DNA of 64,000 nt. Origin: Tricholomella constricta (Eukaryota > Basidiomycota > Agaricomycetes > Agaricales > Lyophyllaceae). The stretch spans positions 372,001 to 436,000 of the forward strand of contig JAACJP010000019.1 of NCBI GenBank assembly GCA_013368375.1. The letters run 5' to 3'. Shown piece by piece: positions 1 through 64,000 of this stretch. The notes beneath the pieces were generated by a model, which was given only the letters and a program-made list of their open reading frames with translations, did not search any database and had not been told where the DNA came from. Position numbers and translations under genes: made by a program. Numbering within the stretch: the stretch's first letter is position 1; the number at the start of each line of letters is the position of its first letter.

Positions 1-1497
1 TGTCATCCGGGATTCGTGACCCATACTCCCCAAGGTATGTCTTGAATGTTCGGTCTTCAACGAAATACGCGTATCCGTGATTGAGGCCCGGGTCCTGTTG
101 AGCATTTGAGACCTTGAGGCGCTTGAGGCGGAAGTTAGCATCAATGCCGACAAATAACAAGTACAGCCATCTGTGATGATCAATTAGAAGATCATCGATA
201 TCGGGCAGTTTAGAACATACTGTTCGTGTTTCAGGGCCGTATTCCAGCCCAGGGGGAGGTTGATGCCGGGAAGTGGGCAGGCTGGACACAAGACTGCGCA
301 TTCCCCAGGTTTTGTCCCTTTCACGCCGGCAGGATCATGGCCACGACCAGCTCGCTTGAGCATCTTGAGGTGGCGCCATTCACGCATCATACGCAAAAAG
401 GAAGCATAACGGTTCTGTAAAAAGCTTAGGATATGATAATACAAGGAGGGCTGATGTAACACACTGGAAGAGATGTCGCGCTTGTATTGTCTGTCCGTCG
501 GACCAGCGTCTGATAGAATTCAAAGGCCGAGACCTTTGACATAAAAGAAAGAAGCTGGAAATATTCCAGGATAAAAAATGTGGCGGCTGTCTTGGGGTCT
601 ATCGTGGTCGCCGGAAAGAGAAAAGAACGGATCAGTTGAATGTTCCGTGGTACAGATTGTACACAGCCGCAGAAGTCGAGCGCAACACGATGAATGCCGT
701 TCACGTGAATGATTACAAAATCATCATTGAAAGCGGGCACTGGGTTTGAGCATGTAGCCCCGAGAGGGTGTCCCAACTGAATGCGCAGTCCCAGGGCCTT
801 GAGATTAGTGGTGGAAAAAAACCCTCCGTTCCACATCTAGATAATAAAGTCAGAAAGATAGCCGTGCACGAAGGCTAACATTGCTGACCTTGACTCGGTG
901 GAAAGGTGCCGCTGAATGCCCATGAACAATACAGGCAGAACATAGGAGCTGAGTGTTCCAACAATCTGAACAGCGGTAAAGTGGAGTTTGGTCCGTGACA
1001 TGTACACTATGACATCTGGTGCACTGCTTGCTATCAGGGGCTTCGAGGCGAAGAAACTCGTGTAAGTAAGTATCGATCTCTGGCTCCCATAACTTCAGTG
1101 GCTTGTCCTACATAGTTGTTAATATCAATGAATAAATTAGGCCAACAACGCATCCAAAAAGAGTACATACCATCGCTAGGGTCCTGCGTCGCTTTTCGGA
1201 CTGGGTGACAGGGTCGACCTGGTCGTGCACGGAAGTGGGCTCCAGTGAGTCGAAGGGAAAAGCGTCGTCATGTAAAGCTTCAGTTGGTTCAACAAAATCC
1301 GTCGTCCAGGCAGGAGCAGGTTCGAGCTCATCTGGCTCGGCTGAGGTGGTGGCAGGGACATTGACATACAGTCGAGTAGATGTGATGCCTTGAGGCATTG
1401 GTTCGTAGGTGTGGTGCCGCTGAACAACACTTGAAGACGCCGAGGTGGGACTACTGTAGCTTTCAAAGTCAAACTGAGGGTGTCGTCGTTTAGCCAT
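1..1497 (-). CDS. KDZ-class transposase with CxC2 cysteine cluster (partial, runs off left edge)
   Basis: Transposase of the Kyakuja-Dileera-Zisupton class of large DNA transposons, which would act on transposon ends in the nucleus. I join five exons (1171-1497, 889-1107, 465-836, 221-414, <1-170); all four introns are GT-AG, 50-63 bp, and the frame stays open. Exon 1 is a basic, Ser-rich N-terminus. Exon 2 begins with the motif PLKLWEPEIDTYLHEFLRL followed by cysteine pairs CTRC, CSDC and CSAC and an HGH, the CxC2 cluster. Exon 3 has LGLRIQLGH and VNGIHRVALDFCGC; exon 4 REWRHLKMLKRAGRGHD and GECAVLCPACP; exon 5 FVGIDANFRLKR, all hallmarks of the family. The catalytic C-terminal half lies outside the window. 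ATG 1497 was chosen because MAKRRHP is a typical start; an in-frame ATG at 1698 is possible. No lesion is visible, so the element may be intact. Confidence 0.87.
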
Positions 1498-2045
1498 AGT
1501 GGTAGTTTCCAGAGTGCTCGACGTACCTTCTTTTATATGAGAGTACCAGGTGGTCCCGTGGATCATAGTTGAAGCATACTGGTCACTTGAGACGTGTGGA
1601 AATCGCTGCGAACGCCAGTCAGCACATGGTGAAAGCTGGTAAAGATAGAATATGGCACCAATGAAATAGTTTAACTGCCAGTTCCATGAATTTGGCATGT
1701 CACGAGCAGACTATAAGTACGTTTGAGGGATTGGAGTGTGGGTCTAGTGCTGTGAAGATGACACCCGTGACTCTATGACAAGAATATACCACTGTTGAGT
1801 GGTCTCGGGCGGTGCTCATGGCTATAAGTGTCCTACAGGCATGGCAGACATGTGAATGAAAGCTTCCATTGGCGACAGAAGGAGTACTTACCTTCAATTG
1901 AAAGTACGGCCGTGGAGGACAACGACATGCGTGCCATGAGAACATCAAAACATGTTGAATTGTTTGTTGACTCAATTGTCTGGAAATCATGTGACCACCA
2001 AATTGCATTCTCGAAGTCAGGTAAGTATGTGTACTCGAAAGGTAG

Positions 2046-2725
2046 CTACAAAGTGTTCAATTGTACAAATGTCCATGGCCATAGTGTAAATTCAATGAGC
2101 TTAAGATGATACTCTAGGAGCTCCTCGGGCGTCATTTCTGCCGCCCTTTCCTCGGGTGAGATGACCACATCATATTGACGACCAGTCAAGTACACACCGA
2201 ACTTGGCGCTGGAGAGGTATTCCTGATGCTAAAATGATGGGGTCAGTCACTAATTCAAACTCAAAGAAAGGCTCACCCTTCGTTCACGGTCAGCTTCAAT
2301 AGTTAGCAGTGATTCCCAGTTGTCAAACTGTGGCTCCAGAAATCGGTCATCGACGTTCCAGAGTAGAAGTGAAATTGTCTGGCTGAAATGTTAAACCACA
2401 GGTACCTGATCACAGATCGACAGATGAACATACCCGCTTTTGGAATCTCTTGGCCCAGTCAACATCGCAGGGGTCTGACTGATCACATCTTTCAAGTGGG
2501 AATCTATCAAACCAGATGGGATAAAGCAGTTCAAAGAAGAGGTCTCGTTTGCGTTGCCTTTGGGCGCGTTGATAGATGGGACTGAGAAACTTCAAAAACA
2601 TAGACTGCCCCTCAGTAAGCTCCCAACTAGTACTTGCGTTGCTGGACAACTGTAATATCTGAGATGGATCGTTAGTATTTGCGCGATCAAGATTGACAGG
2701 GTCAAGCTACCGGTTTAGTGTCCAT
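2046..2725 (-). CDS. Small hypothetical protein beside the KDZ gene
   Basis: Product of unknown function, about 171 residues. Proposed exons are 2711-2725, 2434-2649, 2277-2378 and 2046-2228, all phase 0 with GT-AG introns. The start is a five-codon exon (MDTKP), which is the least certain part. The N-terminal half has the pattern W-x-FL-x-FF-x-L-x-WF-x-RFPL, which resembles the N-terminus of the broken gene starting at 5015 (FW then WF then WPL), so the two may be members of one expanded agaricomycete family. The middle has an acidic stretch (NVDDRFLEPQFDNWESLL) and the end is EERAAEMTPEELLEYHLKLI. It lies head-to-tail upstream of the KDZ transposase on the same strand. The final stop (TAG at 2046-2048) could instead be bypassed by a further intron. 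No domain with known function was recognised. Confidence 0.5.
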
Positions 2726-3363
2726 ATTTTAGGCGGGACCGATACAAAGGGTTCAACACAGTTTGACGATCGGAAAAATATGGACTTGCTGAGTAATTGA
2801 TGGAGCAACACTTACAAATATCAGGGTGGCTGAACCGACAATGTTGCCAATCTTTCGAATTGGCGCCTCCTAAACTGACAATAGAAAGTGCTGAGTACTA
2901 TCTGAATCTGTTCTTAGTAAAGGCCAGCAAAAAATTGCTGCACAGGTCGCTTCCTGGGTAAAGGTCAGACAAAATCATAAAGGTCAGACAACAAACTTAT
3001 GGATCGTGATTATGATCGAACAGGGACAACACGGTTTCAATAGTTGACCCACAGCTATGGGTCGCCCTCGCTTATACAACACACCGGAGGAGAGAAGGCT
3101 GGCAAACAACGCAAAGAGCAAGCGCAGTTATCTGAAGTAAATCCCTCAAGTCATCCGGGCTTATATAAATTGTTGACCTGGCCTTTTGTTGCATAGAAAC
3201 CGCAGGAATATCAGTGTTCGACGAAGTGTAATGCATCGAGACCGAGTGCAAAAGTAAGTTAACATCTTTTCTACATGGAGACCAATGATATATCAATAGC
3301 TCAGGTCCCTTGTAACTATCGGACCTCGTGCAACACCATCCACGCCTGTCAATGAAGACATGA

Positions 3364-3789
3364 GGTCTGTTTGACATTCGATTCTTTTCTTTCAACCCTG
3401 ATGGCATTTTTCGAAGTGACAAACACTTGATCTACTGGTGCGAGAGGGTCGAACATATTTCTGTTCGTTATTCCACTGAACTTGGCGGCACGACCGTGTA
3501 TGCCTATGTCGACGCGCTCTACGATCAGTACACTATTAGCCGAAACGCGGACTATCTTCGCGATGCTATCCTCAATTTCACGCGGCTTCAGTCTTCAGTT
3601 CGCCGCTATCAATCTGAAATATTACAACTTGCAGGGGTGGCAGAAGAATGGTCTCGGTCTGAGCATGTGTCGAGGATGGTTACTCATGTTCTCGGGTGTC
3701 TCGAAGATTTATTAGCCACTGCTATGCTTGACCCTGATGGCCTTGCCGCCATACATAAAAATAATGGATTGAAATACCAGTCTGGATAG
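3364..3789 (+). CDS. Hypothetical protein, probable last exon
   Basis: Open frame of 142 codons whose translation looks like real protein: it is mostly helical, with LGGTTVYAYVDALYDQY, YLRDAILNFTRLQSSVRRYQ and HVLGCLEDLLATAMLDP. The frame is open from a TGA at 3361-3363; the first in-frame ATG/GTG-type start is not convincing and the reading extends upstream of it (FNPDGIFRSDKHLIYWCE), so this is more likely the last exon of a gene whose 5' exons I could not define. It ends at TAG 3787-3789. The opposite-strand frame at 3072-3422 overlaps only its beginning and looks like a shadow. No family was recognised; the position between KDZ and RNase H1-domain genes suggests transposon-associated or lineage-expanded sequence, which is inference. 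Confidence 0.4.
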   Translation, partial: GLFDIRFFSFNPDGIFRSDKHLIYWCERVEHISVRYSTELGGTTVYAYVDALYDQYTISRNADYLRDAILNFTRLQSSVRRYQSEILQLAGVAEEWSRSEHVSRMVTHVLGCLEDLLATAMLDPDGLAAIHKNNGLKYQSG

Positions 3790-3904
3790 TATATACTGCT
3801 TACTGTACTTATAAAAATGCAATGCAGTGTACGACATCAATTTTTGGCATTCAAAACATGTTAACAATGATGGAGATTATGTATATAGCGTCCTACTCGA
3901 CTAC

Positions 3905-4923
3905 CTAGCACTTGACTTCAATGGCCCCCGATGCCTTGACCTGCGTGAAGGCGGCAGACGCGGCCTCGAAGGATGCGAACCTCTTGAACTGGCAGTTGGA
4001 GACGCCATCGGTGAGTGCCTTGGTGACCGCCCTAGAACAGATATTATTTAATGCTGTAAAAGAATAAAAAAATGCAATTACCATCCTCGAAACACACCAA
4101 CGGCCCGCCCGACAAAGACACAGTACCAGCTGTCTTGGCTGAAGAACATCGCGGATGGGGAAATCCTGTCGAGGACAGCACTTCCGGTGCGGCAATCGGT
4201 GCAGATGTGGCCACACCCAGCGGACTCATAGGTGAGGGAGGTAGGGCTCGGGGGAGGAGCCTTGGGGACAGTGGCGGCAGTTACAGGGGCCGCGGAAGCG
4301 TCAGCAAGTGCGGAAGGGCCTTTCTCTTTTGCAGCAGTAGCGGCCGCAGCCAGGCAAGCGGCAGAGAGCCTGGATTCGAAGTAGCCTACCCAAAAATAAG
4401 TGTTGCACACTTGGAAAAATTTGAACATACCAGTGCCGTGAACCTTGTTAAAAGTCGAAGTGGGGCTAGTCTCAATGCTACGCGAGTTCACTGACTGAGG
4501 CGTGTCAGCTTCGAGACCAGCTTCAGCGGAAGACTTGGGTGCCATGTGCGTGCCAGCTTCGGCGCCATCTGCCTTGGAAGTGTTGGGTGCAAAAGAAAGG
4601 GCGGGGGGAACAAGGACATCTGTGATCACACGTCAGCTTCAGCTTTCAACTGTAGACCATTTTTTACCTCCGTTGACGGATGGAGCAACCCTGATGCCCA
4701 GCAAGGTCAAGGCGGCCAAGAGTTGACCTTGTGAGACAGGGTTGTTATACCCGACAGGATGGTTCTGTTGTGCCATTTGACGTGTGAGCACTTGCTGTGA
4801 GCTTTGCCGATTCTCCTTTGCCCGATTTTGAGGAACAGCCTCAGTTTGGACGGCTGCACAGTTCTCGGTAGTATCCGGAAGTGAGCCAGGGCAAGGGATG
4901 CCGACGAGTGCAAGAAATGACAT
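3905..4923 (-). CDS. Protein with C-terminal RNase H1 N-terminal (viroplasmin-like) domain
   Basis: Four-exon gene. Exon 1 starts at ATG 4923 and gives a Gln-rich N-terminus; the middle exons are Ala/Pro/Ser-rich (low complexity, probably disordered) with a cysteine group GCGHICTDC. The last two exons join across an intron of about 50 bp so that YCVFVGRAVGVFRGW continues into AVTKALTDGVSNCQFKRF and FASFEAASAAFTQ. This is the pattern of the RNase H1 N-terminal / caulimovirus viroplasmin-type RNA-DNA hybrid binding domain (VxVGRxxGVFxxW, then FxSxxEAxxAF). No RNase H catalytic domain follows; the protein ends 7 residues after the motif (KASGAIEVKC). Such lone modules are common and expanded in agaricomycetes; the function there is unknown. 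The start is a few codons long-range uncertain, and an upstream exon cannot be excluded. Confidence 0.65.
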
Positions 4924-5014
4924 AAGCAGAATTTCAGCACGAGGCCAGACAAGGCGACTGAGTGAGGCTACATACCTGTCTTCTCTAGTTAAACAATATC
5001 TGACTACTTCGTAG

Positions 5015-6660
5015 ATGGTCCCAGAAGCCTGGACCAGTGCAGATCAAATAGTTTTCTTGTGCTCGTACCTGGCTATTTTTCTCGAGCATCAGAAAAAAAA
5101 TTCAATCCATGATTTCTGGCCCATAATTGAACGCGAGTGGTTTACCCGATGGCCTCTTCTGACCCCACAGATGGGGGATGCCAGTGTGCCTGTACCAGAT
5201 ACGGCGCCAGATACAAGTGCACCCGATCCGGGTACTCCTGATCAAGATGTGCCCGATTTGAACATATCTTTCACATCAAATGAGCCGATCCAGCCTGAAA
5301 CAAGGGCCAAGAAATCCAAAGGACCCTTGAATCCCACAGCCCAACTGAAAAAGGTACGTTTGATTCACAGATAGCTGACCCTTTGTTGACGGCTTTTAGA
5401 GGCTAAAGGAGTGGTTTTATAATCGCGGCAACAAGAATAAGACAACAAAGGCGCAGCAGCTCGCACTTGAGTTACGTCCACCGAAGGTCTCGCGGCGTTT
5501 GCAAGCCACCGAGGTTTATGCAAAGAAGCACTATCAGGACAAGATCAAGGCCAATGTTCAAGCTGAAATGGCTGTCGTTGGTTTGTCCCGCAAGAATGCG
5601 CTCGGTGTGGTGAAGAGCGAGATCAAAAAGGCATTTGAATCCGAGCCCCAGGTTGTTTGAGATGCAATCTATGCAGAGACAGAGAGACTGCGCCAGGCCA
5701 AGGCGGACGACAATGCCCAGAGGTTAGGGGAAGAGCGAACTCCGCAAGAGTATGCGAGGTAAATTTCAAGTAGATATAATGAGATTATGGGCTGATGAAG
5801 TTATTCAGTGTCATTGAAGCTGTCCCAAACGCAATGTACCAGCTTACACAGTCGCTCGCTCGACAAACAGGCTGGATCTGGAGCATTGTCGGTGGTGGCC
5901 CAGACCCCGAAAATGGCGGGGAGATCCGAACAATGTCGTGAGTAATGTGACATTATTGTTGATGCATGGTCTGACATGTCGCTCCAGCTTTCATCATGGC
6001 GAGAATGAGCTCGGGCATTCATTCCGCAAGGCTTTCCCTGCTTTCAAGGAATCGTTCCTTCAGCCTTACGCAGCTTTTGTAGAATCTGTCTTTCGTAAGT
6101 TTTGGTGTCGACTATGCAGAAAACCTTTTCTAATCCTTCTGGTTATAGCACAAAATGTTCGTGATGCCCGAGCCCTTCGTAACAAGCCAGCACAGGAGCT
6201 TGACATCGATATTGGGGCAGCAGGGTTAATTTCCATGTCTTCGCCATCGCCGGCTAACTCGGGCCTATCGATGATCGAACCCTCCCTTCGCAGTGACACC
6301 CAAGTCCAACTCTCCAACTCCGTGTTGCCGTCAAGTACGATTGGTGGACCCTCTAGGCTACAGCCACCGGCCTTTCCACCACCTCTGACAGTGCCGGCGA
6401 TCGACCCATCACTCACAGCACCCATCGTGTCCCCGCCCGTCGCAACCCCGCCGCTCAACAACTGCACTCTGCCCCCACTTACCGACCCTCTGACTGAGTT
6501 TACGCTCAGCTCATGCCCGCCACTGGACCCTCCTGAACCACAAATCCCAGAACCCCCTCCGCCTAGCCCCTCGAACCCAAATTCCTTCATGCAGACTACC
6601 GGTGCCGATGGATCTCTGTTTGTCTTTCCAGAAGGACTATTCGGGACCCCTGAGCTGCGC
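5015..6660 (+). pseudogene. 5' part of a host gene split by a gypsy element, with an extra nonsense codon
   Basis: Exons 5015-5353, 5400-5758, 5809-5937, 5988-6094 and 6149-6660 join in frame across short GT-AG introns. The N-terminus has FW-x-WF-x-RWPL, then an acidic Pro/Asp linker, a basic helical part (NRGNKNKTTKAQQLALEL, KKHYQDKIKANVQAEMAV), WIWSIVGGGPDPENGGEI, and a long Pro/Ser-rich tail. Two lesions are seen. First, TGA at 5658-5660 interrupts an otherwise continuous frame (QVV then stop then DAIYAETERLRQAKADD). Second, the coding sequence stops at the edge of the LTR, and the TGA stop that ends the frame (6661-6663) is the first three bases of the LTR. The rest of the gene is at 18757-19252. 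The family is unrecognised by function; it resembles hypothetical proteins expanded in agaricomycetes. Confidence 0.7.
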
Positions 6661-7705
6661 TGATAGAGCTAGAAGGCCTGTAGGTGCTGTGCACAACAAC
6701 AAAACAACTAACAACTATGGGGGACGAGAAATGTTAAAAGTTCCCAAACACGCGAGTGTGCAGGGCTTGTAAGGGTTGTTTGACGAAGGTAAGAGACGAT
6801 CCGACTCGTGGCTAGTCGAACCGACAACAACGCGACGGGGGCGATGGGACGCGACGTTCCCGAGTGGAACGGGTCGGCGACGCGACTTTTGGGTGTCGGT
6901 CGTGCGACAACGAGACGAACGAGGTTAATACGGAGAACTCACGGGTTCGGGCGACGAGTACGAGGCGACAGAGACGGCAGTTACGAGATTTACGACAGTG
7001 GCGACGGTTTATACGATGAGGACGGTGCAGAGACGACAGAGACGACGGTTTCGAGCTATTCACTCTGAGTGTGAGGGAAAATACGGGCTGTAATTCACTG
7101 GGGGAAGTAGGTAATACATGGGTATGTTTTTATACTACACGACCGACTCGCCTCGCGCGAGCCGGCGAGGCAGGTGTTTTACTGGTTTATTGGGAGAAGC
7201 ACCGCCAAGCTTGGTACCGCGCGACGCTTTTTAGAGAGTGTGGCGCTCTTCGGCTCGGCAAAGGGGCTTTTGATCGGCTCGAGGCGTCGGGTCGGATGTA
7301 TGATCGGTGGTGGCTTTGCGATCGGTAGTGGCTCTTGGGTGCGGGACTCCGTGGTACGGCCGGATCCCTCCTACGACTGGCTGGGCAACGGCGTTCCCTA
7401 AGATCATTTCAAATCGGGTTTGGTTGTCGCCGGGTTGAGACCTTGGCATACCAACGTGCGCGGTCGTTGACAGGTTATACGGCGTTCCGTGCTCCGTGCG
7501 CCCAGAGAGGAGAACTGGCGTTTCAAGTTACTTTGTCTCTTGGTCGGTGCATCGGTCGTTTGGTCATATTGTCGGTCAGTCGGTCGTATTGTCAGTCGGT
7601 TGGTTTAGCGCTTTGATCGCATTCGGGGCCGTGTTCGTTGTGGCGCAGCGGTTGATGTCCGTATTATGGGCAGGTTCGGTGTACAGTGCGGGACGGTGCC
7701 CATCA
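6661..7705 (-). repeat. 3' LTR (left) of the antisense-cargo gypsy element
   Basis: A 1045-bp long terminal repeat nearly identical to 17735-18752. It has 27 bp (within 6812-6840) that the other copy lacks. Its first bases supply the stop codon of the interrupted host gene. The U3 end in element sense (near 7705) holds two CAGTCGGT half-sites at 7577-7584 and 7593-7600. Open frames inside it (for example 7071-7328 and 7231-7449) are present on both strands and in both LTRs and are not credible genes. Confidence 0.93.
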
Positions 7706-7744
7706 TCTCCTCCTTACTTGAAATACCGACTGTCCTCAGTCGGT
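7706..7744. promoter_or_regulatory. Polypurine tract plus 20-bp palindrome upstream of cargo gene A
   Basis: On the minus strand, TCAAGTAAGGAGGAGA ends exactly at the 3' LTR and is the plus-strand primer tract expected there. Directly beside it, on either strand, is the palindrome ACCGACTGTCCTCAGTCGGT (7725-7744; 8-bp arms, 4-bp centre), 122 bp before the ATG of gene A. The same 30-bp tract plus palindrome recurs at 9326-9364 in front of gene B. The role as primer tract is standard for LTR elements; the role of the palindrome as operator is inference from its repeated placement. Confidence 0.6.
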
Positions 7745-7866
7745 CCCGTGCATCGGTCAGGGGGCGTACGTCTTGGAAAAGAAGGGCAGGGATAGGAGGA
7801 GGTGGCGGTGCCGACGTGCTGGCGACATATATATATCCAGGTTCTTTGTTTGGTTTACCCATCTTT

Positions 7867-9110
7867 ATGTCGCGACCTCCTGTCGATCTTCAACGTACTC
7901 TCCGCTTCTTGGAACGAGACTGGGACAAATGGCAATCGCTGTCAGCCGACTCGCCTCGTTACGCGCGCACCCGCGTGCTGCAGTACTTGTCAAACAGCGT
8001 CGGAGTGCTTAGGTCGCCGGCAGCTAGCCCCTGGCGTTGGATGTGGCGCGACGAGGAAGAGGCATTGTCCAACATATGGTCTACGATCGGGCCCGACCCC
8101 GAATGGTCCGAGCGGTTCGCGGATCTTCAACCGAGTGTGCGTTCGCTCTTTGCTTTATCGGGTCGTTTCTGCAGGGTACTAACGCGCTAGTTGGTAGTCT
8201 GATTACCCCCAACGAGAGACGGTCGCTCGGGAGCGTATGCGCGCCACCTCTGCTGGAGAGGAGGCAGAGTCTGTCGTCGAGATCTCCGGGGAGTCGGTCC
8301 TGGCGGCACAGGGGAGGCGACATGGTTTATGGCTGGAGCGTCTTGAGGAATTTAAGAAGGAGTACCCTGAGCATTACACTCGTAGCGAAGCGGTAAGTCG
8401 TCGGTCCTCGCGTAGCCTTGTTTTTCTGCTCATTTGTTGGCTAGTGCGATCGTTGCGTGAGTTACGCTTTGGACTGCGTTCAGCGTATCGATATCGATGC
8501 TTGCGCGGTCTGCGAGATTCAATCCAGGCTATGCGAGACGAACAAGGTGGGGTCGTTTCGGCCGGCTCCACACCAGTTTGTGTCGTGCTCAGTCGAGGAA
8601 CACTCTTGCGATGCGTGCACGCCACCGTTGGGTGACGGCGTTCGTTCGCCCGATCTGGCGAGGGTCGCTCGGCGCCTTGTCGTGACTCGCTCCGCAGGTT
8701 CGGCGGACCGGGACGCGGGTTTCCTTTATCAGGGTCCGTTGCTTCGCCTCGACGATCTCCTCCATAACGAAGATTTGCGTGGCCTAGGCTCCACCCAGCC
8801 GTTGTCGGTTATTTCGCGGTTCGGTCTTGCGGATGTAGATCGGGCGCTATCGGCGCGCACCGTTTTCTTGCGCACTTTGGTCCAGGAAGCTCAAGTTCTC
8901 GAATCGCGCCAAGAGATTATGCGTTTGTCGGCTCGTCAGCTTTACCAGCAGGTCGCGTCTACGTCGACGGCCCTTGACTTGCTCCAGGCCCGGCGCGCAG
9001 AGTTAGTGGGAGCGTCTGTGGTGGCTAACGCGGGCGGCGGTGGCAGTGGCAGTGTAATCGGTTTCAGTGGTGGGGTAAGCGACGATGGTGGTGAGGGTTC
9101 GTCGTCTTAA
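7867..9110 (+). CDS. Cargo gene A: zinc-cluster (Zn2Cys6-spaced) protein, antisense to gag-pol
   Basis: Proposed exons 7867-8134, 8217-8392 and 8445-9110 give 369 residues with no internal stop; the first intron acceptor (after CGAG) is the weakest call. The N-terminal module (RTLRFLERDWDKWQSL, then EEEALSNIWSTI, EWSERFADLQP) is helical and is shared with gene B. Exon 3 opens with C-x2-C-x6-C-x8-C-x2-C-x6-C (8445-8534), the spacing of fungal Gal4-type binuclear zinc clusters, but the loop between Cys 2 and Cys 3 (VSYALD) lacks the usual basic residues, so DNA binding is not assured. A conserved helical C-terminal block follows (LLHNEDLRGLGS, SRFGLADVDRALSARTVFLR), ending in a Gly/Ser tail. 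The gene sits between integrase and 3' LTR, on the strand opposite to gag-pol. Function unknown: transcription factor-like or structural zinc protein. Confidence 0.75.
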
Positions 9111-9325
9111 CTCTGGAGTTGGCGTGTTGTGCGTCGGATTATGCTCGTTATCGGTCGCATATTCCTTATATACCTGCTTTGTCGTACGGGCCCTCAAATT
9201 GGGCCGTTCTTTATAATCCGAACTTTCCGTTCTGAGTGGCGCATGTCCGTTCGCTGTGTTGGTCGGGTTCGTCATTGGCGATGTCGGTTTGTTGGCGTCG
9301 GCCGCCGCTCAATCCATCGGTCATG

Positions 9326-9364
9326 TCTCCTCCTTACTTGAAATACCGACTGTCCCCAGTCGGT
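9326..9364. promoter_or_regulatory. Second copy of polypurine tract plus palindrome, upstream of cargo gene B
   Basis: Positions 9326-9355 match 7706-7735 at all but one base, followed by the palindrome ACCGACTGTCCCCAGTCGGT (9345-9364). It lies 142 bp before the ATG of gene B. Because it is internal it cannot be the normal 3' LTR primer tract; it looks like part of a duplicated promoter-gene unit. Sequences after the genes (near 9180-9225 and 11400-11450) also look alike, supporting duplication of a whole unit. Confidence 0.55.
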
Positions 9365-9506
9365 CCGGGGTCCGGTCGAGCGAATTCTAGAACTCGGCGC
9401 GTGTGTGGCGTGAGATGGCGGTGGCGGTGCAACTAAATTTGACAGCGCGTCCTGTTCTGTTTTAAGTGACGGCTCCCTGCTCGGCTCCTGTGTCCTTTCA
9501 ACCACC

Positions 9507-11294
9507 ATGGCTACCACCGTCACCGACTTCAAGCGCGTCTTGCGATACTTGACGACCGACTACGTCCGGTGGTGCCAACTTTCCGACGACGCCACTCGTG
9601 AAGAGCGTTCTGAGGCCCTCGAGGACATCCGGGACGGCCTGGCTGCGCTTCGCAAACAAGAGGCGGGCCCTGGACGGTTGGAATGGCGGGAGGAGCAGGA
9701 GGCGTTAGCCCTGATATGGTCGCGCATAAAGGATGACGGGGAGTGGGCGACAAAATTCGCGGACCTAGAGCCCGAGGTACATTCGTTTTGGCCTGTTGGC
9801 GTGCTGGTACTGACTTGGTTTGGTCTCCCTACAGGACGAGTACACCCGCCGGAGGCGCGAACGACGCCTTCTAGTGGGGACATCTCGAGGCGCTGGAACT
9901 GCGCCACCGGCCGGTCCCGGGGGGTTTGGAGGGGGACCGCCAGTCGAGACGGTTCGTGCGGCGGCATTGGGGGCGGAGCAGGCGCGCAGTAGTGGGGAAG
10001 CAACCGTCCCGCCGGTCATGGGGCAGGTGTCGTCGAGCGTCCCTGCGACGCCGTCGTTAAAAGGGAAAGGCAAGTCTCGGCGTCCCTTTGTCTATGTGCC
10101 TCGCATGTCCGTCGGCGGAGGGTCTCGTACCACGGGTGGCGCTGAGGCTTCTCGTCCGACTCCGCGACCTCGTCGCGAGCGTGAGTCCGCTCTCCGTTCG
10201 GGGCTTGCTTTTTTTTTGTCCGGTTAGTGGCCGGCCACTAACTAACTTGGTAGGTACGACGCCTGTTGTCAATGAACCGGCCGAGGCGACGACTTCGGGT
10301 CGCAAGCGCAAATGCGATGTCGCTGACGACGGGGAAGGGTCGGTGGTTGAGGTCTTGGAGGAGGAATCGGGAAAGGGCAAGAGGAAGCGGCGTGCGGCTG
10401 GTGACAAGTGGCTCGGGCACCTCGAGGAGTTCAAGAGGAAATGCCCCGAGCACGTGGTGCGCGATGTGGTGGTAAGTCGTCGGTTCTGGTTTTGGCGATC
10501 GTCGGGCGTTTTTTAACTCTTACCAGTGCGACCGTTGCGTGGACTCCGGAGTCGATTGCCTCCAGAAGCCTGGCGTCAGTCCCTGCGCGCTGTGCAAGAT
10601 ACATGCCAAGAAGTGTGAGACGACGCGCGATGGCGTCCCGATCGCCGTTCCTAGAGCTTCGGGTTCGCGGCCGCGACGCCGAAATATCTCGCGTTCTGTT
10701 GTCGAGGACGCCGAGGAGAAGCCCGACGTGACGCCCGCGTTCCCGGTGCGTCGTTCTCCCCAACCGTTCTTGGCGGATCCGCAGGAGCGCGAGCGCGAAC
10801 TAGCGGTGACCGCTCACCGCCTCGCGATGTTCCAGGTCGCCGGTTCCGCGGGAATGGGCGCGGGCTTCTTATCGCAGGGGGCGCTACCTCAGGCGGAGGC
10901 TCTGCTTCGCAATGAGGACCTGGACAGCCTGGGTTACATGGCGTCGACGGCGATGATAGACAGTTTCGGCCTTGCCGATGTCGACCGCGCTCTGTTTTCG
11001 CGCAACGCTTTCCTCCGTGCCCTGGTGCAGGAAGCGCAGATCCTGCAGTCCCAGCAGGAAATAACGCGATGGTCATTGCGACAAGTTTATCTGCAAGTCG
11101 AAGGTACGGTGGACGCGTTGAGGAGGTTGAGAGAGCGGCGCTCGGAGCTGGTGGAAGGGATGGCGGGCGCGTCTGGCTCCAGTGAGGGGAGCGCTGTGAG
11201 CACCGACGACGAGGATGCCGAGGGCGAAGGCGAGGGCAACGAAGTAGAGGAAGGCGACGACGGTGTGGAGGAAGGCGATGTCGTGATGGGTTGA
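9507..11294 (+). CDS. Cargo gene B: larger paralogue of gene A, zinc-cluster protein, antisense to gag-pol
   Basis: Exons 9507-9776, 9835-10180, 10254-10471 and 10527-11294 join cleanly (phases 0, 1, 0) to 533 residues. The N-terminus (FKRVLRYLTTDYVRWCQL, EEQEALALIWSRI, EWATKFADLEPE) aligns with gene A. Exons 2-3 add a long Gly/Pro/Arg-rich linker absent from gene A, with basic stretches GRKRKC and GKGKRKRR that could be nuclear localisation signals, then HLEEFKRKCPEHVV, matching LEEFKKEYPEHYT of gene A. Exon 4 starts with C-x2-C-x6-C-x8-C-x2-C-x6-C (10527-10616), followed by the shared helical block (LLRNEDLDSLGYM, SFGLADVDRALFSRNAFLRAL) and a very acidic tail. The cluster again lacks basic residues in its first loop. 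No lesion is visible, in contrast to the gag-pol of the same element. Function unknown. Confidence 0.8.
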
Positions 11295-11683
11295 ACGAGC
11301 GTCGTGGGGTGTCGGTCGGTCGGAGCGCGCTTGGTGTCTTGGTCGCGCGTCCGGCCTTTCTTTTGTTTTATTTTTCTTTCGATATCTCTGCGTGTTTCGT
11401 TTGGAGGCGGTCCTAAAATTGGACTGCCGCGCAATATAGTATTACCGGCCTGGTTTTTGGTCTCGGACCGAATTAAGTGAAATGTAAGTCGGAGTAAGCG
11501 ATTGGGTGGAGTTTTGTTAAGTCTGAACATAATGAATCGGGAGCCCGATCGGTGGTCGGCAGGAGGTCGGAACTGAGAAAATCAGGGGCATAGGTCGTCG
11601 GTATATTCGTTCGGTCGAGCGGTGTGTGTCGGTGAGAAAGGTACTAATGAAAGGAAGGGGTATACGGTTTCGCGGGATGGCGA
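11295..11683. other. Gap between cargo gene B and integrase
   Basis: This stretch holds the 3' flanks of two convergent genes. A T-rich run (TTTCTTTTGTTTTATTTTTC, 11357-11376) and an ATTGGAC-containing segment similar to the one after gene A are visible; no further gene was seen. The minus-strand frame at 11087-11530 is a shadow of gene B. Confidence 0.5.
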
Positions 11684-12766
11684 TTAATTTTGCTCCTCTT
11701 CCGCCTCAGAGTCGTCGTCTACGACTCCGGGTCGGTCTTCGTCATCGGTGATCGTCGTCGCCTCTAGTTCTCTGAGTCGTCTGGTGTCTATATCCAGAGC
11801 GCTATCGGGTAGGAGGATATTGGTTCGTGCGAAGTAAGGGGTGAGTCGGAATGCTGCTACAGGCCGGTGTAAGACGGTGCCATCCAGTTCGCAGAGGATG
11901 TAGGCGCCTCCACGGTTGCGTGAGATCACGACAAGTGGTCCTAGGTATCTAGACCTCATTTTGCGGTTGAGCGACTTCTCGATTTTCGTGTTGCGCATGA
12001 GGATGAGGTCTCCGCGTTTAAAGTTATAGTCGCATAAGGTTCTGGCGTGTTTAAGTTCAAAGTGAACTGCCGCCTGTCGTCGTGCCGCGTATATGTCTGA
12101 ATGCAGTCGCTCTAGATCGGCCGCTCGTTTCTGTAGGGCGATCGCGCGACGTGTCAAAAGGTCGGTGGAGGACAGGATAGAGTCGGGCGGCGGTTGTAGG
12201 TATGTGGCTTCAATGATATCAAGTGGGAGAAGGGGTTGGGTTCCTGTCGCGGCGTAATAGGGAGAGCATCCCATTCGCTTGCGGACCGTGACGCGTTCCG
12301 CCCAGAAGACTATATAAGCGGATTGCGACCATTTGCTTTCGTTTCTGTCAGCGGCTTTGAAAAGGGATTGTCGGACGTCAAAATGGGATCGCTCGACGAG
12401 TCCGTTGGCTCTAGAGTTATAGCCCGAGATTCAAATATTGTGTATGTGGTATTTCTTTGTGAGGTGTTCGGCGGCTTTGATGAAAGCTGGACCGTTGTCG
12501 GTTACGATTTCGCGCAGTCCGCCCCACCGGCAGACGATGTCTTCATACATCCAATTGCCGAGGGTGCGACTGTTTTCCTTTTGGAGCGCGCGCCATTCAG
12601 GAAAGTGAATCAAGGAGCAATGACCTTGGACAATGTATTTGAAACCATTCGACGGCGGTAGGTGCATAGTGTCGATGTACATTTTTGCAAACAGTGGCGC
12701 AGGTGTCGCAACGACCAGGGGAATCAGGACCTTGGTCGTTTGCTGGATCTGGCATATGTGACACCA
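11684..12766 (-). pseudogene. Integrase of the antisense-cargo gypsy element (core present, zinc finger lost)
   Basis: In one frame the integrase reads from a remaining CHIC pair (the second half of the HHCC zinc-binding domain) through the catalytic core: Asp in MYIDTMHLP, Asp in VTDNGPAFI and Glu in GLVERSHF, followed by a C-terminal domain (RGDLILMRNTKIEKSLNRKMRSRYLGPLVV in two parts) and an acidic tail ending at 11684. A TGA at 12431-12433 replaces the Arg codon (CGA) usual in HIRISGYNSRANG, a C-to-T change at a CpG. The N-terminal HH half of the zinc finger and some tens of residues before it are missing, and the frame differs from that of RNase H. The enzyme is therefore inactive in this copy. 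Confidence 0.8.
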
Positions 12767-12782
12767 TCTCCTCCTTACTTGA
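12767..12782 (-). repeat. Internal copy of the polypurine tract at the RNase H / integrase junction
   Basis: The 16 bp TCTCCTCCTTACTTGA are identical to those at 7706-7721 (against the 3' LTR) and 9326-9341. Here they sit at the point where the RNase H frame ends and the integrase frame begins with a deletion. Either a deletion junction or a central polypurine tract is possible. Confidence 0.6.
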
Positions 12783-15089
12783 GATCTGTGCCATGGCGAA
12801 GATCTGTCGGACATGCAAGGGCGACGGCGGTTGCGGCAGTGGTTGGATAATGTGCATGAGGCCTTGCATCCGATCGACCCAATCCTCGAAGTCGGCTTCT
12901 TCTGCGTCATAGTTGTCGGTCGGGTCGTCGGGTTGACGAGGGCGACGAGATGATCCGTCGGGTCCATGGAACGTTCCTTTAACGTGGACGAGCTCGAAGT
13001 GGAACATGAGGACGGACACGATCCACCTGTTTATGGAAGCTGATGGTTGAATATCGGGGTTGGAGAGCATGCCTTTAATGTAGCGCGCGTCGACTTCGAC
13101 GACTAGGTTGCGGACGCCTATAACGTACAGTCGCAAAGCGCCAAGCGCCCGAAATAGGCCGTAAAATTCGAGTTTTGGTTGAGAGAATCGTGATTCGCGG
13201 TCGTTCAGTGTAATGGAACCGAACCGATTGTATCTGCGTCGTTTCCGATCGACGGGGTCGGCTTGACAGAGGTAGAATCCGACTGCGATGTGGGAAGTGT
13301 CGACGGCCAGGATGACGGGGTCGTCCGAGGCGTAGTCGATAGGTACGAGGGGTTTCGCTTCTGCGATCGCCTCAACGATGTCACGTTGCGCTGCGATCTG
13401 GTCGGGGCCGAACTCGAAGACGGCATCCTTGCGGGTTAGTTTGACGAGGTGGTGTGCGCAATGAGCAAAGTTTTTGACGAATATCCTGAGTACTCCGACC
13501 GTTCCTAATAACGCGCGTAACTCCGATAGGGTGGCGCACGACTTCCAATTACGCAGCAAAGCAAGTCGGTCTGCGTCGGGTATGCGACCATTGGGCGTGC
13601 AGACGTGCCCAAGGACTTTAAATTGCGGGGCGCATAAAACTAGCTTCTTGCCAGAGAAGGTGCCGCTGCAGTACTTCATGCGCTGAAGGATTCGGTTGAC
13701 GTCGTTGAAGAATTCCCAGATCGCGAATCGCACGTCGGCATTGGCGGGGTGTGTTTTTGGTAATCCTGTGTCCGGGTCGGGGTACCAAGTTGCTGGTCCC
13801 TTTATAGCAGCGTCATCGATATAAGGCAGTGTATAGTCCGGGATCTCCGGTTGCAGGATGTGAGTGACGTCGTCGTGGAAGATTGGGACGGAGTTGGTCC
13901 AGCCCATAGGTAAGGTGACTAGGCGTAACGCGCCGAAAGGTGTTTGGAAAGTGGTAAGGTCGCGCGACGATGGTGCGATTAGCCGTTCGTCGTAGCCGAC
14001 AAACAGGTCTAACATTGCGCCACAAATGCGACCGGCGAATTGTTCAGCGACATGGTCTGGTATCGGAGTGACACCCGAGTGTCGGATGGTTACTCGGTTG
14101 AGCGGTTCGAGGCTGTGGACGAGGCGGAATTTGCCATTTTTCTTTAGAGTGCAAAACCAACGCGATCGGTAGCTGGAGTTGGACGGTTCGTAAACGCCGG
14201 CGGCGAGTTTAGTTTTGATAATGTCGCAAACTTCATCGTAGATGCCAGGCGGTATGGGGATATTTCGTTCGATCCAGGGTGTATGTGCAACGACCGGGAT
14301 ATCGATGGGGGGAAAGAAATCCGACCGAAAACTACCGCGCTCGGAATCGTCCCATGCGAACGCGAGGTTCTGTTTACACATGAGGTCGTGCATAATGGCG
14401 CGTTCGGCGGGTGTTAGGAAGTCCGGGTGTTCGCGGTCTAGGTCTTCCTTTCGTTCTAGGGTGTAGCGGCCTGTGGGTTGAAAAGGTGGCGGGTTGGGAA
14501 CCAAGGTCGGCATGTTGGCGAGAGGATCGCCTAATATTTTGTGTTCGATTCGGAAGTGGTCGGGACAGCTTGCTACGATCGATCGCACTTTTTGCGCTAC
14601 TGGTTTGTACTTCTTTTTGGTTTGTACGCCTTTAATTTTCACAACGAAGGCGTCGGTGGCGGCGTTGGTCAGGGATTGGGTGTGGCGTCCACTATGGCGC
14701 TCGTGGTTCGGTAAAATAGTGCAGAGGGTCGTTTGTTCAAGAGGGGTAGAGCTGGTATTAACGGATTGGTCGGCGATTGCTGGTGTGGTTAGTTCGGATG
14801 CCGCGACGTAGAGTGAGGCTAGTTGCGCGTCGTAGGTGGCGTCGCTATTAAATTCGGTCGGTAGTTCGCAGAAAGAAAGGACAGTCGGGGTATAGCTTAG
14901 TGGGTCGTACTCGAGGAGGAGTGCAAGATCGCCGTGATCTCGACTTATTTCCTCGAGAGTATACGAAAATTTACGTCGGTCTTGGGGCGGCGACGTTGTC
15001 CGCGCGCGAAGGTTGGTATCGCGATGACCTCTCGAGTGTTCGGGTCGGTGATGGTTATGATCGTATCGTCGGCGGATCTCGTTTTCACG
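12767..15089 (-). pseudogene. Reverse transcriptase - RNase H of the antisense-cargo gypsy element
   Basis: Long open frame from 14642 downwards with reverse transcriptase blocks: YRSRWFCTLKKNGKFRLVHS, then LPMGWTNSVPIFHDDV and the catalytic YIDD in PYIDDAAIKG; then RNase H with the first acidic residue in VILAVDTSHIAVGFYL, and RESRFSQPKLEFYGL. Upstream the linker from protease (EEISRDHGDLALLLEYDP) is in another frame, so a frameshift lies near 14950-14980. At its downstream end (12767-12782) the reading runs into a 16-bp copy of the element's polypurine tract and then loses the integrase frame. The RT core itself shows no stop. It would make cDNA from the element RNA in cytoplasmic particles; as part of a broken polyprotein it is unlikely to be made as a full enzyme here. 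Confidence 0.85.
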
Positions 15090-17249
15090 TTAGAGCAAGT
15101 AAGTACGTCGAACGGGCGGCCGAGGAGTATATCGTATGCAGGATTGCGAATGGACGTGCATTTGGAGGTAGAGCGTGACCTCTCCTATCGTACAAGGTAC
15201 GTTTCGTGCTAGACCGAGCGACGGGTCGGTTGTTCCGTTCGCTGATTGCATCTGCAGCACTATAGTTGGGTCGTATTTGACCCCTAGTCCATGGCAAACT
15301 TCTTCCGACATGGCTATGATCTGGCACCCGCTGTCGACGATGCTTTCTATCTGTTCTCTCGCGTCGACCATTATCATGATCGATCTGAGTGCATGCGATT
15401 CCATTGCGACGATCAGTCGGTCCGGATGCTCGCCAGGTAGTAGTGTCTGGTAATACGTGTTGTAGATGTCGCCGGTGACTAGCGCTCCGGGCGGTGGCGT
15501 CGCGTTGTCGCTGTTGGATTCGCAAGGCAGTGCGTCGAGTTCCTCAATGAACGCCGACGTGGGGACTTCTTGGTATACCGTTGTGAGGTTGCCGGCGACG
15601 ATACGCTTTGGTGTATTAGCTTCCCTAAACTTTCCGCGAACCTCTGGCGCTACCCCGCAGAGTTCCCGAACTGTGACCGGTATGGTGGCATCGAGTGCGC
15701 GTTCGAATAGAGTCGTTGATTTGGTTGGATCTGTAATGGGCGCCTGCGTGCGGTACGCACTGTCGGCTTTCGCCTTCTCCGTGGCGGCTAAGTTTCGCGT
15801 GGTAGGGGGGATGTATCGGTTCTCAGGAATGTTAGAGAAAGGGTGTACTGGAGTCTGGTCGCGGGCATTGCCTGTGGCGTCAGTCTTGGTACTGGGGATC
15901 AGAGGTATGTTGGACGGTGGCGGGGGAGCCTTGGCTTGGCCTTTCGTCGCGTCCGAGACGGGCTGCGACGCGGGCGCTGACTTGTTGACTGGTGCGATCC
16001 TTGGTTGGTCGGCGCCTTGAACGGTTTCGACTGTGACGGGTCGCCTTTGCGGTGCGCGGCTAATAAGTTCTACGCCGTCGAACACCTCTTTCCTTGCGCG
16101 CAGGGTGTTGAGTTCTCGTTCTAACACGATCATGTGATCCTCGATTTTCAGGTCATGGTCGGTGACGTCGTTAAACTGGAGGATTTCCAACATCATGCTT
16201 TCGGTCGGGTTCGCGTTCGCTGATAGCTGTCCTGTCGCCATTTGGCCGGGGTTGCACCTGTGCCACTCGTCTAACTTGCCTTTTATGTATCGACCTGGAG
16301 TTCCCGCCGGTATGCGCGCGCCGCTTGGTAGGCCTATCTTGTTGTCGTCGGTTCGTCGGCAGCGTCCTTCGGTCGCGTATGTTTGATGTATGGGACAGTT
16401 AGGAATATAATGTCCTTCACCACCGCAGAAGTGGCAGTTGTCATTAGGTGACTGATTCGGTCGGCCGCCGTCGCTTCCTTTGTCTTGTCCTAGGCGTTGG
16501 ATATGTTGTTCCAACAAGTTGATTCTTTCGTAGAGCTCTTCCAATTTGAGGGGCTGTCCTGTGTTATGCGACTTGGTCGCGCCCGTTAACGACCCGCTTG
16601 GCGTGATCGTAATTTGTGGGGGCGCGCCCGGTGGCGCTTCCTGTCGTTGGCCGGCGTTTGTTCCGTGGAGGATATGTTCAGCCGCAGCGCGAACGGTTTC
16701 CGTGGCGTAGGGGTTGTCGGGATGGTGGTTCGGGTTTAGGATCTCGAGTCTGCGATGGATCTTTGACCATAGATCGGACTGGAACGCGCGACGGAATTGG
16801 CGGTCGCGTTCGTTTATCGAAAGTCGGTTTTTGCTGACAAGGAACTGGGTAACAGAAAGGAACTGTCGGTAATATTCCCCGAGGTCACTATTCGACTGGA
16901 TCCCGAGTCGGTGTCATTCTCTGATCAGGTAGTCGAGGTCGGCCATTGAATACTTTCTTTCTTCGCTTGCGCCTGGGTAAAGCGCCATTATCGCTTTTCG
17001 CCAATCGTCGTATGTGGTACCGACTGCGAACTCGTCAAGTTGCTCCCACAGATCCGCGGTATCGATGTCGGTGTATCGCGTAGTGTGCATTTTCTTCTCT
17101 TGTTCATCTACGACGTTACACTCGATGAAGAGATGATTTAAGTCCGAGAAATATCGGCGCAGTTCACGTGCGCGTTCGGGCACGAACGTCAGCGCCGAGC
17201 TTTGTCCGCGTGCGGGCATCGGCTTTATAATGATTGGTGGTTGTGCCAT
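15090..17249 (-). pseudogene. Gag - protease of the antisense-cargo gypsy element
   Basis: Starts at ATG 17249 (MAQPPII); an upstream extension into the leader to the LTR is open but Pro/Ser-rich. The capsid-like part (ARELRRYFSDLNHLFIECNV, DDWRKAIMALYPGASEERKY) runs to DLDYLIRE, where TGA (16914-16916) stands in place of a Trp codon; the same frame continues without further stops (HRLGIQSNSDLGEYYRQFL). A zinc knuckle C-x2-C-x4-H-x4-C (CHFCGGEGHYIPNC) follows, then a Pro-rich linker, and the protease with DSGC in SIVDSGCQIIAMSEE. Near 15141-15150 a one-base shift separates LYLQMHVHS from the conserved AYDILLGRPFDVLT, which is in another frame. So Gag would be truncated and protease fused out of frame. 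Confidence 0.85.
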
Positions 17250-17715
17250 GATAGATGGTATTGGTTTCGGGATAGGGGACGGGGAGGGGGAATACGACGG
17301 TGAAGAAGAATCTGAGATTTCTGGGGTCGCGGGCGATAGATAGGGGAGTCTAAATTCAACTCCTTGATCGGTGGTAGGAGGTTCCGACGCAAAGGGGTCG
17401 AAAGCTAGGTCGGGTTGCGCGGTTGGTTCGGGGAGCGGTGTTTGATCGGTCGGGGTAGGCGACGGTAGTGTCGACGAAGGGCTATAGAAGAGCGGGCTGA
17501 GGTTGTTATGGATCGCGCGGTGTGGGGTTACTGAGCGGAAGAACGGGGAGAGCGATTCGGAGTCGGTGTCGGCTTGTCCGAGAGCAGCGCGAATTTCGGC
17601 ACGGAGGGTTCGGGCTTTAGCTTCTTGTCGGGTTGCGGGCGGAATGGTCGACGAGTCGTAGATTTTTATGAACAAGAGGAATGAGGTTGCGTGTTCGGCG
17701 GTGGCTTTTAAAACC

Positions 17716-17731
17716 CTCGCGGTGGGCTCCA
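17716..17731 (-). other. tRNA primer-binding site of the antisense-cargo gypsy element
   Basis: On the minus strand TGGAGCCCACCGCGAG begins three bases inside the 5' LTR. It starts with TGG, the complement of the tRNA CCA end, as expected for priming by a full-length tRNA 3' end. The tRNA cannot be named from the window. Confidence 0.7.
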
Positions 17732-17734
17732 GAA

Positions 17735-18752
17735 TGATAGAGCTAGAAGGCCTGTAGGTGCTGTGCACAACAACAAAACAACTAACAACTATGGGGGGCG
17801 AGAAATGTTAAAAGTTCCCAAACACGCGAGTGTGCAGGGCTTGTAAGGGTTGTTTGACGAAGGTAAGAGACGATCCGACTCGTGGGGGCGATGGAACGCG
17901 ACGTTCCCGAGTGGAACGGGTCGGCGACGCGACTTTTGGGTGTCGGTCGTGCGACAACGAGACGAACGAGGTTAATACGGAGAACTCACGGGTTCGGGCG
18001 ACGAGTACGAGGCGACAGAGACGGCAGTTACGAGATTTACGACAGTGGCGACGGTTTATACGATGAGGACGGTGCAGAGACGACAGAGACGACGGTTTCG
18101 AGCTATTCACTCTGAGTGTGAGGGAAAATACGGGCTGTAATTCACTGGGGGAAGTAGGTAATACATGGGTATGTTTTTATACTACACGACCGACTCGCCT
18201 CGCGCGAGCCGGCGAGGCAGGTGTTTTACTGGTTTATTGGGAGAAGCACCGCCAAGCTTGGTACCGCGCGACGCTTTTTAGAGAGTGTGGCGCTCTTCGG
18301 CTCGGCAAAGGGGCTTTTGATCGGCTCGAGGCGTCGGGTCGGATGTATGATCGGTGGTGGCTTTGCGATCGGTAGTGGCTCTTGGGTGCGGGACTCCGTG
18401 GTACGGCCGGATCCCTCCTACGACTGGCTGGGCAACGGCGTTCCCTAAGATCATTTCAAATCGGGTTTGGTTGTCGCCGGGTTGAGACCTTGGCATACCA
18501 ACGTGCGCGGTCGTTGACAGGTTATACGGCGTTCCGTGCTCCGTGCGCCCAGAGAGGAGAACTGGCGTTTCAAGTTACTTTGTCTCTTGGTCGGTGCGTC
18601 GGTCGTTTGGTTGTATTGTCGGTCAGTCGGTCGTATTGTCAGTCGGTTGGTTTAGCGCTTTGATCGCATTCGGGGCCGTGTTCGTTGTGGCGCAGCGGTT
18701 GATGTCCGTATTATGGGCAGGTTTGGTGTACAGTGCGGGACGGTGCCCATCA
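17735..18752 (-). repeat. 5' LTR (right) of the antisense-cargo gypsy element
   Basis: A 1018-bp copy of 6661-7705; shorter by a 27-bp block. Only about six base substitutions were seen over the aligned length, so insertion looks recent. Two CAGTCGGT motifs at 18624-18631 and 18640-18647 lie 105-130 bp from the U3 end, where upstream activating sites of an LTR promoter would be expected. Confidence 0.93.
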
Positions 18753-18756
18753 GTGC

Positions 18757-19252
18757 TCCTCGCCCCCTCCAGACATTGTGGAGCCCAGGACGCGCTCCCC
18801 ATCCCCTTCAGACACTGTGGAGCCGAGGAGGCGCTCCCCATCCCCTTCAGACACTATGGAGCCGAGGACACGCTCTCAATCCCCGGACCCAGGTTGGCCC
18901 AAAATTCTGGCATCTCTCAAAAAAAGGCCCGCTCTGCCCCCACCGAAGGTGTCGAAGTCAGAAGCACCCAAAAAACGAGCAGTCCGTGCCACTAAAAGCA
19001 CTCCACTGCAGCCCGACGAAGAGGAACCGGCTGCAGGCCGTGGGCGCTGTACACGCAAAGCGGCTACTACGAAGGAGGTTTTACCGTTGACTGTCGATAA
19101 ACATGGCAATCGGACGAAGGATGCGAATGGAAATCCCGTCAGGGGGAAGCGTAAGGCCAACAGTAAAACCTCATGGTAAGTCGTACATGCAAATATCAGA
19201 GGTACTTCAAAACTCATCGCTCTCCAGTGGTACGAAGAAACAAAAGACTTAG
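18757..19252 (+). pseudogene. 3' part of the host gene split by the gypsy element
   Basis: Exons 18757-19175 and 19228-19252 (intron GTAAGT...CTCCAG) continue the frame that breaks off at 6660. When one copy of the 4-bp TSD is removed, the codon series GAG CTG CGC runs into TCC TCG CCC. The product here consists of degenerate 13-residue repeats of the type VEPRTRSPSPSD, then Lys/Arg-rich stretches (KKRPALPPPKVSKSEAPKKR, GKRKANSK) ending in GTKKQKT and TAG. The repeats start right at the junction (PELR before it fits as the end of a preceding repeat), which strongly supports one original gene. Without the 5' part it has no own start and is a relic. Confidence 0.7.
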
Positions 19253-20128
19253 ACACGAGAGGGCTTCGTAAATTGTATCTACGTAATAATGGCTCCTCAC
19301 TCGTAATAATAATCTTGCGTGACCTTTCTGGTACTTCTATGTGGTGCGGCTTTGAGAGCCCCGTAAGTTTCCCTCCCTTTCACTGCTATATAGATAGCGC
19401 ATTGTGGAAGTGCTGGCCCTCGCGAAGTTGCGACGAATATTTTGATGACAAATAACTGTTTATCTATTCCTTGAAGATTCCGAAACCAAAGGTTTTTCAT
19501 CGCACATCCTGTACCGCGTTGATGGGCATGCATGCACAATCAATTGTCTGAATTTTTATGAGGAAAAAAAAACATATCATCATTGTTTCATTATATGCGA
19601 GATTTGCGGCTGAAGCAATCAAGGACGCTATTGTCCAACCAGTATTTTTCTTTTGGGGCAAAAAAACATATCACTATTATTTTATTCTAGGTGAATTTGC
19701 AGCCGCAACATTCAAGTAGATCTATTTTGAGCTGAATGGATCGTAAAAAACATGTTATTTATAGATATGTGGTGGATGGAGAAGATCCAGGAACGGCGCT
19801 CGGTTGACGAGGCTTCGATTGCGAACAAATAAACAATCCGCCCCGACAGGTCCCAACCCGCCCACGACGAGCAAAGGGTGCGCGCGCGCCCGACCAACCG
19901 GCAAGGTAGACCTGCGTGGGACATTCTCACGTGTCAATCTGTAGCGACAGCTCTGTATTAACAATGCGTCACTTGTGCTTACAGGTCCTTCATTAATGAA
20001 AATGACTGTACAGCCTGACATGAAAGCACTCAATGTAAGCTTCCACATCCCTCTCTCTTGCAACCCCCATACCCCCACCCCTCAAGTTAATCTACCACAC
20101 CGCACCTTACCACTCCGCCCCACTGACC
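19253..20128. other. Intergenic, no gene seen
   Basis: AT-rich, with two similar short segments containing AAAAAACATATCA (near 19567 and 19664) each followed by a GCxGCAA-type segment, so a small local duplication. Frames such as 19755-20078 on the minus strand lack protein-like composition. The end of the stretch is the promoter of the first tandem gene copy; a TATA-like box was not clear there. Confidence 0.5.
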
Positions 20129-20641
20129 ATGAACACACCCCACTTTCACAACCGTGAGTTCCCCATTCCAAGTATGTATATGTATTAACCACTCACCCAC
20201 GCCTTCTGTCATCTGCGCCCCCCTCCCCTCCTCCTTCGGCCTCCACAATTCACAGGAGGCGTAGAAGAAGCCGCGCGCGAGCTCTACGCCGTCGCCAACG
20301 CCTACTGCGCCAATACCGACGCCTCCATGTACCGTGCCCTGCAGGGCTACGACCGCCTCATGGATATGGAGGGCGCCGTGGACCCGCAGTTCATTGCACA
20401 GGTCAGGCGCAGTCGAATTTCGTGCTACCTTAGTTTGAGTGCGTCCTCCTCTTCCTTCTTCCTTCCTTCCGTGCTGATGTGCGCGGAAACCTTCTTTTTC
20501 ATAGAATTAATAGACGAAATAGAGAGAGACCTGGATTATGTGTTTGCTAACCCTGTCGTTCCCATCATCACCACGACGACGTCGACGATGTCGCCTCCCG
20601 CACAGAAGTGGCGCTCACGCCTCCGCTTTTGGCGTCCTTGA
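20129..20641 (+). CDS. Tandem small-protein family, copy 1
   Basis: Three exons, 20129-20153, 20256-20438 and 20505-20641; intron boundaries are GTGAGT...CACAG and GTGCGT...CATAG, identical in placement in all complete copies. The product is about 114 residues: a short N-terminus MNTPHFHN, a helical core (EEAARELYAVANAYC, YRALQGYDRLMDME, DPQFIAQVRRSRISCYLSL, LIDEIERDLDYVFANPVVP) and a Ser/Thr plus basic tail ending FWRP. The spacing of Ala/Tyr/Leu in paired helices is reminiscent of TPR-like helical hairpins, but no named family was recognised. Four related copies follow on the same strand. No signal peptide or membrane segment is visible. The tail is shorter than in copies 2 and 3 because of a frame difference near the end. 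Confidence 0.7.
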
Positions 20642-21062
20642 TTTCGACTCGGAGCACCTGAGTCGGTGGGGATCATTGTATAATTTCTTTATCTTTCTCC
20701 TAATGTACAGAACTCCTAATGTGTCTTACCTTATAATTGTTATACCTTATACAATGCATGATTTGCAGTGCATGCGACCCACTCGCTTTGCGCACCCCCT
20801 GATACTATGACATTCGCTATATGAAAGTCTCTGCGTACTGTAAACTTCCACATCCTCTCATATAGATCTCCACCCCCACCCGCCAAGTTAATCTACAGCA
20901 CAATCTTATCACTCCCGAGTCCACGTATGATTTATACATAAAGTATAACGTCTTGACCATGACCCCGTAATAATAGGGACCACCAAGCTTCGCGATCGCA
21001 CGACGCTCCATGCATCGCCGACCCACTCATACCTATCGCACCTCCACCCCCCAATATCACCC

Positions 21063-21070
21063 TATAAAAG
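21063..21070 (+). promoter_or_regulatory. TATA box of tandem family copy 2
   Basis: TATAAAAG lies 100 bp before the ATG at 21170, in a sequence that is otherwise non-coding. A comparable ATAAAAG lies at 23034-23040 before copy 5. Confidence 0.5.
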
Positions 21071-21169
21071 CGGCGCCCCGAGCCACAGAATCACAACGTT
21101 CTTCTCTCATCACATCCGAATCCCCCACAACCTTACCACACTGCACCTTACCACCCCACCCCACTGACA

Positions 21170-21699
21170 ATGAACACACCCCACTTCTACACCAACCGTG
21201 AGTTCCCCATTCCATGTATGTATTTCACTACTCACCCACGCCTTCTGTCTTCTCCCCCCTTCGGCCTCCACAATTCACAGGAGACGTAGAAGAAGCCGCG
21301 CGCGAGCTCTACGCCCTCGCCAACGAGCACTGCGTCAGAAATGACGCCTACCTGCACGTCGCCCTGCAGAGCTACGACCGCATCATCGAAATGGAGCCTG
21401 AGGGCGCCGCGGACCCGCAGTTCATTGCACAGGTCAGGCGCAGTCGGATTTCGTGCTACCTTCGTTTGAGTGCGTCCTCCTCTCCCTTCTTCCTTCCTTC
21501 CGTACTGATGTGCGCGGAAATCTTCTTTTTCATAGACTTGGAAGACAAAGCAGAGAGGGAGTTGGATTATATGCTTGCTAACCCCGTGCCCATCATCTCC
21601 ACATTGACCTTGACGTCGACAACGTCACCTCCCACACAGAAGTGGCCCTCACGCCTTCGGCGTTGGGCGTCCTTCAGTTCGACTCGGCATAGTACCTGA
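21170..21699 (+). CDS. Tandem small-protein family, copy 2
   Basis: Exons 21170-21197, 21281-21469 and 21536-21699; phases agree throughout. The product of about 126 residues has MNTPHFYTN, then EEAARELYALANEHC, VALQSYDRIIEMEPEGAADP, QFIAQVRRSRISCYLRL, LEDKAERELDYMLANPVP and a tail rich in Thr/Ser then Arg/Trp (RLRRWASFSSTRHST). The second exon has two residues more than copies 1 and 3 (EPEG). The nucleotide sequence around both introns and the first exon is nearly the same as in copies 1 and 3, indicating recent duplication. Function unknown; it may be a TPR-like helical adaptor, which is inference only. Confidence 0.75.
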
Positions 21700-21955
21700 G
21701 TCGATGGGGATCATTGTATAATTTCTTTATCTTCCTCCTAATGTACAGAACTCTTAATGTGTCTTACCTTATGATTCTAATATATTTAATTTAAGTATGG
21801 TGTGCAGTGCGACTCACCCCCTAATGACATCCTATTTGTTATATGAAAGCCCTCGCGGATAGTAAGCTTTCACATCCCTCTCTCTTACAACCTCCATACC
21901 CCCATCGGCCAAGTTAATCTACCACACCGCACCTTACCACCCCGCCCCACTGACC

Positions 21956-22501
21956 ATGAACACACCCCACTTTCCCAATCGTGAGTTCCCCATTCCAAGT
22001 ATGTATTGTTCACCACTCACCCACGCCGTCTGTCTTCTTCCCCCCCTCTTTTGGCCTCCACAATTCACAGGAGCTGTAGAAGGAGTCGCGCGTAAGCTCT
22101 ACGCCCTCTCTAACGACCACTGCACGAGAACCGACGCCTCCCTGTACCGCGCCCTGCAGTACTACGACCGCCTCATGGAAATGGAAAGCGCCGCGGACCC
22201 GCAGTTCATTGCACAGGTCAGGCGCAGTCGGATTTCGTGCTACCTTCGTTTGAGTGCGTCCTCCTCCTTCTTCCTCCTTCTTCCTTCGGGAGTCCTTCCT
22301 GCCGTGCTGATATGCGCGGAAACATTCTTTTTCATAGACTTGATAGACGAAATAGACAGAGAGATGGATTATATGTTTACCAACCCCGTCGTTCCCCTCA
22401 TCACTGCAACTTCGACGTCGACGACGTCACCTCCCGCACAGAAGTGGCGCTCAAACCTCCGGCGTTTCGCGTCCTTGATTTCGGCTCGGAGCAGGGCCTG
22501 A
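21956..22501 (+). CDS. Tandem small-protein family, copy 3
   Basis: Exons 21956-21980, 22071-22253 and 22338-22501. The product of about 123 residues has MNTPHFPN, VEGVARKLYALSNDHC, YRALQYYDRLMEMESAADP, QFIAQVRRSRISCYLRL, LIDEIDREMDYMFTNPVVP, and the tail QKWRSNLRRFASLISARSRA. The second intron carries about 18 bp extra relative to copies 1 and 2. All splice sites, phases and the 3' flank (GAGTCGGTGGGGACCATTG) are conserved with the other copies. The conservation of frame over three exons in copies 1-3 indicates that these are genuine genes under constraint and not random frames. Confidence 0.75.
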   Translation: MNTPHFPNREFPIPSMYCSPLTHAVCLLPPLFWPPQFTGAVEGVARKLYALSNDHCTRTDASLYRALQYYDRLMEMESAADPQFIAQVRRSRISCYLRLSASSSFFLLLPSGVLPAVLICAETFFFIDLIDEIDREMDYMFTNPVVPLITATSTSTTSPPAQKWRSNLRRFASLISARSRA

Positions 22502-22717
22502 GTCGGTGGGGACCATTGTATAATTTCCTTATCTTTCTCATAATGTACAAAACTCCTAATGTGCTCACCATATATTTGTGATATCCTATTTAATGCATGT
22601 TTCGCAGTGCATGCGACCTACTCACTTTGCGCATACACCCCTCAATATCATCATATTTCGCTATATGAAAGTCTCTGCTCACTGTAAACTTCAACCCTCG
22701 CCGAATCCTACTGCGGC

Positions 22718-22873
22718 ATGAGAGAGCTGGATTATTTGCTTGCTAACCCCGTCTTGCCTACTATCGCGACGACTCAGACGCCGCAGCGGCGTTTCGCACA
22801 GAAATGGCGCTCCCGCCTCCTCCGACGCTGGGCGTCCTTCGATTTCAATTCGACTCGGCGTAGTACATCCTGA
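22718..22873 (+). pseudogene. Tandem small-protein family, copy 4 (only the last exon remains)
   Basis: A 52-codon frame matches only exon 3 of its neighbours: RELDYLLANPVLP, a Thr/Gln stretch, then QKWRSRLLRRWASFDF and TRRST. Upstream, promoter-like sequence shared with other copies (ATATGAAAGTCTCTGCTCACTG) joins the exon directly, so exons 1 and 2 and both introns were deleted. An ATG at 22718 could start a short peptide, but this is best read as a deletion relic. The 3' flank is conserved. Confidence 0.65.
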
Positions 22874-23149
22874 GTCGGTGGGGACCATTGTATAACTCAT
22901 TTCTCATTTTTTTTCATCTTCCTGTGGCTGAAAATGTACGGAAACTCCTAATGTGTCTTACCTTTCAATTGTATCTGGTTTATAGAGCATGCGACCCACT
23001 CATCCACCCCCTAATGTCATCCTATTTCCCACATAAAAGCCTTCGTGAAATGTATAAGCTTCCATATCCCTCTCCCTTACAACCCCCACGCCCATCCTCC
23101 CCCCACCGACTGGGAATAGCACAGGAATTCTCCTTATCATCCCCACGCA

Positions 23150-23583
23150 ATGCCGGTCGACAAGCTCCGCGAAGCCTACAACCTCGCACACGCGATCGCA
23201 GCACACGGCGACCTGCACGTCGCGCTCACCGCCTACAGCAAGATCATCACCGCGCTCGAGGTCGAGGTCGAGGTCGAGCAGGATCACCACCTCCGCACCC
23301 GCCTCCGCACCCGCCTCCGCACCCGCACGCGCGCAAGGGACCCGGGCCTGATCAGGCAAGCAAGACGCTGTCGGATATCGTGTTACCTCCGTCTGAGTGC
23401 GTCCTCCCCCCAAAACAAGAAAGAGAGAAACTACTAATTCTTTGTTTGCGGGGTTTGGGAATAGATATGATGGATGAAGCGGAGAGGGAGCTTGATTATA
23501 TGCTGCAGAACCCTGCCCCCGCGTCGGCCCCGGCACTCACTGAGCGCCGCCATTCGGACGGTGAAGGAAAGACCTGGACTTGA
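23150..23583 (+). CDS. Tandem small-protein family, divergent copy 5
   Basis: Two exons, 23150-23396 and 23465-23583. The first short exon of copies 1-3 is missing; the gene starts at MPVDKLREAYNLAHAIAAHG, followed by VALTAYSKIITALE. An insertion of simple repeats then encodes VEVEVE and three LRTR units plus TRTRARD, before the conserved DPGLIRQARRCRISCYLRL, the conserved intron, and MMDEAERELDYMLQNPAP. The tail differs from its paralogues (RRHSDGEGKTWT). GC content is higher than in copies 1-3, and the hexamer GAGGTC and the 12-mer CGCACCCGCCTC are repeated in tandem, so this part is prone to slippage. The conserved residues outside the repeats argue for a functional but older copy. Confidence 0.65.
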
Positions 23584-24856
23584 TGAAGGGTTGGGATGGC
23601 TCCTGCGCACTGTATGGCATGTAGCATGTAGCCTCGATGCTTTGTTTCATTATTGATGTAACAGTTTTCCGTTGTCGATGGCTGATTTCAACCCGTATCG
23701 CTGCTAGAAATCGAATATGTTGATTCTAACGTCAGGCGAGGGCAAAGTCCTGTTGATGCGTAGCTTGTCGATGAGACGAAACGGGGTGCCAGTGCTGAGC
23801 TGCGCTGAAAGATTGAACGAACAGTATCGCGATAGCGTGGTGTGACCAGAGAACAAGCATGATACGAGACGACAGGCTCGCGAAGACGTAAAGCAGCGAG
23901 AACTAGACAGCAGGCAGGTTAAAAGTTACACTTAGGGTTCCGCGTTCGAGGTCCTCCTAGATCTGGACTCTGTACATCGTGGAGGCAGAAGTAACAGGCT
24001 CTTCGATGATGAGATAACGAGATTGAGAGAACTCTTCAGAGTGTGTACGTAGCATTTTCGGGGTTCGAAGATCTGGCAACCATGTGTGCGCGCGCGGGAG
24101 GGCGACGTTGACACGTACAGGAAGTGGTCTGCGGTCTGGGTCAAGAGGCCTAGAAGTAGAAAGACGAAGACCTTGGCGGGTCTGAGCTTGAGCGTTCTCT
24201 GCTGTGTATCTGGCGCGGTTCAGACGATCGGGAAGGGGTGAAGGCAGCTTGCATTTCCTGGGCAGGGCGCCTCGTTCTCGTTCCATCATCTAAGTGAAGG
24301 CGGTGGTGTGCGGTGGGGGGGACCCAGTGTCAATGGAGATAACGAAGTTGCGATACAATTGTTCCGAAAGGACGCGACGTTGACAGAGTGTGAGAGGCAC
24401 CGCCGCCGCACAGGGGCTTTCCCGGCACGCACGTATCAAATCGCCGTCGTGCGAGCCTCGAGGTCGAGTCTAGGAACTTAGAGGGTGCGTGTTATATTTA
24501 GAGTTTGGTCATGATCGTTGTCGATTGGTTCCGCGGACGCGGGAGAGCCCGGAGATAATTGAAAATATTGTCATATAGCAGGGATCCGGGTGGGGCTCGG
24601 AGTATCGAGTCGCCGAGAAAATTGCAATGGCAAGCTTGAAAAAAAAACATGATTTGATATTGGAAAGGGCGAGGTCGACGTGGTGAATCTAGGGATGGAG
24701 GACAGGGCTGGGATAAAATGGAAGAAGTGGCGCCACGAGTATAAAAGGGAGATTACGTCAGGTGGGGATCAACTTTTGCTTCTTTCCATGCAGAAGTGAG
24801 ACAATACGCGGTGAGACAGCTACACAGCACGTCGTCGGACGAGAATCAAGTCCAAC
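23584..24856. other. Intergenic; one doubtful minus-strand frame
   Basis: About 1.27 kb with no convincing gene. A minus-strand frame of 110 codons (23957-24289) starting MMERERGALPRK lacks recognised motifs and has unremarkable composition, so it is not called. The right end is the promoter of the membrane protein gene: a TATA-like GTATAAAAGG (24739-24748) lies about 110 bp before the ATG at 24857. Confidence 0.4.
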
Positions 24857-26839
24857 ATGTCTAGCAGCGGTGAGTGGAAGCCTTTTCTGTATTCAGTCCG
24901 GGAGGAGGGAGGGATAAACTTGCTGCCGCAGCATGATCGGCGCCTAACGCTAGCCACGCGCTGACGTCGTTTTTTACACCACTTCTTCCTTGCTTCTCCT
25001 CGTTGTCTATCCTCTTGTCTCTCTTCTGCTCTACTCCACCTTTCCTTTTGTAATGGCAGCCACTCAGACCAGCACATCTGGCCTTGTTCCCCCGCCGAAC
25101 ACCACCTCGGTGACTTCAACTGGTGCTCCATCTTCCCCCCTTCATGTCTTCATCGTCCACCTCCTCCACTTCCTCCTCCCTCCTCCCCACCTCTTCTTCT
25201 TCTTCCTCTCTCGCGATCTCATCAGAACCAACTGACTTATCCACCTCTTCCTCTTTCACAGGCCCTACCTCTGCGCCAACCATCGCTCCTCCCACCAGCG
25301 CGCCGCCCACGAGCCCGCCCTCCTCATCCCCAACGACCACCACTCCCTCATCATCCTCAACTACCACCCCTCCTTCATCAAGCGACACCTCCTCCCCTCC
25401 CTCGTCGACGCCCACCTCGACTGAAACAACACAAATTTCGACCACCACCGAGACTACATCGGAATCACACACCTCCGTGCTCACAACTCCCAGCACCTCC
25501 GTGATCCAGACCACCTCCGTGTACGCACCCCGATCTCCATCGTTTGCATTATTTTTCTAACCTCCTACAGCGGCACCTCGGATGGCGTGATATACACCAC
25601 CGTCATTCAGATGACAACGACACTTGCTCCCGGCAGCATGGTCACCGTGCCTCCCGCGAACAACCAGTCGGGAGGAGCAAATGTAGGCGCGATCGTGGGT
25701 GGAGTCGTTGGAGGTGCGCGTCATTCTGTCTCCCAAAAATCCTTATCCGAAGCGTCATCGCAATCCACCCTTGACATTTAATTACGTTCAACGCGCCACT
25801 TTCTTTTTCTTTTACTCCCCCAAGATCCCGCGATCGAATCCCACTCCCTAGCGTTCTTTTATTCTCACATTGACTCCACCTCCATAACTTCCTAAACTCG
25901 AACTAACTCATCTTTGCATTAGGCGTCGGCGGTGCCCTCCTCCTCCTTCTCCTCCTCCTCTTCGCGCTCCGCCGGCGCAAGCGGAATCGCGAAAAGCTCA
26001 TGTTCGACGGCAACTTTGACCCCGCGCGCGTCGTCCCCGCCACCGCCCCCAACATCACCCTCGACGACGACGACCTCCTCAACGACGACGGTATGGGCGG
26101 ACGCCTTGGCTCGGGCGTAGGAGGCGTCGTGTCACCGTTCAATGTGCCGCCGTCGCATGCACATACTGATATGTCAACCAGTCCGACGGCCCCGGGGAGT
26201 CCGGAGATGCGTCAGCATCATGCGTTGGCAGGGGTTGGGGTGGGTGCGGCGTACCCGCAGCAGCAATATGGGGAGCAGTACGGGTACCCCGCGCAACAGC
26301 AGCAGGGGGGTTATTACCCGTACCCCGGCGGTGACCCGAACGCACCACCGCAAATGCAGCAGCAGCAGCAGCACCTCCCGAACCCGTACGGGCCCTACTC
26401 TCCACCGGGCTCGGACGCAGGCACGGGCTCGAGTGGGAGCGGGTACGCGTACCATGGGATGCAGCCGCAGAACCCGCAGGGGCAGGGGTACCCGGGCATG
26501 GGCGTGGTGGCGGGCGCAGTAGGGACGGGGAGTGGGAGCGTGTCGAGCCAGGGACAGAGTGGGAGGAGCGCGAAGGAGAGGGAGGCGTTTGCGGGGAGGA
26601 GGGTTGCGAACCCGACTCCGACGCCGGATGGAGAGGGAAGTGCGGGAGTGGGAGGATCTGGGGCTGGAGGGGTGGGGGTGGATGAGGAGAGGCGGACGGC
26701 GTATTTGAGGAGTGGGCCGATTGTGCATCGGGATGGGGGAAGGGTTGATGGGACGCATGGGGAGGAGGAGGAACATGGGGAGGAGCAGGCGGAGATTCCG
26801 CCGACTTATGATAGTTTGCCGGTGGCGGAGAGACGGTGA
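24857..26839 (+). CDS. Ser/Thr-rich single-pass membrane protein with cytoplasmic PPxY motif (Mid2/WSC-like architecture)
   Basis: Exons proposed: 24857-24869, 25060-25122, 25262-25520, 25571-25713 and 25923-26839, phases consistent. Order of the product: a short N-terminus without clear signal peptide; about 120 residues of Ser/Thr/Pro-rich ectodomain (likely O-mannosylated); a transmembrane segment interrupted by the last intron (GAIVGGVVGG then VGGALLLLLLLLFAL); a stop-transfer cluster RRRKRNR; and a long cytoplasmic tail with GlnTyrGly-rich low complexity and the ending EIPPTYDSLPVAERR. This is the layout of fungal cell-wall stress sensors and related Ser/Thr-rich membrane proteins. PPTY is a PPxY motif, a docking site for WW-domain ubiquitin ligases (Rsp5/Nedd4), suggesting regulated endocytosis. 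The N-terminal exon structure is the weakest part; a 190-bp first intron is assumed. Confidence 0.65.
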
Positions 26840-27655
26840 GGTGGTTGAGGTTTGGAGGGGAAGAAAGGAAGATGAAAAAAAAATTGAATGTGGATGAATG
26901 AATGAATGAATGGTTGGGGGCGCGCGCGCGCTGCGCTGGTCGCGGCTGTGGCTGTGGAGGGGGCAGGAGGAGGGGGAGGAAATGAAAAGAAAGGAAGGAA
27001 GAAAGGAAGAGAATCATGCATCGTAAATCGCAGAGCGATGAACGATCCAAGGCGACGTCTGGCCGCCCCCCCCTCCTCCCCTCCAGTTAACTTTTACGCC
27101 CCCCTCCACCCTTACGTTATTCATCCTTCGTTCTTCGCCGCTTGACTTTTTAACATGCATTCCGACTCGAACTCGAATTTGGTGCTTTGTGCGCCTCGTC
27201 CATCCCCAGCCCACCCCACCCCAGCTCGATGCATCCTAACCCCAACCTCAACCTAACCACGATTACGCCCAGGATAGGATCGACGACCCCCCCCTAGTTC
27301 TTAGTTCTTAGTTCTAGTTATGAAGTTGTACATTTGTTTTCTAACGTATAGATAACGTGTATATAGTAGCTACGTCTCTTCACTTGCTGATTCGTTTCTG
27401 TTGCCTCGTTTCGTTTCGTTTCGTTTCGGTGCTATGGAAATCTTAGTTCTTTTTCAATGAATGATGACTGCTGAAGCTCTGAAGCTTGAAGGTGGGAGAA
27501 CGGTGAAGAAACCAGCACCTCTAGTTTTGTCGTACACATCGATTCGCCTCCCGAGTCGTCGCGGAACAACGACCAAATAAGTGCCCTCCTCGAACGCCAT
27601 GCAGTTCCGGTATATATAACAGAACATATACAAGGGTTGAACGTTGAACGGCCGG
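26840..27655. other. Intergenic with simple repeats
   Basis: 3' flank of the membrane protein gene followed by non-coding sequence. It contains (GAAT) repeats at about 26893-26911, a GCGCGCGCGC run near 26921, purine-rich GGAGG/GAAGG tracts, repeated TTAGTTC at 27298-27320 and (TCGTT) repeats at 27408-27427. Frames here (26806-27145 on both strands) are low-complexity shadows. Confidence 0.6.
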
Positions 27656-27818
27656 GGTACTCAAGCAAACTGCAACCGCTCCTCCGTCAACCCAGGCTGC
27701 AGCTCCCGCGCATCAAACCCAGGGTCCCACGCGCTCTGATACACGCCCAGAACGTTCCACCTAAGATTCACCCGCGCCCTCCCCCGGGCCCCTTCTGACG
27801 CCCTGGGCGACTGCGACT

Positions 27819-27849
<31 letters not shown>

Positions 27850-29173
27850 ACTGGGACCAGAGGTTGAGCCCGATGAGGTTTGAGCCGCGCACGTTCAGAA
27901 TTCCTGGGGGGGATCGGAAAGGGCGGTTTGGTATCCTATGTGGGGGACGTATTTCCCGTATTGGTATCTGCGAAAGTTGATTCGACTCATCAGTAAAGTT
28001 GGGTTGAAAGTGGCGCAACAAAAAGAAATGGAAAGGAGAGAGGGGGGGTGGTATTTACCCATTCACATAGATCTGACTTCCCGCGAGTGCACTCAGGACG
28101 AGCTGCAAAGCCGCGTCGAACCCTTCTGGGAGGTAGATATCGGAGGTCGCGCGGAAGAACCCGATGGTCCCCCCCCCTCCACGCCGCCCCCCGCCTCCGA
28201 GTCCGAGTCCGAGTCGAGGAGGAGGGGGAACGCAGGACCCACTGCGAGTCGTCGAAGCCGGGAAGATGCCACCCCAAGCGCTCGGCGTGCAGCCCGCCCT
28301 CGGCAATGATGCCCCGCACGGGATCGAGAGCGTTGCTCTGCCCGCCTGCGTTCCCCGCTAGCGTCCACTTGGAGAACTTCACGGTGGAGGTGTCTGTGTT
28401 GTTGTTGTTGTTTGTGGTGGAGGAGACGAGAGAGGCGCCTAAGATCCCGCGCGGGCGAAGCGCGTCTGCGCGCTGGTCGTGCCCGGAGTGGTCCATGACG
28501 ACGGTGAGGACGTTCTCTCCTCCCTGAGCGTCGCGTTGGGGAAAGGGAGGGTGAGGCTCCCCGAAGCAGCACCCGCATTCCCGGGGAAGCTGCCGATGTA
28601 CGCGCCGTTAAGCCACGCAGACCAGCAAAAGGCAGTCCCGCCTTGCACGTTCAATGTCGCTGCAGAGGCGCTGCTGCCGGTGAAGCGGCCGCGGAAGATC
28701 TGGACCCCGGTGTGGAACCCGTAGTCGTCGGCGTATAATACAGGCAGCGTCTGCGGCTTCGTAGGGTTGGGTGTGGTGGTGTGGTCGGCGACGACCCACG
28801 CTGAGTCGTCGTACGCCAAGTGTCGTTCTGGCAGGGCGTCCGAGTCGGAGTATTTCCAGTTTGAGAGTGAGAGTGTGAGGGATTTTTGGAAGGTTGCGGC
28901 GTCGAGTTTTGGTTTGGCGAGATGAGCTTTGAGGGTGCCGTATGATGTCTTTTGTGTGGAGATTGTTTTGCCGTTCCATTGGATTTTGGTTACCTTTGAG
29001 GGGGCGAAGATCTCGAGAACAGTGGCCCCGTCGAGGTCACCAGCTACGACTGCAGTCGAGTCCGAGATTGCGAGGGACCACACGAGGTAAGGGCCCGTCA
29101 CGAACACCACCTCGTCCGGAGAAACGATAGGATCATTGCTGAGGCTTGGAGCCCAGAACCGATACGCAAACAT
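27656..29173 (-). pseudogene. GH35 beta-galactosidase, 5'-truncated pseudogene copy
   Basis: Corresponds to the last ~1.5 kb of the complete gene at 56404-60436, with the same strand and the same final intron, so it arose by DNA-level duplication and not by reverse transcription. It begins within the large exon ([20 protein letters not shown]) at about 29170 and contains [35 protein letters not shown] and [17 protein letters not shown]. Near 28525 four bases are missing relative to the parent (LREEGENV becomes LREERTSS), shifting the frame; further shifts occur in the Ser-rich segment near 28200 and in the last exon, where the Ser-Gln repeat is of different length. The catalytic N-terminal half with both glutamates is absent. 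It is not functional. Confidence 0.85.
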
Positions 29174-29313
29174 TCAAGTGGAGTTTACCCTTTGTGATGG
29201 CAGCCATGTCTGTGATGCGAGCAATGAGGCTATTGGAAATTTATTTCATGAGGATTGAGATATTGAACGACCGGATCAGGACAATAAGTTACAAAGAGAG
29301 TGACTACTTTTCT

Positions 29314-30543
29314 CTATTCCGCTGAATACAGATCAGTCACGGTGGGCTTCAGCTGAAGCAATCGTCAGTGTCCATAACGAGCAGATAATATATGTGAGCT
29401 TACTTACCCATTCACAAAGGAGCAGCAAAATCACACGTAACTCCTTGTCGGATCTCTCTATGGATTCTCTGCTCAGAGCAATGCCCATAAGCGGTTCATA
29501 GTATGTCAGTGTCTCGTTTTGCTCCTTCAAGATGTAGAACTTCCATTTCTCCCCATCAGATAGACAGAAACGGACCTCCGAAAGGCTGGAATGCAAAGCT
29601 TAAATTAAGAAGTAAAGCAGGCAGCGTTGACATACCCTGCATTCTTCAGTGCCGCAATTGCTTGACTGACGGCTTCCGGGCTATAGGAGCCGACGCCATC
29701 TTCTTTCTGGTGTTTGGCTTCACATACGTACATCTGTCTTGTCGCAGTATTAACTGTGTGGAAGTTGCCCACACCCGGGTAAAGCATCGTTGCTGAGAAG
29801 GCCGGTCAAGCTATTTTCGAAACAAACATGATTCATCTAACTCACCTCTGTTGTCCTCCGTATTTTCGTACTCGAAAATAGCATAATCGATACTGCCACT
29901 CAACCACAATTTATATTCCGAAACAGGGTCAACGATGTGAACCCCCGCTCCTGGATCAATCTTCATATCTGGATAGATAGCAACGCTTCTCTCAGTGGTC
30001 GACATGATCTCCACTAACGCAAACAGTACTGCGTCAATGATCATGCGAAAAGCTCGCTCATACTAGAGCAAATAGTTGCTGAGACGACTGGGCACGAAGG
30101 TGAGAATCAATGGGAGACATACAGCGATGTTAATGTGTGCATAGATCTTCTTGACTCGGGAGTATAGATCCAAAACTATTGTCTCAGCCTCTGCGTTCGT
30201 TTTCAGCGCCTCCGTTAACTCGGATAATTTCGCATAATTGATAGTGAGTGGTTTCCAGATGACGCCAGCCGCCTTGAGGTCTTGTTCCGAGACCTCTGAG
30301 AAAGTCTGTAGCTTTGTTAGTGACTGCACATGACAATAGGAACATGCAGCGTACTAGATCTATGTTACCCTCTAAGATGCCCTCTAGCGCAAGGACATGG
30401 TCGGATACAAATGGTTGTACCTGTGCCTCATTTCTTTTTTCAATCCCATCCAAGTCGTCCTTGAGAGCATCGAGACGATTCAGCGCCATCCACACTCGCG
30501 ACTGCGGGCTGCATTTGCGCCTATGATCAATTTCCTTGAACAT
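29314..30543 (-). pseudogene. PD-(D/E)XK nuclease-like gene, copy X, with one nonsense codon
   Basis: Multi-exon gene from ATG 30543 (MFKEIDHRRKC) to TAG 29314-29316 (LKPTVTDLYSAE). First intron 30306-30354 has GTACGC, branch CACTAAC and CTACAG. An N-terminal helical part (LNRLDALKDDLDGIEKR, then SEVSEQDLKAAGVIWKPL) is followed by EIMSTTERSVAIYPDM, LSGSIDYAIFEYEN and YVCEAKHQ, then SPEAVSQAIAALK and VRFCLSDGEKWKFYILK. The Asp in GSIDYA and the Glu-x-Lys in CEAKHQ have the order and context of a PD-(D/E)XK nuclease core, as seen in fungal proteins related to Crinkler/RHS-type effectors; this assignment is inference. TAG at 30063-30065 replaces the Gln codon found in copy Y (YLL-stop-YE against YLLQHE). 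All other parts look intact, so inactivation is recent. Confidence 0.55.
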
Positions 30544-31039
30544 GATGATATGGAGATGAGGGTGGTGGCTGAAGCGCTGAGCGCTGAGCACTCAGACAAA
30601 GCACATGACGTCACTCCTACTGACGCTCAAATTCAGATGAGGGTGCACGAAATTCAGAGAAAATTTGGGGAACAGATTCCAAAGCTCCGCCGCGAAATCC
30701 TAACTCCCGAGATCGCTGAGCAGGAACCTCCGCACTGTTAATCGAGCTCAGGCGTGTTCGGCGGGGAACTCGGACTCGAGGTATATTTCAGTACTTGGTA
30801 TAAGTTAGCTGGTACTTGATAAGAGTGGGTCGTCGATGCCCAGAGCATCGTGTGATCGTGATACTGATCCCAACTATCAGGGGATATGATGGAGACATAA
30901 GTTTAGATGCTTAATATGTCGCAATTCACTGTACAAAGGCGATCCCTTCGTAAGAAATTGCATCTCAACCTCGAAAGGTGCCAGAGGGCTAAATGACAAG
31001 TAAACTAGTGTGTCCAAATGCTGTTGACAAAAGTTAAGG
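30544..31039. other. Intergenic, promoter side of copy X
   Basis: The first ~90 bp share sequence with the region just upstream of copy Y (around 33440-33505), so the duplication included the promoter. The plus-strand frame 30397-30741 is antisense to copy X in its first half and is not accepted. Nothing else was recognised. Confidence 0.45.
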
Positions 31040-32862
31040 TGTCAGCCAGACGTACGACCACGCTACGTGATCCTCCTAGTAGAGAAATCTCGTCGTCTGC
31101 TTCTACAAGGCCCTTCGACACCCCATCAACCACGAGCATCCCACTCATCCCCTTCGGAACCCTGAAAAACTGCTTCAGGCGTCGTCACATCCAAGGTAAG
31201 TGTCCCCTCGACCCCATCCGGCAGGGTCCAGGCGACGCCGAACCAGCCAAGCGGTGTCTCAAAGCCGCCTTCGGCACCGGGCAACCCCCGTTCACATGTG
31301 GCGCAAGCGATTATGTTTTTCCCTGGAGAGACGTGACCGTAAGCCCAAGAACGTAGAATGTTAAGGCTGGTGTTGGGCCTGCGGACCAGCCGTGGGCATG
31401 GGACGTGTATGCCGCATCGTAGTTATAACCGCGGTATGACCGATAACTAGAAGAGGCAGGAAATCAGCATATTGTATCGTTTGCTGAGAATGTCTGTTTC
31501 CTCTCACCTGAGAGACCCGTTGGCGGTGAACCCTTCGAGAAGTGTACTTTGGACGAGGTTCGTGTACAGCATGTATCCCCAGGTCCTTCTCAGGAGATCA
31601 AGCGCCCGGGCGTCATTCCCTGACTCGAAATGTGCTTGAAGCTATGACGGTGGAGGGTCAGCGTGTTCACGACGTGGACATGAGGAGGAGATACCTCAAA
31701 GCCACCGATGAACGGACTAATCGTATCCGGAAGCTCTGGAGCGACTGGTCCCAGGTCATTCCAATTCTTCTGCAATCCTTCACTGACCCTATTCGCCTGC
31801 GTTTCGGACGTGGTGAGATTATACAGGATGGCGAAGGAATTGGCGTCCTGAGGACACAGTGTCGTAGTCTGGTTATCCCTGTACAACCCCGCGCTCTCAA
31901 GCCAGAACGCCTCATTGAACTTCGCCTTGAGCGCGGTGGCGTTCTTTGACCATGCCGAGGAAAGTGCGGTATTGTTGAGGTAGGTTGCAAGATCAGTCGC
32001 CGTGGTAAGCACCTGGACGTAAGATATCAGGGCAGCGATGGAAAGAGAGTCCACGATCAAAAGTTACTTTGTAGAGCAAAGCGTTGCCTTCAGCATTATA
32101 CCCTCCGCCCCCCGGCCTCGCCCAATCGCGCAGGCCAGTGATATTCCAGCAGTGCCATCCACCTTTCCTTCCAGAAACGCAACAGCCCTCGTGTAATTCG
32201 TCCACACCTGCTGGAGCCAATCTGTTCAGAAAACAAGTAATAATTGCCTGTGTACAAGTACGAATATAAGGTTACCTTGCCCAGCCGCAACAAGACAAAA
32301 AACAACACGGCTCACGTGTTCAAGTACCGATGAGGGTCCATGCATGGTAAGTATCGGACCCCAGCTGGCTGAGAGGCGGTCCCGACTCGGGCAAGGCACC
32401 GATTTTGGGATTGATCGCTGCGAACATCGTGGACAGCGCGTTGCGTGTGGGGACCAGAGCATTCATGGAGACGAACTAGGCTGGGACGGCGATTCCCATA
32501 TCGCCTTGGCACAGAATGAAGGAACGTCAGCAGGGATAATGCAGGAAGAAAGTGGGAGGCATACCAGGCCACACTGCCCTTCACATGCATCAGGACAGCT
32601 TCGCCAGTGGATGAGAGAAATGACACACCAATCGCGCTTTGCACCATCTACGATGATGGGCCCTGTTACTCCAACTTGGGGTCGCATTGTTCGCCCAGGC
32701 TGATGTCGATTCATCTCGTGAGTCAGAGCAGACTCATGGTGCAAGGGACGACTCACTCCCAGCCGGGGCAAAGGGCACTTTCTGATCGGTATTCAAGGGA
32801 ACAATATTCGTCTGGACGGTGTAGGCACCGGCGGACCGTACTGGCAACAACTTACGTCAAAT
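31040..32862 (-). pseudogene. GH78-like (alpha-L-rhamnosidase type, six-hairpin) glycosidase pseudogene
   Basis: Reading right to left, exons match the catalytic (alpha/alpha)6 part of fungal alpha-L-rhamnosidase-like enzymes: AGAYTVQTNIVPLNT, GPIIVDGAKRD, GDMGIAVPA, ALPESGPPLSQLGSDTYHAW, WLQQVWTNYTRAVAFLEGK, NITGLRDWARPGGGGYNAEG, LYRDNQTTTLCPQDANS, GPVAPELPDTISPFIGGFE, LLRRTWGYMLYTNLVQSTLL, SHAHGWSAGPTPALTFYVLG and GAEGGFETPLGWFGVAW. Several introns keep good splice sites. Lesions: a TAG after GDMGIAVPA, frameshifts near 32640-32680 and 32160, a TAA after SLQGKT (about 31315), and a shift near 31165. The N-terminal domains are missing; the remains stop close to the MITE at 32869. In life such an enzyme would be secreted and cut L-rhamnose from pectic or flavonoid substrates. 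Confidence 0.75.
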
Positions 32863-32868
32863 AGAGTA

Positions 32869-33090
32869 TGTCGGAAATTTCTGGCCCGGCTTGAAATCCA
32901 GCTCGATTATAATTCTCACGGTCAGGTTATGATCTGGATCACAACTGCAATCATGACCGGCATGGCAATCACCGAGTGTTGGTTATATTTGGTCATAACC
33001 ACGATCATGACCCCGGTCATAATCCGGGCCGTGATTAAATGGATTGCGTCAGTTATATTAGGTTATTTGCCGGCTCGGAAATTTCCGACA
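32869..33090. mobile_element. 222-bp MITE with TA target duplication
   Basis: The left end TGTCGGAAATTTC and the right end GAAATTTCCGACA are inverted copies; similarity continues inwards (GGCCCGGC against GCCGGC after a few mismatches). TA is present on both sides (32867-32868 and 33091-33092). The interior is non-coding, AT-rich and contains repeated GGTCAT/ATGACC words. TA duplication and a short length fit a Tc1/mariner-type non-autonomous element. Confidence 0.75.
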
Positions 33091-33508
33091 TATCACTAAA
33101 AGTCTCGGGCATGTACTTATGTGTACTCTTGGTTAAGAGGTCAGGGTCGTGAAAAACGGGATCGGTCGCTTGGAAGTACCCTGAATACGCTCTGAGATCG
33201 GTGACATGGGCATATGCAAGAGATTGCACAGGACACGTTGGAGATCATCACGCCGTCTCATGTGGGAAAAATAATCTCACTTCCGGAGGTTTGAACGCTG
33301 AAGCTCTTTACTGGAGTAGTTCAAGTTCACCCATAATGCGAAGAGCCGGTACCTACTCAGTAACTCAGAAGTGGTATTACCAGCATAGTAAGTAAGTAGT
33401 ACTCGATTAACCGACAGACATGTGAGCCAATCAAGGAGCGTCACGTCTTGTACTTTCTCTGAGCGCCCAGCGCTCACGCTCAGCTACCTCTACCACCCTC
33501 ATCTACAT

Positions 33509-34740
33509 ATGTCGGAACATGGTCACAAGCGCAAACTTCGCAGCGATGATTCTAATGCAATTATATCAATGGCGCTGAGTCGTCTCGAACTTTTCAAGGA
33601 AGAATTGGATAGCATTGAAGAACCAACGGACGAGACACGCTCAGCATCCAACCACGTCCTCGAATTAGAGAAAATTCTGAGGGGGAGGGGAAACTTGAAA
33701 GTATTACGCTGCATATTCCTATTGTCATGTGCAGCCACTAATGATGCTACAGAGAGTAACCTTTTCAACGATCACGGCAGATGACCTTCGAATGGCTGGC
33801 GTCACCCGAAAAAGTCTCCTTTTCGATTCCAAGAAAATATTAGAGATGACGGAGGCACTGAAACGAACGTGGAGGCTGAAAAGGAACTTGCGGACCTCTC
33901 CTTTAGAATTGAAAAGATCTTTGCACACACTCAAACGTTCGTAAGTCTCCTATTAAGCACCTTTGTGTTTAGTCGTCTCAGTGACTATTTGCTCCAGCAC
34001 GAGGCAGGTTCGCGCAATATCCTTGATGCGATAATACTTGCGGTGGCGGAGATCATGTCGAGTACCGAGCGAAACATTGCCATTTTGCCCGAAATGAGGT
34101 TACCTACAAGCCAGCCAGTTTCAGTTATTAACCCTGATTCGGGATATGAATTGCGGTTGAGCGGCGTTGTCGATTATGCTGTTTGCGAGTACAATGAATT
34201 GGAGATCGACATCGGTGAGTGAAATAATTATATATTGTTTGCTCCGAAAGTCTTAACGGCCTTCTTTAGAACAGTATTCCGACCTGAATGCATTCCGGAA
34301 AGGCTCATGGCCTGTTCCACAGGGACATCTGTTCTTAGTCGAAGGCAAGGGCCAGAATATTGGCCGGAGCTTAGACACCTATATCCCAGAGGCTGTCAGT
34401 CAAGCAATCGCAATGTTAAAGATTGCAAGGTATGTCAATGCTGCCTGCTTTACTTTCAATCTCAGCTTCACATTCTAGCCTTTCCGAAGTCCGGTTCTGT
34501 CTATCTGATGGGCATGGATGGATTTTTTTGGTCTTGAAGTTGCAAAACGAGACACTGACTTATTATGAATCAAAGCCGCGCCCGCTGAGCAAAAATTCCA
34601 CGAACTTTGAGTTAGAGTTACGCAGTATTGTGCTGCTTCTTTGTCAATGGGTAAGCACATATATATTATCTGCTCCTTATGGACACTGATTATTTCCTCA
34701 GCTGAGGCCCACCGCGACTGATTTGTTTGCATTGCAGTAG
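33509..34740 (+). pseudogene. PD-(D/E)XK nuclease-like gene, copy Y, with one frameshift
   Basis: Paralogue of copy X in inverted orientation. It starts MSEHGHKRKLRSDD at 33509, has a first exon to 33700 and a first intron ending CTACAG at 33752, and ends LRPTATDLFALQ and TAG 34738-34740. Core motifs: EIMSSTERNIAILPEM, LSGVVDYAVCEYNE, HLFLVEGKGQNIGRSLDTYI, PEAVSQAIAMLK, VRFCLSDGHGWIFLVLK. The Asp in GVVDYA and Glu-x-Lys in VEGKGQ are the candidate catalytic residues. Relative to copy X one A is missing in the run after GCACTGAAA (about 33863-33866), which throws the frame off until the correct frame resumes at about 33869. No other lesion was seen. The different single lesions in X and Y show that each was inactivated independently after duplication. 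Confidence 0.55.
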
Positions 34741-35033
34741 ACGGTAGTAGTTACTACTTTGTCGTGATGAGATCATACAATTCTTCCGAGTTCTATATAT
34801 ACACTTGATGCTGTCACCGTTTTGCAAGATAGACTGATATCACAGTCGCAAAGTGGACCGACAATTACTGTTGCCCCCGCTTTGCAAAGTGACTGTGATG
34901 TAATGAATTGCCAGATGTGAAGCTTTCGCCAGCATCTCTGGTTTTCATTTTTGTCGTCGTACTGCTACTAACACCATCTGTTCCGAGGCCTACTCAAACC
35001 GATATAGTTCCGGTATACATACTCACTGATATA
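34741..35033. other. Intergenic up to the copia LTR
   Basis: Contains two short segments (near 34830 and 34875) with the shared word TTTGCAAAG/TTGCAAGAT and AGTGACTGTGATGT, otherwise nothing recognised. Its last five bases ATATA are the left copy of the copia target duplication. Confidence 0.5.
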
Positions 35034-35488
35034 TGTTGGAATATCAAGCGGCCCGAGTCTCCCGCGACCCTGACGCGCATCACTCACGCGCGCCGCCGAC
35101 GCGCGGAACCTTTGGCGCCACAAGTATGAACGGTACTTTTGCCCCTCAAGTGTTTCACAATTGCTGTACTAGTATTTAACGAGCACTAGGCTCGTTATTC
35201 CATGCTATTCCCTTTACCTACAGTTCTCCTCCAGAACTTCCCTTTTGTTCACCTATTTGTAGTTTAGATCATCTACCTACTTCATATATATACGGATACA
35301 TGCTCGTCGTCTCCCCTCAGTCGTTTGACCGCCGTTTAGCGTGCAAACACTGAGGTGAGCCAATACTTATTTTCCCTTTCGTTGCTTTTGCTTACCGAAT
35401 CTCTAGTATATTATTACAGGTGAATAACAGTCGTTTGACCGCCGTTTAGCGTGCAAACACTGAGTATATTACTACAGGAATTCTAACA
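35034..35488 (+). repeat. 5' LTR of the copia element
   Basis: 455 bp. Contains two direct copies of a hairpin-forming segment (about 35318-35354 and 35428-35464), each with CAGTCGTTTG pairing with CAAACACTG. Directly after the LTR, GGTTATTAGGCCC resembles the complement of an initiator tRNA-Met anticodon region, the type of internal primer site used by some copia elements; that is inference. Confidence 0.93.
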
Positions 35489-35529
35489 GGTTATTAGGCC
35501 CCCGCCTTTCAACTCGCTTGCTGCCGTCT

Positions 35530-35682
35530 ATGTCCACCAACGCCAGCACTCTCGCTGACACTCTGCCGTCGTCGATTCCGAAGCTGGACGCTTCGGGTAT
35601 TAACTGGGCGATATTTTCTATCCGCTTTAAGGATGCGGTCCAGGCCAAGGGTTTCTGGGGCCACTACAGCGGCGCCTCTGCG
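35530..35682 (+). pseudogene. Copia Gag-Pol polyprotein, first block (Gag N-terminus)
   Basis: Fifty-one codons from ATG 35530 (MSTNASTLADTLPSSIPKLD) through SGINWAIFSIRFKDAVQ to HYSGASA, the usual start of fungal copia Gag. It is cut after GCG at 35682 by the CTGTCA-ended insertion; the next codon (CGC, Arg) is found at 40963. In the present arrangement the reading runs 13 codons into the insertion and stops. Confidence 0.85.
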
Positions 35683-35828
35683 CTGTCACGCCTGAAAAGT
35701 GTTTCAGACAAAGTGACATAAAAAGCCCACTCAGTCGAATTGATCACTCTAAAGAAAGGTCTTATATTTTATAACACCAGTTCAATCCCTCCCTTATAAA
35801 CAGTTTAAAGTCTAGCTTGTGACAAACA

Positions 35829-35990
35829 GCCCAATGGCTCAGTGGTTAAATTGCACCTACTGCTTTGGCACTTTTGACCTTGCTTCAATCCCGGCCTGGT
35901 GCAAAACTTTATAATCATAAGAGATTACTAAGCAGCCCACATGGCGCAATGGTTAACTCCATCATTCTGATGATTCTGTAATCCTAAGGA
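35829..35990 (+). repeat. tRNA-like (SINE-type) segments with pol III box motifs
   Basis: First segment (about 35829-35910): A-box-like TGGCTCAGTGGTTAA followed about 50 bp later by B-box-like GCTTCAATCCC, close to the TRGCnnAGYnGG and GGTTCRAnTCC consensus. A second segment (about 35930-35990) starts AGCAGCCCACATGGCGCAATGG with another A-box-like word but no clear B box. Neither folds as a full tRNA by eye, so these are tRNA-derived repeats and not tRNA genes. Confidence 0.45.
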
Positions 35991-36074
35991 CAAGTCAGAT
36001 GACCTCAGCTTAGTCATAACTCCTGAACTTGACTGATTGGATCCATATGACTCGTTTCGTCATTATGACTCATA

Positions 36075-39000
36075 CAGTCATTCACCGGTCCTTGAGACAC
36101 CCAAATAAAGAAGAGCATCGGAAAAATCATTGTTAAGAGCTACATACAGAAAAAGAGTACTGAAACTATAGGTTACTATATAATGATGTACTGTAGTGGT
36201 ATCAAACTCGAATACACAAATAAAAGGATGTCAAAAAGAAACATCTGTCGGTGAGTCTGTTATCAACGAAATTTCTGTCCTTGAGACAGGGTCCACAAGC
36301 AAGTCACATCAGAGTGACAGCCAAATTGGGTGCTGATGTCATCGCCTGATCGATCGCGTTCAATCTTCATCGTCGTCTGAGTCGCTACTCTCCATATCAT
36401 CCTCACTCTCATGGACCTCATCTTGCTCCGCATCTGCCACAGAAGCTGCTTGTGCAGTGCCCCTCTTGGTCCATGACTTTAGTTTTGCTGGCTCTGCTTT
36501 CGGTTTTGTTGGCTTTGTCCATTTCGGCCGTTGCTGTGCTTCTTTTGCCCGATCCCGCTCAATCTCCCACTCCTTGACCTTCTTCTTCCACGCCTCCACC
36601 ATCTGAGCATTGCGCAACTTGCGAGCGACATCCTCCTCAGCCCATTTCCGTCGCAGCTCCGATGTTTCACCCCGAACTACCTGCCTCTCTGCCTTATCTG
36701 CCTTCTCCTGCTCCCGCCGCTCATCGTCTTCGACAACCTTTTCGAAGAAGATGTCACCGCTCAATAACTTCGGTAAGCCATCAGCATTCAATTTTCTGGA
36801 CTTTTTTTTATTGCCTTTTTCTTCTCGCACTTGTAGCTCTGCGCGCACAGTTCCAACGTAGGTGTGTTGCATCACTGTTTGCGCCTGAAGAATGCGATTG
36901 TTGTCCTTGAGAATTTCGATTCTTTTCTCAGCATCACGTAACGCATTCATCAGCTGTTCTTCGCGGATCGTGCTTGGCGGTGCTGCCAACAGTACGGCGT
37001 ACTTCGATTTCGAGGGAGAAATGGTGGCCGTCAGAAGTGAGGGAAGCCGCGAAGATGATGGGATTCGTGAAGGTGAGACCAAGAAGGAGGCCGATGACAA
37101 CTGGAGGGATGACACTGCTTGTCGGACATGGGAGGGGGTGCAGGGCTGGGAGCACGGTGTGTGCATCGAGCGGAGGAATGGGGATGGTGTTGTGATGGGT
37201 TCTCGATGGCGTGATGGTGTTTGTGGGAATGAAGGCATTGGTGGGTGTGTTCGAGGCGTTTTCGAAGGTGACTGATCTGCGTCTTCAGCTTGATCTGCCC
37301 TACGCTTACGTGCCTTGTGTTCCACTAGCAGACGGGAAATTACGCGGATCGGGCTTGCCTGTTGGTCCGCCAAAGGAATCGTTCCCTGTGATGATGTCTC
37401 GAGACTTGGAGCCATCATCTCTGGAGTCACGACAGCTCGGTTGAATGGAATAAGACCTGTTTTACGGAATGCAGCCTTGATGTTCTCTGGTGTGAATGCT
37501 CGAACGTGCGCTGCTGCATAGACTCGAAGAAAATTAGTCTTTGAGACCTTGTCCTTTGTCTCGCGCTCGAACTTGTCGCGTTCCTCCGACCAGTAGCGTT
37601 TAAGGACCGCAAAGATGACCACGTCGAGGCCTTGGTAGATGTGAGTCGAGTGGGATGGGTAGCAGACAACATAGATCCTATGGGCACGCGCATAGACAAG
37701 GAAGCCTCGCGTATAATGCGAGTTATGTCCATCAACGAGGAGTAGGCGATATCTTCCATTTGCCTTGGCTTTCGTTTGCTCATCAAAGTCCTTGATCCAG
37801 GCTACTCCAATTTCGCCATCAGTGTACCCTTTTTTTGAGTACCCTAGGCTATTTTGGATGATACGGTGAGGGGCAAAGCTTAATGTTTGATGGTACGCAC
37901 TTACGATGAATTTAGTGGATTTTCCTGGCACCACTTGACCTGAAAGCCGTCACCCTTGAAGATTGTCGTTGGCGCCAGGTATGTCCCGTCCGCACATATG
38001 GTTGGTAAAACCGTGATATTTTCACGGTCTCCACTCCGCCGCTGGTGTTGGACTGAAGCACTTGCAGGTGCAAACACACGTTCCCTCCCGCCCACACCAC
38101 TTTGGATTCCAGTTTCGTCGGCTCCGTATACAAGCTCATCAGGAACTGCATCCTCTGGGTTGCCACAGCCACCTTTGACGTGCTCGTAAAGGTTGTAGAA
38201 GGCATCGTTATTGGTTGGATTGACAGCCCGTGCCCTAGAGTCATCAAGAGAGCTGGACCAGCAAGCTTTAAGTCGGACGTGGTGCTTTGTGGTGAACCGA
38301 TCCACCCAGTTATCTCCGACACCTTCGAAACTTTCTCCAAGCTTGGCCCTGATTATTTCATCTGCATGTTCACGGAGCCGTGTCCGGCTGAATGGGAAGC
38401 TACGAGCAGCTAGTTCCAGAGCATAGTCTATGAGCACTGTTGCTTCCCCTGCAGTCAGCCAGCTTTTCTTAGCATTGAAGTCAGAGAGCTTCCGTCCACC
38501 ACGGGCATGTTTTGCCAAGGTGGCGTGTGATAAGGGAATCCATTTTTTACTTTCCTTGTAATGAGCAGCAGTGACGTTGTCGCAAATCGTGCGCAGACTC
38601 AGTGGTTGTCCATTTTTCCCAGATGGATTTTGCAGTTCCTCTCTGCGGATTCTGAGTGCCTCCTCCTGGAGCTGGCTCTTGGTTTGAGACACCACCTGAG
38701 CCTTACGTAGCTCAGAATATGCATTCCTAGCCATCACAGATCGAATGTCGCTCCTCGGGCCGTGTGTCGTGTCGCGTCGCGTTGTTGGTGGGACAGTGAT
38801 GCCGGCGATCTGTCCAAAAATGGGAATGTGTGATGTGACAGCATCAGCTTTGCCTGACGTCGCTGTACACACCTGTACACCTCATTGTTGCTCTTCCCCA
38901 GTGTCATGGTGCCCTAGATACACAACACTTTGCACCAGAGTCAAGTTAATTATGTATCAGAACAATATAACACAAAATTTTGGTGCTGGATGATGTGTAT

Positions 39001-39223
39001 CTATAGAGGATTTAGGTTGAAAATTGACAAATTTCGAGATTTCTGATTGATCTCTTTCTACCATCTCCAAAACAAGAACTACGGGCTCTAGGTTTTGCAA
39101 TCAAGCAGTTGATATATCATTCTGTCCTATGAAAAAAACTCCGAGAGGATCGAGCCAGAAATGGGTGCAAAATCAGCCTTTGTATCAAGGACCGATGGTG
39201 TCTCGAGGACCGGTGAATGACTG
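36075..39223 (-). mobile_element. Pogo/Tigger-type DNA transposon, apparently complete
   Basis: 3149 bp. Left end CAGTCATTCACCGGTCC and right end (inverted) CAGTCATTCACCGGTCC are identical over 17 bp, with one mismatch in the next ten (TTGAGACACC/TCGAGACACC). TA is duplicated at 36073-36074 and 39224-39225. CAG...CTG ends and TA target are typical of pogo. GTCCTTGAGACA is repeated further inside the left end (36278-36289). It encodes one spliced transposase without lesions. Confidence 0.9.
36360..38734 (-). CDS. Pogo-like DDE_1 transposase
   Basis: Two exons, 37905-38734 and 36360-37848, joined by a 56-bp intron (GTAAGT...AAATAG), give 772 residues. The N-terminal half is helix-turn-helix-like (QLQEEALRIRREELQNPSG, SHATLAKHARGG) followed by a CENP-B-type HTH part (LTAGEATVLIDYALELAARS, WVDRFTTKHH). 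The DDE catalytic core has Asp in GADETGIQSG, Asp in LLLVDGHNSHYT and Asp in QGLDVVIFAVLKRYW, the DDD form usual for pogo. A long charged C-terminal region with coiled-coil-like heptads (EEQLMNALRDAEKRIEIL, KADKAERQV) and an acidic tail end the protein. Start ATG 38734 is preferred; an in-frame ATG at 38872 exists. Intact TIRs and frame indicate a possibly active element, which cuts and pastes at TA in the nucleus. Confidence 0.88.
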
Positions 39224-39234
39224 TATGCAGCCCA

Positions 39235-39762
39235 TGACTCATTGCACCTTCATGACTCATATGTCAGGATGGTCCACATGCTCCACATGACATTTATGTA
39301 AGCATGACTCATATGACAGCATGACTCACACCCCCACATGACTCATCTGCCCACATGACCCAAATCTGACATTCTGACTCAAGTGTGCTAAATATAACCC
39401 ATATCTTAACATGACTCATGTCTATATGACTCCATTCTGACAATCTGACTCAAGTGTTCTATAATTAACCCTCTACATGTGATCTGACTCATGGATTGCA
39501 TCTAGATGACTCATTTACAGTCATTATAACACTTGACTCATTATCATTCTATTTTTAACTCTACACATGTAATCTGACTCATAGATTGCATCAGGATGAC
39601 TCATTTACAGTCAAGGCTGTTTATTTATAACATCTGACTCATTATATTTCTATAAATATGCTCTGACTCATCCTGACTCATTACTTTCTATAAATACACA
39701 TTCTGACTCACCCTGACTCATTCTGACTCCTTCACTTACAATATATGACTCTACATGACTCA
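39235..39762. repeat. Array of 19 TGACTCA heptamers
   Basis: TGACTCA, the palindromic-type core site of Gcn4/AP-1 bZIP factors, occurs 19 times in 528 bp at irregular spacing of about 10-60 bp, mostly as ATGACTCAT or CTGACTCA, with further one-base variants (TGACTCC, TGACCCA). One more copy lies across the pogo element at 36066-36072. There is no fixed longer unit, so it is not a simple tandem satellite. It is non-coding. Confidence 0.85.
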
Positions 39763-39961
39763 TTGTACTGCATCAATGCTTAGTAAGCGTAGGTAGCCAA
39801 AATGTATATAAGGGAGAGGAAATTGAGTATTCCCCCCAGTCTGGTGTGGTATAACAGTGGTTTCATCCAATATACAGCCTGCACTCACCCCCCATTGGTC
39901 ATATTGTTGACCAAGGCAGTAATCTTAGTTGATTCACTGTTGTTTCCGTCTACCAAAGGTT

Positions 39962-40341
39962 GTTCGTCACTGTAAGATACAGTGAGCAACTTGGTAGTTT
40001 GGTTTGTTCGTCACTGTCGCCAACAGTGAGCAAACCAGAAAGTCAGTTTCAGTCTAGTGGAATTCCTGCTCGAGCCTGGCAGTGCCCAGAAGAGTTGCGA
40101 AGTGAGCTAGTCTGTCGTTCTTGTCTGTCAATCTTGTCCGTCACTGTACGAAACAGTGAGCAAGTTGATAATTAGTTTGTTCGTCACTGTCCACAACAGT
40201 GAGCAAACTCGGTATTCTTCGTCAAGTCTAGTATATATCTACTCGAGCCTGGCAGTGCCCAGAAGAGTGTGATTGAGACTAGTGTTCGTCATCGTCCGTA
40301 TCTCTCAAGCTTGTTCGTCACTGTAAGAGACAGTGAGCAAC
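39962..40341. repeat. Five hairpin repeats with TCACTGT-N5-ACAGTGA stems
   Basis: Segments at 39962-39990, 40006-40035, 40136-40164, 40179-40208 and 40313-40341 each read GTTCGTCACTGT, five variable bases, ACAGTGAGCAA. The loops differ while the stems are kept. They sit in a roughly 173-bp tandem duplication that also repeats GAGCCTGGCAGTGCCCAGAA (about 40072 and 40245). Confidence 0.75.
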
Positions 40342-40439
40342 CTTGTTAGATTTATTTCGTCATTGTTTCTCGTATTAATCAGCTATCAGTTAGTTGATTA
40401 CATTTATTACTGACCTATATTCTATCTTTTGTCATCAGG

Positions 40440-40690
40440 AAGCCTTCGTCATCGTCAAGTCCATTCAAGTCATCGTATACATCTGTCAGTCAAGTTATCG
40501 TCAAGTCTATTCAAGTTATCGTATACTTCTGCCAGTCAAGTCAAGTTAAGTCAAGGTTATTCAAGTCAATATATATACACAAGTCAGTCAAGCCAAGTTA
40601 AGTCAAGTCTAATCAAGTTACCATATATCAAGTCATCGTACATCAAGACATCGTATACATATAGTATCTCCAAGGACACACTCACGACAT
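40440..40690. repeat. CAAGTCA/ATCGTATAC-rich degenerate repeats
   Basis: Repeated words TCAAGTC, TCAAGTTA and ATCGTATAC alternate over about 250 bp. A plus-strand frame (40429-40728) exists only because of this low complexity and is not called as a gene. Confidence 0.6.
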
Positions 40691-40962
40691 CTATCACGAC
40701 TATTTACGACCCTCATCACTGTCACTAACGATCTACTCCACAGCTGCTCATTGTCTTAAAGATTGTTGAGATATATTTCTTCAACAAAGACAATTGACTA
40801 ACTACCCATCTCTAGACCAGATATAAACTATTCCACTCATAGGTAATCATATCTGGAAGGATTCCCCAACGAACACCAGGTGACCTTCCCGTCGCATATA
40901 ATAGCTTCCGGTTGAGCCTGGACACTGAACTTTTTCATAAAGCTTGGTGTGAACTGACAGCG

Positions 40963-43900
40963 CGCATCGTAATCCCCGATGGGTCGACCGCCACAGCTAC
41001 TCAGGAGATCGAGATAGCGAAGTGGGAGAAGGACGAGTGTTCGGCGAAGTCCTTGCTGACGCAGAAGATCCCTGACTCCGCGCTCATGCGCATCCACAAG
41101 AAGCCGACTGTAAAAGAACGCTGGGATGCCATCGTAGCGGAGTATACAGACAAAGGAGCTTACGCGCAGACCGAGCTTCGCACCAAGTTCCTGGAGTCCA
41201 AATGCCCTGACAAGGGCGATGTCCGCGAGTTTCTTGACGCTCTTGCTATGCAGTACGAGAAGTTAGCGACCGTCGGCGTCGAAATCAGCGACACCGACTA
41301 CCGTTCCACAATCCTATCATCCCTCCCCGTTTCCCTCTCTAACTTCGCCTCTGGGCAACTCGCTGGCGCTAGGCAGTACGCCGCTTCCAAGACGATCGCA
41401 CCCGACACCTTGATCTCGATGATCTGTGAGGAGTCCGATCGCCAGCGCGCGCAGCGAACGCGTCGCGCGCCCGTGAAGTCCAAGGACGGTGATCGCGATG
41501 AGGCGATGGCGTTCGCGCCTGGGAAGGCAAACCCCAAATGGAAGGGGAAGGAACGCGAGCGCAAGCCGCGCGGCGTGTGCTGGGACTGTGGAAGCCCCGA
41601 CCATTTCAGAGATAAATGCCCCAAGTCCTCGAAGTCGTCGACTAAGGACAAGGGGAGAGGCGGCGCAGCGAACGCCGCAATCGAATCGGATTACGAGGGC
41701 GAGGGAGCATTTGCGGCGCACAGCATCGATGGCTATACCTCCGATGAAAGCAGTCTGCCCGCGCTGCAGACCGTTTCGGACTCGTCCAGCGGATCCGATC
41801 ATGGAGACGATACCGACAGCGACGGAGACTGGTTCTCCGAGGTCTCAGAGAACGATCTCGGGGACCCCTGGTCGGATGAGGCGGAACCGGAGGGACTTGA
41901 TCGGTGGGAGCTCCACGACTATGTCGTCCTGGACTCAGAGGGCGAAGAGAACGACCAAGACCTCAATGAGTTCGTCGAGGCCTGGCGCGCCCACACCTCC
42001 CAGAACGTCGCTGCACTAGTTAGTGCGAGCGCCGAAGTCTCGTCCAACCGTTCCCCACGCAGCGAAGTCTTCGACTCTGGCTGCACTCGCCATATCTCTC
42101 CGTATCGCGACGACCTCGAGAACTTCGTGGAAATCGCGCCCAAGTCTTTCCGAGCTGCGAACAAACAGGAGTTCAAAGCCGTCGGAAAGGGGGAGCTCAC
42201 GATCGACGTACCTAACGGCGTCGACGTCACCCAGCTCAAGCTCATGGAGGTCTTGTACGCTCCTGAGGTCGGATACACCCTTGTGTCCATCGGTCGTCTC
42301 GACGATCTTGGTTTCACCGCCACCTTCGGCGATGGAAAGTGCGTTATCCGTAGCACGGAAGGCGAGACCATCGGAGCAGTGCCTAAGACAGGCGCTGGAC
42401 TATACCGTGTGGCGCATGAGATGAACTCTGCGAATGCGGCTGTGGAGAGTCTCACCTTGGACCAATTCCATCGTCGGATGGGTCACATCTCCCCAGCCAT
42501 AGCTAGGAAGCTCGTCACCGACGGCTTCGTGACTGGAGTGAGGATCGACACATCCTCCGGTGACCCCTTCTTCTGCGAGTCTTGCGTTTACGCGAAGGCC
42601 ACCAGAAAGCCCGTCTTGAAAGCTCGAGCGGGCGAGCGCACCACAGCTTTCGGTGGCGAAATCCATAGCGACCTCTGGGGGCCCGCGCCGGTCCCAACTA
42701 AGGCTGGAAGACGATACTATATCACCTTCACCGATGATCATACCCGATTCACGTACCTTCAACTCCTCCGCACGAAGGACGAAGCCTCCACCGCCTACAA
42801 GAACTATGAGGCGTGGTGTGGCGTCCAGCACGGCGCCAAGATCAAAGTCTTGCACTCCGATCGTGGTGGGGAGTATTTGGGAAAGGAGTTCATCGCGTAT
42901 TTAAAGACGCAGGGAACGGAACAGAAACTCACCGTCCACGACACCCCCCAACACAACGGCGTCGCTGAACGTCGCAACCGCGTCATCGTCGAGCGCATCC
43001 GCGCTCTCCTCCACGCCAGCGGTCTCCCCAAGATGTTATGGGGCGAATGCGCGCGCCATGTCGTGTTCTTAATGAACCGGACGTCAACCAAGGCCGTCGA
43101 AGACAAGACGCCGTACGAGGCACTCTACGGCAAGAAGCCCGACTTGAGGGATGTCCAGGAATGGGGAGAGAAGGTTTGGGTGAGGATAGAGGGCGGAGAT
43201 AAACTGGGAGGACGAGTACGTGAGGGGCGATGGCTCGGAATGGTCGAAGGGAGCAACGGATGCCGGGTATACTGGCCGGATAAACGAAGCGTCACCACGG
43301 AGCGCAACGTCTATTTCGACAAGACAAGCGCATCGGCTTCTCGTCTCGAGGGGGAGGATTGGGAGTTTATCGAAACGAAAACCGATGCACCTCCCGCAGC
43401 CGTTCCCGGCCCCGCTCCCCCCACAGTAAATCCCATTATCCCCACCGTTCCCAACACTCCGGCACCCCCACCTCCAACTCCAGAGATCCCTGAATCCAGC
43501 GACGACGAGCCCGAAGAAGCCCCCATCAGAAGTCGTCGCGATCGCAAACCGAGTCAGCGCATCCAAGATATTATCGATGGAAAGGGCGTCAACTCGACGC
43601 GCCCCTCCGATCCCAAGCTAGCCCGAGGTATCCAGGTCCCACCTCCCGTTGAGGAAGAACCGATTGAAGTACTTGAGGGGGAGGGACTGGCGGATTACAT
43701 CATGTCCGCCGAAGATCTCGAAGAGTACGCGCTGCTGGCCGCGATTAGCAAGGCGGAGGCTTTGGAGCCGCGATCCCTGGCTGAGGCAATGAGACGCCCA
43801 GATTGGCCGCTTTGGGAGAAGGCAATTCAGGAGGAGTTAGCAGTTCTACGGGAGGCCGAAACTTGGGAACTCACCACGGCGCCGACCAACGCAAATATCG

Positions 43901-44173
43901 TCGGTTCAAAGTGGGTCTTCCGAGCGAAGAAGGACGCGGCAGGGAACGTCATCCGCTACAAAGCGCGCCTCGTCGCGCAGGGATTTTCCCAAGTACCCGG
44001 AGTCGATTATTTTGATACTTACGCACCTGTCGCCAAACTCGCCTCCATTCGACTTGTCCTCGCCATGGCCGCCGCCGCCGACATGGAACTCCACCAAATC
44101 GACATCAAAGGAGCGTATCTGAATGGAGTACTCACCTCAAACGAGGTCATCTACATGAAGCAACCTCCAGGCT
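40963..44173 (+). pseudogene. Copia Gag-Pol polyprotein, middle block (Gag to RT start)
   Basis: An uninterrupted frame of 1070 codons: Gag (IPDSALMRIHKKPTVKERWD), zinc knuckle C-x2-C-x4-H-x4-C (CWDCGSPDHFRDKC), protease DSGC in VFDSGCTRHISPY, integrase zinc domain (HRRMGH ... CESCVYAK), integrase core with Asp in IHSDLWGP, Asp in LHSDRGGEYLG and Glu in HNGVAERRNR, a Pro/Ser linker, and the RT N-terminus (WVFRAKKDAAGNVIRYKARL, VDYFDTYAPVAKLASIRLVL, HQIDIKGAYLNG) to MKQPPG. The chromovirus is inserted one base into the next codon (44173). No stop or shift is present, so only the insertions disable it. The frame extends a few codons upstream into the CTGTCA insertion. Confidence 0.92.
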
Positions 44174-44395
44174 TGTAACGGGGTTACAGAGTTTGGGGAC
44201 CTTGCTGTGCACGCTAGACGTAAGCTTGACAAGTCTGTCGATTGCTACGTATAGGTGTACAAGGTCTACTATTTAATTATGTAATGTAAAGGATTAAATA
44301 GGCAACACCGGAAGGTGTTGCCAAACAATAGCATAATCGTGTCGATAAGATACGATTAGATCAGATTAGTCGATAAGATAGTAAGCGCCCTTACA
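44174..44395 (-). repeat. 3' LTR of the nested chromovirus
   Basis: 222 bp; matches 54534-54755 with one base difference. Contains the inverted pair CAACACCGGAAGGTGTTG, a short hairpin, and repeated CGATAAGATA words. Confidence 0.93.
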
Positions 44396-44770
44396 TACCC
44401 CCCTTTAAGATCGCTAGTAGCGATCTTCACCAGGGAGTAATGCAATAAGTAATAATAAATTAAGGCAAGAGGGAGGGTGTAGGTCCCGGCGACCTACACC
44501 CAATATCGCCTGCACAGAAATACGTATTACTGGTACGTATTCATAACCGAATACATAGTGGAGACAATAGTTCCACTACACGGCCTCCAAGTGCCGCTCG
44601 AGGTGGCCTGGGATTGAGGACATCCGGTGTTGCGTATATTTGAGTACGCGACCTGCGGTTTGCTCCTCGGGAGTAAGGTGGTCTACACCTGACAATGGCG
44701 GTCGTCCCGACGATACCTCCTGCGTGTCGAGGTCGGTTCGTTGACGGGGGGATTAAGTTGTCTCCCCGAC

Positions 44771-46579
44771 CTATGACTCCATCACTGTGTCGGGGTCGGT
44801 GGGGTTGGATTCCACCGGACCCTGGCTAGTGGTAATCACTGCCAGTGATAGAGGCCCTGTGAGGGCCGACACGGGGTCCACTTGGGTTTCGGTAGCTCCT
44901 ATTGGAGCTGCCACGACTGTGGAGGGTGTCGCGGGGGCAGGTGTGAGTGCCGCCGGGTCCGCCATTTCGATGTTGGTAGGCGTCGATCCCGATGGAGCGG
45001 GAGTGTGCAGGTCCGGAGGGGGAAACTCCCCTCTCCGAACACGGAGTTCTCGGAAATGTGGGTCTTCACCCACAAACATCCATTCCACGCTGGATAAACA
45101 ATCCAGCCCCTCGTTCTGAAACTCCAAGCGCATTAACGTTTGAATGCGCGTGATGTCGTCGGTGGTGGGATGGTACCACCCGTCCCATTCCGGAATGGCG
45201 GGTGGCACGCCCAATTGATCGAGTCGACGAACGCGATCGTCGTCAACATTGTGGAACAGGTCCTTATGAGGACCTGCAGTAGAGTAGTTATGGTCTAAAT
45301 AGTGTAGACCATAAGTATAGCTGTGGTTTATCCAACTAATTGGAATACCACTGTTAATAAGGTGTTGTAGGACACCTTGTTCCGTCAACCGCCCTTCGGG
45401 AGCGGTAGGTTGGATCCGAGGGATAATAACCTCGGGTCCGGTAATCGGCGTGAACGGCCGATCAGGGTTGGCCTCGTTATGGGCCGCCACCGCTTCTGCA
45501 TAGAAGTATGGCCGTGCGGTGATGGTTGCGAAAATTCGCATAAACCATGCCCGCATACTATGAGTTACTGGCGACAATACGTTCGCCAGTAAGTAGCCCC
45601 AGGTCCCGCGACGATGAACGCGGAACCGGTAGTCCATTACGATACCTCCATATTGGTTCTTAGAACCAATACGCCCATGGTGAATCATATGTCGACACCA
45701 ATGTTCGACATCCAATGCATGAGCTGGGCCGGGTTGGGGGAGACCAGCTCCTCGTGTCGGCTTGTCATGCCGATATTCGAATGCTTTACCCGGCCGTCTA
45801 ATGACCGGGGCATTCCAGATGGGTGACCGTTCACTGAACGGTCGTGAGACGCTGCGGAATTCGTCCATGGCTGCACGAGCCATGGCTCGGTCGCGCAAGT
45901 GAGGCGCGACCGATAGGGTGATCCGACGGAATTCTCTGAAGAGCATAAAGGCCTCGGCCCGCTCTTCATCCCTCACCCCATGGCGTCGGTTATTGATCAG
46001 CTCATAGAGCTGATCAACTTCACGGGGGTTCATTGGGAACCCACGTGGTGCGACGGCATACAGCCGTCCATCTGAGGGACGGGAGTTTTGTCCCGTCCCT
46101 AGCTCGCTCTCTGAGACGCGAGCTGCTGTGCCTAGCGCAAAGGCACGATTCTGGGCGGACGACACATATACCGTCCGCGACACCATATCCCAGAAGCGGT
46201 TGTCCCGCTCGTGGCGGCCGTTGATAAAGACCACCCCAAGCTCTTCAGGGATCCGTCCCGGCGCCTCCTTCTCAGCTTTGCGAGCCATATTCTCGCGATG
46301 CTGCTTTTGCCCGGCAGCCTTCTTCTTGCTGACGGGTTTCTCGTCGTCGGAGGACTCGCCGTAGTCCGACTCGTCCATAAATTCGGCGTACGGGTCAGAC
46401 GCCTTTTGTTTGCCTTTGCCCTTTGGCGGAGGCGATGGGGGCTGCACCATCGTAGTGGGAGGTGCAGGCGATGGTGCCGGCAAGGTATACTTGCCAACAG
46501 GTTCCTTCTTTTGGGAACCTCTCTCCGGGTTCCGTACCCGGCTTTCTCCCGGTGTCGGTAGTGGGTCCATCGTACGCAT
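44771..46579 (-). CDS. Chromovirus env-position ORF 2, unknown function
   Basis: About 602 residues, in sense with pol and located between the chromodomain and the 3' LTR, the place where env or accessory genes sit. ATG 46579 (MRTMDP) follows a TAA in its own frame at about 46591. The N-terminus is Pro/Ser/Lys-rich with acidic stretches; the main part is ordered: NRFWDMVSRTVYVSSAQNRA, RGFPMNPREVDQLYELINNR, RAEAFMLFREFRRITLSV, DVEHWCRHMIHHGRIGSKN, YRFRVHRRGTWGYLLANVL, HYLDHNYSTAG; the tail is Pro/Thr-rich. No transmembrane segment or signal peptide is evident, so it is not a typical envelope protein. Proteins of this look occur as hypothetical genes in agaricomycete genomes; function unknown. 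It overlaps ORF 1 by about 185 bp and is in the +1 frame relative to it. Confidence 0.7.
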   Translation of the reverse strand: MRTMDPLPTPGESRVRNPERGSQKKEPVGKYTLPAPSPAPPTTMVQPPSPPPKGKGKQKASDPYAEFMDESDYGESSDDEKPVSKKKAAGQKQHRENMARKAEKEAPGRIPEELGVVFINGRHERDNRFWDMVSRTVYVSSAQNRAFALGTAARVSESELGTGQNSRPSDGRLYAVAPRGFPMNPREVDQLYELINNRRHGVRDEERAEAFMLFREFRRITLSVAPHLRDRAMARAAMDEFRSVSRPFSERSPIWNAPVIRRPGKAFEYRHDKPTRGAGLPQPGPAHALDVEHWCRHMIHHGRIGSKNQYGGIVMDYRFRVHRRGTWGYLLANVLSPVTHSMRAWFMRIFATITARPYFYAEAVAAHNEANPDRPFTPITGPEVIIPRIQPTAPEGRLTEQGVLQHLINSGIPISWINHSYTYGLHYLDHNYSTAGPHKDLFHNVDDDRVRRLDQLGVPPAIPEWDGWYHPTTDDITRIQTLMRLEFQNEGLDCLSSVEWMFVGEDPHFRELRVRRGEFPPPDLHTPAPSGSTPTNIEMADPAALTPAPATPSTVVAAPIGATETQVDPVSALTGPLSLAVITTSQGPVESNPTDPDTVMES

Positions 46580-47327
46580 CAAGCAGCTGGGTTACAACCA
46601 GCTGCGCCATCCCATCGTCCAAGAAATCACAAAACTCGCGGTGAATACCCGCGTCTTCCAATCGGTCCAAGATAGACGAAAGGAGACCATCATCTGCGAA
46701 TGGTCTCCTCGAACTTGACGCAGACGACGCTGCGCGATCGTCTGCCGGCCTCCGCGAACTCGACGCAAACGAACCTCTTTGTTCGTCTGCATATGGCGCG
46801 GCATATTGCCGCGCCGGTTCGCTGCGCGCCACTTGCGCCGGTGGAGTAGGTGTTTTTTGACGACTTTGGTCGTCCACCTCCATTTTCTCTGACTCGTTGT
46901 ACCGCGTATTTTGCGGTACGATTGGGGCGGGCATTTGGGGGTACCACGTCGGTGGTGGGTACCCCATGAAGCTCTGCATTGATGGCATATGTTGATATGC
47001 CATCGACGGTGGGTAGAACCCACCCGTCTGTGGTTGTTGCCCCTGCTGGGGCGGTTGGCTCATGTGGCCAACCATAGGGTATAGTTGTTGCCCCTGATGG
47101 GGCGGTTGCCCCTGGTGGGGCAGTTGGCTCATGTGGCCAACCGATGGGTATTGAAATGTTTGGGGCTGCACGCCCATATAGGTTGGGGGCGGGGGCGCGC
47201 TTTCCGCGCGTCCCTGCACCTCCTCCCCTTTTGGACTCGATCCCGAGGCCATATTTTGATAGTCGGTGCGGCTGTCGCCGCCCCGAGTCGCGTCGTTGCT
47301 TGAATTTGCTCCTGCGGTTGGGTACAT
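46395..47327 (-). CDS. Chromovirus env-position ORF 1, unknown function
   Basis: Starts at ATG 47327 (MYPTAGANSSND) and is open to 46395. It is rich in Pro, Gln, Tyr and Met with repeats of the kind VGHMSQxPxQGQ (three tandem units near 47040-47150), followed by Arg/Ser/Asp-rich segments (SSSRRPADDRAAS, SSSRRPFADDGL) and a helical part LSSILDRLEDAGIHREFCDF. The last ~60 codons overlap ORF 2 and lose protein-like composition, so translation probably passes to ORF 2 by a +1 shift, by splicing, or ORF 2 is started separately. It begins about 125 bp after the pol stop. Function unknown; the Gln/Tyr-rich repeats suggest a self-associating or disordered protein. Confidence 0.6.
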   Translation of the reverse strand: MYPTAGANSSNDATRGGDSRTDYQNMASGSSPKGEEVQGRAESAPPPPTYMGVQPQTFQYPSVGHMSQLPHQGQPPHQGQQLYPMVGHMSQPPQQGQQPQTGGFYPPSMAYQHMPSMQSFMGYPPPTWYPQMPAPIVPQNTRYNESEKMEVDDQSRQKTPTPPAQVARSEPARQYAAPYADEQRGSFASSSRRPADDRAASSASSSRRPFADDGLLSSILDRLEDAGIHREFCDFLDDGMAQLVVTQLLDAYDGPTTDTGRKPGTEPGERFPKEGTCWQVYLAGTIACTSHYDGAAPIASAKGQRQTKGV

Positions 47328-47454
47328 GTTGTGGTTGTTGAGAGGGTTGAAAATCGGTTGCGCGTCTAGCGCCAAACATATTTAACCTTCTGTCATAACT
47401 TTTGATGGTTATGTAATTTTCCTGATCGCCGTGGTCACATGACCGCGCCACATT

Positions 47455-50400
47455 CTAGGTTCGTCGCGGTAATCTCGACGCGCTCTTCACCCCTTGTAGT
47501 TCCAAGTAGCGATCCAGTGCCGCTAACTTGTTACAATTGGTGTGCGGTTCCCAGGTGGTGTCTCCCAGGCTCCACCTAACCTGATATTCCACAGTATTAT
47601 TTTGGGTCCATCTATGGCCCAAAATGTCTTCTACAAACCATTCGTGATTATCCGGCGCCCCAAAATCGTAGGGCTCCGGATGAGTTCTATTAGGGAACAT
47701 TGTATCATTCGTTGCGTAGTATGGGCGCAACATCGATATATGAAATGTTGGATGTATCCGGCGCTCCATGAGTGCCGTAGGTAATTCCAACGTATAGTTC
47801 GACGTGTCTGGCATGGCCTTCAGCACTTTGTAGGGCCCGACGAATTTTGGGCACAATTTACGGGCGCGTCCCTTGGGGAGGTTCAAGTTCTTGGTGGATA
47901 AATACACCAAGTCTCCCCCCTTTATTTCTGGACCAGCGGATCGGCGCCTGTTTGCCTCGCGCGTTTGAAATACGCGCGCTTCGATTATAGCGTCATGCGC
48001 CTCCGCTATATTCTGCAATGCGCGTTCCGCATACTCTCGAATTCCCTTCGGTATTACGCTGTCTGAGCGTATCTCTTTCAACATGGACGGCATGTATCCA
48101 TTATTCAGCTCAAATGGAGCGAACTTGGTAGTAGCCGATACGCTCGCATTTATCGCGAACTCAGCCATGGGTATACAATCTACCAAATCCTTTTGGTCAT
48201 GCCTCACAACGGCACGAAATATCTGGCCAATACTACGATTGGCTCGCTCCGTTTGTCCATCCGTCTGAGGATGGAACGATGTCGACATTAGGAGCTTAGC
48301 TCCTAATAACTTATGTAGTTCGCGCCACCAGCGTGACGTAAACTTAGAGTCTCGATCGCTTACGATCGAGCTTGGCAGGCCATGGAGCCTGACGATCTCC
48401 CGTAAGTATACCCATGATAATTGGGCGGCTGTCATCGTCGTATGTATGGGTATCATATGCACCATACTCGTCATACGACAAATTACTACCCATAGGTAAT
48501 TATATCCCTTTGATTCTGGAAATGGACCGATAAAGTCCATTCCGATAGAATCCCAAGGCTTAGTTGGTACTGGCAGGGAGTGTAGTTTCCCTGACGGTTT
48601 TTGAGTCGACGTCTTGATCTGCTGGCAGTACTCGCACGTTTTACAAAACGTACGCACGGTCGTGGCTAGTGATGGCCACCAATACCATCGTCGAATATAT
48701 TCAGTAGTCCGTTCGGCACCGAAATGGCCCATAGTTTTATGGGCTTGCTCAATAATTGTGGTGATGAGCTCGGGTTCTCGCAGTATACATAGAACGCTAT
48801 CATTTATAGCGTTCGTGGTCCAAATGAGATTGTCTTTCGTGGTGAACGTACGAAAGTCCATGGGGTTAGCGAGAATAACTGAAAATAGTTTATCCTTTGG
48901 GTATCCAAGGATAACGTCGTGACGGATCTTTTCATCCGTTTTGTCTGGGGGAGGAGAAACTGTGTCCCTCCCGAGAACAATATCTCCGACCGTACGTTCC
49001 CGTTCGGTTGGACTCATGCTTTTCTGCCCGGAGGCGGTACTTGGTGCCGCAGCTTCCATTATCTGAGCCTCGACATCTCGATCCTCCTGGCGTTCTTGAA
49101 GACGCTTGCTTCGACGTATTTCTACGTCTTTCATCGCTCGAATCTCAACTACTTTTTCCACGATTTCATGGTATCGTGGTACTGGTAGATCTTCACCAGT
49201 AGAATCGATTCTAGCATCAGCAGCTACGAAGTCGTGGACGTCGTAACGATCTTGATGGTTATCGCTCTCGAAGTATCGCGATAGACAGTCGGCGACTTTG
49301 TTCAGTTTGCCTTTCACATAGGTTATGTCGAAGTTAAATCGCGACATGTATTCCATCCATCGACGCTGCCTAGGTGATAAATTCACCTGGGTCTTAAAGA
49401 ATTCGAGGGCTTTATGGTCGGTAATGATGTGGATTTTATAGCCCACAAGTTTATCCTCCCACTTAAGTAACGCTTCGAGAATAGCTAAGGTCTCGAGTTC
49501 ATGCACAGCATAATTCTGCTGTGCATTAGTGAATTTTTTGGACATGAATCCAGCCGGCTGGGCTTGGATCCATGTAGGTCCTTGTCCATACATCGCACCG
49601 ACGCCTGACTTGGAGGCGTCACATATAATCCAAATTGGTTCGTCTGTCTTCGGTTGAATAGGCCGAATAATTGGCGTCGTGCAACATATATGCTTTATCA
49701 TTTCAAAGCATCGTTGATGAATTGGTCTCCAATAGAATGGCGACCCATTCTCGGTCATCGCCATTAGTGGCCCAGTGTACGCGGATATATCTGGGAGGGA
49801 TTGACCCAGATAATTAACCAGTCCAACGAATCGCTGTATATCGTTGTAATTCCGTGGAACCCTCCAATCGCGAATCCGTGCCAATTTATCGGCGTCAGGG
49901 TGAATTCCTTGGTCGTCGATTATATGACCAAGGCAATCGACGCGATCCGAATATAGTTCGCATTTCTTCCACTTCAAATAAAGGGACTGTTCGCGTAATC
50001 GTTCGAACACTACTCGAAGATGATCTTCATGTTCTTCGATGGAGTTCGAAAATATGAATATGTCGTCCAAGTATACATGCATAAATTTCCCAATGACGTC
50101 CCGAAAAATTGACGTCATTAATCGTTGAAATGTTGCGGGGGCGTTACAGTCCCCGATCTGCATTATGTTGCTAACGTACGTTCCCGCTATCGTTGCAAAG
50201 GCGGTCTTGTGTACGTCCTTCTCGAGGATGCGTACTTGTTCGTACGCATCCGTTAAGTCAATCTTTGATCGTATCTTCCCTCTGGCAACATCCTCGCGAA
50301 TGATTTCTTGGTCTGGCAAGGGCGTAACGTCCTTGATCGTATTGTCGTTACGCTGCCGTGCGTCCAAGGGTGTTCTCAGGGAGCCGTCTTTTTTCGGGAT

Positions 50401-51339
50401 GCATAGCAGCGGCGCTGCTTGCTTTACCGAACGAGGCTCCCACCATTTAGAATCTGTATACCGATTGACCTTCGCGTAGAATTCCTCGCGAAGGGACATT
50501 GGGCACCTCGGCGCGTGGTACTGGTACTGTTTCTCATCGTCGACGAGAGTAATCTCGTGATTGACTTCCCGCCAGGGTGGTAGCTGTTGTTTCGTACCAC
50601 CCACCATATCTTCGAATTCGTCATGCCATTGCTGTCGAAGTCGTGGATAATCTTCCGCGGTAAGGCCTCCATTGGGTGCCTTACCTTTTCCGTTCACCGT
50701 TCTTGCAGCGCGAATGTGCGCTGTGTCTTTATTGCTGGGTTTAACATCAAACCTAGCTCGTAGTTTTACGAGAGCAAAGTCACTCTCATCCTTCACTGGT
50801 AACCGATACAACGGCCGTTTAGCCCGTTGTATATTCACCGGGAAATTCATTTCCGTTGGCTCCGATACTTCCTCAGGCCGTGGATTTCGGTACGCTTGTC
50901 CTCGCGTGCCTACATTTCTTCCTTCGTGAGCCCGCATTGACGCTATTACTGCGTTCCATTCTTGCGGCATCCGTGGGTCGAACATCCACTCATATTGTGG
51001 ATGTGGGTTTGGTCTATCCCATAATGATCGATTACTCGCATTCGTATACGGCTCTGATTCCGTATCCTTCTCGGCCCCGCTCGTCTTACGCGCTTCATTA
51101 TCGCGCTGGCGTTCTTCGCATGGCTCGTGAGTCCGTGCTCGTTCGTTCGAAGGCTCGTGTTGTGCCTTCTGCTGTTGTCGTTGGGGTTTTCTCTTCTTCG
51201 GAGGTGGCTTATCCCCCTCCTTAAGAGTTTCTTGAAACTCTTCATCGGATAATAGAAGTGCTGGGTGATCCTTTGGTAGGCTGTTTATCGGCCTACCCTC
51301 GTTATCAGGATCATCATCATCTTCTACTGTGACTTTTAG
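47455..51339 (-). CDS. Chromovirus Pol: RT, RNase H, integrase, chromodomain (read in frame after UGA)
   Basis: Same frame as Gag-protease, starting right after UGA 51340-51342. After a charged linker (about 120 residues) come RT blocks (LCIPKKDGSLRTPLDARQRN, KTAFATIAGTYVSNIMQIGD, catalytic YLDD in HVYLDDIFIFSNS), RNase H (Asp in WIICDASKSGVGAMYG, Glu in YAVHELETLAI, Asp in IITDHKALEFF), integrase zinc domain (HKTMGHFG ... CKTCEYCQQ), the core with Asp in IGMDFIGPFPES, Asp in VSDRDSKFTSRW and Glu in QTDGQTERANRS, and a C-terminal chromodomain (EDILGHRWTQNNTVEYQVRW, TTWEPHTNCNKL). The chromodomain may steer integration to heterochromatin. No internal start is well placed for the RT frame (first ATG at about 50985), which supports expression as a Gag-Pol fusion by readthrough. 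Confidence 0.92.
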   Translation of the reverse strand, partial: LKVTVEDDDDPDNEGRPINSLPKDHPALLLSDEEFQETLKEGDKPPPKKRKPQRQQQKAQHEPSNERARTHEPCEERQRDNEARKTSGAEKDTESEPYTNASNRSLWDRPNPHPQYEWMFDPRMPQEWNAVIASMRAHEGRNVGTRGQAYRNPRPEEVSEPTEMNFPVNIQRAKRPLYRLPVKDESDFALVKLRARFDVKPSNKDTAHIRAARTVNGKGKAPNGGLTAEDYPRLRQQWHDEFEDMVGGTKQQLPPWREVNHEITLVDDEKQYQYHAPRCPMSLREEFYAKVNRYTDSKWWEPRSVKQAAPLLCIPKKDGSLRTPLDARQRNDNTIKDVTPLPDQEIIREDVARGKIRSKIDLTDAYEQVRILEKDVHKTAFATIAGTYVSNIMQIGDCNAPATFQRLMTSIFRDVIGKFMHVYLDDIFIFSNSIEEHEDHLRVVFERLREQSLYLKWKKCELYSDRVDCLGHIIDDQGIHPDADKLARIRDWRVPRNYNDIQRFVGLVNYLGQSLPDISAYTGPLMAMTENGSPFYWRPIHQRCFEMIKHICCTTPIIRPIQPKTDEPIWIICDASKSGVGAMYGQGPTWIQAQPAGFMSKKFTNAQQNYAVHELETLAILEALLKWEDKLVGYKIHIITDHKALEFFKTQVNLSPRQRRWMEYMSRFNFDITYVKGKLNKVADCLSRYFESDNHQDRYDVHDFVAADARIDSTGEDLPVPRYHEIVEKVVEIRAMKDVEIRRSKRLQERQEDRDVEAQIMEAAAPSTASGQKSMSPTERERTVGDIVLGRDTVSPPPDKTDEKIRHDVILGYPKDKLFSVILANPMDFRTFTTKDNLIWTTNAINDSVLCILREPELITTIIEQAHKTMGHFGAERTTEYIRRWYWWPSLATTVRTFCKTCEYCQQIKTSTQKPSGKLHSLPVPTKPWDSIGMDFIGPFPESKGYNYLWVVICRMTSMVHMIPIHTTMTAAQLSWVYLREIVRLHGLPSSIVSDRDSKFTSRWWRELHKLLGAKLLMSTSFHPQTDGQTERANRSIGQIFRAVVRHDQKDLVDCIPMAEFAINASVSATTKFAPFELNNGYMPSMLKEIRSDSVIPKGIREYAERALQNIAEAHDAIIEARVFQTREANRRRSAGPEIKGGDLVYLSTKNLNLPKGRARKLCPKFVGPYKVLKAMPDTSNYTLELPTALMERRIHPTFHISMLRPYYATNDTMFPNRTHPEPYDFGAPDNHEWFVEDILGHRWTQNNTVEYQVRWSLGDTTWEPHTNCNKLAALDRYLELQGVKSASRLPRRT

Positions 51340-51342
51340 TCA
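51337..51342 (-). promoter_or_regulatory. UGA-CUA stop-codon readthrough site between Gag-protease and Pol
   Basis: Sense sequence GAA UGA CUA AAA. The single UGA is the only stop in about 2,320 codons (54426 to 47455) in this frame. UGA followed by CUA is an established high-readthrough context (alphavirus polyproteins, several animal mRNAs, and peroxisomal isoforms of fungal glycolytic enzymes). Use of it here is inferred from frame continuity and context. Confidence 0.7.
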
Positions 51343-54300
51343 TTCTCTTCGTTTCTCCAATGACCGATGGCGTCTAACTCGGCCATCGGTATCCTCCATT
51401 TTTACTTTAGTCGCTGGTGTAGCGACTCCATTGACGACAACTTCGTCACGGTTAAAGTCCAGCACGACGTTGTTTGCGCGCATAAACGGCGTGCCTATAA
51501 TCACGTCGTATCGATCAAAGTTAGCAAGGTCCATGTAAACCTTGCCTTTAAACCCTGGAAGAACGGCTTCCACCGTCGTGCCAAAATTTACTGTGGCCCG
51601 ACTTCCTTTAGTTCCGAGCTGGAGGATTAATGGATCCTCCAACGGAAACACTCGAATATCGGCCACTTGAGCGAATGACGGCGTAAGTCCGGTAGTCGTA
51701 CTCCCGGAATCCCAGAGGGTCCAAGCCTCATGTCCACCTACGTTAATGTAGGTGACAAGGCACTCCTTGTCCTTTATCGGAACTACGGGACGAGCAATTT
51801 TGTCCCTCCCCGTCCGCACTTTAACTTTGCGAACTGGTGGTTTATCATTGTGTTCTTCTGACGCAATTACTTCTGTCATTGCAAACATACGCTCGGTCTC
51901 ATCGTCCCGAGCATAGTATTCATTTTCGTAGACCTCCATGTCTACGAACTCATCGCCTTCGTCTTCATTGTCCGCCTCTGTATCAGGGCGTCCATTGTCT
52001 CGTCCGTCCGGGTCCTCGGGAGATGTGTCTTCATCGTCCGCTTCACTTGCCGCGTCAGGTGCCGCTGTACGTGCGGCCCTTAGGAACGCTCGCTGTTTCT
52101 TGGGCTGTTTGCAATCTTTTGCAAAATGCCCTAGTTTTCCACAATTAAAGCACACTTCCCCCGGAGGGTGGTTGTGATGATCGTGGTTTTTAGGTTGATC
52201 GTAACGCGGACGATCTCCTGTCTTCATCGCTGGTTTCTCGACGTGGAGCTTTTGCTCTCGACGTCCCGGTTGATCCTGATACGCTAGCTTGGCGTATGGT
52301 TCTTCATTAAGTGCGCCAAACACACGTCGAGTCCTGTTGAAATTGTTTTGTGGGGTGTTCACTCGCCCCCCATCTGGTTTCCGCGGTTGACTCGGTTGAT
52401 TTCGCTGAGCAGTTATGTTCCGCTCAAAGTAATCAGCCGTCTTCTGGGTGGCTTGGTGTGCTAAGCCCACCGCTAGGAACTCTTGGACCGTGTTGATTTC
52501 GGGTGATAGCCCGTCATCGAATAATGCCTTCCGCATCTCACGCGGAAGTGTCTTGAGGAATTTCTCCAGGAACGTCCAATCGTCCGTTCTTGCTGCCATA
52601 TTCATGGCATGGTCCACAAGGTCATCATATAAACCTTGTATTCCTTTGCTCGCCGAGTAAGTAACGGCATTAAAGTCGTTACGAGCATCTTGCATGGTTG
52701 AGGGTAGCACGAACCGGTCATACAATCCAAGTACGACGTCTTCAAACGTCCAGAACTGCTTCTCGCGGTTTACATGTATAACGTGGCGATTGTACCACTT
52801 TCGAGCTTCGCCATCGAGAAACTCGGATGTTATCAGAACGCGCTCTTGGTCGCGTTCTTCTCCTCCAAACTGGCTCACTGCCAGCATCACGACGAGGCTT
52901 GACAGCCATTCTTCAAGGTCGCCGAACTTTGCACTTCCACTATAAGTGCCTACGGACTTTGAGTCCGCACGCCGAGATTTCATCCCGTCCGGAAGCGACA
53001 GTCGTACCGACAAACGCTCGTGCATTAATTGATGCAATCGCTCATGCATCTTAGTTTTATGCTGCTCTCCGGCAGCATGTATTCCGTCCGCAATTGATTG
53101 ACTCCGGCGGATCGGAGCAGGCATTGAATAGCCTCGAGTCTGAGCTCGAGGCTGCGCATATTCCGCGGGTTCACTTATTCGAACCCGCATGTCTCGACGA
53201 CCGTTAGCTATCGCCGTCGAATTATTCTTTTCGACGGCTTCCAATCCAGTTACTAACCCACCATCCGAACCTTGAGTTTGCGAGGCCCATTGCCTCGCCA
53301 TCTCATCCACAGGCATATGTCCTTCAAAGACGACTCCTTGGTCGTCATAATTCGTAAACTTGCTCCGTGATAGATCAGCATTTCTCAGACGCTGGTAAGC
53401 GATCCGGTTGTTCCACTCTTTCGCTAATGGAACACGGCCATCCTTAGCCTCCGGAGGTACTTGAATAGCTGGCACGCTTTCAGTGCCAGCTAGTTGCGAA
53501 TTCGTGTCCTTACGCTCAGTGGGTGGGTCTAATGTAGACTCACTAACAGGGGCCCATCGGGGACCTTGTGGTTGCGCAAGGTGCTCTTCGCGAGTCATTC
53601 TTTCGCGTTTCGCTGCCGCGGCCCGACGACGATAATCTTCCTCAGATTCTCCTAACTGGCGCGCTTGGTGCAGCGCAGATACTGCCATAGCAGCCTCATC
53701 AAGAGGCTGGTTCGATCCCGAGGCCACTGCTTGCGGGGTGAAAAGGTCATCCCAACGACCTTTTCCTTTGTTGAGCGGAGCTTTCTTAGGTATAGGAGTC
53801 CCAGCGATCGAGCTGACTGCTGAATTCGAAGTTCCCTTAGGGTACTTCTTCCTGTATTCCGTAACTACTACGGACAGCGCTTCCAAGTATCGGTCGGCAT
53901 ACTCCTGTACGACCATTTCTGCAACGGACTGTGCTCCGGTTGATCGTAGAACGAGCCTATCCGCTCGTTCCTCTAGTCGTCTTCGTCGATGTTCGCTAAC
54001 AACATCGGTGGTGTCCCAGAATTGCTTCACTTTTAGCGCCAGCAATTCCCTATCGCTGGCTTCTTCTTCATTGGCCTCGGGGTCGGACAAGTCGTCTTCG
54101 TCCGACTCCATCTTGACTATGCTCAAGGTGGACGCCCCGAACGCTCTACTTGACAGACGGCTGTCTGGCCATCTGCTTCCTGCCGTGGGGCCAGGTCGAT
54201 ATGACCTGGCCAATTCGTCGGCCAAGCTCCCCGGCACATTGGTGCTTGCTATCGGCCAAGGTTCCTCCGATTCTAATCCTAGTGTATTCTGTGCTGGTGG

Positions 54301-54426
54301 ACTTTGTCCACCAGCGACTGATCCGACTTCCACTGGTTGCAGTGGAAGTTGTGATGGAGGATGCGCTGCGAGCGCATCCTCGAAGACCGGAGTTCGGCTC
54401 TTTCCGGATGTGGGAGTTGGTGTCAT
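51340..54426 (-). CDS. Chromovirus Gag-protease
   Basis: 1028 residues from ATG 54426 (MTPTPTSGKSRTPVFEDA) to UGA 51340. A long Ser/Pro/Asp-rich N-terminal region is followed by a capsid part (RSQSIADGIHAAGEQHKTKM, FGDLEEWLSSLVVMLAVSQF, ARKWYNRHVIHVNREKQFWT, FEDVVLGLYDRFVLPSTMQD, QGLYDDLVDHAMNMAARTDD), then a zinc knuckle C-x2-C-x4-H-x4-C (CFNCGKLGHFAKDC), an acidic linker, and an aspartic protease with DSGS (WTLWDSGSTTTGLTP) and the second conserved block YDVIIGTPFM. It makes the particle shell, binds RNA, and cleaves the polyprotein. The ATG lies 108 bp after the 5' LTR. No lesion was seen. Confidence 0.92.
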   Translation of the reverse strand: MTPTPTSGKSRTPVFEDALAAHPPSQLPLQPVEVGSVAGGQSPPAQNTLGLESEEPWPIASTNVPGSLADELARSYRPGPTAGSRWPDSRLSSRAFGASTLSIVKMESDEDDLSDPEANEEEASDRELLALKVKQFWDTTDVVSEHRRRRLEERADRLVLRSTGAQSVAEMVVQEYADRYLEALSVVVTEYRKKYPKGTSNSAVSSIAGTPIPKKAPLNKGKGRWDDLFTPQAVASGSNQPLDEAAMAVSALHQARQLGESEEDYRRRAAAAKRERMTREEHLAQPQGPRWAPVSESTLDPPTERKDTNSQLAGTESVPAIQVPPEAKDGRVPLAKEWNNRIAYQRLRNADLSRSKFTNYDDQGVVFEGHMPVDEMARQWASQTQGSDGGLVTGLEAVEKNNSTAIANGRRDMRVRISEPAEYAQPRAQTRGYSMPAPIRRSQSIADGIHAAGEQHKTKMHERLHQLMHERLSVRLSLPDGMKSRRADSKSVGTYSGSAKFGDLEEWLSSLVVMLAVSQFGGEERDQERVLITSEFLDGEARKWYNRHVIHVNREKQFWTFEDVVLGLYDRFVLPSTMQDARNDFNAVTYSASKGIQGLYDDLVDHAMNMAARTDDWTFLEKFLKTLPREMRKALFDDGLSPEINTVQEFLAVGLAHQATQKTADYFERNITAQRNQPSQPRKPDGGRVNTPQNNFNRTRRVFGALNEEPYAKLAYQDQPGRREQKLHVEKPAMKTGDRPRYDQPKNHDHHNHPPGEVCFNCGKLGHFAKDCKQPKKQRAFLRAARTAAPDAASEADDEDTSPEDPDGRDNGRPDTEADNEDEGDEFVDMEVYENEYYARDDETERMFAMTEVIASEEHNDKPPVRKVKVRTGRDKIARPVVPIKDKECLVTYINVGGHEAWTLWDSGSTTTGLTPSFAQVADIRVFPLEDPLILQLGTKGSRATVNFGTTVEAVLPGFKGKVYMDLANFDRYDVIIGTPFMRANNVVLDFNRDEVVVNGVATPATKVKMEDTDGRVRRHRSLEKRRE

Positions 54427-54533
54427 CGGGTCTGGGTCTCGTGGGTTCTTTTGATGATGGTTGTTCTAAATGGAATGTGGTTCTGCGTATGTCGTGGGTA
54501 CGCAGCAATAGAAAGCAAGGTAGCTTAAAAAAA

Positions 54534-54755
54534 TGTAACGGGGTTACAGAGTTTGGGGACCTTGCTGTGCACGCTAGACGTAAGCTTGACAAGTCTGTCG
54601 ATTGCTACGTATAGGTGTACAAGGTCTACTATTTAATTATGTAATGTAAAGGATTAAATAGGCAACACTGGAAGGTGTTGCCAAACAATAGCATAATCGT
54701 GTCGATAAGATACGATTAGATCAGATTAGTCGATAAGATAGTAAGCGCCCTTACA
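54534..54755 (-). repeat. 5' LTR of the nested chromovirus
   Basis: 222 bp, one difference from 44174-44395. Its sense end (54534) is followed directly by an oligo-T stretch in sense. Confidence 0.93.
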
Positions 54756-54760
54756 AGGCT

Positions 54761-55917
54761 ACGCCGATCGTAATTCATCTAACCAAGTGTGCCGACTCCG
54801 GAAGACCTTGTACGGGCTCAAACAGTCCGGACGGCGCTGGTACCAACGACTTGTCGAGATCATGATGATCAAGCTTGGATTCTCGAGATGCGAGGTCGAC
54901 ACATCGGTGTTCTATCGGCGCACTAGGTCTGGACTGATCATCGTGCTGGTGCACGTCGACGACTGCACAATTGCAGCCACAACGATCGCACTGATTATGG
55001 AGTTTAAGGTTTTGATCGCCGAGCACGTGGAGATTACCGATCTCGGTGAATTACACTGGCTCCTTGGCATCGAGATCAAGCGCGATCGGGACCGACGCAC
55101 CATATCACTCTCCCAACGCTCGTATCTTGACTCTATTCTCCGACGCTATGGCTTCCAGGATCTGAAGCCTGTATCTATACCTATGGACACTAATGCTCGC
55201 CTATCATCCGCTCAATCCCCTGCGACCACAGCGGAGTTCGCTCAAATGCGCGACGTCCCTTATCTCGAAGCCGTCGGATCACTCATGTACGCTGCACTCG
55301 GAACCCGTCCCGACATAGCCTTTGCCGTCCAGACAGTCTCTCGCTTCTCCAAGAAACCCGGTCCGGCGCATTGGGAAGCCGTCAAGCGCATTTTTCGCTA
55401 CCTGAAGGGCTCAACAGAGTTATGGTTAGTCTATGGGGGAAATCAGAAGGAGTTAGTGGGATATGCGGATGCGGATGGGAGCATGGCCGAGGATCGGCAT
55501 GCTATATCAGGGTACGCATTTATTATCTATGGCGGCGCCGTTTCCTGGAGCGCTAAGCGCCAGGACATCATCGCTCTTTCGACGACTGAGGCCGAATACG
55601 TCGCCGCCACGCACGCCGCAAAGGAAGCACTATGGCTTCGTTCCCTCATTTCTCAGGTCTTCGACACTACCCTCGATGCGACGACTCTTTTCTCGGACAA
55701 CCAATCCGCGATTGCCCTGACCAAGGACCACCAGTATCACGCACGCTCGAAGCACATCGACGTGCGCTTTCACTTCATACGATGGATCGTCGAACGCGGT
55801 TCGATTCGCTTAATCTACTGCCCAACCGACGACATGGTCGCCGACACTCTTACGAAGGCCCTCCCATCTGCGAAGGTCAAGCACTTCGCGACCGAACTGG
55901 GACTCGCGGCAGCTTGA
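54761..55917 (+). pseudogene. Copia Gag-Pol polyprotein, last block (RT C-terminus and RNase H)
   Basis: Continues the codon broken at 44173 (T plus AC) with ADRNSSNQVCRLRKTLYGLK, then RT catalytic block LVHVDDCTIAATT, GELHWLLGIEIKRDRDRRT, and RNase H with Asp in VGYADADGSMAEDRHA, Glu in LSTTEAEYVAATHAA and Asp in TLFSDNQSAIALT, ending SAKVKHFATELGLAAA and TGA 55915-55917. The polypurine tract follows at once. No lesions. Together with the two earlier blocks this shows that the copia was intact when it was hit. Confidence 0.92.
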
Positions 55918-55924
55918 GGGGGAG

Positions 55925-56379
55925 TGTTGGAATATCAAGCGGCCCGAGTCTCCCGCGACCCTGACGCGCATCACTCACGCGCGCCGCCGACGCGCGGAAC
56001 CTTTGGCGCCACAAGTATGAACGGTACTTTTGCCCCTCAAGTGTTTCACAATTGCTGTACTAGTATTTAACGAGCACTAGGCTCGTTATTCCATGCTATT
56101 CCCTTTACCTACAGTTCTCCTCCAGAACTTCCCTTTTGTTCACCTATTTGTAGTTTAGATCATCTACCTACTTCATATATATACGGATACATGCTCGTCG
56201 TCTCCCCTCAGTCGTTTGACCGCCGTTTAGCGTGCAAACACTGAGGTGAGCCAATACTTATTTTCCCTTTCGTTGCTTTTGCTTACCGAATCTCTAGTAT
56301 ATTACTACAGGTGAATAACAGTCGTTTGACCGCCGTTTAGCGTGCAAACACTGAGTATATTACTACAGGAATTCTAACA
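55925..56379 (+). repeat. 3' LTR of the copia element
   Basis: 455 bp, nearly identical to 35034-35488, followed by ATATA (56380-56384), the right target duplication. The insertion point lies about 20 bp beyond the 3' end of the GH35 gene at 56404. Confidence 0.93.
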
Positions 56380-56403
56380 ATATATACAACTCGACAACGG
56401 GAC

Positions 56404-59400
56404 TCAAGCAAACTGCAGTCGCTCCTCCGTCCACCCAGGCTGCAGCTCACTTGCATCAAACCCAGGGTCCCACGCGCTCTCGTACACGCCCAACACGTTC
56501 CACCTCACGTCCACTGTTGCCCTCGCCCCTCCTTCCCCTTCTCGTTCCCCTTCGCCTTCGCCTTCTGACGCTGTGGGCCGCTGCGACTGGGACTTGGACT
56601 GCGACTGCGACTGCGACTGCGACTGCGACTGGGGCTGGGACTGGGACTGGGACCAGAGGCTGAGCCCGATGACGTTGGAGCCGCGCACGTTGAGGATGCC
56701 GGGGGGGATTGGAAAGGCGGTTTGGTGTCCGATGTGGGGGACGTATTTCCCGTATTGGTAGCTGCCCCAAGTTCGTTCGTTAGGTTGAAGTGGCGCAACC
56801 AAAAAGAAAATAGAAAGGGAAAGGGGAGGGGGGACTTACCCGTTGACGTATACCTGCGCCCTCAACACGCTCCCCGCAGGCGCACTCAGGACAAGCTCCA
56901 AAGCCGCGTCGTAACCCTCTGGTAAGTAGATGTCGGAAGTCGTGCGGAAGAACCCGATGGTCCCCTCCTCCACGCCGCCCTCCTCCTCCTCCTCCCCTTG
57001 CTCCGACTCCGACACCAAAGAGGAAGGGGAGCGCGCGGCCCACTGCGAGTCGTCGAATCCGGGAAGATGCCACCCCAAGCGCTCAGCGTGCAACCCGCCC
57101 TCTGCGATGGTGCCCCGCACGGGATCGAGAGCGTTGCTCTGCCCGCCTGCGTTCCCCGCCACTGTCCACTTCGAGAACCTAACAGTGTCGTTTGTGGTGG
57201 AGACGAGAGAGGCGCCTAGGATCCCGCGCGGGCGAAGTGCGTCTGCGCGCTGGTCGTGCCCGGAGTGGTCCATCACCACCGTTAGAACGTTCTCTCCCTC
57301 CTCCCTGAGCGTCGCGTTTGAGAAAGGGAGGGTGAGGCTGCCCGACGCAGCGCCCGCAGTCCCAGGGAAACTGCCTAAGTACGCGCCGTTAAGCCACGCA
57401 GACCAACCAAAGGCAGTCCCGCCTTGCACGTTCAGTGTCGCGGCGGAGGCCTTGCCGGTGAACCGGCCGCGGAAGATCTGCACCCCGGTGTGGAACCCGT
57501 AGTCGTCGGCGTACAGTACGGGCAGCGTCTCCGGCTTCGTAGGGTTGGGAGTTGTAGTGTGGTCTGCGATGACCCACGCCGAGTCGTCGTACGCCAAGTG
57601 TCGTTCCGGCAGGGCATCGGAGTATTTCCAGTTTGAGAGTTTCAAAGATTTTTGGAAGGTTGGGGCGTCGAGTTTTGGTTTGGGGAGCTTGGCTTTGAGG
57701 GTGCCGTAAGACGTCTTTTGTGTGAGGATTGTTTTGCCGTTCCATTGGATTTTGGTGACCTTCGAGGGCGCGAAAACTTCGAGAACGGTGGACCCATCGA
57801 GGTCACCAGCTATGACAGCAGTCGAGTCCGAGATCGCGAGGGAGCGCACGAGGTAAGGGCCCGTCACGAACACCACCTCCTCAGGAGAAACTATAGGATC
57901 ATTGCTCAGAGTCGGCGCCCAGAACCGATACGCAATCGTGCGGGGCAGTAAAAGGACACGAAAGTCGTCAAACTGCAACACCCCCTGCGTCGTCTGCTGC
58001 TTGTACGAGACGACGAGGTGGCCCCCGACGACCTCGTGGAACGCTCCGCCGGTCCCGGAAACGACCTGGCGTTTCGCTGATCCTCCTTTTATAGCAAACT
58101 CTCCCGACTCGCCGGCCGGTAGCCAGAGAGCGAGCACGCTCTTCCCGTCCACGACGGAGTGGGAAAGGATCTCTGCAGTCGAGTACAGCAGAACGTGGTT
58201 CCCAAACCTAAAATCCGTCACGACGATCTTACTCTGGCGACCGCTTAACCGCACGGGCGCCGCAAATTGAGGGACGGTGAGGTTCCCGGCGGAAGTGGAG
58301 ATGTGGACCTTGAAGTCTGTGGTTTCCTGGGACGCGCTGACGTCGTGTCTGGTGACGTAAAAAGCCGCATTGGTTTGTGGGTTGCGCAGCTCTGTGGCGC
58401 CAACGGTGGGCGTGGTCGTGTATGATGTCGAGTATCCGATGCGGTCGGTCATGGTGAGGTCCTCGGCGGCACGGAAGAAGAAGCCGAGGATTTTGGTCTC
58501 GTAGTACTTGTCCCCGATTTGTCGGGATTCTTGGATTGGTGCGGAGTAGTCGTAGCTGGTCCCCACGAGGTTGGTGGCTATTGAATGACTTTAGAAATAG
58601 AAAAAGAGGAAGAGATGAACTTGCGGACCTAATCCCCCCCAGTTGGTCCCGCCGTAAAGCACTACATTCCCGCGTCAGCAGATGAAGGACGAGAGTCGTA
58701 GAGCGGCATACTATATAGACTCGCCATCGTGATCCTCTCCGCGGCCAGATGTCGATAGAATACATTGACAAATTCGGGCCCAAGGTTCGCGGGACAGCCA
58801 CCTTGCGGGTCTCCCCTGATGGACGGTATCTCACAATCAAGCAACGTTCAATCGCCAACAAAATAGACACTCCTACCAAGGATTATACGAGCCACCCTGG
58901 AACTCAGGGATGAACGAAGGCTGCGTCGGAGACACCTCATCAAAGTGGTCGTGGTAGTCGACAACATTGAACGTTATCTCCTTTTGTCCACATTCCGCAA
59001 GGTTGCATGACCTGTCCAAGTCCGTTATCGAATTTTATACCTCTGACGAATAAGGGGCATACCAGCAGGCAGGATAGGAATCAACCCCTGTATGAATGTC
59101 CCTGGGTCAGCTTTTTGGAGAGGACGGGCGGGAGTAGCATCTGAATCGTTACCGTAGAGGTCTTGTTTGCCAGGCCCAGGGAGGTAGTCCGACGACCACG
59201 ATTTTGCTAGACACCCACCACCCATTAATTAGCAAATACAAACGTACATGCTCGAGAACATACAATTCATGTTGGGTGCATTGGTGATGATTGGCTGGGA
59301 CAGCTTCCCGTTACCATTATTCACATAGAAGCTCCTTGGAAAGGACTCACGACGATCACATCATTCTCTCGTGTATTGTTCTCCAGCGCCTTTTCCACTC

Positions 59401-60436
59401 TCAGCTCCTGCAAAGGAAAGTACACTTGCCATGACATACCACCATATACTCAACGAGAGGCATATTCAAGCTCCCATCACCTCTTCTCTGACAACAGATC
59501 TCGTTCTCAATCTGCTGCAGCAGCTGCAATAAAAAAAAACTCTTGAGCGACTACACGGATGTGCAAACGATCAATCGGTACGAACGATAGTCCCGCCCTT
59601 GGTAAGCTGATACTTCGCCGCGATCTGGTTGAGGCGGGTGAAAAACGGTTTCCACGCAGCCGTGTACCGCGCGTCGTCGTTGCGCAACCCACCGTACGCG
59701 CCTGTGGTCGTCCATAGCGCGAACCCGCCCGCCGTGGTTTCGGCGCTGTTAAAACGCGTATCATCAGTATCAGTTGGGTTGGGTTCTCCGGAGAAACGGC
59801 TATGATGGTAGCTTGGTTGTACGTACTTGACGTAGGGACCCCCTCGGAGCGTCACGAAGAGCCCAAGTTCGTTTGCGAGCTCGAAGATCTTGGTGATGTC
59901 GCGAGCGCCGGTTTCGAAGTCGATGGTGGAGTTGTTTGGGGCGTGGAAGGCCCAGTGACTGTAAAATCATTATGAGACGTAGAAGAAATTTAAACGTTTG
60001 CAAGTTGAAGGTGGGACTGACGAGTATACAGAGACAGTGTTGAACCCCGCTGCTTTGATCTTCTCCAAAACTGTCGCCGGTCTGTTCACTGCCTTGATAC
60101 ACCCCAGAAGGTAATGATAATGACGCACGATCACGCCAAACTTCTGGGACCGGTATCCGCCCTTTCAAGAACACAAAATCAGTCTCCATTCATACAATGA
60201 TACATACAAATGTGAGCAAAAGGAGGAGAACGAATGGCTGGCTTACAGTAATGGAACTCGCCAGACCAGACGAACGTCCGGCGTCCGTTCACAGACAAGG
60301 AATAGTGATCCCACTCTACCGCGTCCGTGAAGCCGTTGTTATGAACAGGCCATTGAGAGTCAGATGCTGCCGTCACGCTCGCGAGAAGAGCGAAAGCAAA
60401 AGCAAAAGAAGTAAAGAGCGTCAAGAGCGAGCGCAT
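56404..60436 (-). CDS. GH35 beta-galactosidase, secreted, multi-exon
   Basis: Starts at ATG 60436 with a signal peptide ([20 protein letters not shown] then VTAAS). With at least twelve short GT-AG introns the family motifs join in order: [76 protein letters not shown], the acid/base Glu in [29 protein letters not shown], the nucleophile Glu in [24 protein letters not shown], then the large exon 56836-58566 ([12 protein letters not shown] ... [16 protein letters not shown] ... jelly-roll domains) and the last exon with a Ser-Gln repeat, ending [10 protein letters not shown]. It hydrolyses beta-1,4-galactosides such as pectic galactan side chains outside the cell. No stop or shift was found, so it appears functional. 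The copia element sits about 20 bp past its stop, possibly inside its 3' UTR. Confidence 0.88.
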
Positions 60437-60958
60437 TCTCGTCCTGGAATAGCTTCACATCGTCCCACTACAGAACACACAGCCGTTAAGTAGTTTCCGA
60501 AATTCGTAAGCGAGAGGTGAGCGGTCCGTAGAAGTGGACAAGTGGAAGCATGACCGCGTCACCGGACATCAAAGAAGCTCGAAAGTAGGGCAAGGTCATC
60601 TACAAGGAAACTCGCGCAACGGAAGTTTGTCGGATAAAATGAAGCTCTGTTTTTGAGAGGAAATGAGGTGGTGGACATGCGAGGGTGCATGCGCATTACG
60701 GTAATTCTGCTCGGCACTCAGTATCGCATTTCCAGAAACCGTGGAATTTTGTGGTTGACCCCCGCCTAAACGCCCACATTAGGTTCATCTTTGCGCTCCG
60801 GGCGAGTTATTGGCCGTATGATCTTAATATTGTGATGAAAGCAGCAGAGATGCAGCGAGATGGAGTTCGCGGAGAGGACGGCTGTTTCCGGGAGATTCAA
60901 GTTCCGACCGTATATAACCCACCTCCTAGAATTGTACCCATCGGCAGATGATATAGAT
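60437..60958. other. Divergent intergenic promoter region
   Basis: Between the divergently transcribed GH35 gene (-) and the membrane protein gene (+). A TATA-like GTATATAA lies at 60910-60917, about 42 bp before the ATG at 60959. No gene seen; the frame 60685-60951 has no supporting feature. Confidence 0.5.
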
Positions 60959-62421
60959 ATGTCGTCCTACCGTACAGACACACCACCTCTGGTAAGCCCC
61001 GCGTCCCACACCTCTACGCCCACCGTCGAACAAAAAGCTTTATCATCACGCTGTAGCCTACGGATAAGCTTTTTACGCATATGGAACGCGTCGACTCGGA
61101 TCGCACCGACGAGTCGCCTTTCGGTTCAGCGCTCACAACCCCAGTCGACGAGGACGTTCAGCTCTTCCCTGGGATTGAGCAGCGGCTTATTGCGAAAGCC
61201 CTCGACGGGGATGGGGCGGGTGTTTATCTGGGACAGCAAGATGGCCACGGGCTCTTAAAGGTTATCCAGGATGGCGCGAAGGTGTGATGACGCCTTTGAC
61301 CCCAAACAGGGATGGCTAAAATTACTGAGCAGCTCTCGGTTGGTGATACGCTCAAGGACGCGCCGACGCCGTCTCCATCTCTGGACCTGTTTGATCCCGC
61401 TGCTAAAGCTGGCTTGGGCAATGCGCCTGTTACGCGTGCCCGCGCTGGAGTAAGAGAATTTTTGTTTTATGTCTTGGTATTGTGGTTATGCTGATGATAG
61501 TTTGATCTTGAAGAGTATTTTAATCCAGCCAAGTCACTCTCTTAGGATCCCAGACGAAAAGCCCGACGCGTCGGAGCGTGCAGAATATGTCTGATTGCAC
61601 GTCATCTCTGAGTGTTTTTGGGTGCTCAATTGTGTTGTAGTCGTCATCGGTGCCCTCTGAATCCACCGCACCTGTCTCTGATCTCTCTTCTTCGCCTCTG
61701 GATTGTGGTAAACAAGATGATGTTCCTGCACCTGAGGATAAGGCTCGCTCTTAGCCTGAGACCTGTCGATGACATGCTGATTCCTTCATAGGCCCTTCTC
61801 CAAGCTCCTGTCAAGTCAAGCGCCGAAGACGCCGCCCAAGCTGCTCAAGAACTTCTCAGCCTACTTCCTTTTGCACACAAACCTGCCTCCTTCAAAGACT
61901 TTACGCTCGCAAACGGCCTTCTCGGACTGTCTCTCTCTGTGTCTCATTTCTCTCTCTATGGTTTGCTCCCCACTGTCCTGCGCACCATCCTCTTTCTGCC
62001 CTGGTGTGTCGTGGCAGGCGCCACCATCCTTCTCTTCCCTGCCCATCTCGAGCTCGTCTTTTTCAGCACAGGCTACACCACCTCGGGGCGAGGAATCCAT
62101 CGCTTCGCATTCTGGGCAGATGTCGCGCCGGAACTGGTCAGCATCTTCCTTGCGGCTCTCTTGGTTCTCTGTTACTTGTTTCCGAAAATGGGCGTGCTGG
62201 CCGTGGGGGGTGTGGTGGCGCATGCGATATATGCGTGGCAGGCGTTCAGGGTTGATAGGAGTGTGCCGCTTGGAGAGGATGATCGGCAGTCGGTGTATCT
62301 GGTCTGGAAGCAGTATAGCTTCGCGAACGCACTTGTGGGGATGAAGAAGACGGAGCAAGGGTTTTTCGCTGCTGGAGCGGGTCAGGATGAGGTTAGCGAT
62401 GAGCAATGGCAACGTTTGTAA
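60959..62421 (+). CDS. Hypothetical multi-pass membrane protein
   Basis: Confident parts: exon 61312-61449 (MAKITEQLSVGDTLKDAPTP ... VTRARAG) and last exon 61792-62421, phase 0, coding ALLQAPVKSSAEDAAQAA, DFTLANGLLGLSLSVSHFSL and 3-4 hydrophobic segments (LRTILFLPWCVVAGATILLF, VAPELVSIFLAALLVLCYLF, MGVLAVGGVVAHAIYAW), ending SDEQWQRL. Upstream, a short exon at 60959-60994 (MSSYRTDTPPL) and a 61066-61284 exon (MERVDSDRTDESPFGSAL ... GLLKVIQDGAK) look coding and have fitting splice sites with each other, but how they connect to 61312 is not clear (only a 28-bp gap with a frame change), so they may be a separate gene or there may be a missed lesion. The 342-bp intron before the last exon is unusually long. 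No known family was recognised. Confidence 0.5.
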
Positions 62422-62995
62422 AATTCTCCCCGCGCCCCCTTTTTGATTTTTAAATTTCTTCCGCTGTTTTTTTCTCTGTATTGCCATGTTCATTTGTAAC
62501 CCCATTATCGAACGGATTGTCACACTATACTTTCCTTGATGTGGCATAAAAGACCGCCGACTCGCGACTCTAGCTGAGCTGCAACTCGAATGTCCAAGGT
62601 ACATGAAATGTGGTCATGCACCTTCAGTACCTCGTGTCAATTTTTGATTTTGGCGAATATATCGACTGATTCACCCCGCACTCATTTGCTTAGAGAATAT
62701 ATAGAGGTCCAGGAACGATGATGTATATAGCCTGCATACATCGGAATACTTCCTGGAAACCGGCGTTCCTAAGCGGGACCGTGCCGTGTAATATTACTTT
62801 ATCTTACCTTGCTGCAGGCTGGTTCAATCATGATCGCGAAGCTCTTACGTACGTGATGGTGCGCATAGGACTTGACAAGGCGTGGGGAAGACTTATAATG
62901 TTGATGGTCCCCGGGGTGCCGATTGGATTCCGCGCCGACGGCATTTGATCAAGGCATGGTGGCTGTGCAGTTCAGCCTCGATCCATCGAACGAGC
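62422..62995. other. Intergenic, no gene seen
   Basis: 3' flank of the membrane protein gene and promoter of the ABC transporter gene. T-rich just after the stop (TTTTTGATTTTTAAATTTC). Short frames (62718-62948 and others) lack support. Confidence 0.5.
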
Positions 62996-64000
62996 ATGGG
63001 AGTTGTGCTATGCAGCGACGGCGGCCCTTTCGACTTCCGAGATCCCTGTGTCCGTTCGTCATGGAGTGCCCTACTCCCTGCCCTCTTCGTCTTTGCCCTC
63101 TGCCTCTTCTCTCTCCCATTACCCACCCGAGTACAAAGCCTCTTCGCCTTACTCGCCCGCCCCTTCAGAACGTACATCACCCTCGATGAAGCCGAGGCAC
63201 TTGACGTCGATGCAGATGAAAAAAGCAACGGCGGTGCTGACCCCGACACCAGTCCAAAGGGGCCCTTGGCTTCGGCCGGAGTCCCGCTCTGGCGCACACT
63301 CGCGTTTGTGCTCATCGGGCTTGCAGAGACCCTCACCTGGCTCGCTTACGCCTCCTTTCAACTCATCAACTCCCCTTCTGACATTTGGGGCGTCGGACGG
63401 ACGTTCCTAGTCGCCTCGTCGTGGCTATACACCGTCATGCGCCCTATCGTACGCCCTGCAGCGACGGCGCCTATGGACCTGTTCGTGCTCTACATCGCCC
63501 TGTTTATTGGTGCAGTGCTCCAAGTAGGGGGGACAGTTTACGACCATGAGGTCTTTGGGGACAGATGGCCGCCGGGGGTTGTATTGGCTGCTCTTTGGAG
63601 CAATCTACTCCTGGTAGGGGCGCTGCTGGCGATTGTGCTGAAGATGCCGCTAGCGGTGCCGAGTCGACGGGTGCGAAAGGAGGACGTGGTGAGTTGGCTG
63701 TCCATGGGGTCGGAAGGGCTGCTGATATCGGTTTTGCAGGGGCTTTCTGTGTCCCCCGAGGACTACACGTCGCTTTTGGGTTGGATCACGTTTAGTTGGG
63801 TTTATCCACTGGTCAAACGGGTGCGTCATCTCCTCAAGCACTTTCACACATCACTGACAAATCCCCAGGGCCGCGACACGACGCTCAACGAGAAAGACAT
63901 ATGGGCGCTCAGCCCAACCATGCAGTCACGGCCCATCTTTATGAAATTCGTCAATATCCAGTACGTCCCCACACATCCTCGCATCCAACACTCACTAAAC
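62996..64000 (+). CDS. ABC transporter, ABCC (multidrug-resistance-associated) type, N-terminal part
   Basis: Exon 1 62996-63820, exon 2 63869-63960 (GT-AG, phase 0 then 2), continuing beyond the right edge. ATG 62996 gives MGVVLCSDGGPFDFRDPCVR, followed by the hydrophobic segments of TMD0 (SALLPALFVFALCLFSLPLP, LWRTLAFVLIGLAETLTWLA, MDLFVLYIALFIGAVLQVGG, VVLAALWSNLLLVGALLAIVL), an acidic linker, and SPEDYTSLLGWITFSWVYPL, GRDTTLNEKDIWALSP, QSRPIFMKF, the typical entry to the first ABC membrane domain of fungal ABCC proteins (tandem TLNE-DIW-LSP motif). The nucleotide-binding domains lie outside the window. It would pump conjugates or drugs across the plasma or vacuolar membrane. No lesion seen. 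Confidence 0.88.
   Translation, partial: MGVVLCSDGGPFDFRDPCVRSSWSALLPALFVFALCLFSLPLPTRVQSLFALLARPFRTYITLDEAEALDVDADEKSNGGADPDTSPKGPLASAGVPLWRTLAFVLIGLAETLTWLAYASFQLINSPSDIWGVGRTFLVASSWLYTVMRPIVRPAATAPMDLFVLYIALFIGAVLQVGGTVYDHEVFGDRWPPGVVLAALWSNLLLVGALLAIVLKMPLAVPSRRVRKEDVVSWLSMGSEGLLISVLQGLSVSPEDYTSLLGWITFSWVYPLVKRVRHLLKHFHTSLTNPQGRDTTLNEKDIWALSPTMQSRPIFMKFVNIQYVPTHPRIQHSLN

What the first reader, a model, noticed from the sequence alone, without database searches (positions are those of the whole stretch)
7867..11294. LTR retrotransposon carries two intact tandem zinc-cluster genes in antisense, between integrase and 3' LTR
Seen directly: two spliced, lesion-free genes on the plus strand inside a minus-strand gypsy element, paralogous over N-terminal, zinc-cluster and C-terminal blocks. 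Both have C-x2-C-x6-C-x8-C-x2-C-x6-C, the spacing of fungal Zn2Cys6 clusters. Antisense extra genes at this place are known for some plant Tat/Ogre-type elements, but I know of no described fungal gypsy with a duplicated Zn2Cys6-like antisense pair. Caution: the first loop lacks the basic residues that contact DNA in Gal4-type proteins, so the family may be a zinc protein of another kind.
Basis: partly seen in the sequence, partly recalled or inferred. Interest (0 to 1): 0.88.

Follow-up and report, generated by a model that had tools for sequence, protein, structure and literature searches.

The report
Antisense zinc-cluster gene pair in retrotransposon
A fungal jumping element carries, on its opposite strand, two related spliced genes for probable DNA-binding regulators, and one of them comes in very different versions that are reshuffled between otherwise near-identical copies, as if it were the element's own control or identity gene.

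Summary
Two intact, apparently spliced plus-strand genes (7867-9110, 9507-11294) lie between the pol end and the 3' LTR of a minus-strand Ty3/gypsy-type element. In this 44-Mb genome, 61 of 75 parsed loci with RT at least 90% identical carry an antisense homologue within 7 kb on the 3' side. Starts, splice donors and an acceptor directly before the first zinc cysteine are conserved; dN/dS indicates purifying selection; the genes form two clades from one old duplication.

(1) Gene 2 is 30-100% identical to the window's in elements whose RT is 90-100% identical; gene 1, gene 2 and RT identities are uncorrelated in 12 copies, and one recombinant pair was seen. (2) Gene 2's cluster matches the host's Zn2Cys6 domains by profile comparison; gene 1's does not, and four gene 1 copies read have no cluster. 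(3) A conserved 39-nt polypurine-plus-palindrome element precedes each gene. (4) A third polypurine copy lies in the integrase gene.

Most likely: an element-encoded regulator (gene 2) and a degenerate antagonist (gene 1). Antisense extra genes are known (Retand, Grande, Botrytis brtn); this arrangement I did not find in print.

The parts
6661..7705 (-). 3' LTR of the element (abuts the polypurine tract at 7706)
   Evidence: 99.4% identical to 17735-18752 apart from a 27-column gap
17735..18752 (-). 5' LTR; no matching target-site duplication seen
7706..7744 (.). 39-nt element A: polypurine tract (TCTCCTCCTTACTT on +) plus perfect palindrome ACCGACTG-TCCT-CAGTCGGT; the PPT of the element and upstream of gene 1
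   Evidence: mean column conservation 0.989 in 17 copies vs 0.86-0.89 in flanks
7867..9110 (+). Gene 1: exons 7867-8136, 8198-8392, 8445-9110; 376 aa; degenerate zinc cluster, no basic tail
9326..9364 (.). 39-nt element B: second copy of polypurine tract plus palindrome, upstream of gene 2
   Evidence: 41 bp 97.6% identical to element A; conservation 0.953 in 25 copies vs 0.75-0.87 in flanks
9507..11294 (+). Gene 2: exons 9507-9776, 9835-10180, 10254-10471, 10527-11294; 533 aa; Zn2Cys6-like cluster, basic tail, helical C-terminus, acidic tail; hypervariable between elements
10527..10616 (+). Gene 2 zinc cluster C-x2-C-x6-C-x8-C-x2-C-x6-C, at the start of the last exon
8445..8534 (+). Gene 1 cysteine cluster, same spacing, not matched to host Zn2Cys6 profile
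12767..12785 (.). Third polypurine copy inside the integrase coding region (no palindrome); candidate central polypurine tract
   Evidence: first 15 nt identical in 17 of 18 copies
11684..15089 (-). pol: RT/RNase H (ORF 12597-15089) and integrase (split over two further frames in this copy)
15090..17807 (-). gag and protease region (zinc knuckle and aspartyl protease, both below Pfam cut-offs)

Best explanation
The antisense pair is a self-regulation module of the retrotransposon. SHOWN by sequence: two genes with conserved splice signals from one old duplication, with the mark of purifying selection, in a multi-copy element family; gene 2 has a Zn2Cys6-like cluster followed by a basic stretch, a (predicted) helical C-terminus and an acidic tail; gene 1 keeps the N- and C-terminal parts, but its cluster is degenerate, and absent in some copies; a conserved palindrome (CCG-N12-CGG) joined to the polypurine tract stands upstream of each gene; gene 2 occurs in about five bands of identity that reassort against gene 1 and RT. 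INFERRED: gene 2 protein enters the nucleus, dimerises through the C-terminal helices and binds the palindromes, controlling the antisense promoters (autoregulation) and perhaps gag-pol transcription from the adjacent LTR; gene 1 protein, sharing the helical parts but not a working DNA-binding cluster, acts as a dimerising antagonist. The gene 2 versions are kept apart by selection for difference between element lineages or against host countermeasures.
For: Splice signals and starts conserved. dN/dS medians: gene 1 0.29, gene 2 0.17, RT 0.04. Gene 1 and gene 2 on two sides of a 100/100 branch, 20 and 22 rows. Gene 2 cluster vs seven host Zn_clus domains: hhalign probability 93, 0 of 100 Cys-fixed shuffles as high; gene 1: probability 12, 8 of 100 shuffles as high. 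Gene 1 without cluster in L034, L038, L039, L040. 39-nt element conserved at both sites; palindrome pattern 119 times on the forward strand of the genome vs 1 for the reversed control, and 52 of the 54 places listed lie within 3 kb of a parsed gene hit. Helices at residues 149-175 and 181-215 of the gene 2 last exon, 10-residue pLDDT means mostly 64-88. Uncorrelated identities among modules in 12 copies; L021 and L025 99-100% identical from the LTR edge through most of the pair but 80-99% in pol.
Against: No expression, binding or phenotype data. The palindrome is nearly constant across gene 2 versions whose clusters differ, so version-specific recognition of it is not supported. The palindrome may serve reverse transcription, since it sits next to the polypurine tract. 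First-loop basic residues of Gal4-type proteins are missing in most gene 2 copies read. Pfam does not recognise the cluster in the window, and for L035 an unrelated family scores better than Zn_clus. Gene 1 keeps its cluster in 21 fetched copies and the window, two of them with a gene 2 in the 34-38% band (L031, L032), so loss is not the rule. Exact palindrome half-sites are not conserved in the LTR; only a post-hoc TCGGTC array is. The zinc region was not modelled confidently.
Confidence: 0.5

Rival explanations
1. The palindrome-plus-polypurine element serves reverse transcription (extra plus-strand priming sites, RNA hairpin beside the PPT); the antisense genes do something unrelated to it.
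For: Element A is the PPT abutting the 3' LTR. A third polypurine copy without palindrome is conserved in the integrase gene: first 15 nt the same in 17 of 18 copies, only 2.1% of 15-nt windows as little varied (6.1% of 19-nt windows for the whole motif). Some variant stems (C to T, A to G) would be G-U pairs in the plus-strand RNA, though one (L014) breaks a pair either way (read by eye).
Against: Element B lies between the genes, 1.6 kb from the LTR and upstream of gene 2; the palindrome follows the polypurine motif at the two gene-upstream sites and not at the integrase copy.
Confidence: 0.25
2. The genes act on the host rather than the element, for example as nuclear anti-silencing factors, and gene 2 versions reflect an arms race with host silencing.
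For: Gene 2 has nuclear-type basic stretches and deep divergence between versions.
Against: Against the window, gene 2 copies of the 80%-or-more band have dN/dS about 0.09-0.16, purifying selection rather than rapid protein change; the palindrome lies near the genes at 52 of 54 listed places, which suggests an element-directed target.
Confidence: 0.15
3. Gene 2 versions were acquired by template switching with diverged elements and drift neutrally; there is no selection for difference.
For: A recombinant pair is visible (L021 against L025), and reverse transcription of two packaged RNAs readily switches templates (established knowledge).
Against: Silent divergence from the window is 0.6 to above 1.5 in gene 2 but about 0.15-0.36 in RT of the same copies, so old versions were retained while the rest was homogenised; in the window against L028 the break hugs the gene 2 ORF. 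Codon bias in RT could exaggerate this.
Confidence: 0.3
4. Captured host transcription-factor gene pair, private to this locus.
For: Introns and Zn2Cys6-like cluster.
Against: Family-wide presence antisense to RT. Four pairs away from contig starts had no RT hit on the expected side within 12 kb and were not read, so an isolated pair elsewhere is not excluded.
Confidence: 0.02

Closest known systems
Plant Retand elements (Tat lineage) with antisense TRP28 ORFs (PMC11963269; abstract and passages seen)
   Same: Gypsy-type element; [quoted passage not shown] protein predicted to bind DNA, regulatory role proposed
   Different: TRP28 (PF04195) not found here; here two paralogous genes with introns, zinc cluster, palindrome at each gene, reassorting versions; fungal host
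Maize Grande gene23 and other aORFs-3R (PMC7264820; passages and section 7 seen)
   Same: Antisense position, own upstream promoter, nuclear localisation reported for the gene23 protein
   Different: No zinc cluster or paired paralogue in the passages read; sequences not compared here
Botrytis Boty / BcGypsy1 with antisense gene brtn (Zhao et al. 2011, seen only as cited in PMC8365987, PMC4227169 and PMC7264820)
   Same: Fungal gypsy element with an additional antisense gene
   Different: Apparently a single gene; its domains and sequence were not seen, so homology is untested
HTLV-1 antisense gene HBZ (recalled; an HTLV antisense promoter is mentioned in PMC7264820)
   Same: Antisense-coded nuclear regulator expressed from the 3' end
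   Different: bZIP, not zinc cluster; single gene; no homology claimed
Fungal Zn2Cys6 regulators (Gal4 type, Pfam PF00172)
   Same: Cysteine spacing; gene 2 profile match to host members; basic, helical and acidic regions
   Different: Below Pfam cut-off; basic first loop missing in most copies; carried by a retrotransposon

Membership tests
Zn2Cys6 binuclear cluster (PF00172) | C-x2-C-x6-C-x5-12-C-x2-C-x6-8-C spacing | tested here: met
   Both window genes; 49 cluster exons in 26 of 27 fetched copies plus the window, found with a pattern that left only the middle gap free
Zn2Cys6 binuclear cluster (PF00172) | Score above the Pfam gathering cut-off (21 bits) | tested here: not met
   No hit at E up to 1 for the window genes; 14.4 and 15.7 bits for L034 and L035 gene 2, none for L022, L028, L032 gene 2
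Zn2Cys6 binuclear cluster (PF00172) | Profile similarity beyond the cysteines | tested here: met
   Gene 2: hhalign probability 93, 0 of 100 Cys-fixed shuffles as high; gene 1 fails, probability 12, 8 of 100 (host set 7 of 15 fetched sequences)
Zn2Cys6 binuclear cluster (PF00172) | Basic residues in the first loop | tested here: inconclusive
   Absent in the window and most copies; CDRCRKQGVSC and CNRCRKQKVAC in L034 and L035
Zn2Cys6 binuclear cluster (PF00172) | Two zinc ions bound, DNA binding | not testable with these tools
   Needs protein
Ty3/gypsy LTR retrotransposon | LTRs, PPT, order protease-RT-RNase H-integrase | tested here: met
   (RNase H above cut-off; integrase and protease Pfam hits below cut-off; order from positions; the RT polymerase domain itself had no Pfam hit)
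Ty3/gypsy LTR retrotransposon | Target-site duplication at this insertion | tested here: not met
   Flanks GCTGCGC and GTGCTCC do not match
Retand-type antisense TRP28 gene | PF04195 domain | tested here: not met
   No hit in Pfam scan at E up to 1
[quoted passage not shown]
   61 of 75 parsed RT loci at least 90% identical
Boty brtn | Sequence homology to brtn | not tested
   brtn sequence not held; original paper not seen

The most novel reading that the evidence does not exclude
Gene 2 is a multi-allelic identity or immunity locus of a retrotransposon: elements sharing the same replication proteins carry one of several incompatible regulator versions, exchanged as a cassette, so that a resident copy represses same-version newcomers but not others. 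This would be a eukaryotic retroelement parallel to phage immunity groups or plasmid incompatibility groups.
Probability: 0.15. Interest if true: 0.92.

Novelty: new variant of a known kind. Interest (0 to 1): 0.74.

Why it matters
What antisense extra genes of LTR retrotransposons do is an open question in the plant literature (PMC7264820). Here is a fungal family with two such genes, a recognisable DNA-binding-type domain, a concrete palindromic candidate target upstream of both, a natural set of copies lacking the domain in gene 1, and a natural set of gene 2 versions in near-identical elements. That makes the self-regulation idea directly testable, and the reassorting gene 2 suggests selection between element lineages.

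Tried and rejected
Protein database: two searches with gene 2 (whole, and residues 258-500) found no homologue; I believe that database is mostly prokaryotic and metagenomic, so this says little. IMG/VR scans with the gene 2 exon and with RT found nothing. PDB sequence search with the L034 cluster gave no zinc-cluster match. Fold search of the exon 1 model (pLDDT 77) gave no match below E = 1. The last-exon model is poor overall (pLDDT 52.5), so it was not searched. Rfam: no match at gathering scores.

Idea rejected: version-specific operators. I expected the palindrome to change with gene 2 version as in phage immunity regions; it does not. Idea weakened: exact palindrome half-sites CAGTCGG in the LTR occur twice in the window copy (5 of 500 shuffles as many) but are not conserved in other copies. 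The TCGGTC array there (5-9 per LTR in 10 copies, shuffled means 0.66-1.05, shuffled maxima 4-6) was chosen after looking and is a simple repeat, so it is only a lead.

Sister elements (14 RT loci at 41-45% identity) have no parsed gene hit within 12 kb except one at 10.4 kb, which also belongs to a nearer RT of the family; two were read and show no cluster or palindrome on either strand (L036, L037). L036 holds other inserted reading frames, so it is a weak negative.

Rows dropped and limits: score only the best candidates (150 of 179; 129 of 662) and one search does not list all its 200 matches, so all genome counts are lower bounds. One search parsed 144 of about 150 listed gene rows (six second fragments left out) and 95 RT rows (left out: second fragments, rows at 28-29%, and a few short pieces; four of the unparsed rows are at least 90% identical). 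Searches left out cluster exons shorter than 190 codons (L012, L025, L031 gene 2); the RT medians include pairs with L011, L012 and L021, whose RT is disrupted; one search leaves these three out of the correlation. The 39-nt sites were found by matching the first 19 nt with up to 4 mismatches, which favours that part; the palindrome part was not used for finding. Of the 21 long loci (20 fetched and the window), no gene 1 site was found in L014, L015, L019, L020, L022; no gene 2 site was found in L019, L022, L033. A first promoter count held two gene 2 sites among its gene 1 sites and was replaced. A first exon 1 count had taken gene 1's exon for gene 2's in five copies (L027-L030, L034) and was replaced.
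Full report
CHECK OF THE OBSERVATION. The window lies in a 44-Mb genome of 118 contigs. Thirty of 45 Zn_clus matches in it exceed the Pfam cut-off on their own; that family is largely fungal (recalled), so the host is probably a fungus, but the species is not known. A minus-strand element spans 6661-18752, with LTRs at 6661-7705 and 17735-18752 that are 99.4% identical (6 of 1018 sites differ, one 27-column gap). Protease, RNase H and integrase follow in gypsy order. On the plus strand, between the pol stop (11684) and the 3' LTR, gene 1 (376 aa, three exons) and gene 2 (533 aa, four exons) read through without a stop. In this copy pol is split over several frames in the integrase part, while many relatives have an open frame of 1295 aa there; the antisense genes are the better preserved part.

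THE GENES BELONG TO THE ELEMENT FAMILY. A search of the same genome with part of the gene 2 last exon found 200 matches, many in pairs about 2 kb apart on one strand. An RT search gave 75 parsed rows at least 90% identical. Of 144 parsed gene hits, 118 lie antisense and on the 3' side of an RT hit within 12 kb; 61 of the 75 RT loci have such a gene within 7 kb. The other 14 RT loci were not read. Of the 26 unlinked gene hits, 18 form nine pairs, five of them so near a contig start that the RT would lie off the contig; most were not read. All these counts are lower bounds, since only the best candidates were scored. Sister elements with RT 41-45% identical (14 loci) lack hits except one at 10.4 kb, and two that were read show no cluster.

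GENE MODELS ARE CONSERVED. Among the 49 cluster exons found (26 copies and the window; none in L019), every one has AG directly before the first cysteine codon and a middle gap of eight; some acceptors are the weaker AAG or GAG. For gene 1, 22 of 22 copies with a cluster exon have a GT directly after exon 1 residue 90, and 20 of 22 an ATG at the aligned first residue (the loci of L031 and L032 begin inside the exon). For gene 2, 25 copies have a usable exon 1 match: 23 have the GT (not L034 and L035), 19 an ATG at the aligned first residue and 24 an ATG within eight codons (not L018); L019, L022 and L033 have no usable match. Median dN/dS over pairs with dS 0.05-1 is 0.29 for gene 1 (217 of 231 pairs), 0.17 for gene 2 (66 of 276) and 0.04 for RT (86 of 120, some with disrupted RT). 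A tree of 42 distinct last exons puts 20 gene 1 and 22 gene 2 rows on two sides of one branch with 100/100 support: one duplication, older than the spread of these copies.

GENE 2 IS A HYPERVARIABLE, REASSORTING MODULE. Among 56 elements with RT at least 90% identical and a gene 2 hit at the normal distance, gene 2 identity to the window falls into bands of 80% or more (14), 57-66% (5), 40-47% (19), 34-38% (8) and 30-32% (10); the bands are relative to the window, and the tree splits some further. Over all 56 the two identities correlate (rho 0.63), because the two most diverged bands have RT at 90-97%. Among the 37 with RT at least 96%, there is no significant correlation (rho 0.21, p 0.21), yet gene 2 ranges from 38 to 100%. 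In 12 fully read copies (66 pairs), pairwise identities of gene 1, gene 2 and RT are uncorrelated (rho 0.09, -0.02, -0.01); RT varies only from 0.96 to 1.0 there, which limits power. Silent divergence from the window is about 0.15-0.36 in RT (disrupted copies aside), 0.3-0.47 in gene 1 (0.08 for L015) and 0.6 to above 1.5 in gene 2. In the window against L028, DNA cannot be aligned from the bin at 9500 to that at 11600, except the zinc-cluster bin (75%), while the sides are 77-96% identical: the break starts near the gene 2 start codon (9507) and ends near the pol stop (11684). L021 and L025 are 99-100% identical from the last 350 bp of the 3' LTR shown to most of the gene 2 last exon, and then 80-99% in pol, a direct trace of recombination. 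So old gene 2 versions persist in elements whose other parts are much more alike.

WHAT THE PROTEINS LOOK LIKE. Pfam does not assign the window proteins to Zn_clus. L034 and L035 gene 2 reach 14.4 and 15.7 bits against a cut-off of 21, in register; for L035 another, implausible family (HrpB7) scores higher, and three other gene 2 copies tested have no Zn_clus hit. Profile comparison of 18 distinct gene 2 clusters with seven host Zn_clus domains (7 of 15 fetched had the full pattern) gives probability 93, and 0 of 100 shuffles that keep the cysteine columns score as high; gene 1 gives 12, with 8 of 100 shuffles as high. The shuffles also move gap columns, which may favour the real alignment. 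The gene 2 last exons printed carry a basic stretch (RSRRR- or RPRRR-like in nearly all) after the cluster and acidic tails; the six gene 1 exons printed lack that stretch but have an extra cysteine motif (by eye). In four copies (L034, L039 with gene 2 at 32%; L038, L040 with gene 2 at 36-38%) gene 1 has no cluster, and its second exon runs straight from the basic stretch to the C-terminal part; L031 and L032, with gene 2 at 38%, keep the gene 1 cluster. AlphaFold with only two sequences gives a helical N-terminal domain (pLDDT 77) and two long C-terminal helices; the zinc region is not resolved. The fold search was uninformative.

THE 39-NT ELEMENT. The polypurine tract that abuts the 3' LTR continues into a perfect palindrome, ACCGACTG-TCCT-CAGTCGGT. 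The whole block recurs upstream of gene 2 (41 bp, 97.6% identical), although the coding parts are only 41-45% identical in protein. Across copies it is conserved at 0.989 (17 gene 1 sites) and 0.953 (25 gene 2 sites), against 0.86-0.89 and 0.75-0.87 in the flanks; the window at its start ranks sixth of 206 and of 221 overlapping windows. The sites were found through their polypurine part, which inflates that half only. The pattern CYGACTG-N4-CAGTCGG occurs 119 times on the forward strand of the genome against 1 for the reversed control; of the 54 places listed, 52 lie within 3 kb of a parsed gene hit. It has the CCG/CGG ends typical of Zn2Cys6 targets (recalled). A third polypurine copy, without palindrome, lies in the integrase gene; its first 15 nt are the same in 17 of 18 copies.

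MECHANISM. Shown by sequence: conserved genes, duplication, purifying selection, absence of the cluster in some gene 1 copies, shared palindrome, reassortment. Inferred: gene 2 is a DNA-binding regulator of the element acting at the palindromes; gene 1 is a dimerising antagonist; gene 2 versions are held apart by selection. The main rival for the palindrome is a role in plus-strand priming; both can be true. The near-constant palindrome across versions argues against version-specific operators.

LITERATURE. [quoted passage not shown] PMC11963269: abstract and passages). A fungal case, brtn in Boty elements of Botrytis, is cited in PMC8365987 and PMC4227169 (passages); the original paper was not seen. 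Searches for an antisense or additional zinc-type gene in fungal or basidiomycete retrotransposons (0 papers; 20: 20 of 25 listed; 22: 15 of 183 listed; 54: 1; 60: 1) showed no description of one in the listed titles and abstract openings; only open-licence full texts are searched.

AFTER THE SELF-CHECK.

Noticed in passing
window 12767-12785: A 19-nt near-copy of the polypurine tract inside the integrase gene, conserved in other copies; may be a central polypurine tract as in lentiviruses and Ty1 (recalled).
   Followed up: partly
window 7540-7620 (3' LTR): Array of TCGGTC units near the LTR edge, above shuffles in the ten copies checked; possible regulator target or just a simple repeat.
   Followed up: partly
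window 6654-6660 and 18753-18759: The element has near-identical LTRs but no matching target-site duplication.
   Followed up: no
window 18755-18884: Short tandem repeat (39-bp offset) directly beside the 5' LTR.
   Followed up: no
window 20035-22895: Several direct repeats of about 0.6-0.8 kb, 82-85% identical, probably a local repeat or gene family.
   Followed up: no
G000:C5:544359-545273: RT 100% identical to the window's, but the nearest antisense gene hits are 9-12 kb away and only 41-47% identical to the window's gene 2.
   Followed up: no
L036 1807-5149: Two large plus-strand frames, one looking like another reverse-transcriptase type (by eye), within about 6 kb of a sister element's RT.
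   Followed up: no
window 8535-8620 (gene 1 after the cluster): The six gene 1 exons printed share extra cysteines with a C-x2-C after the cluster, not seen in gene 2.
   Followed up: no
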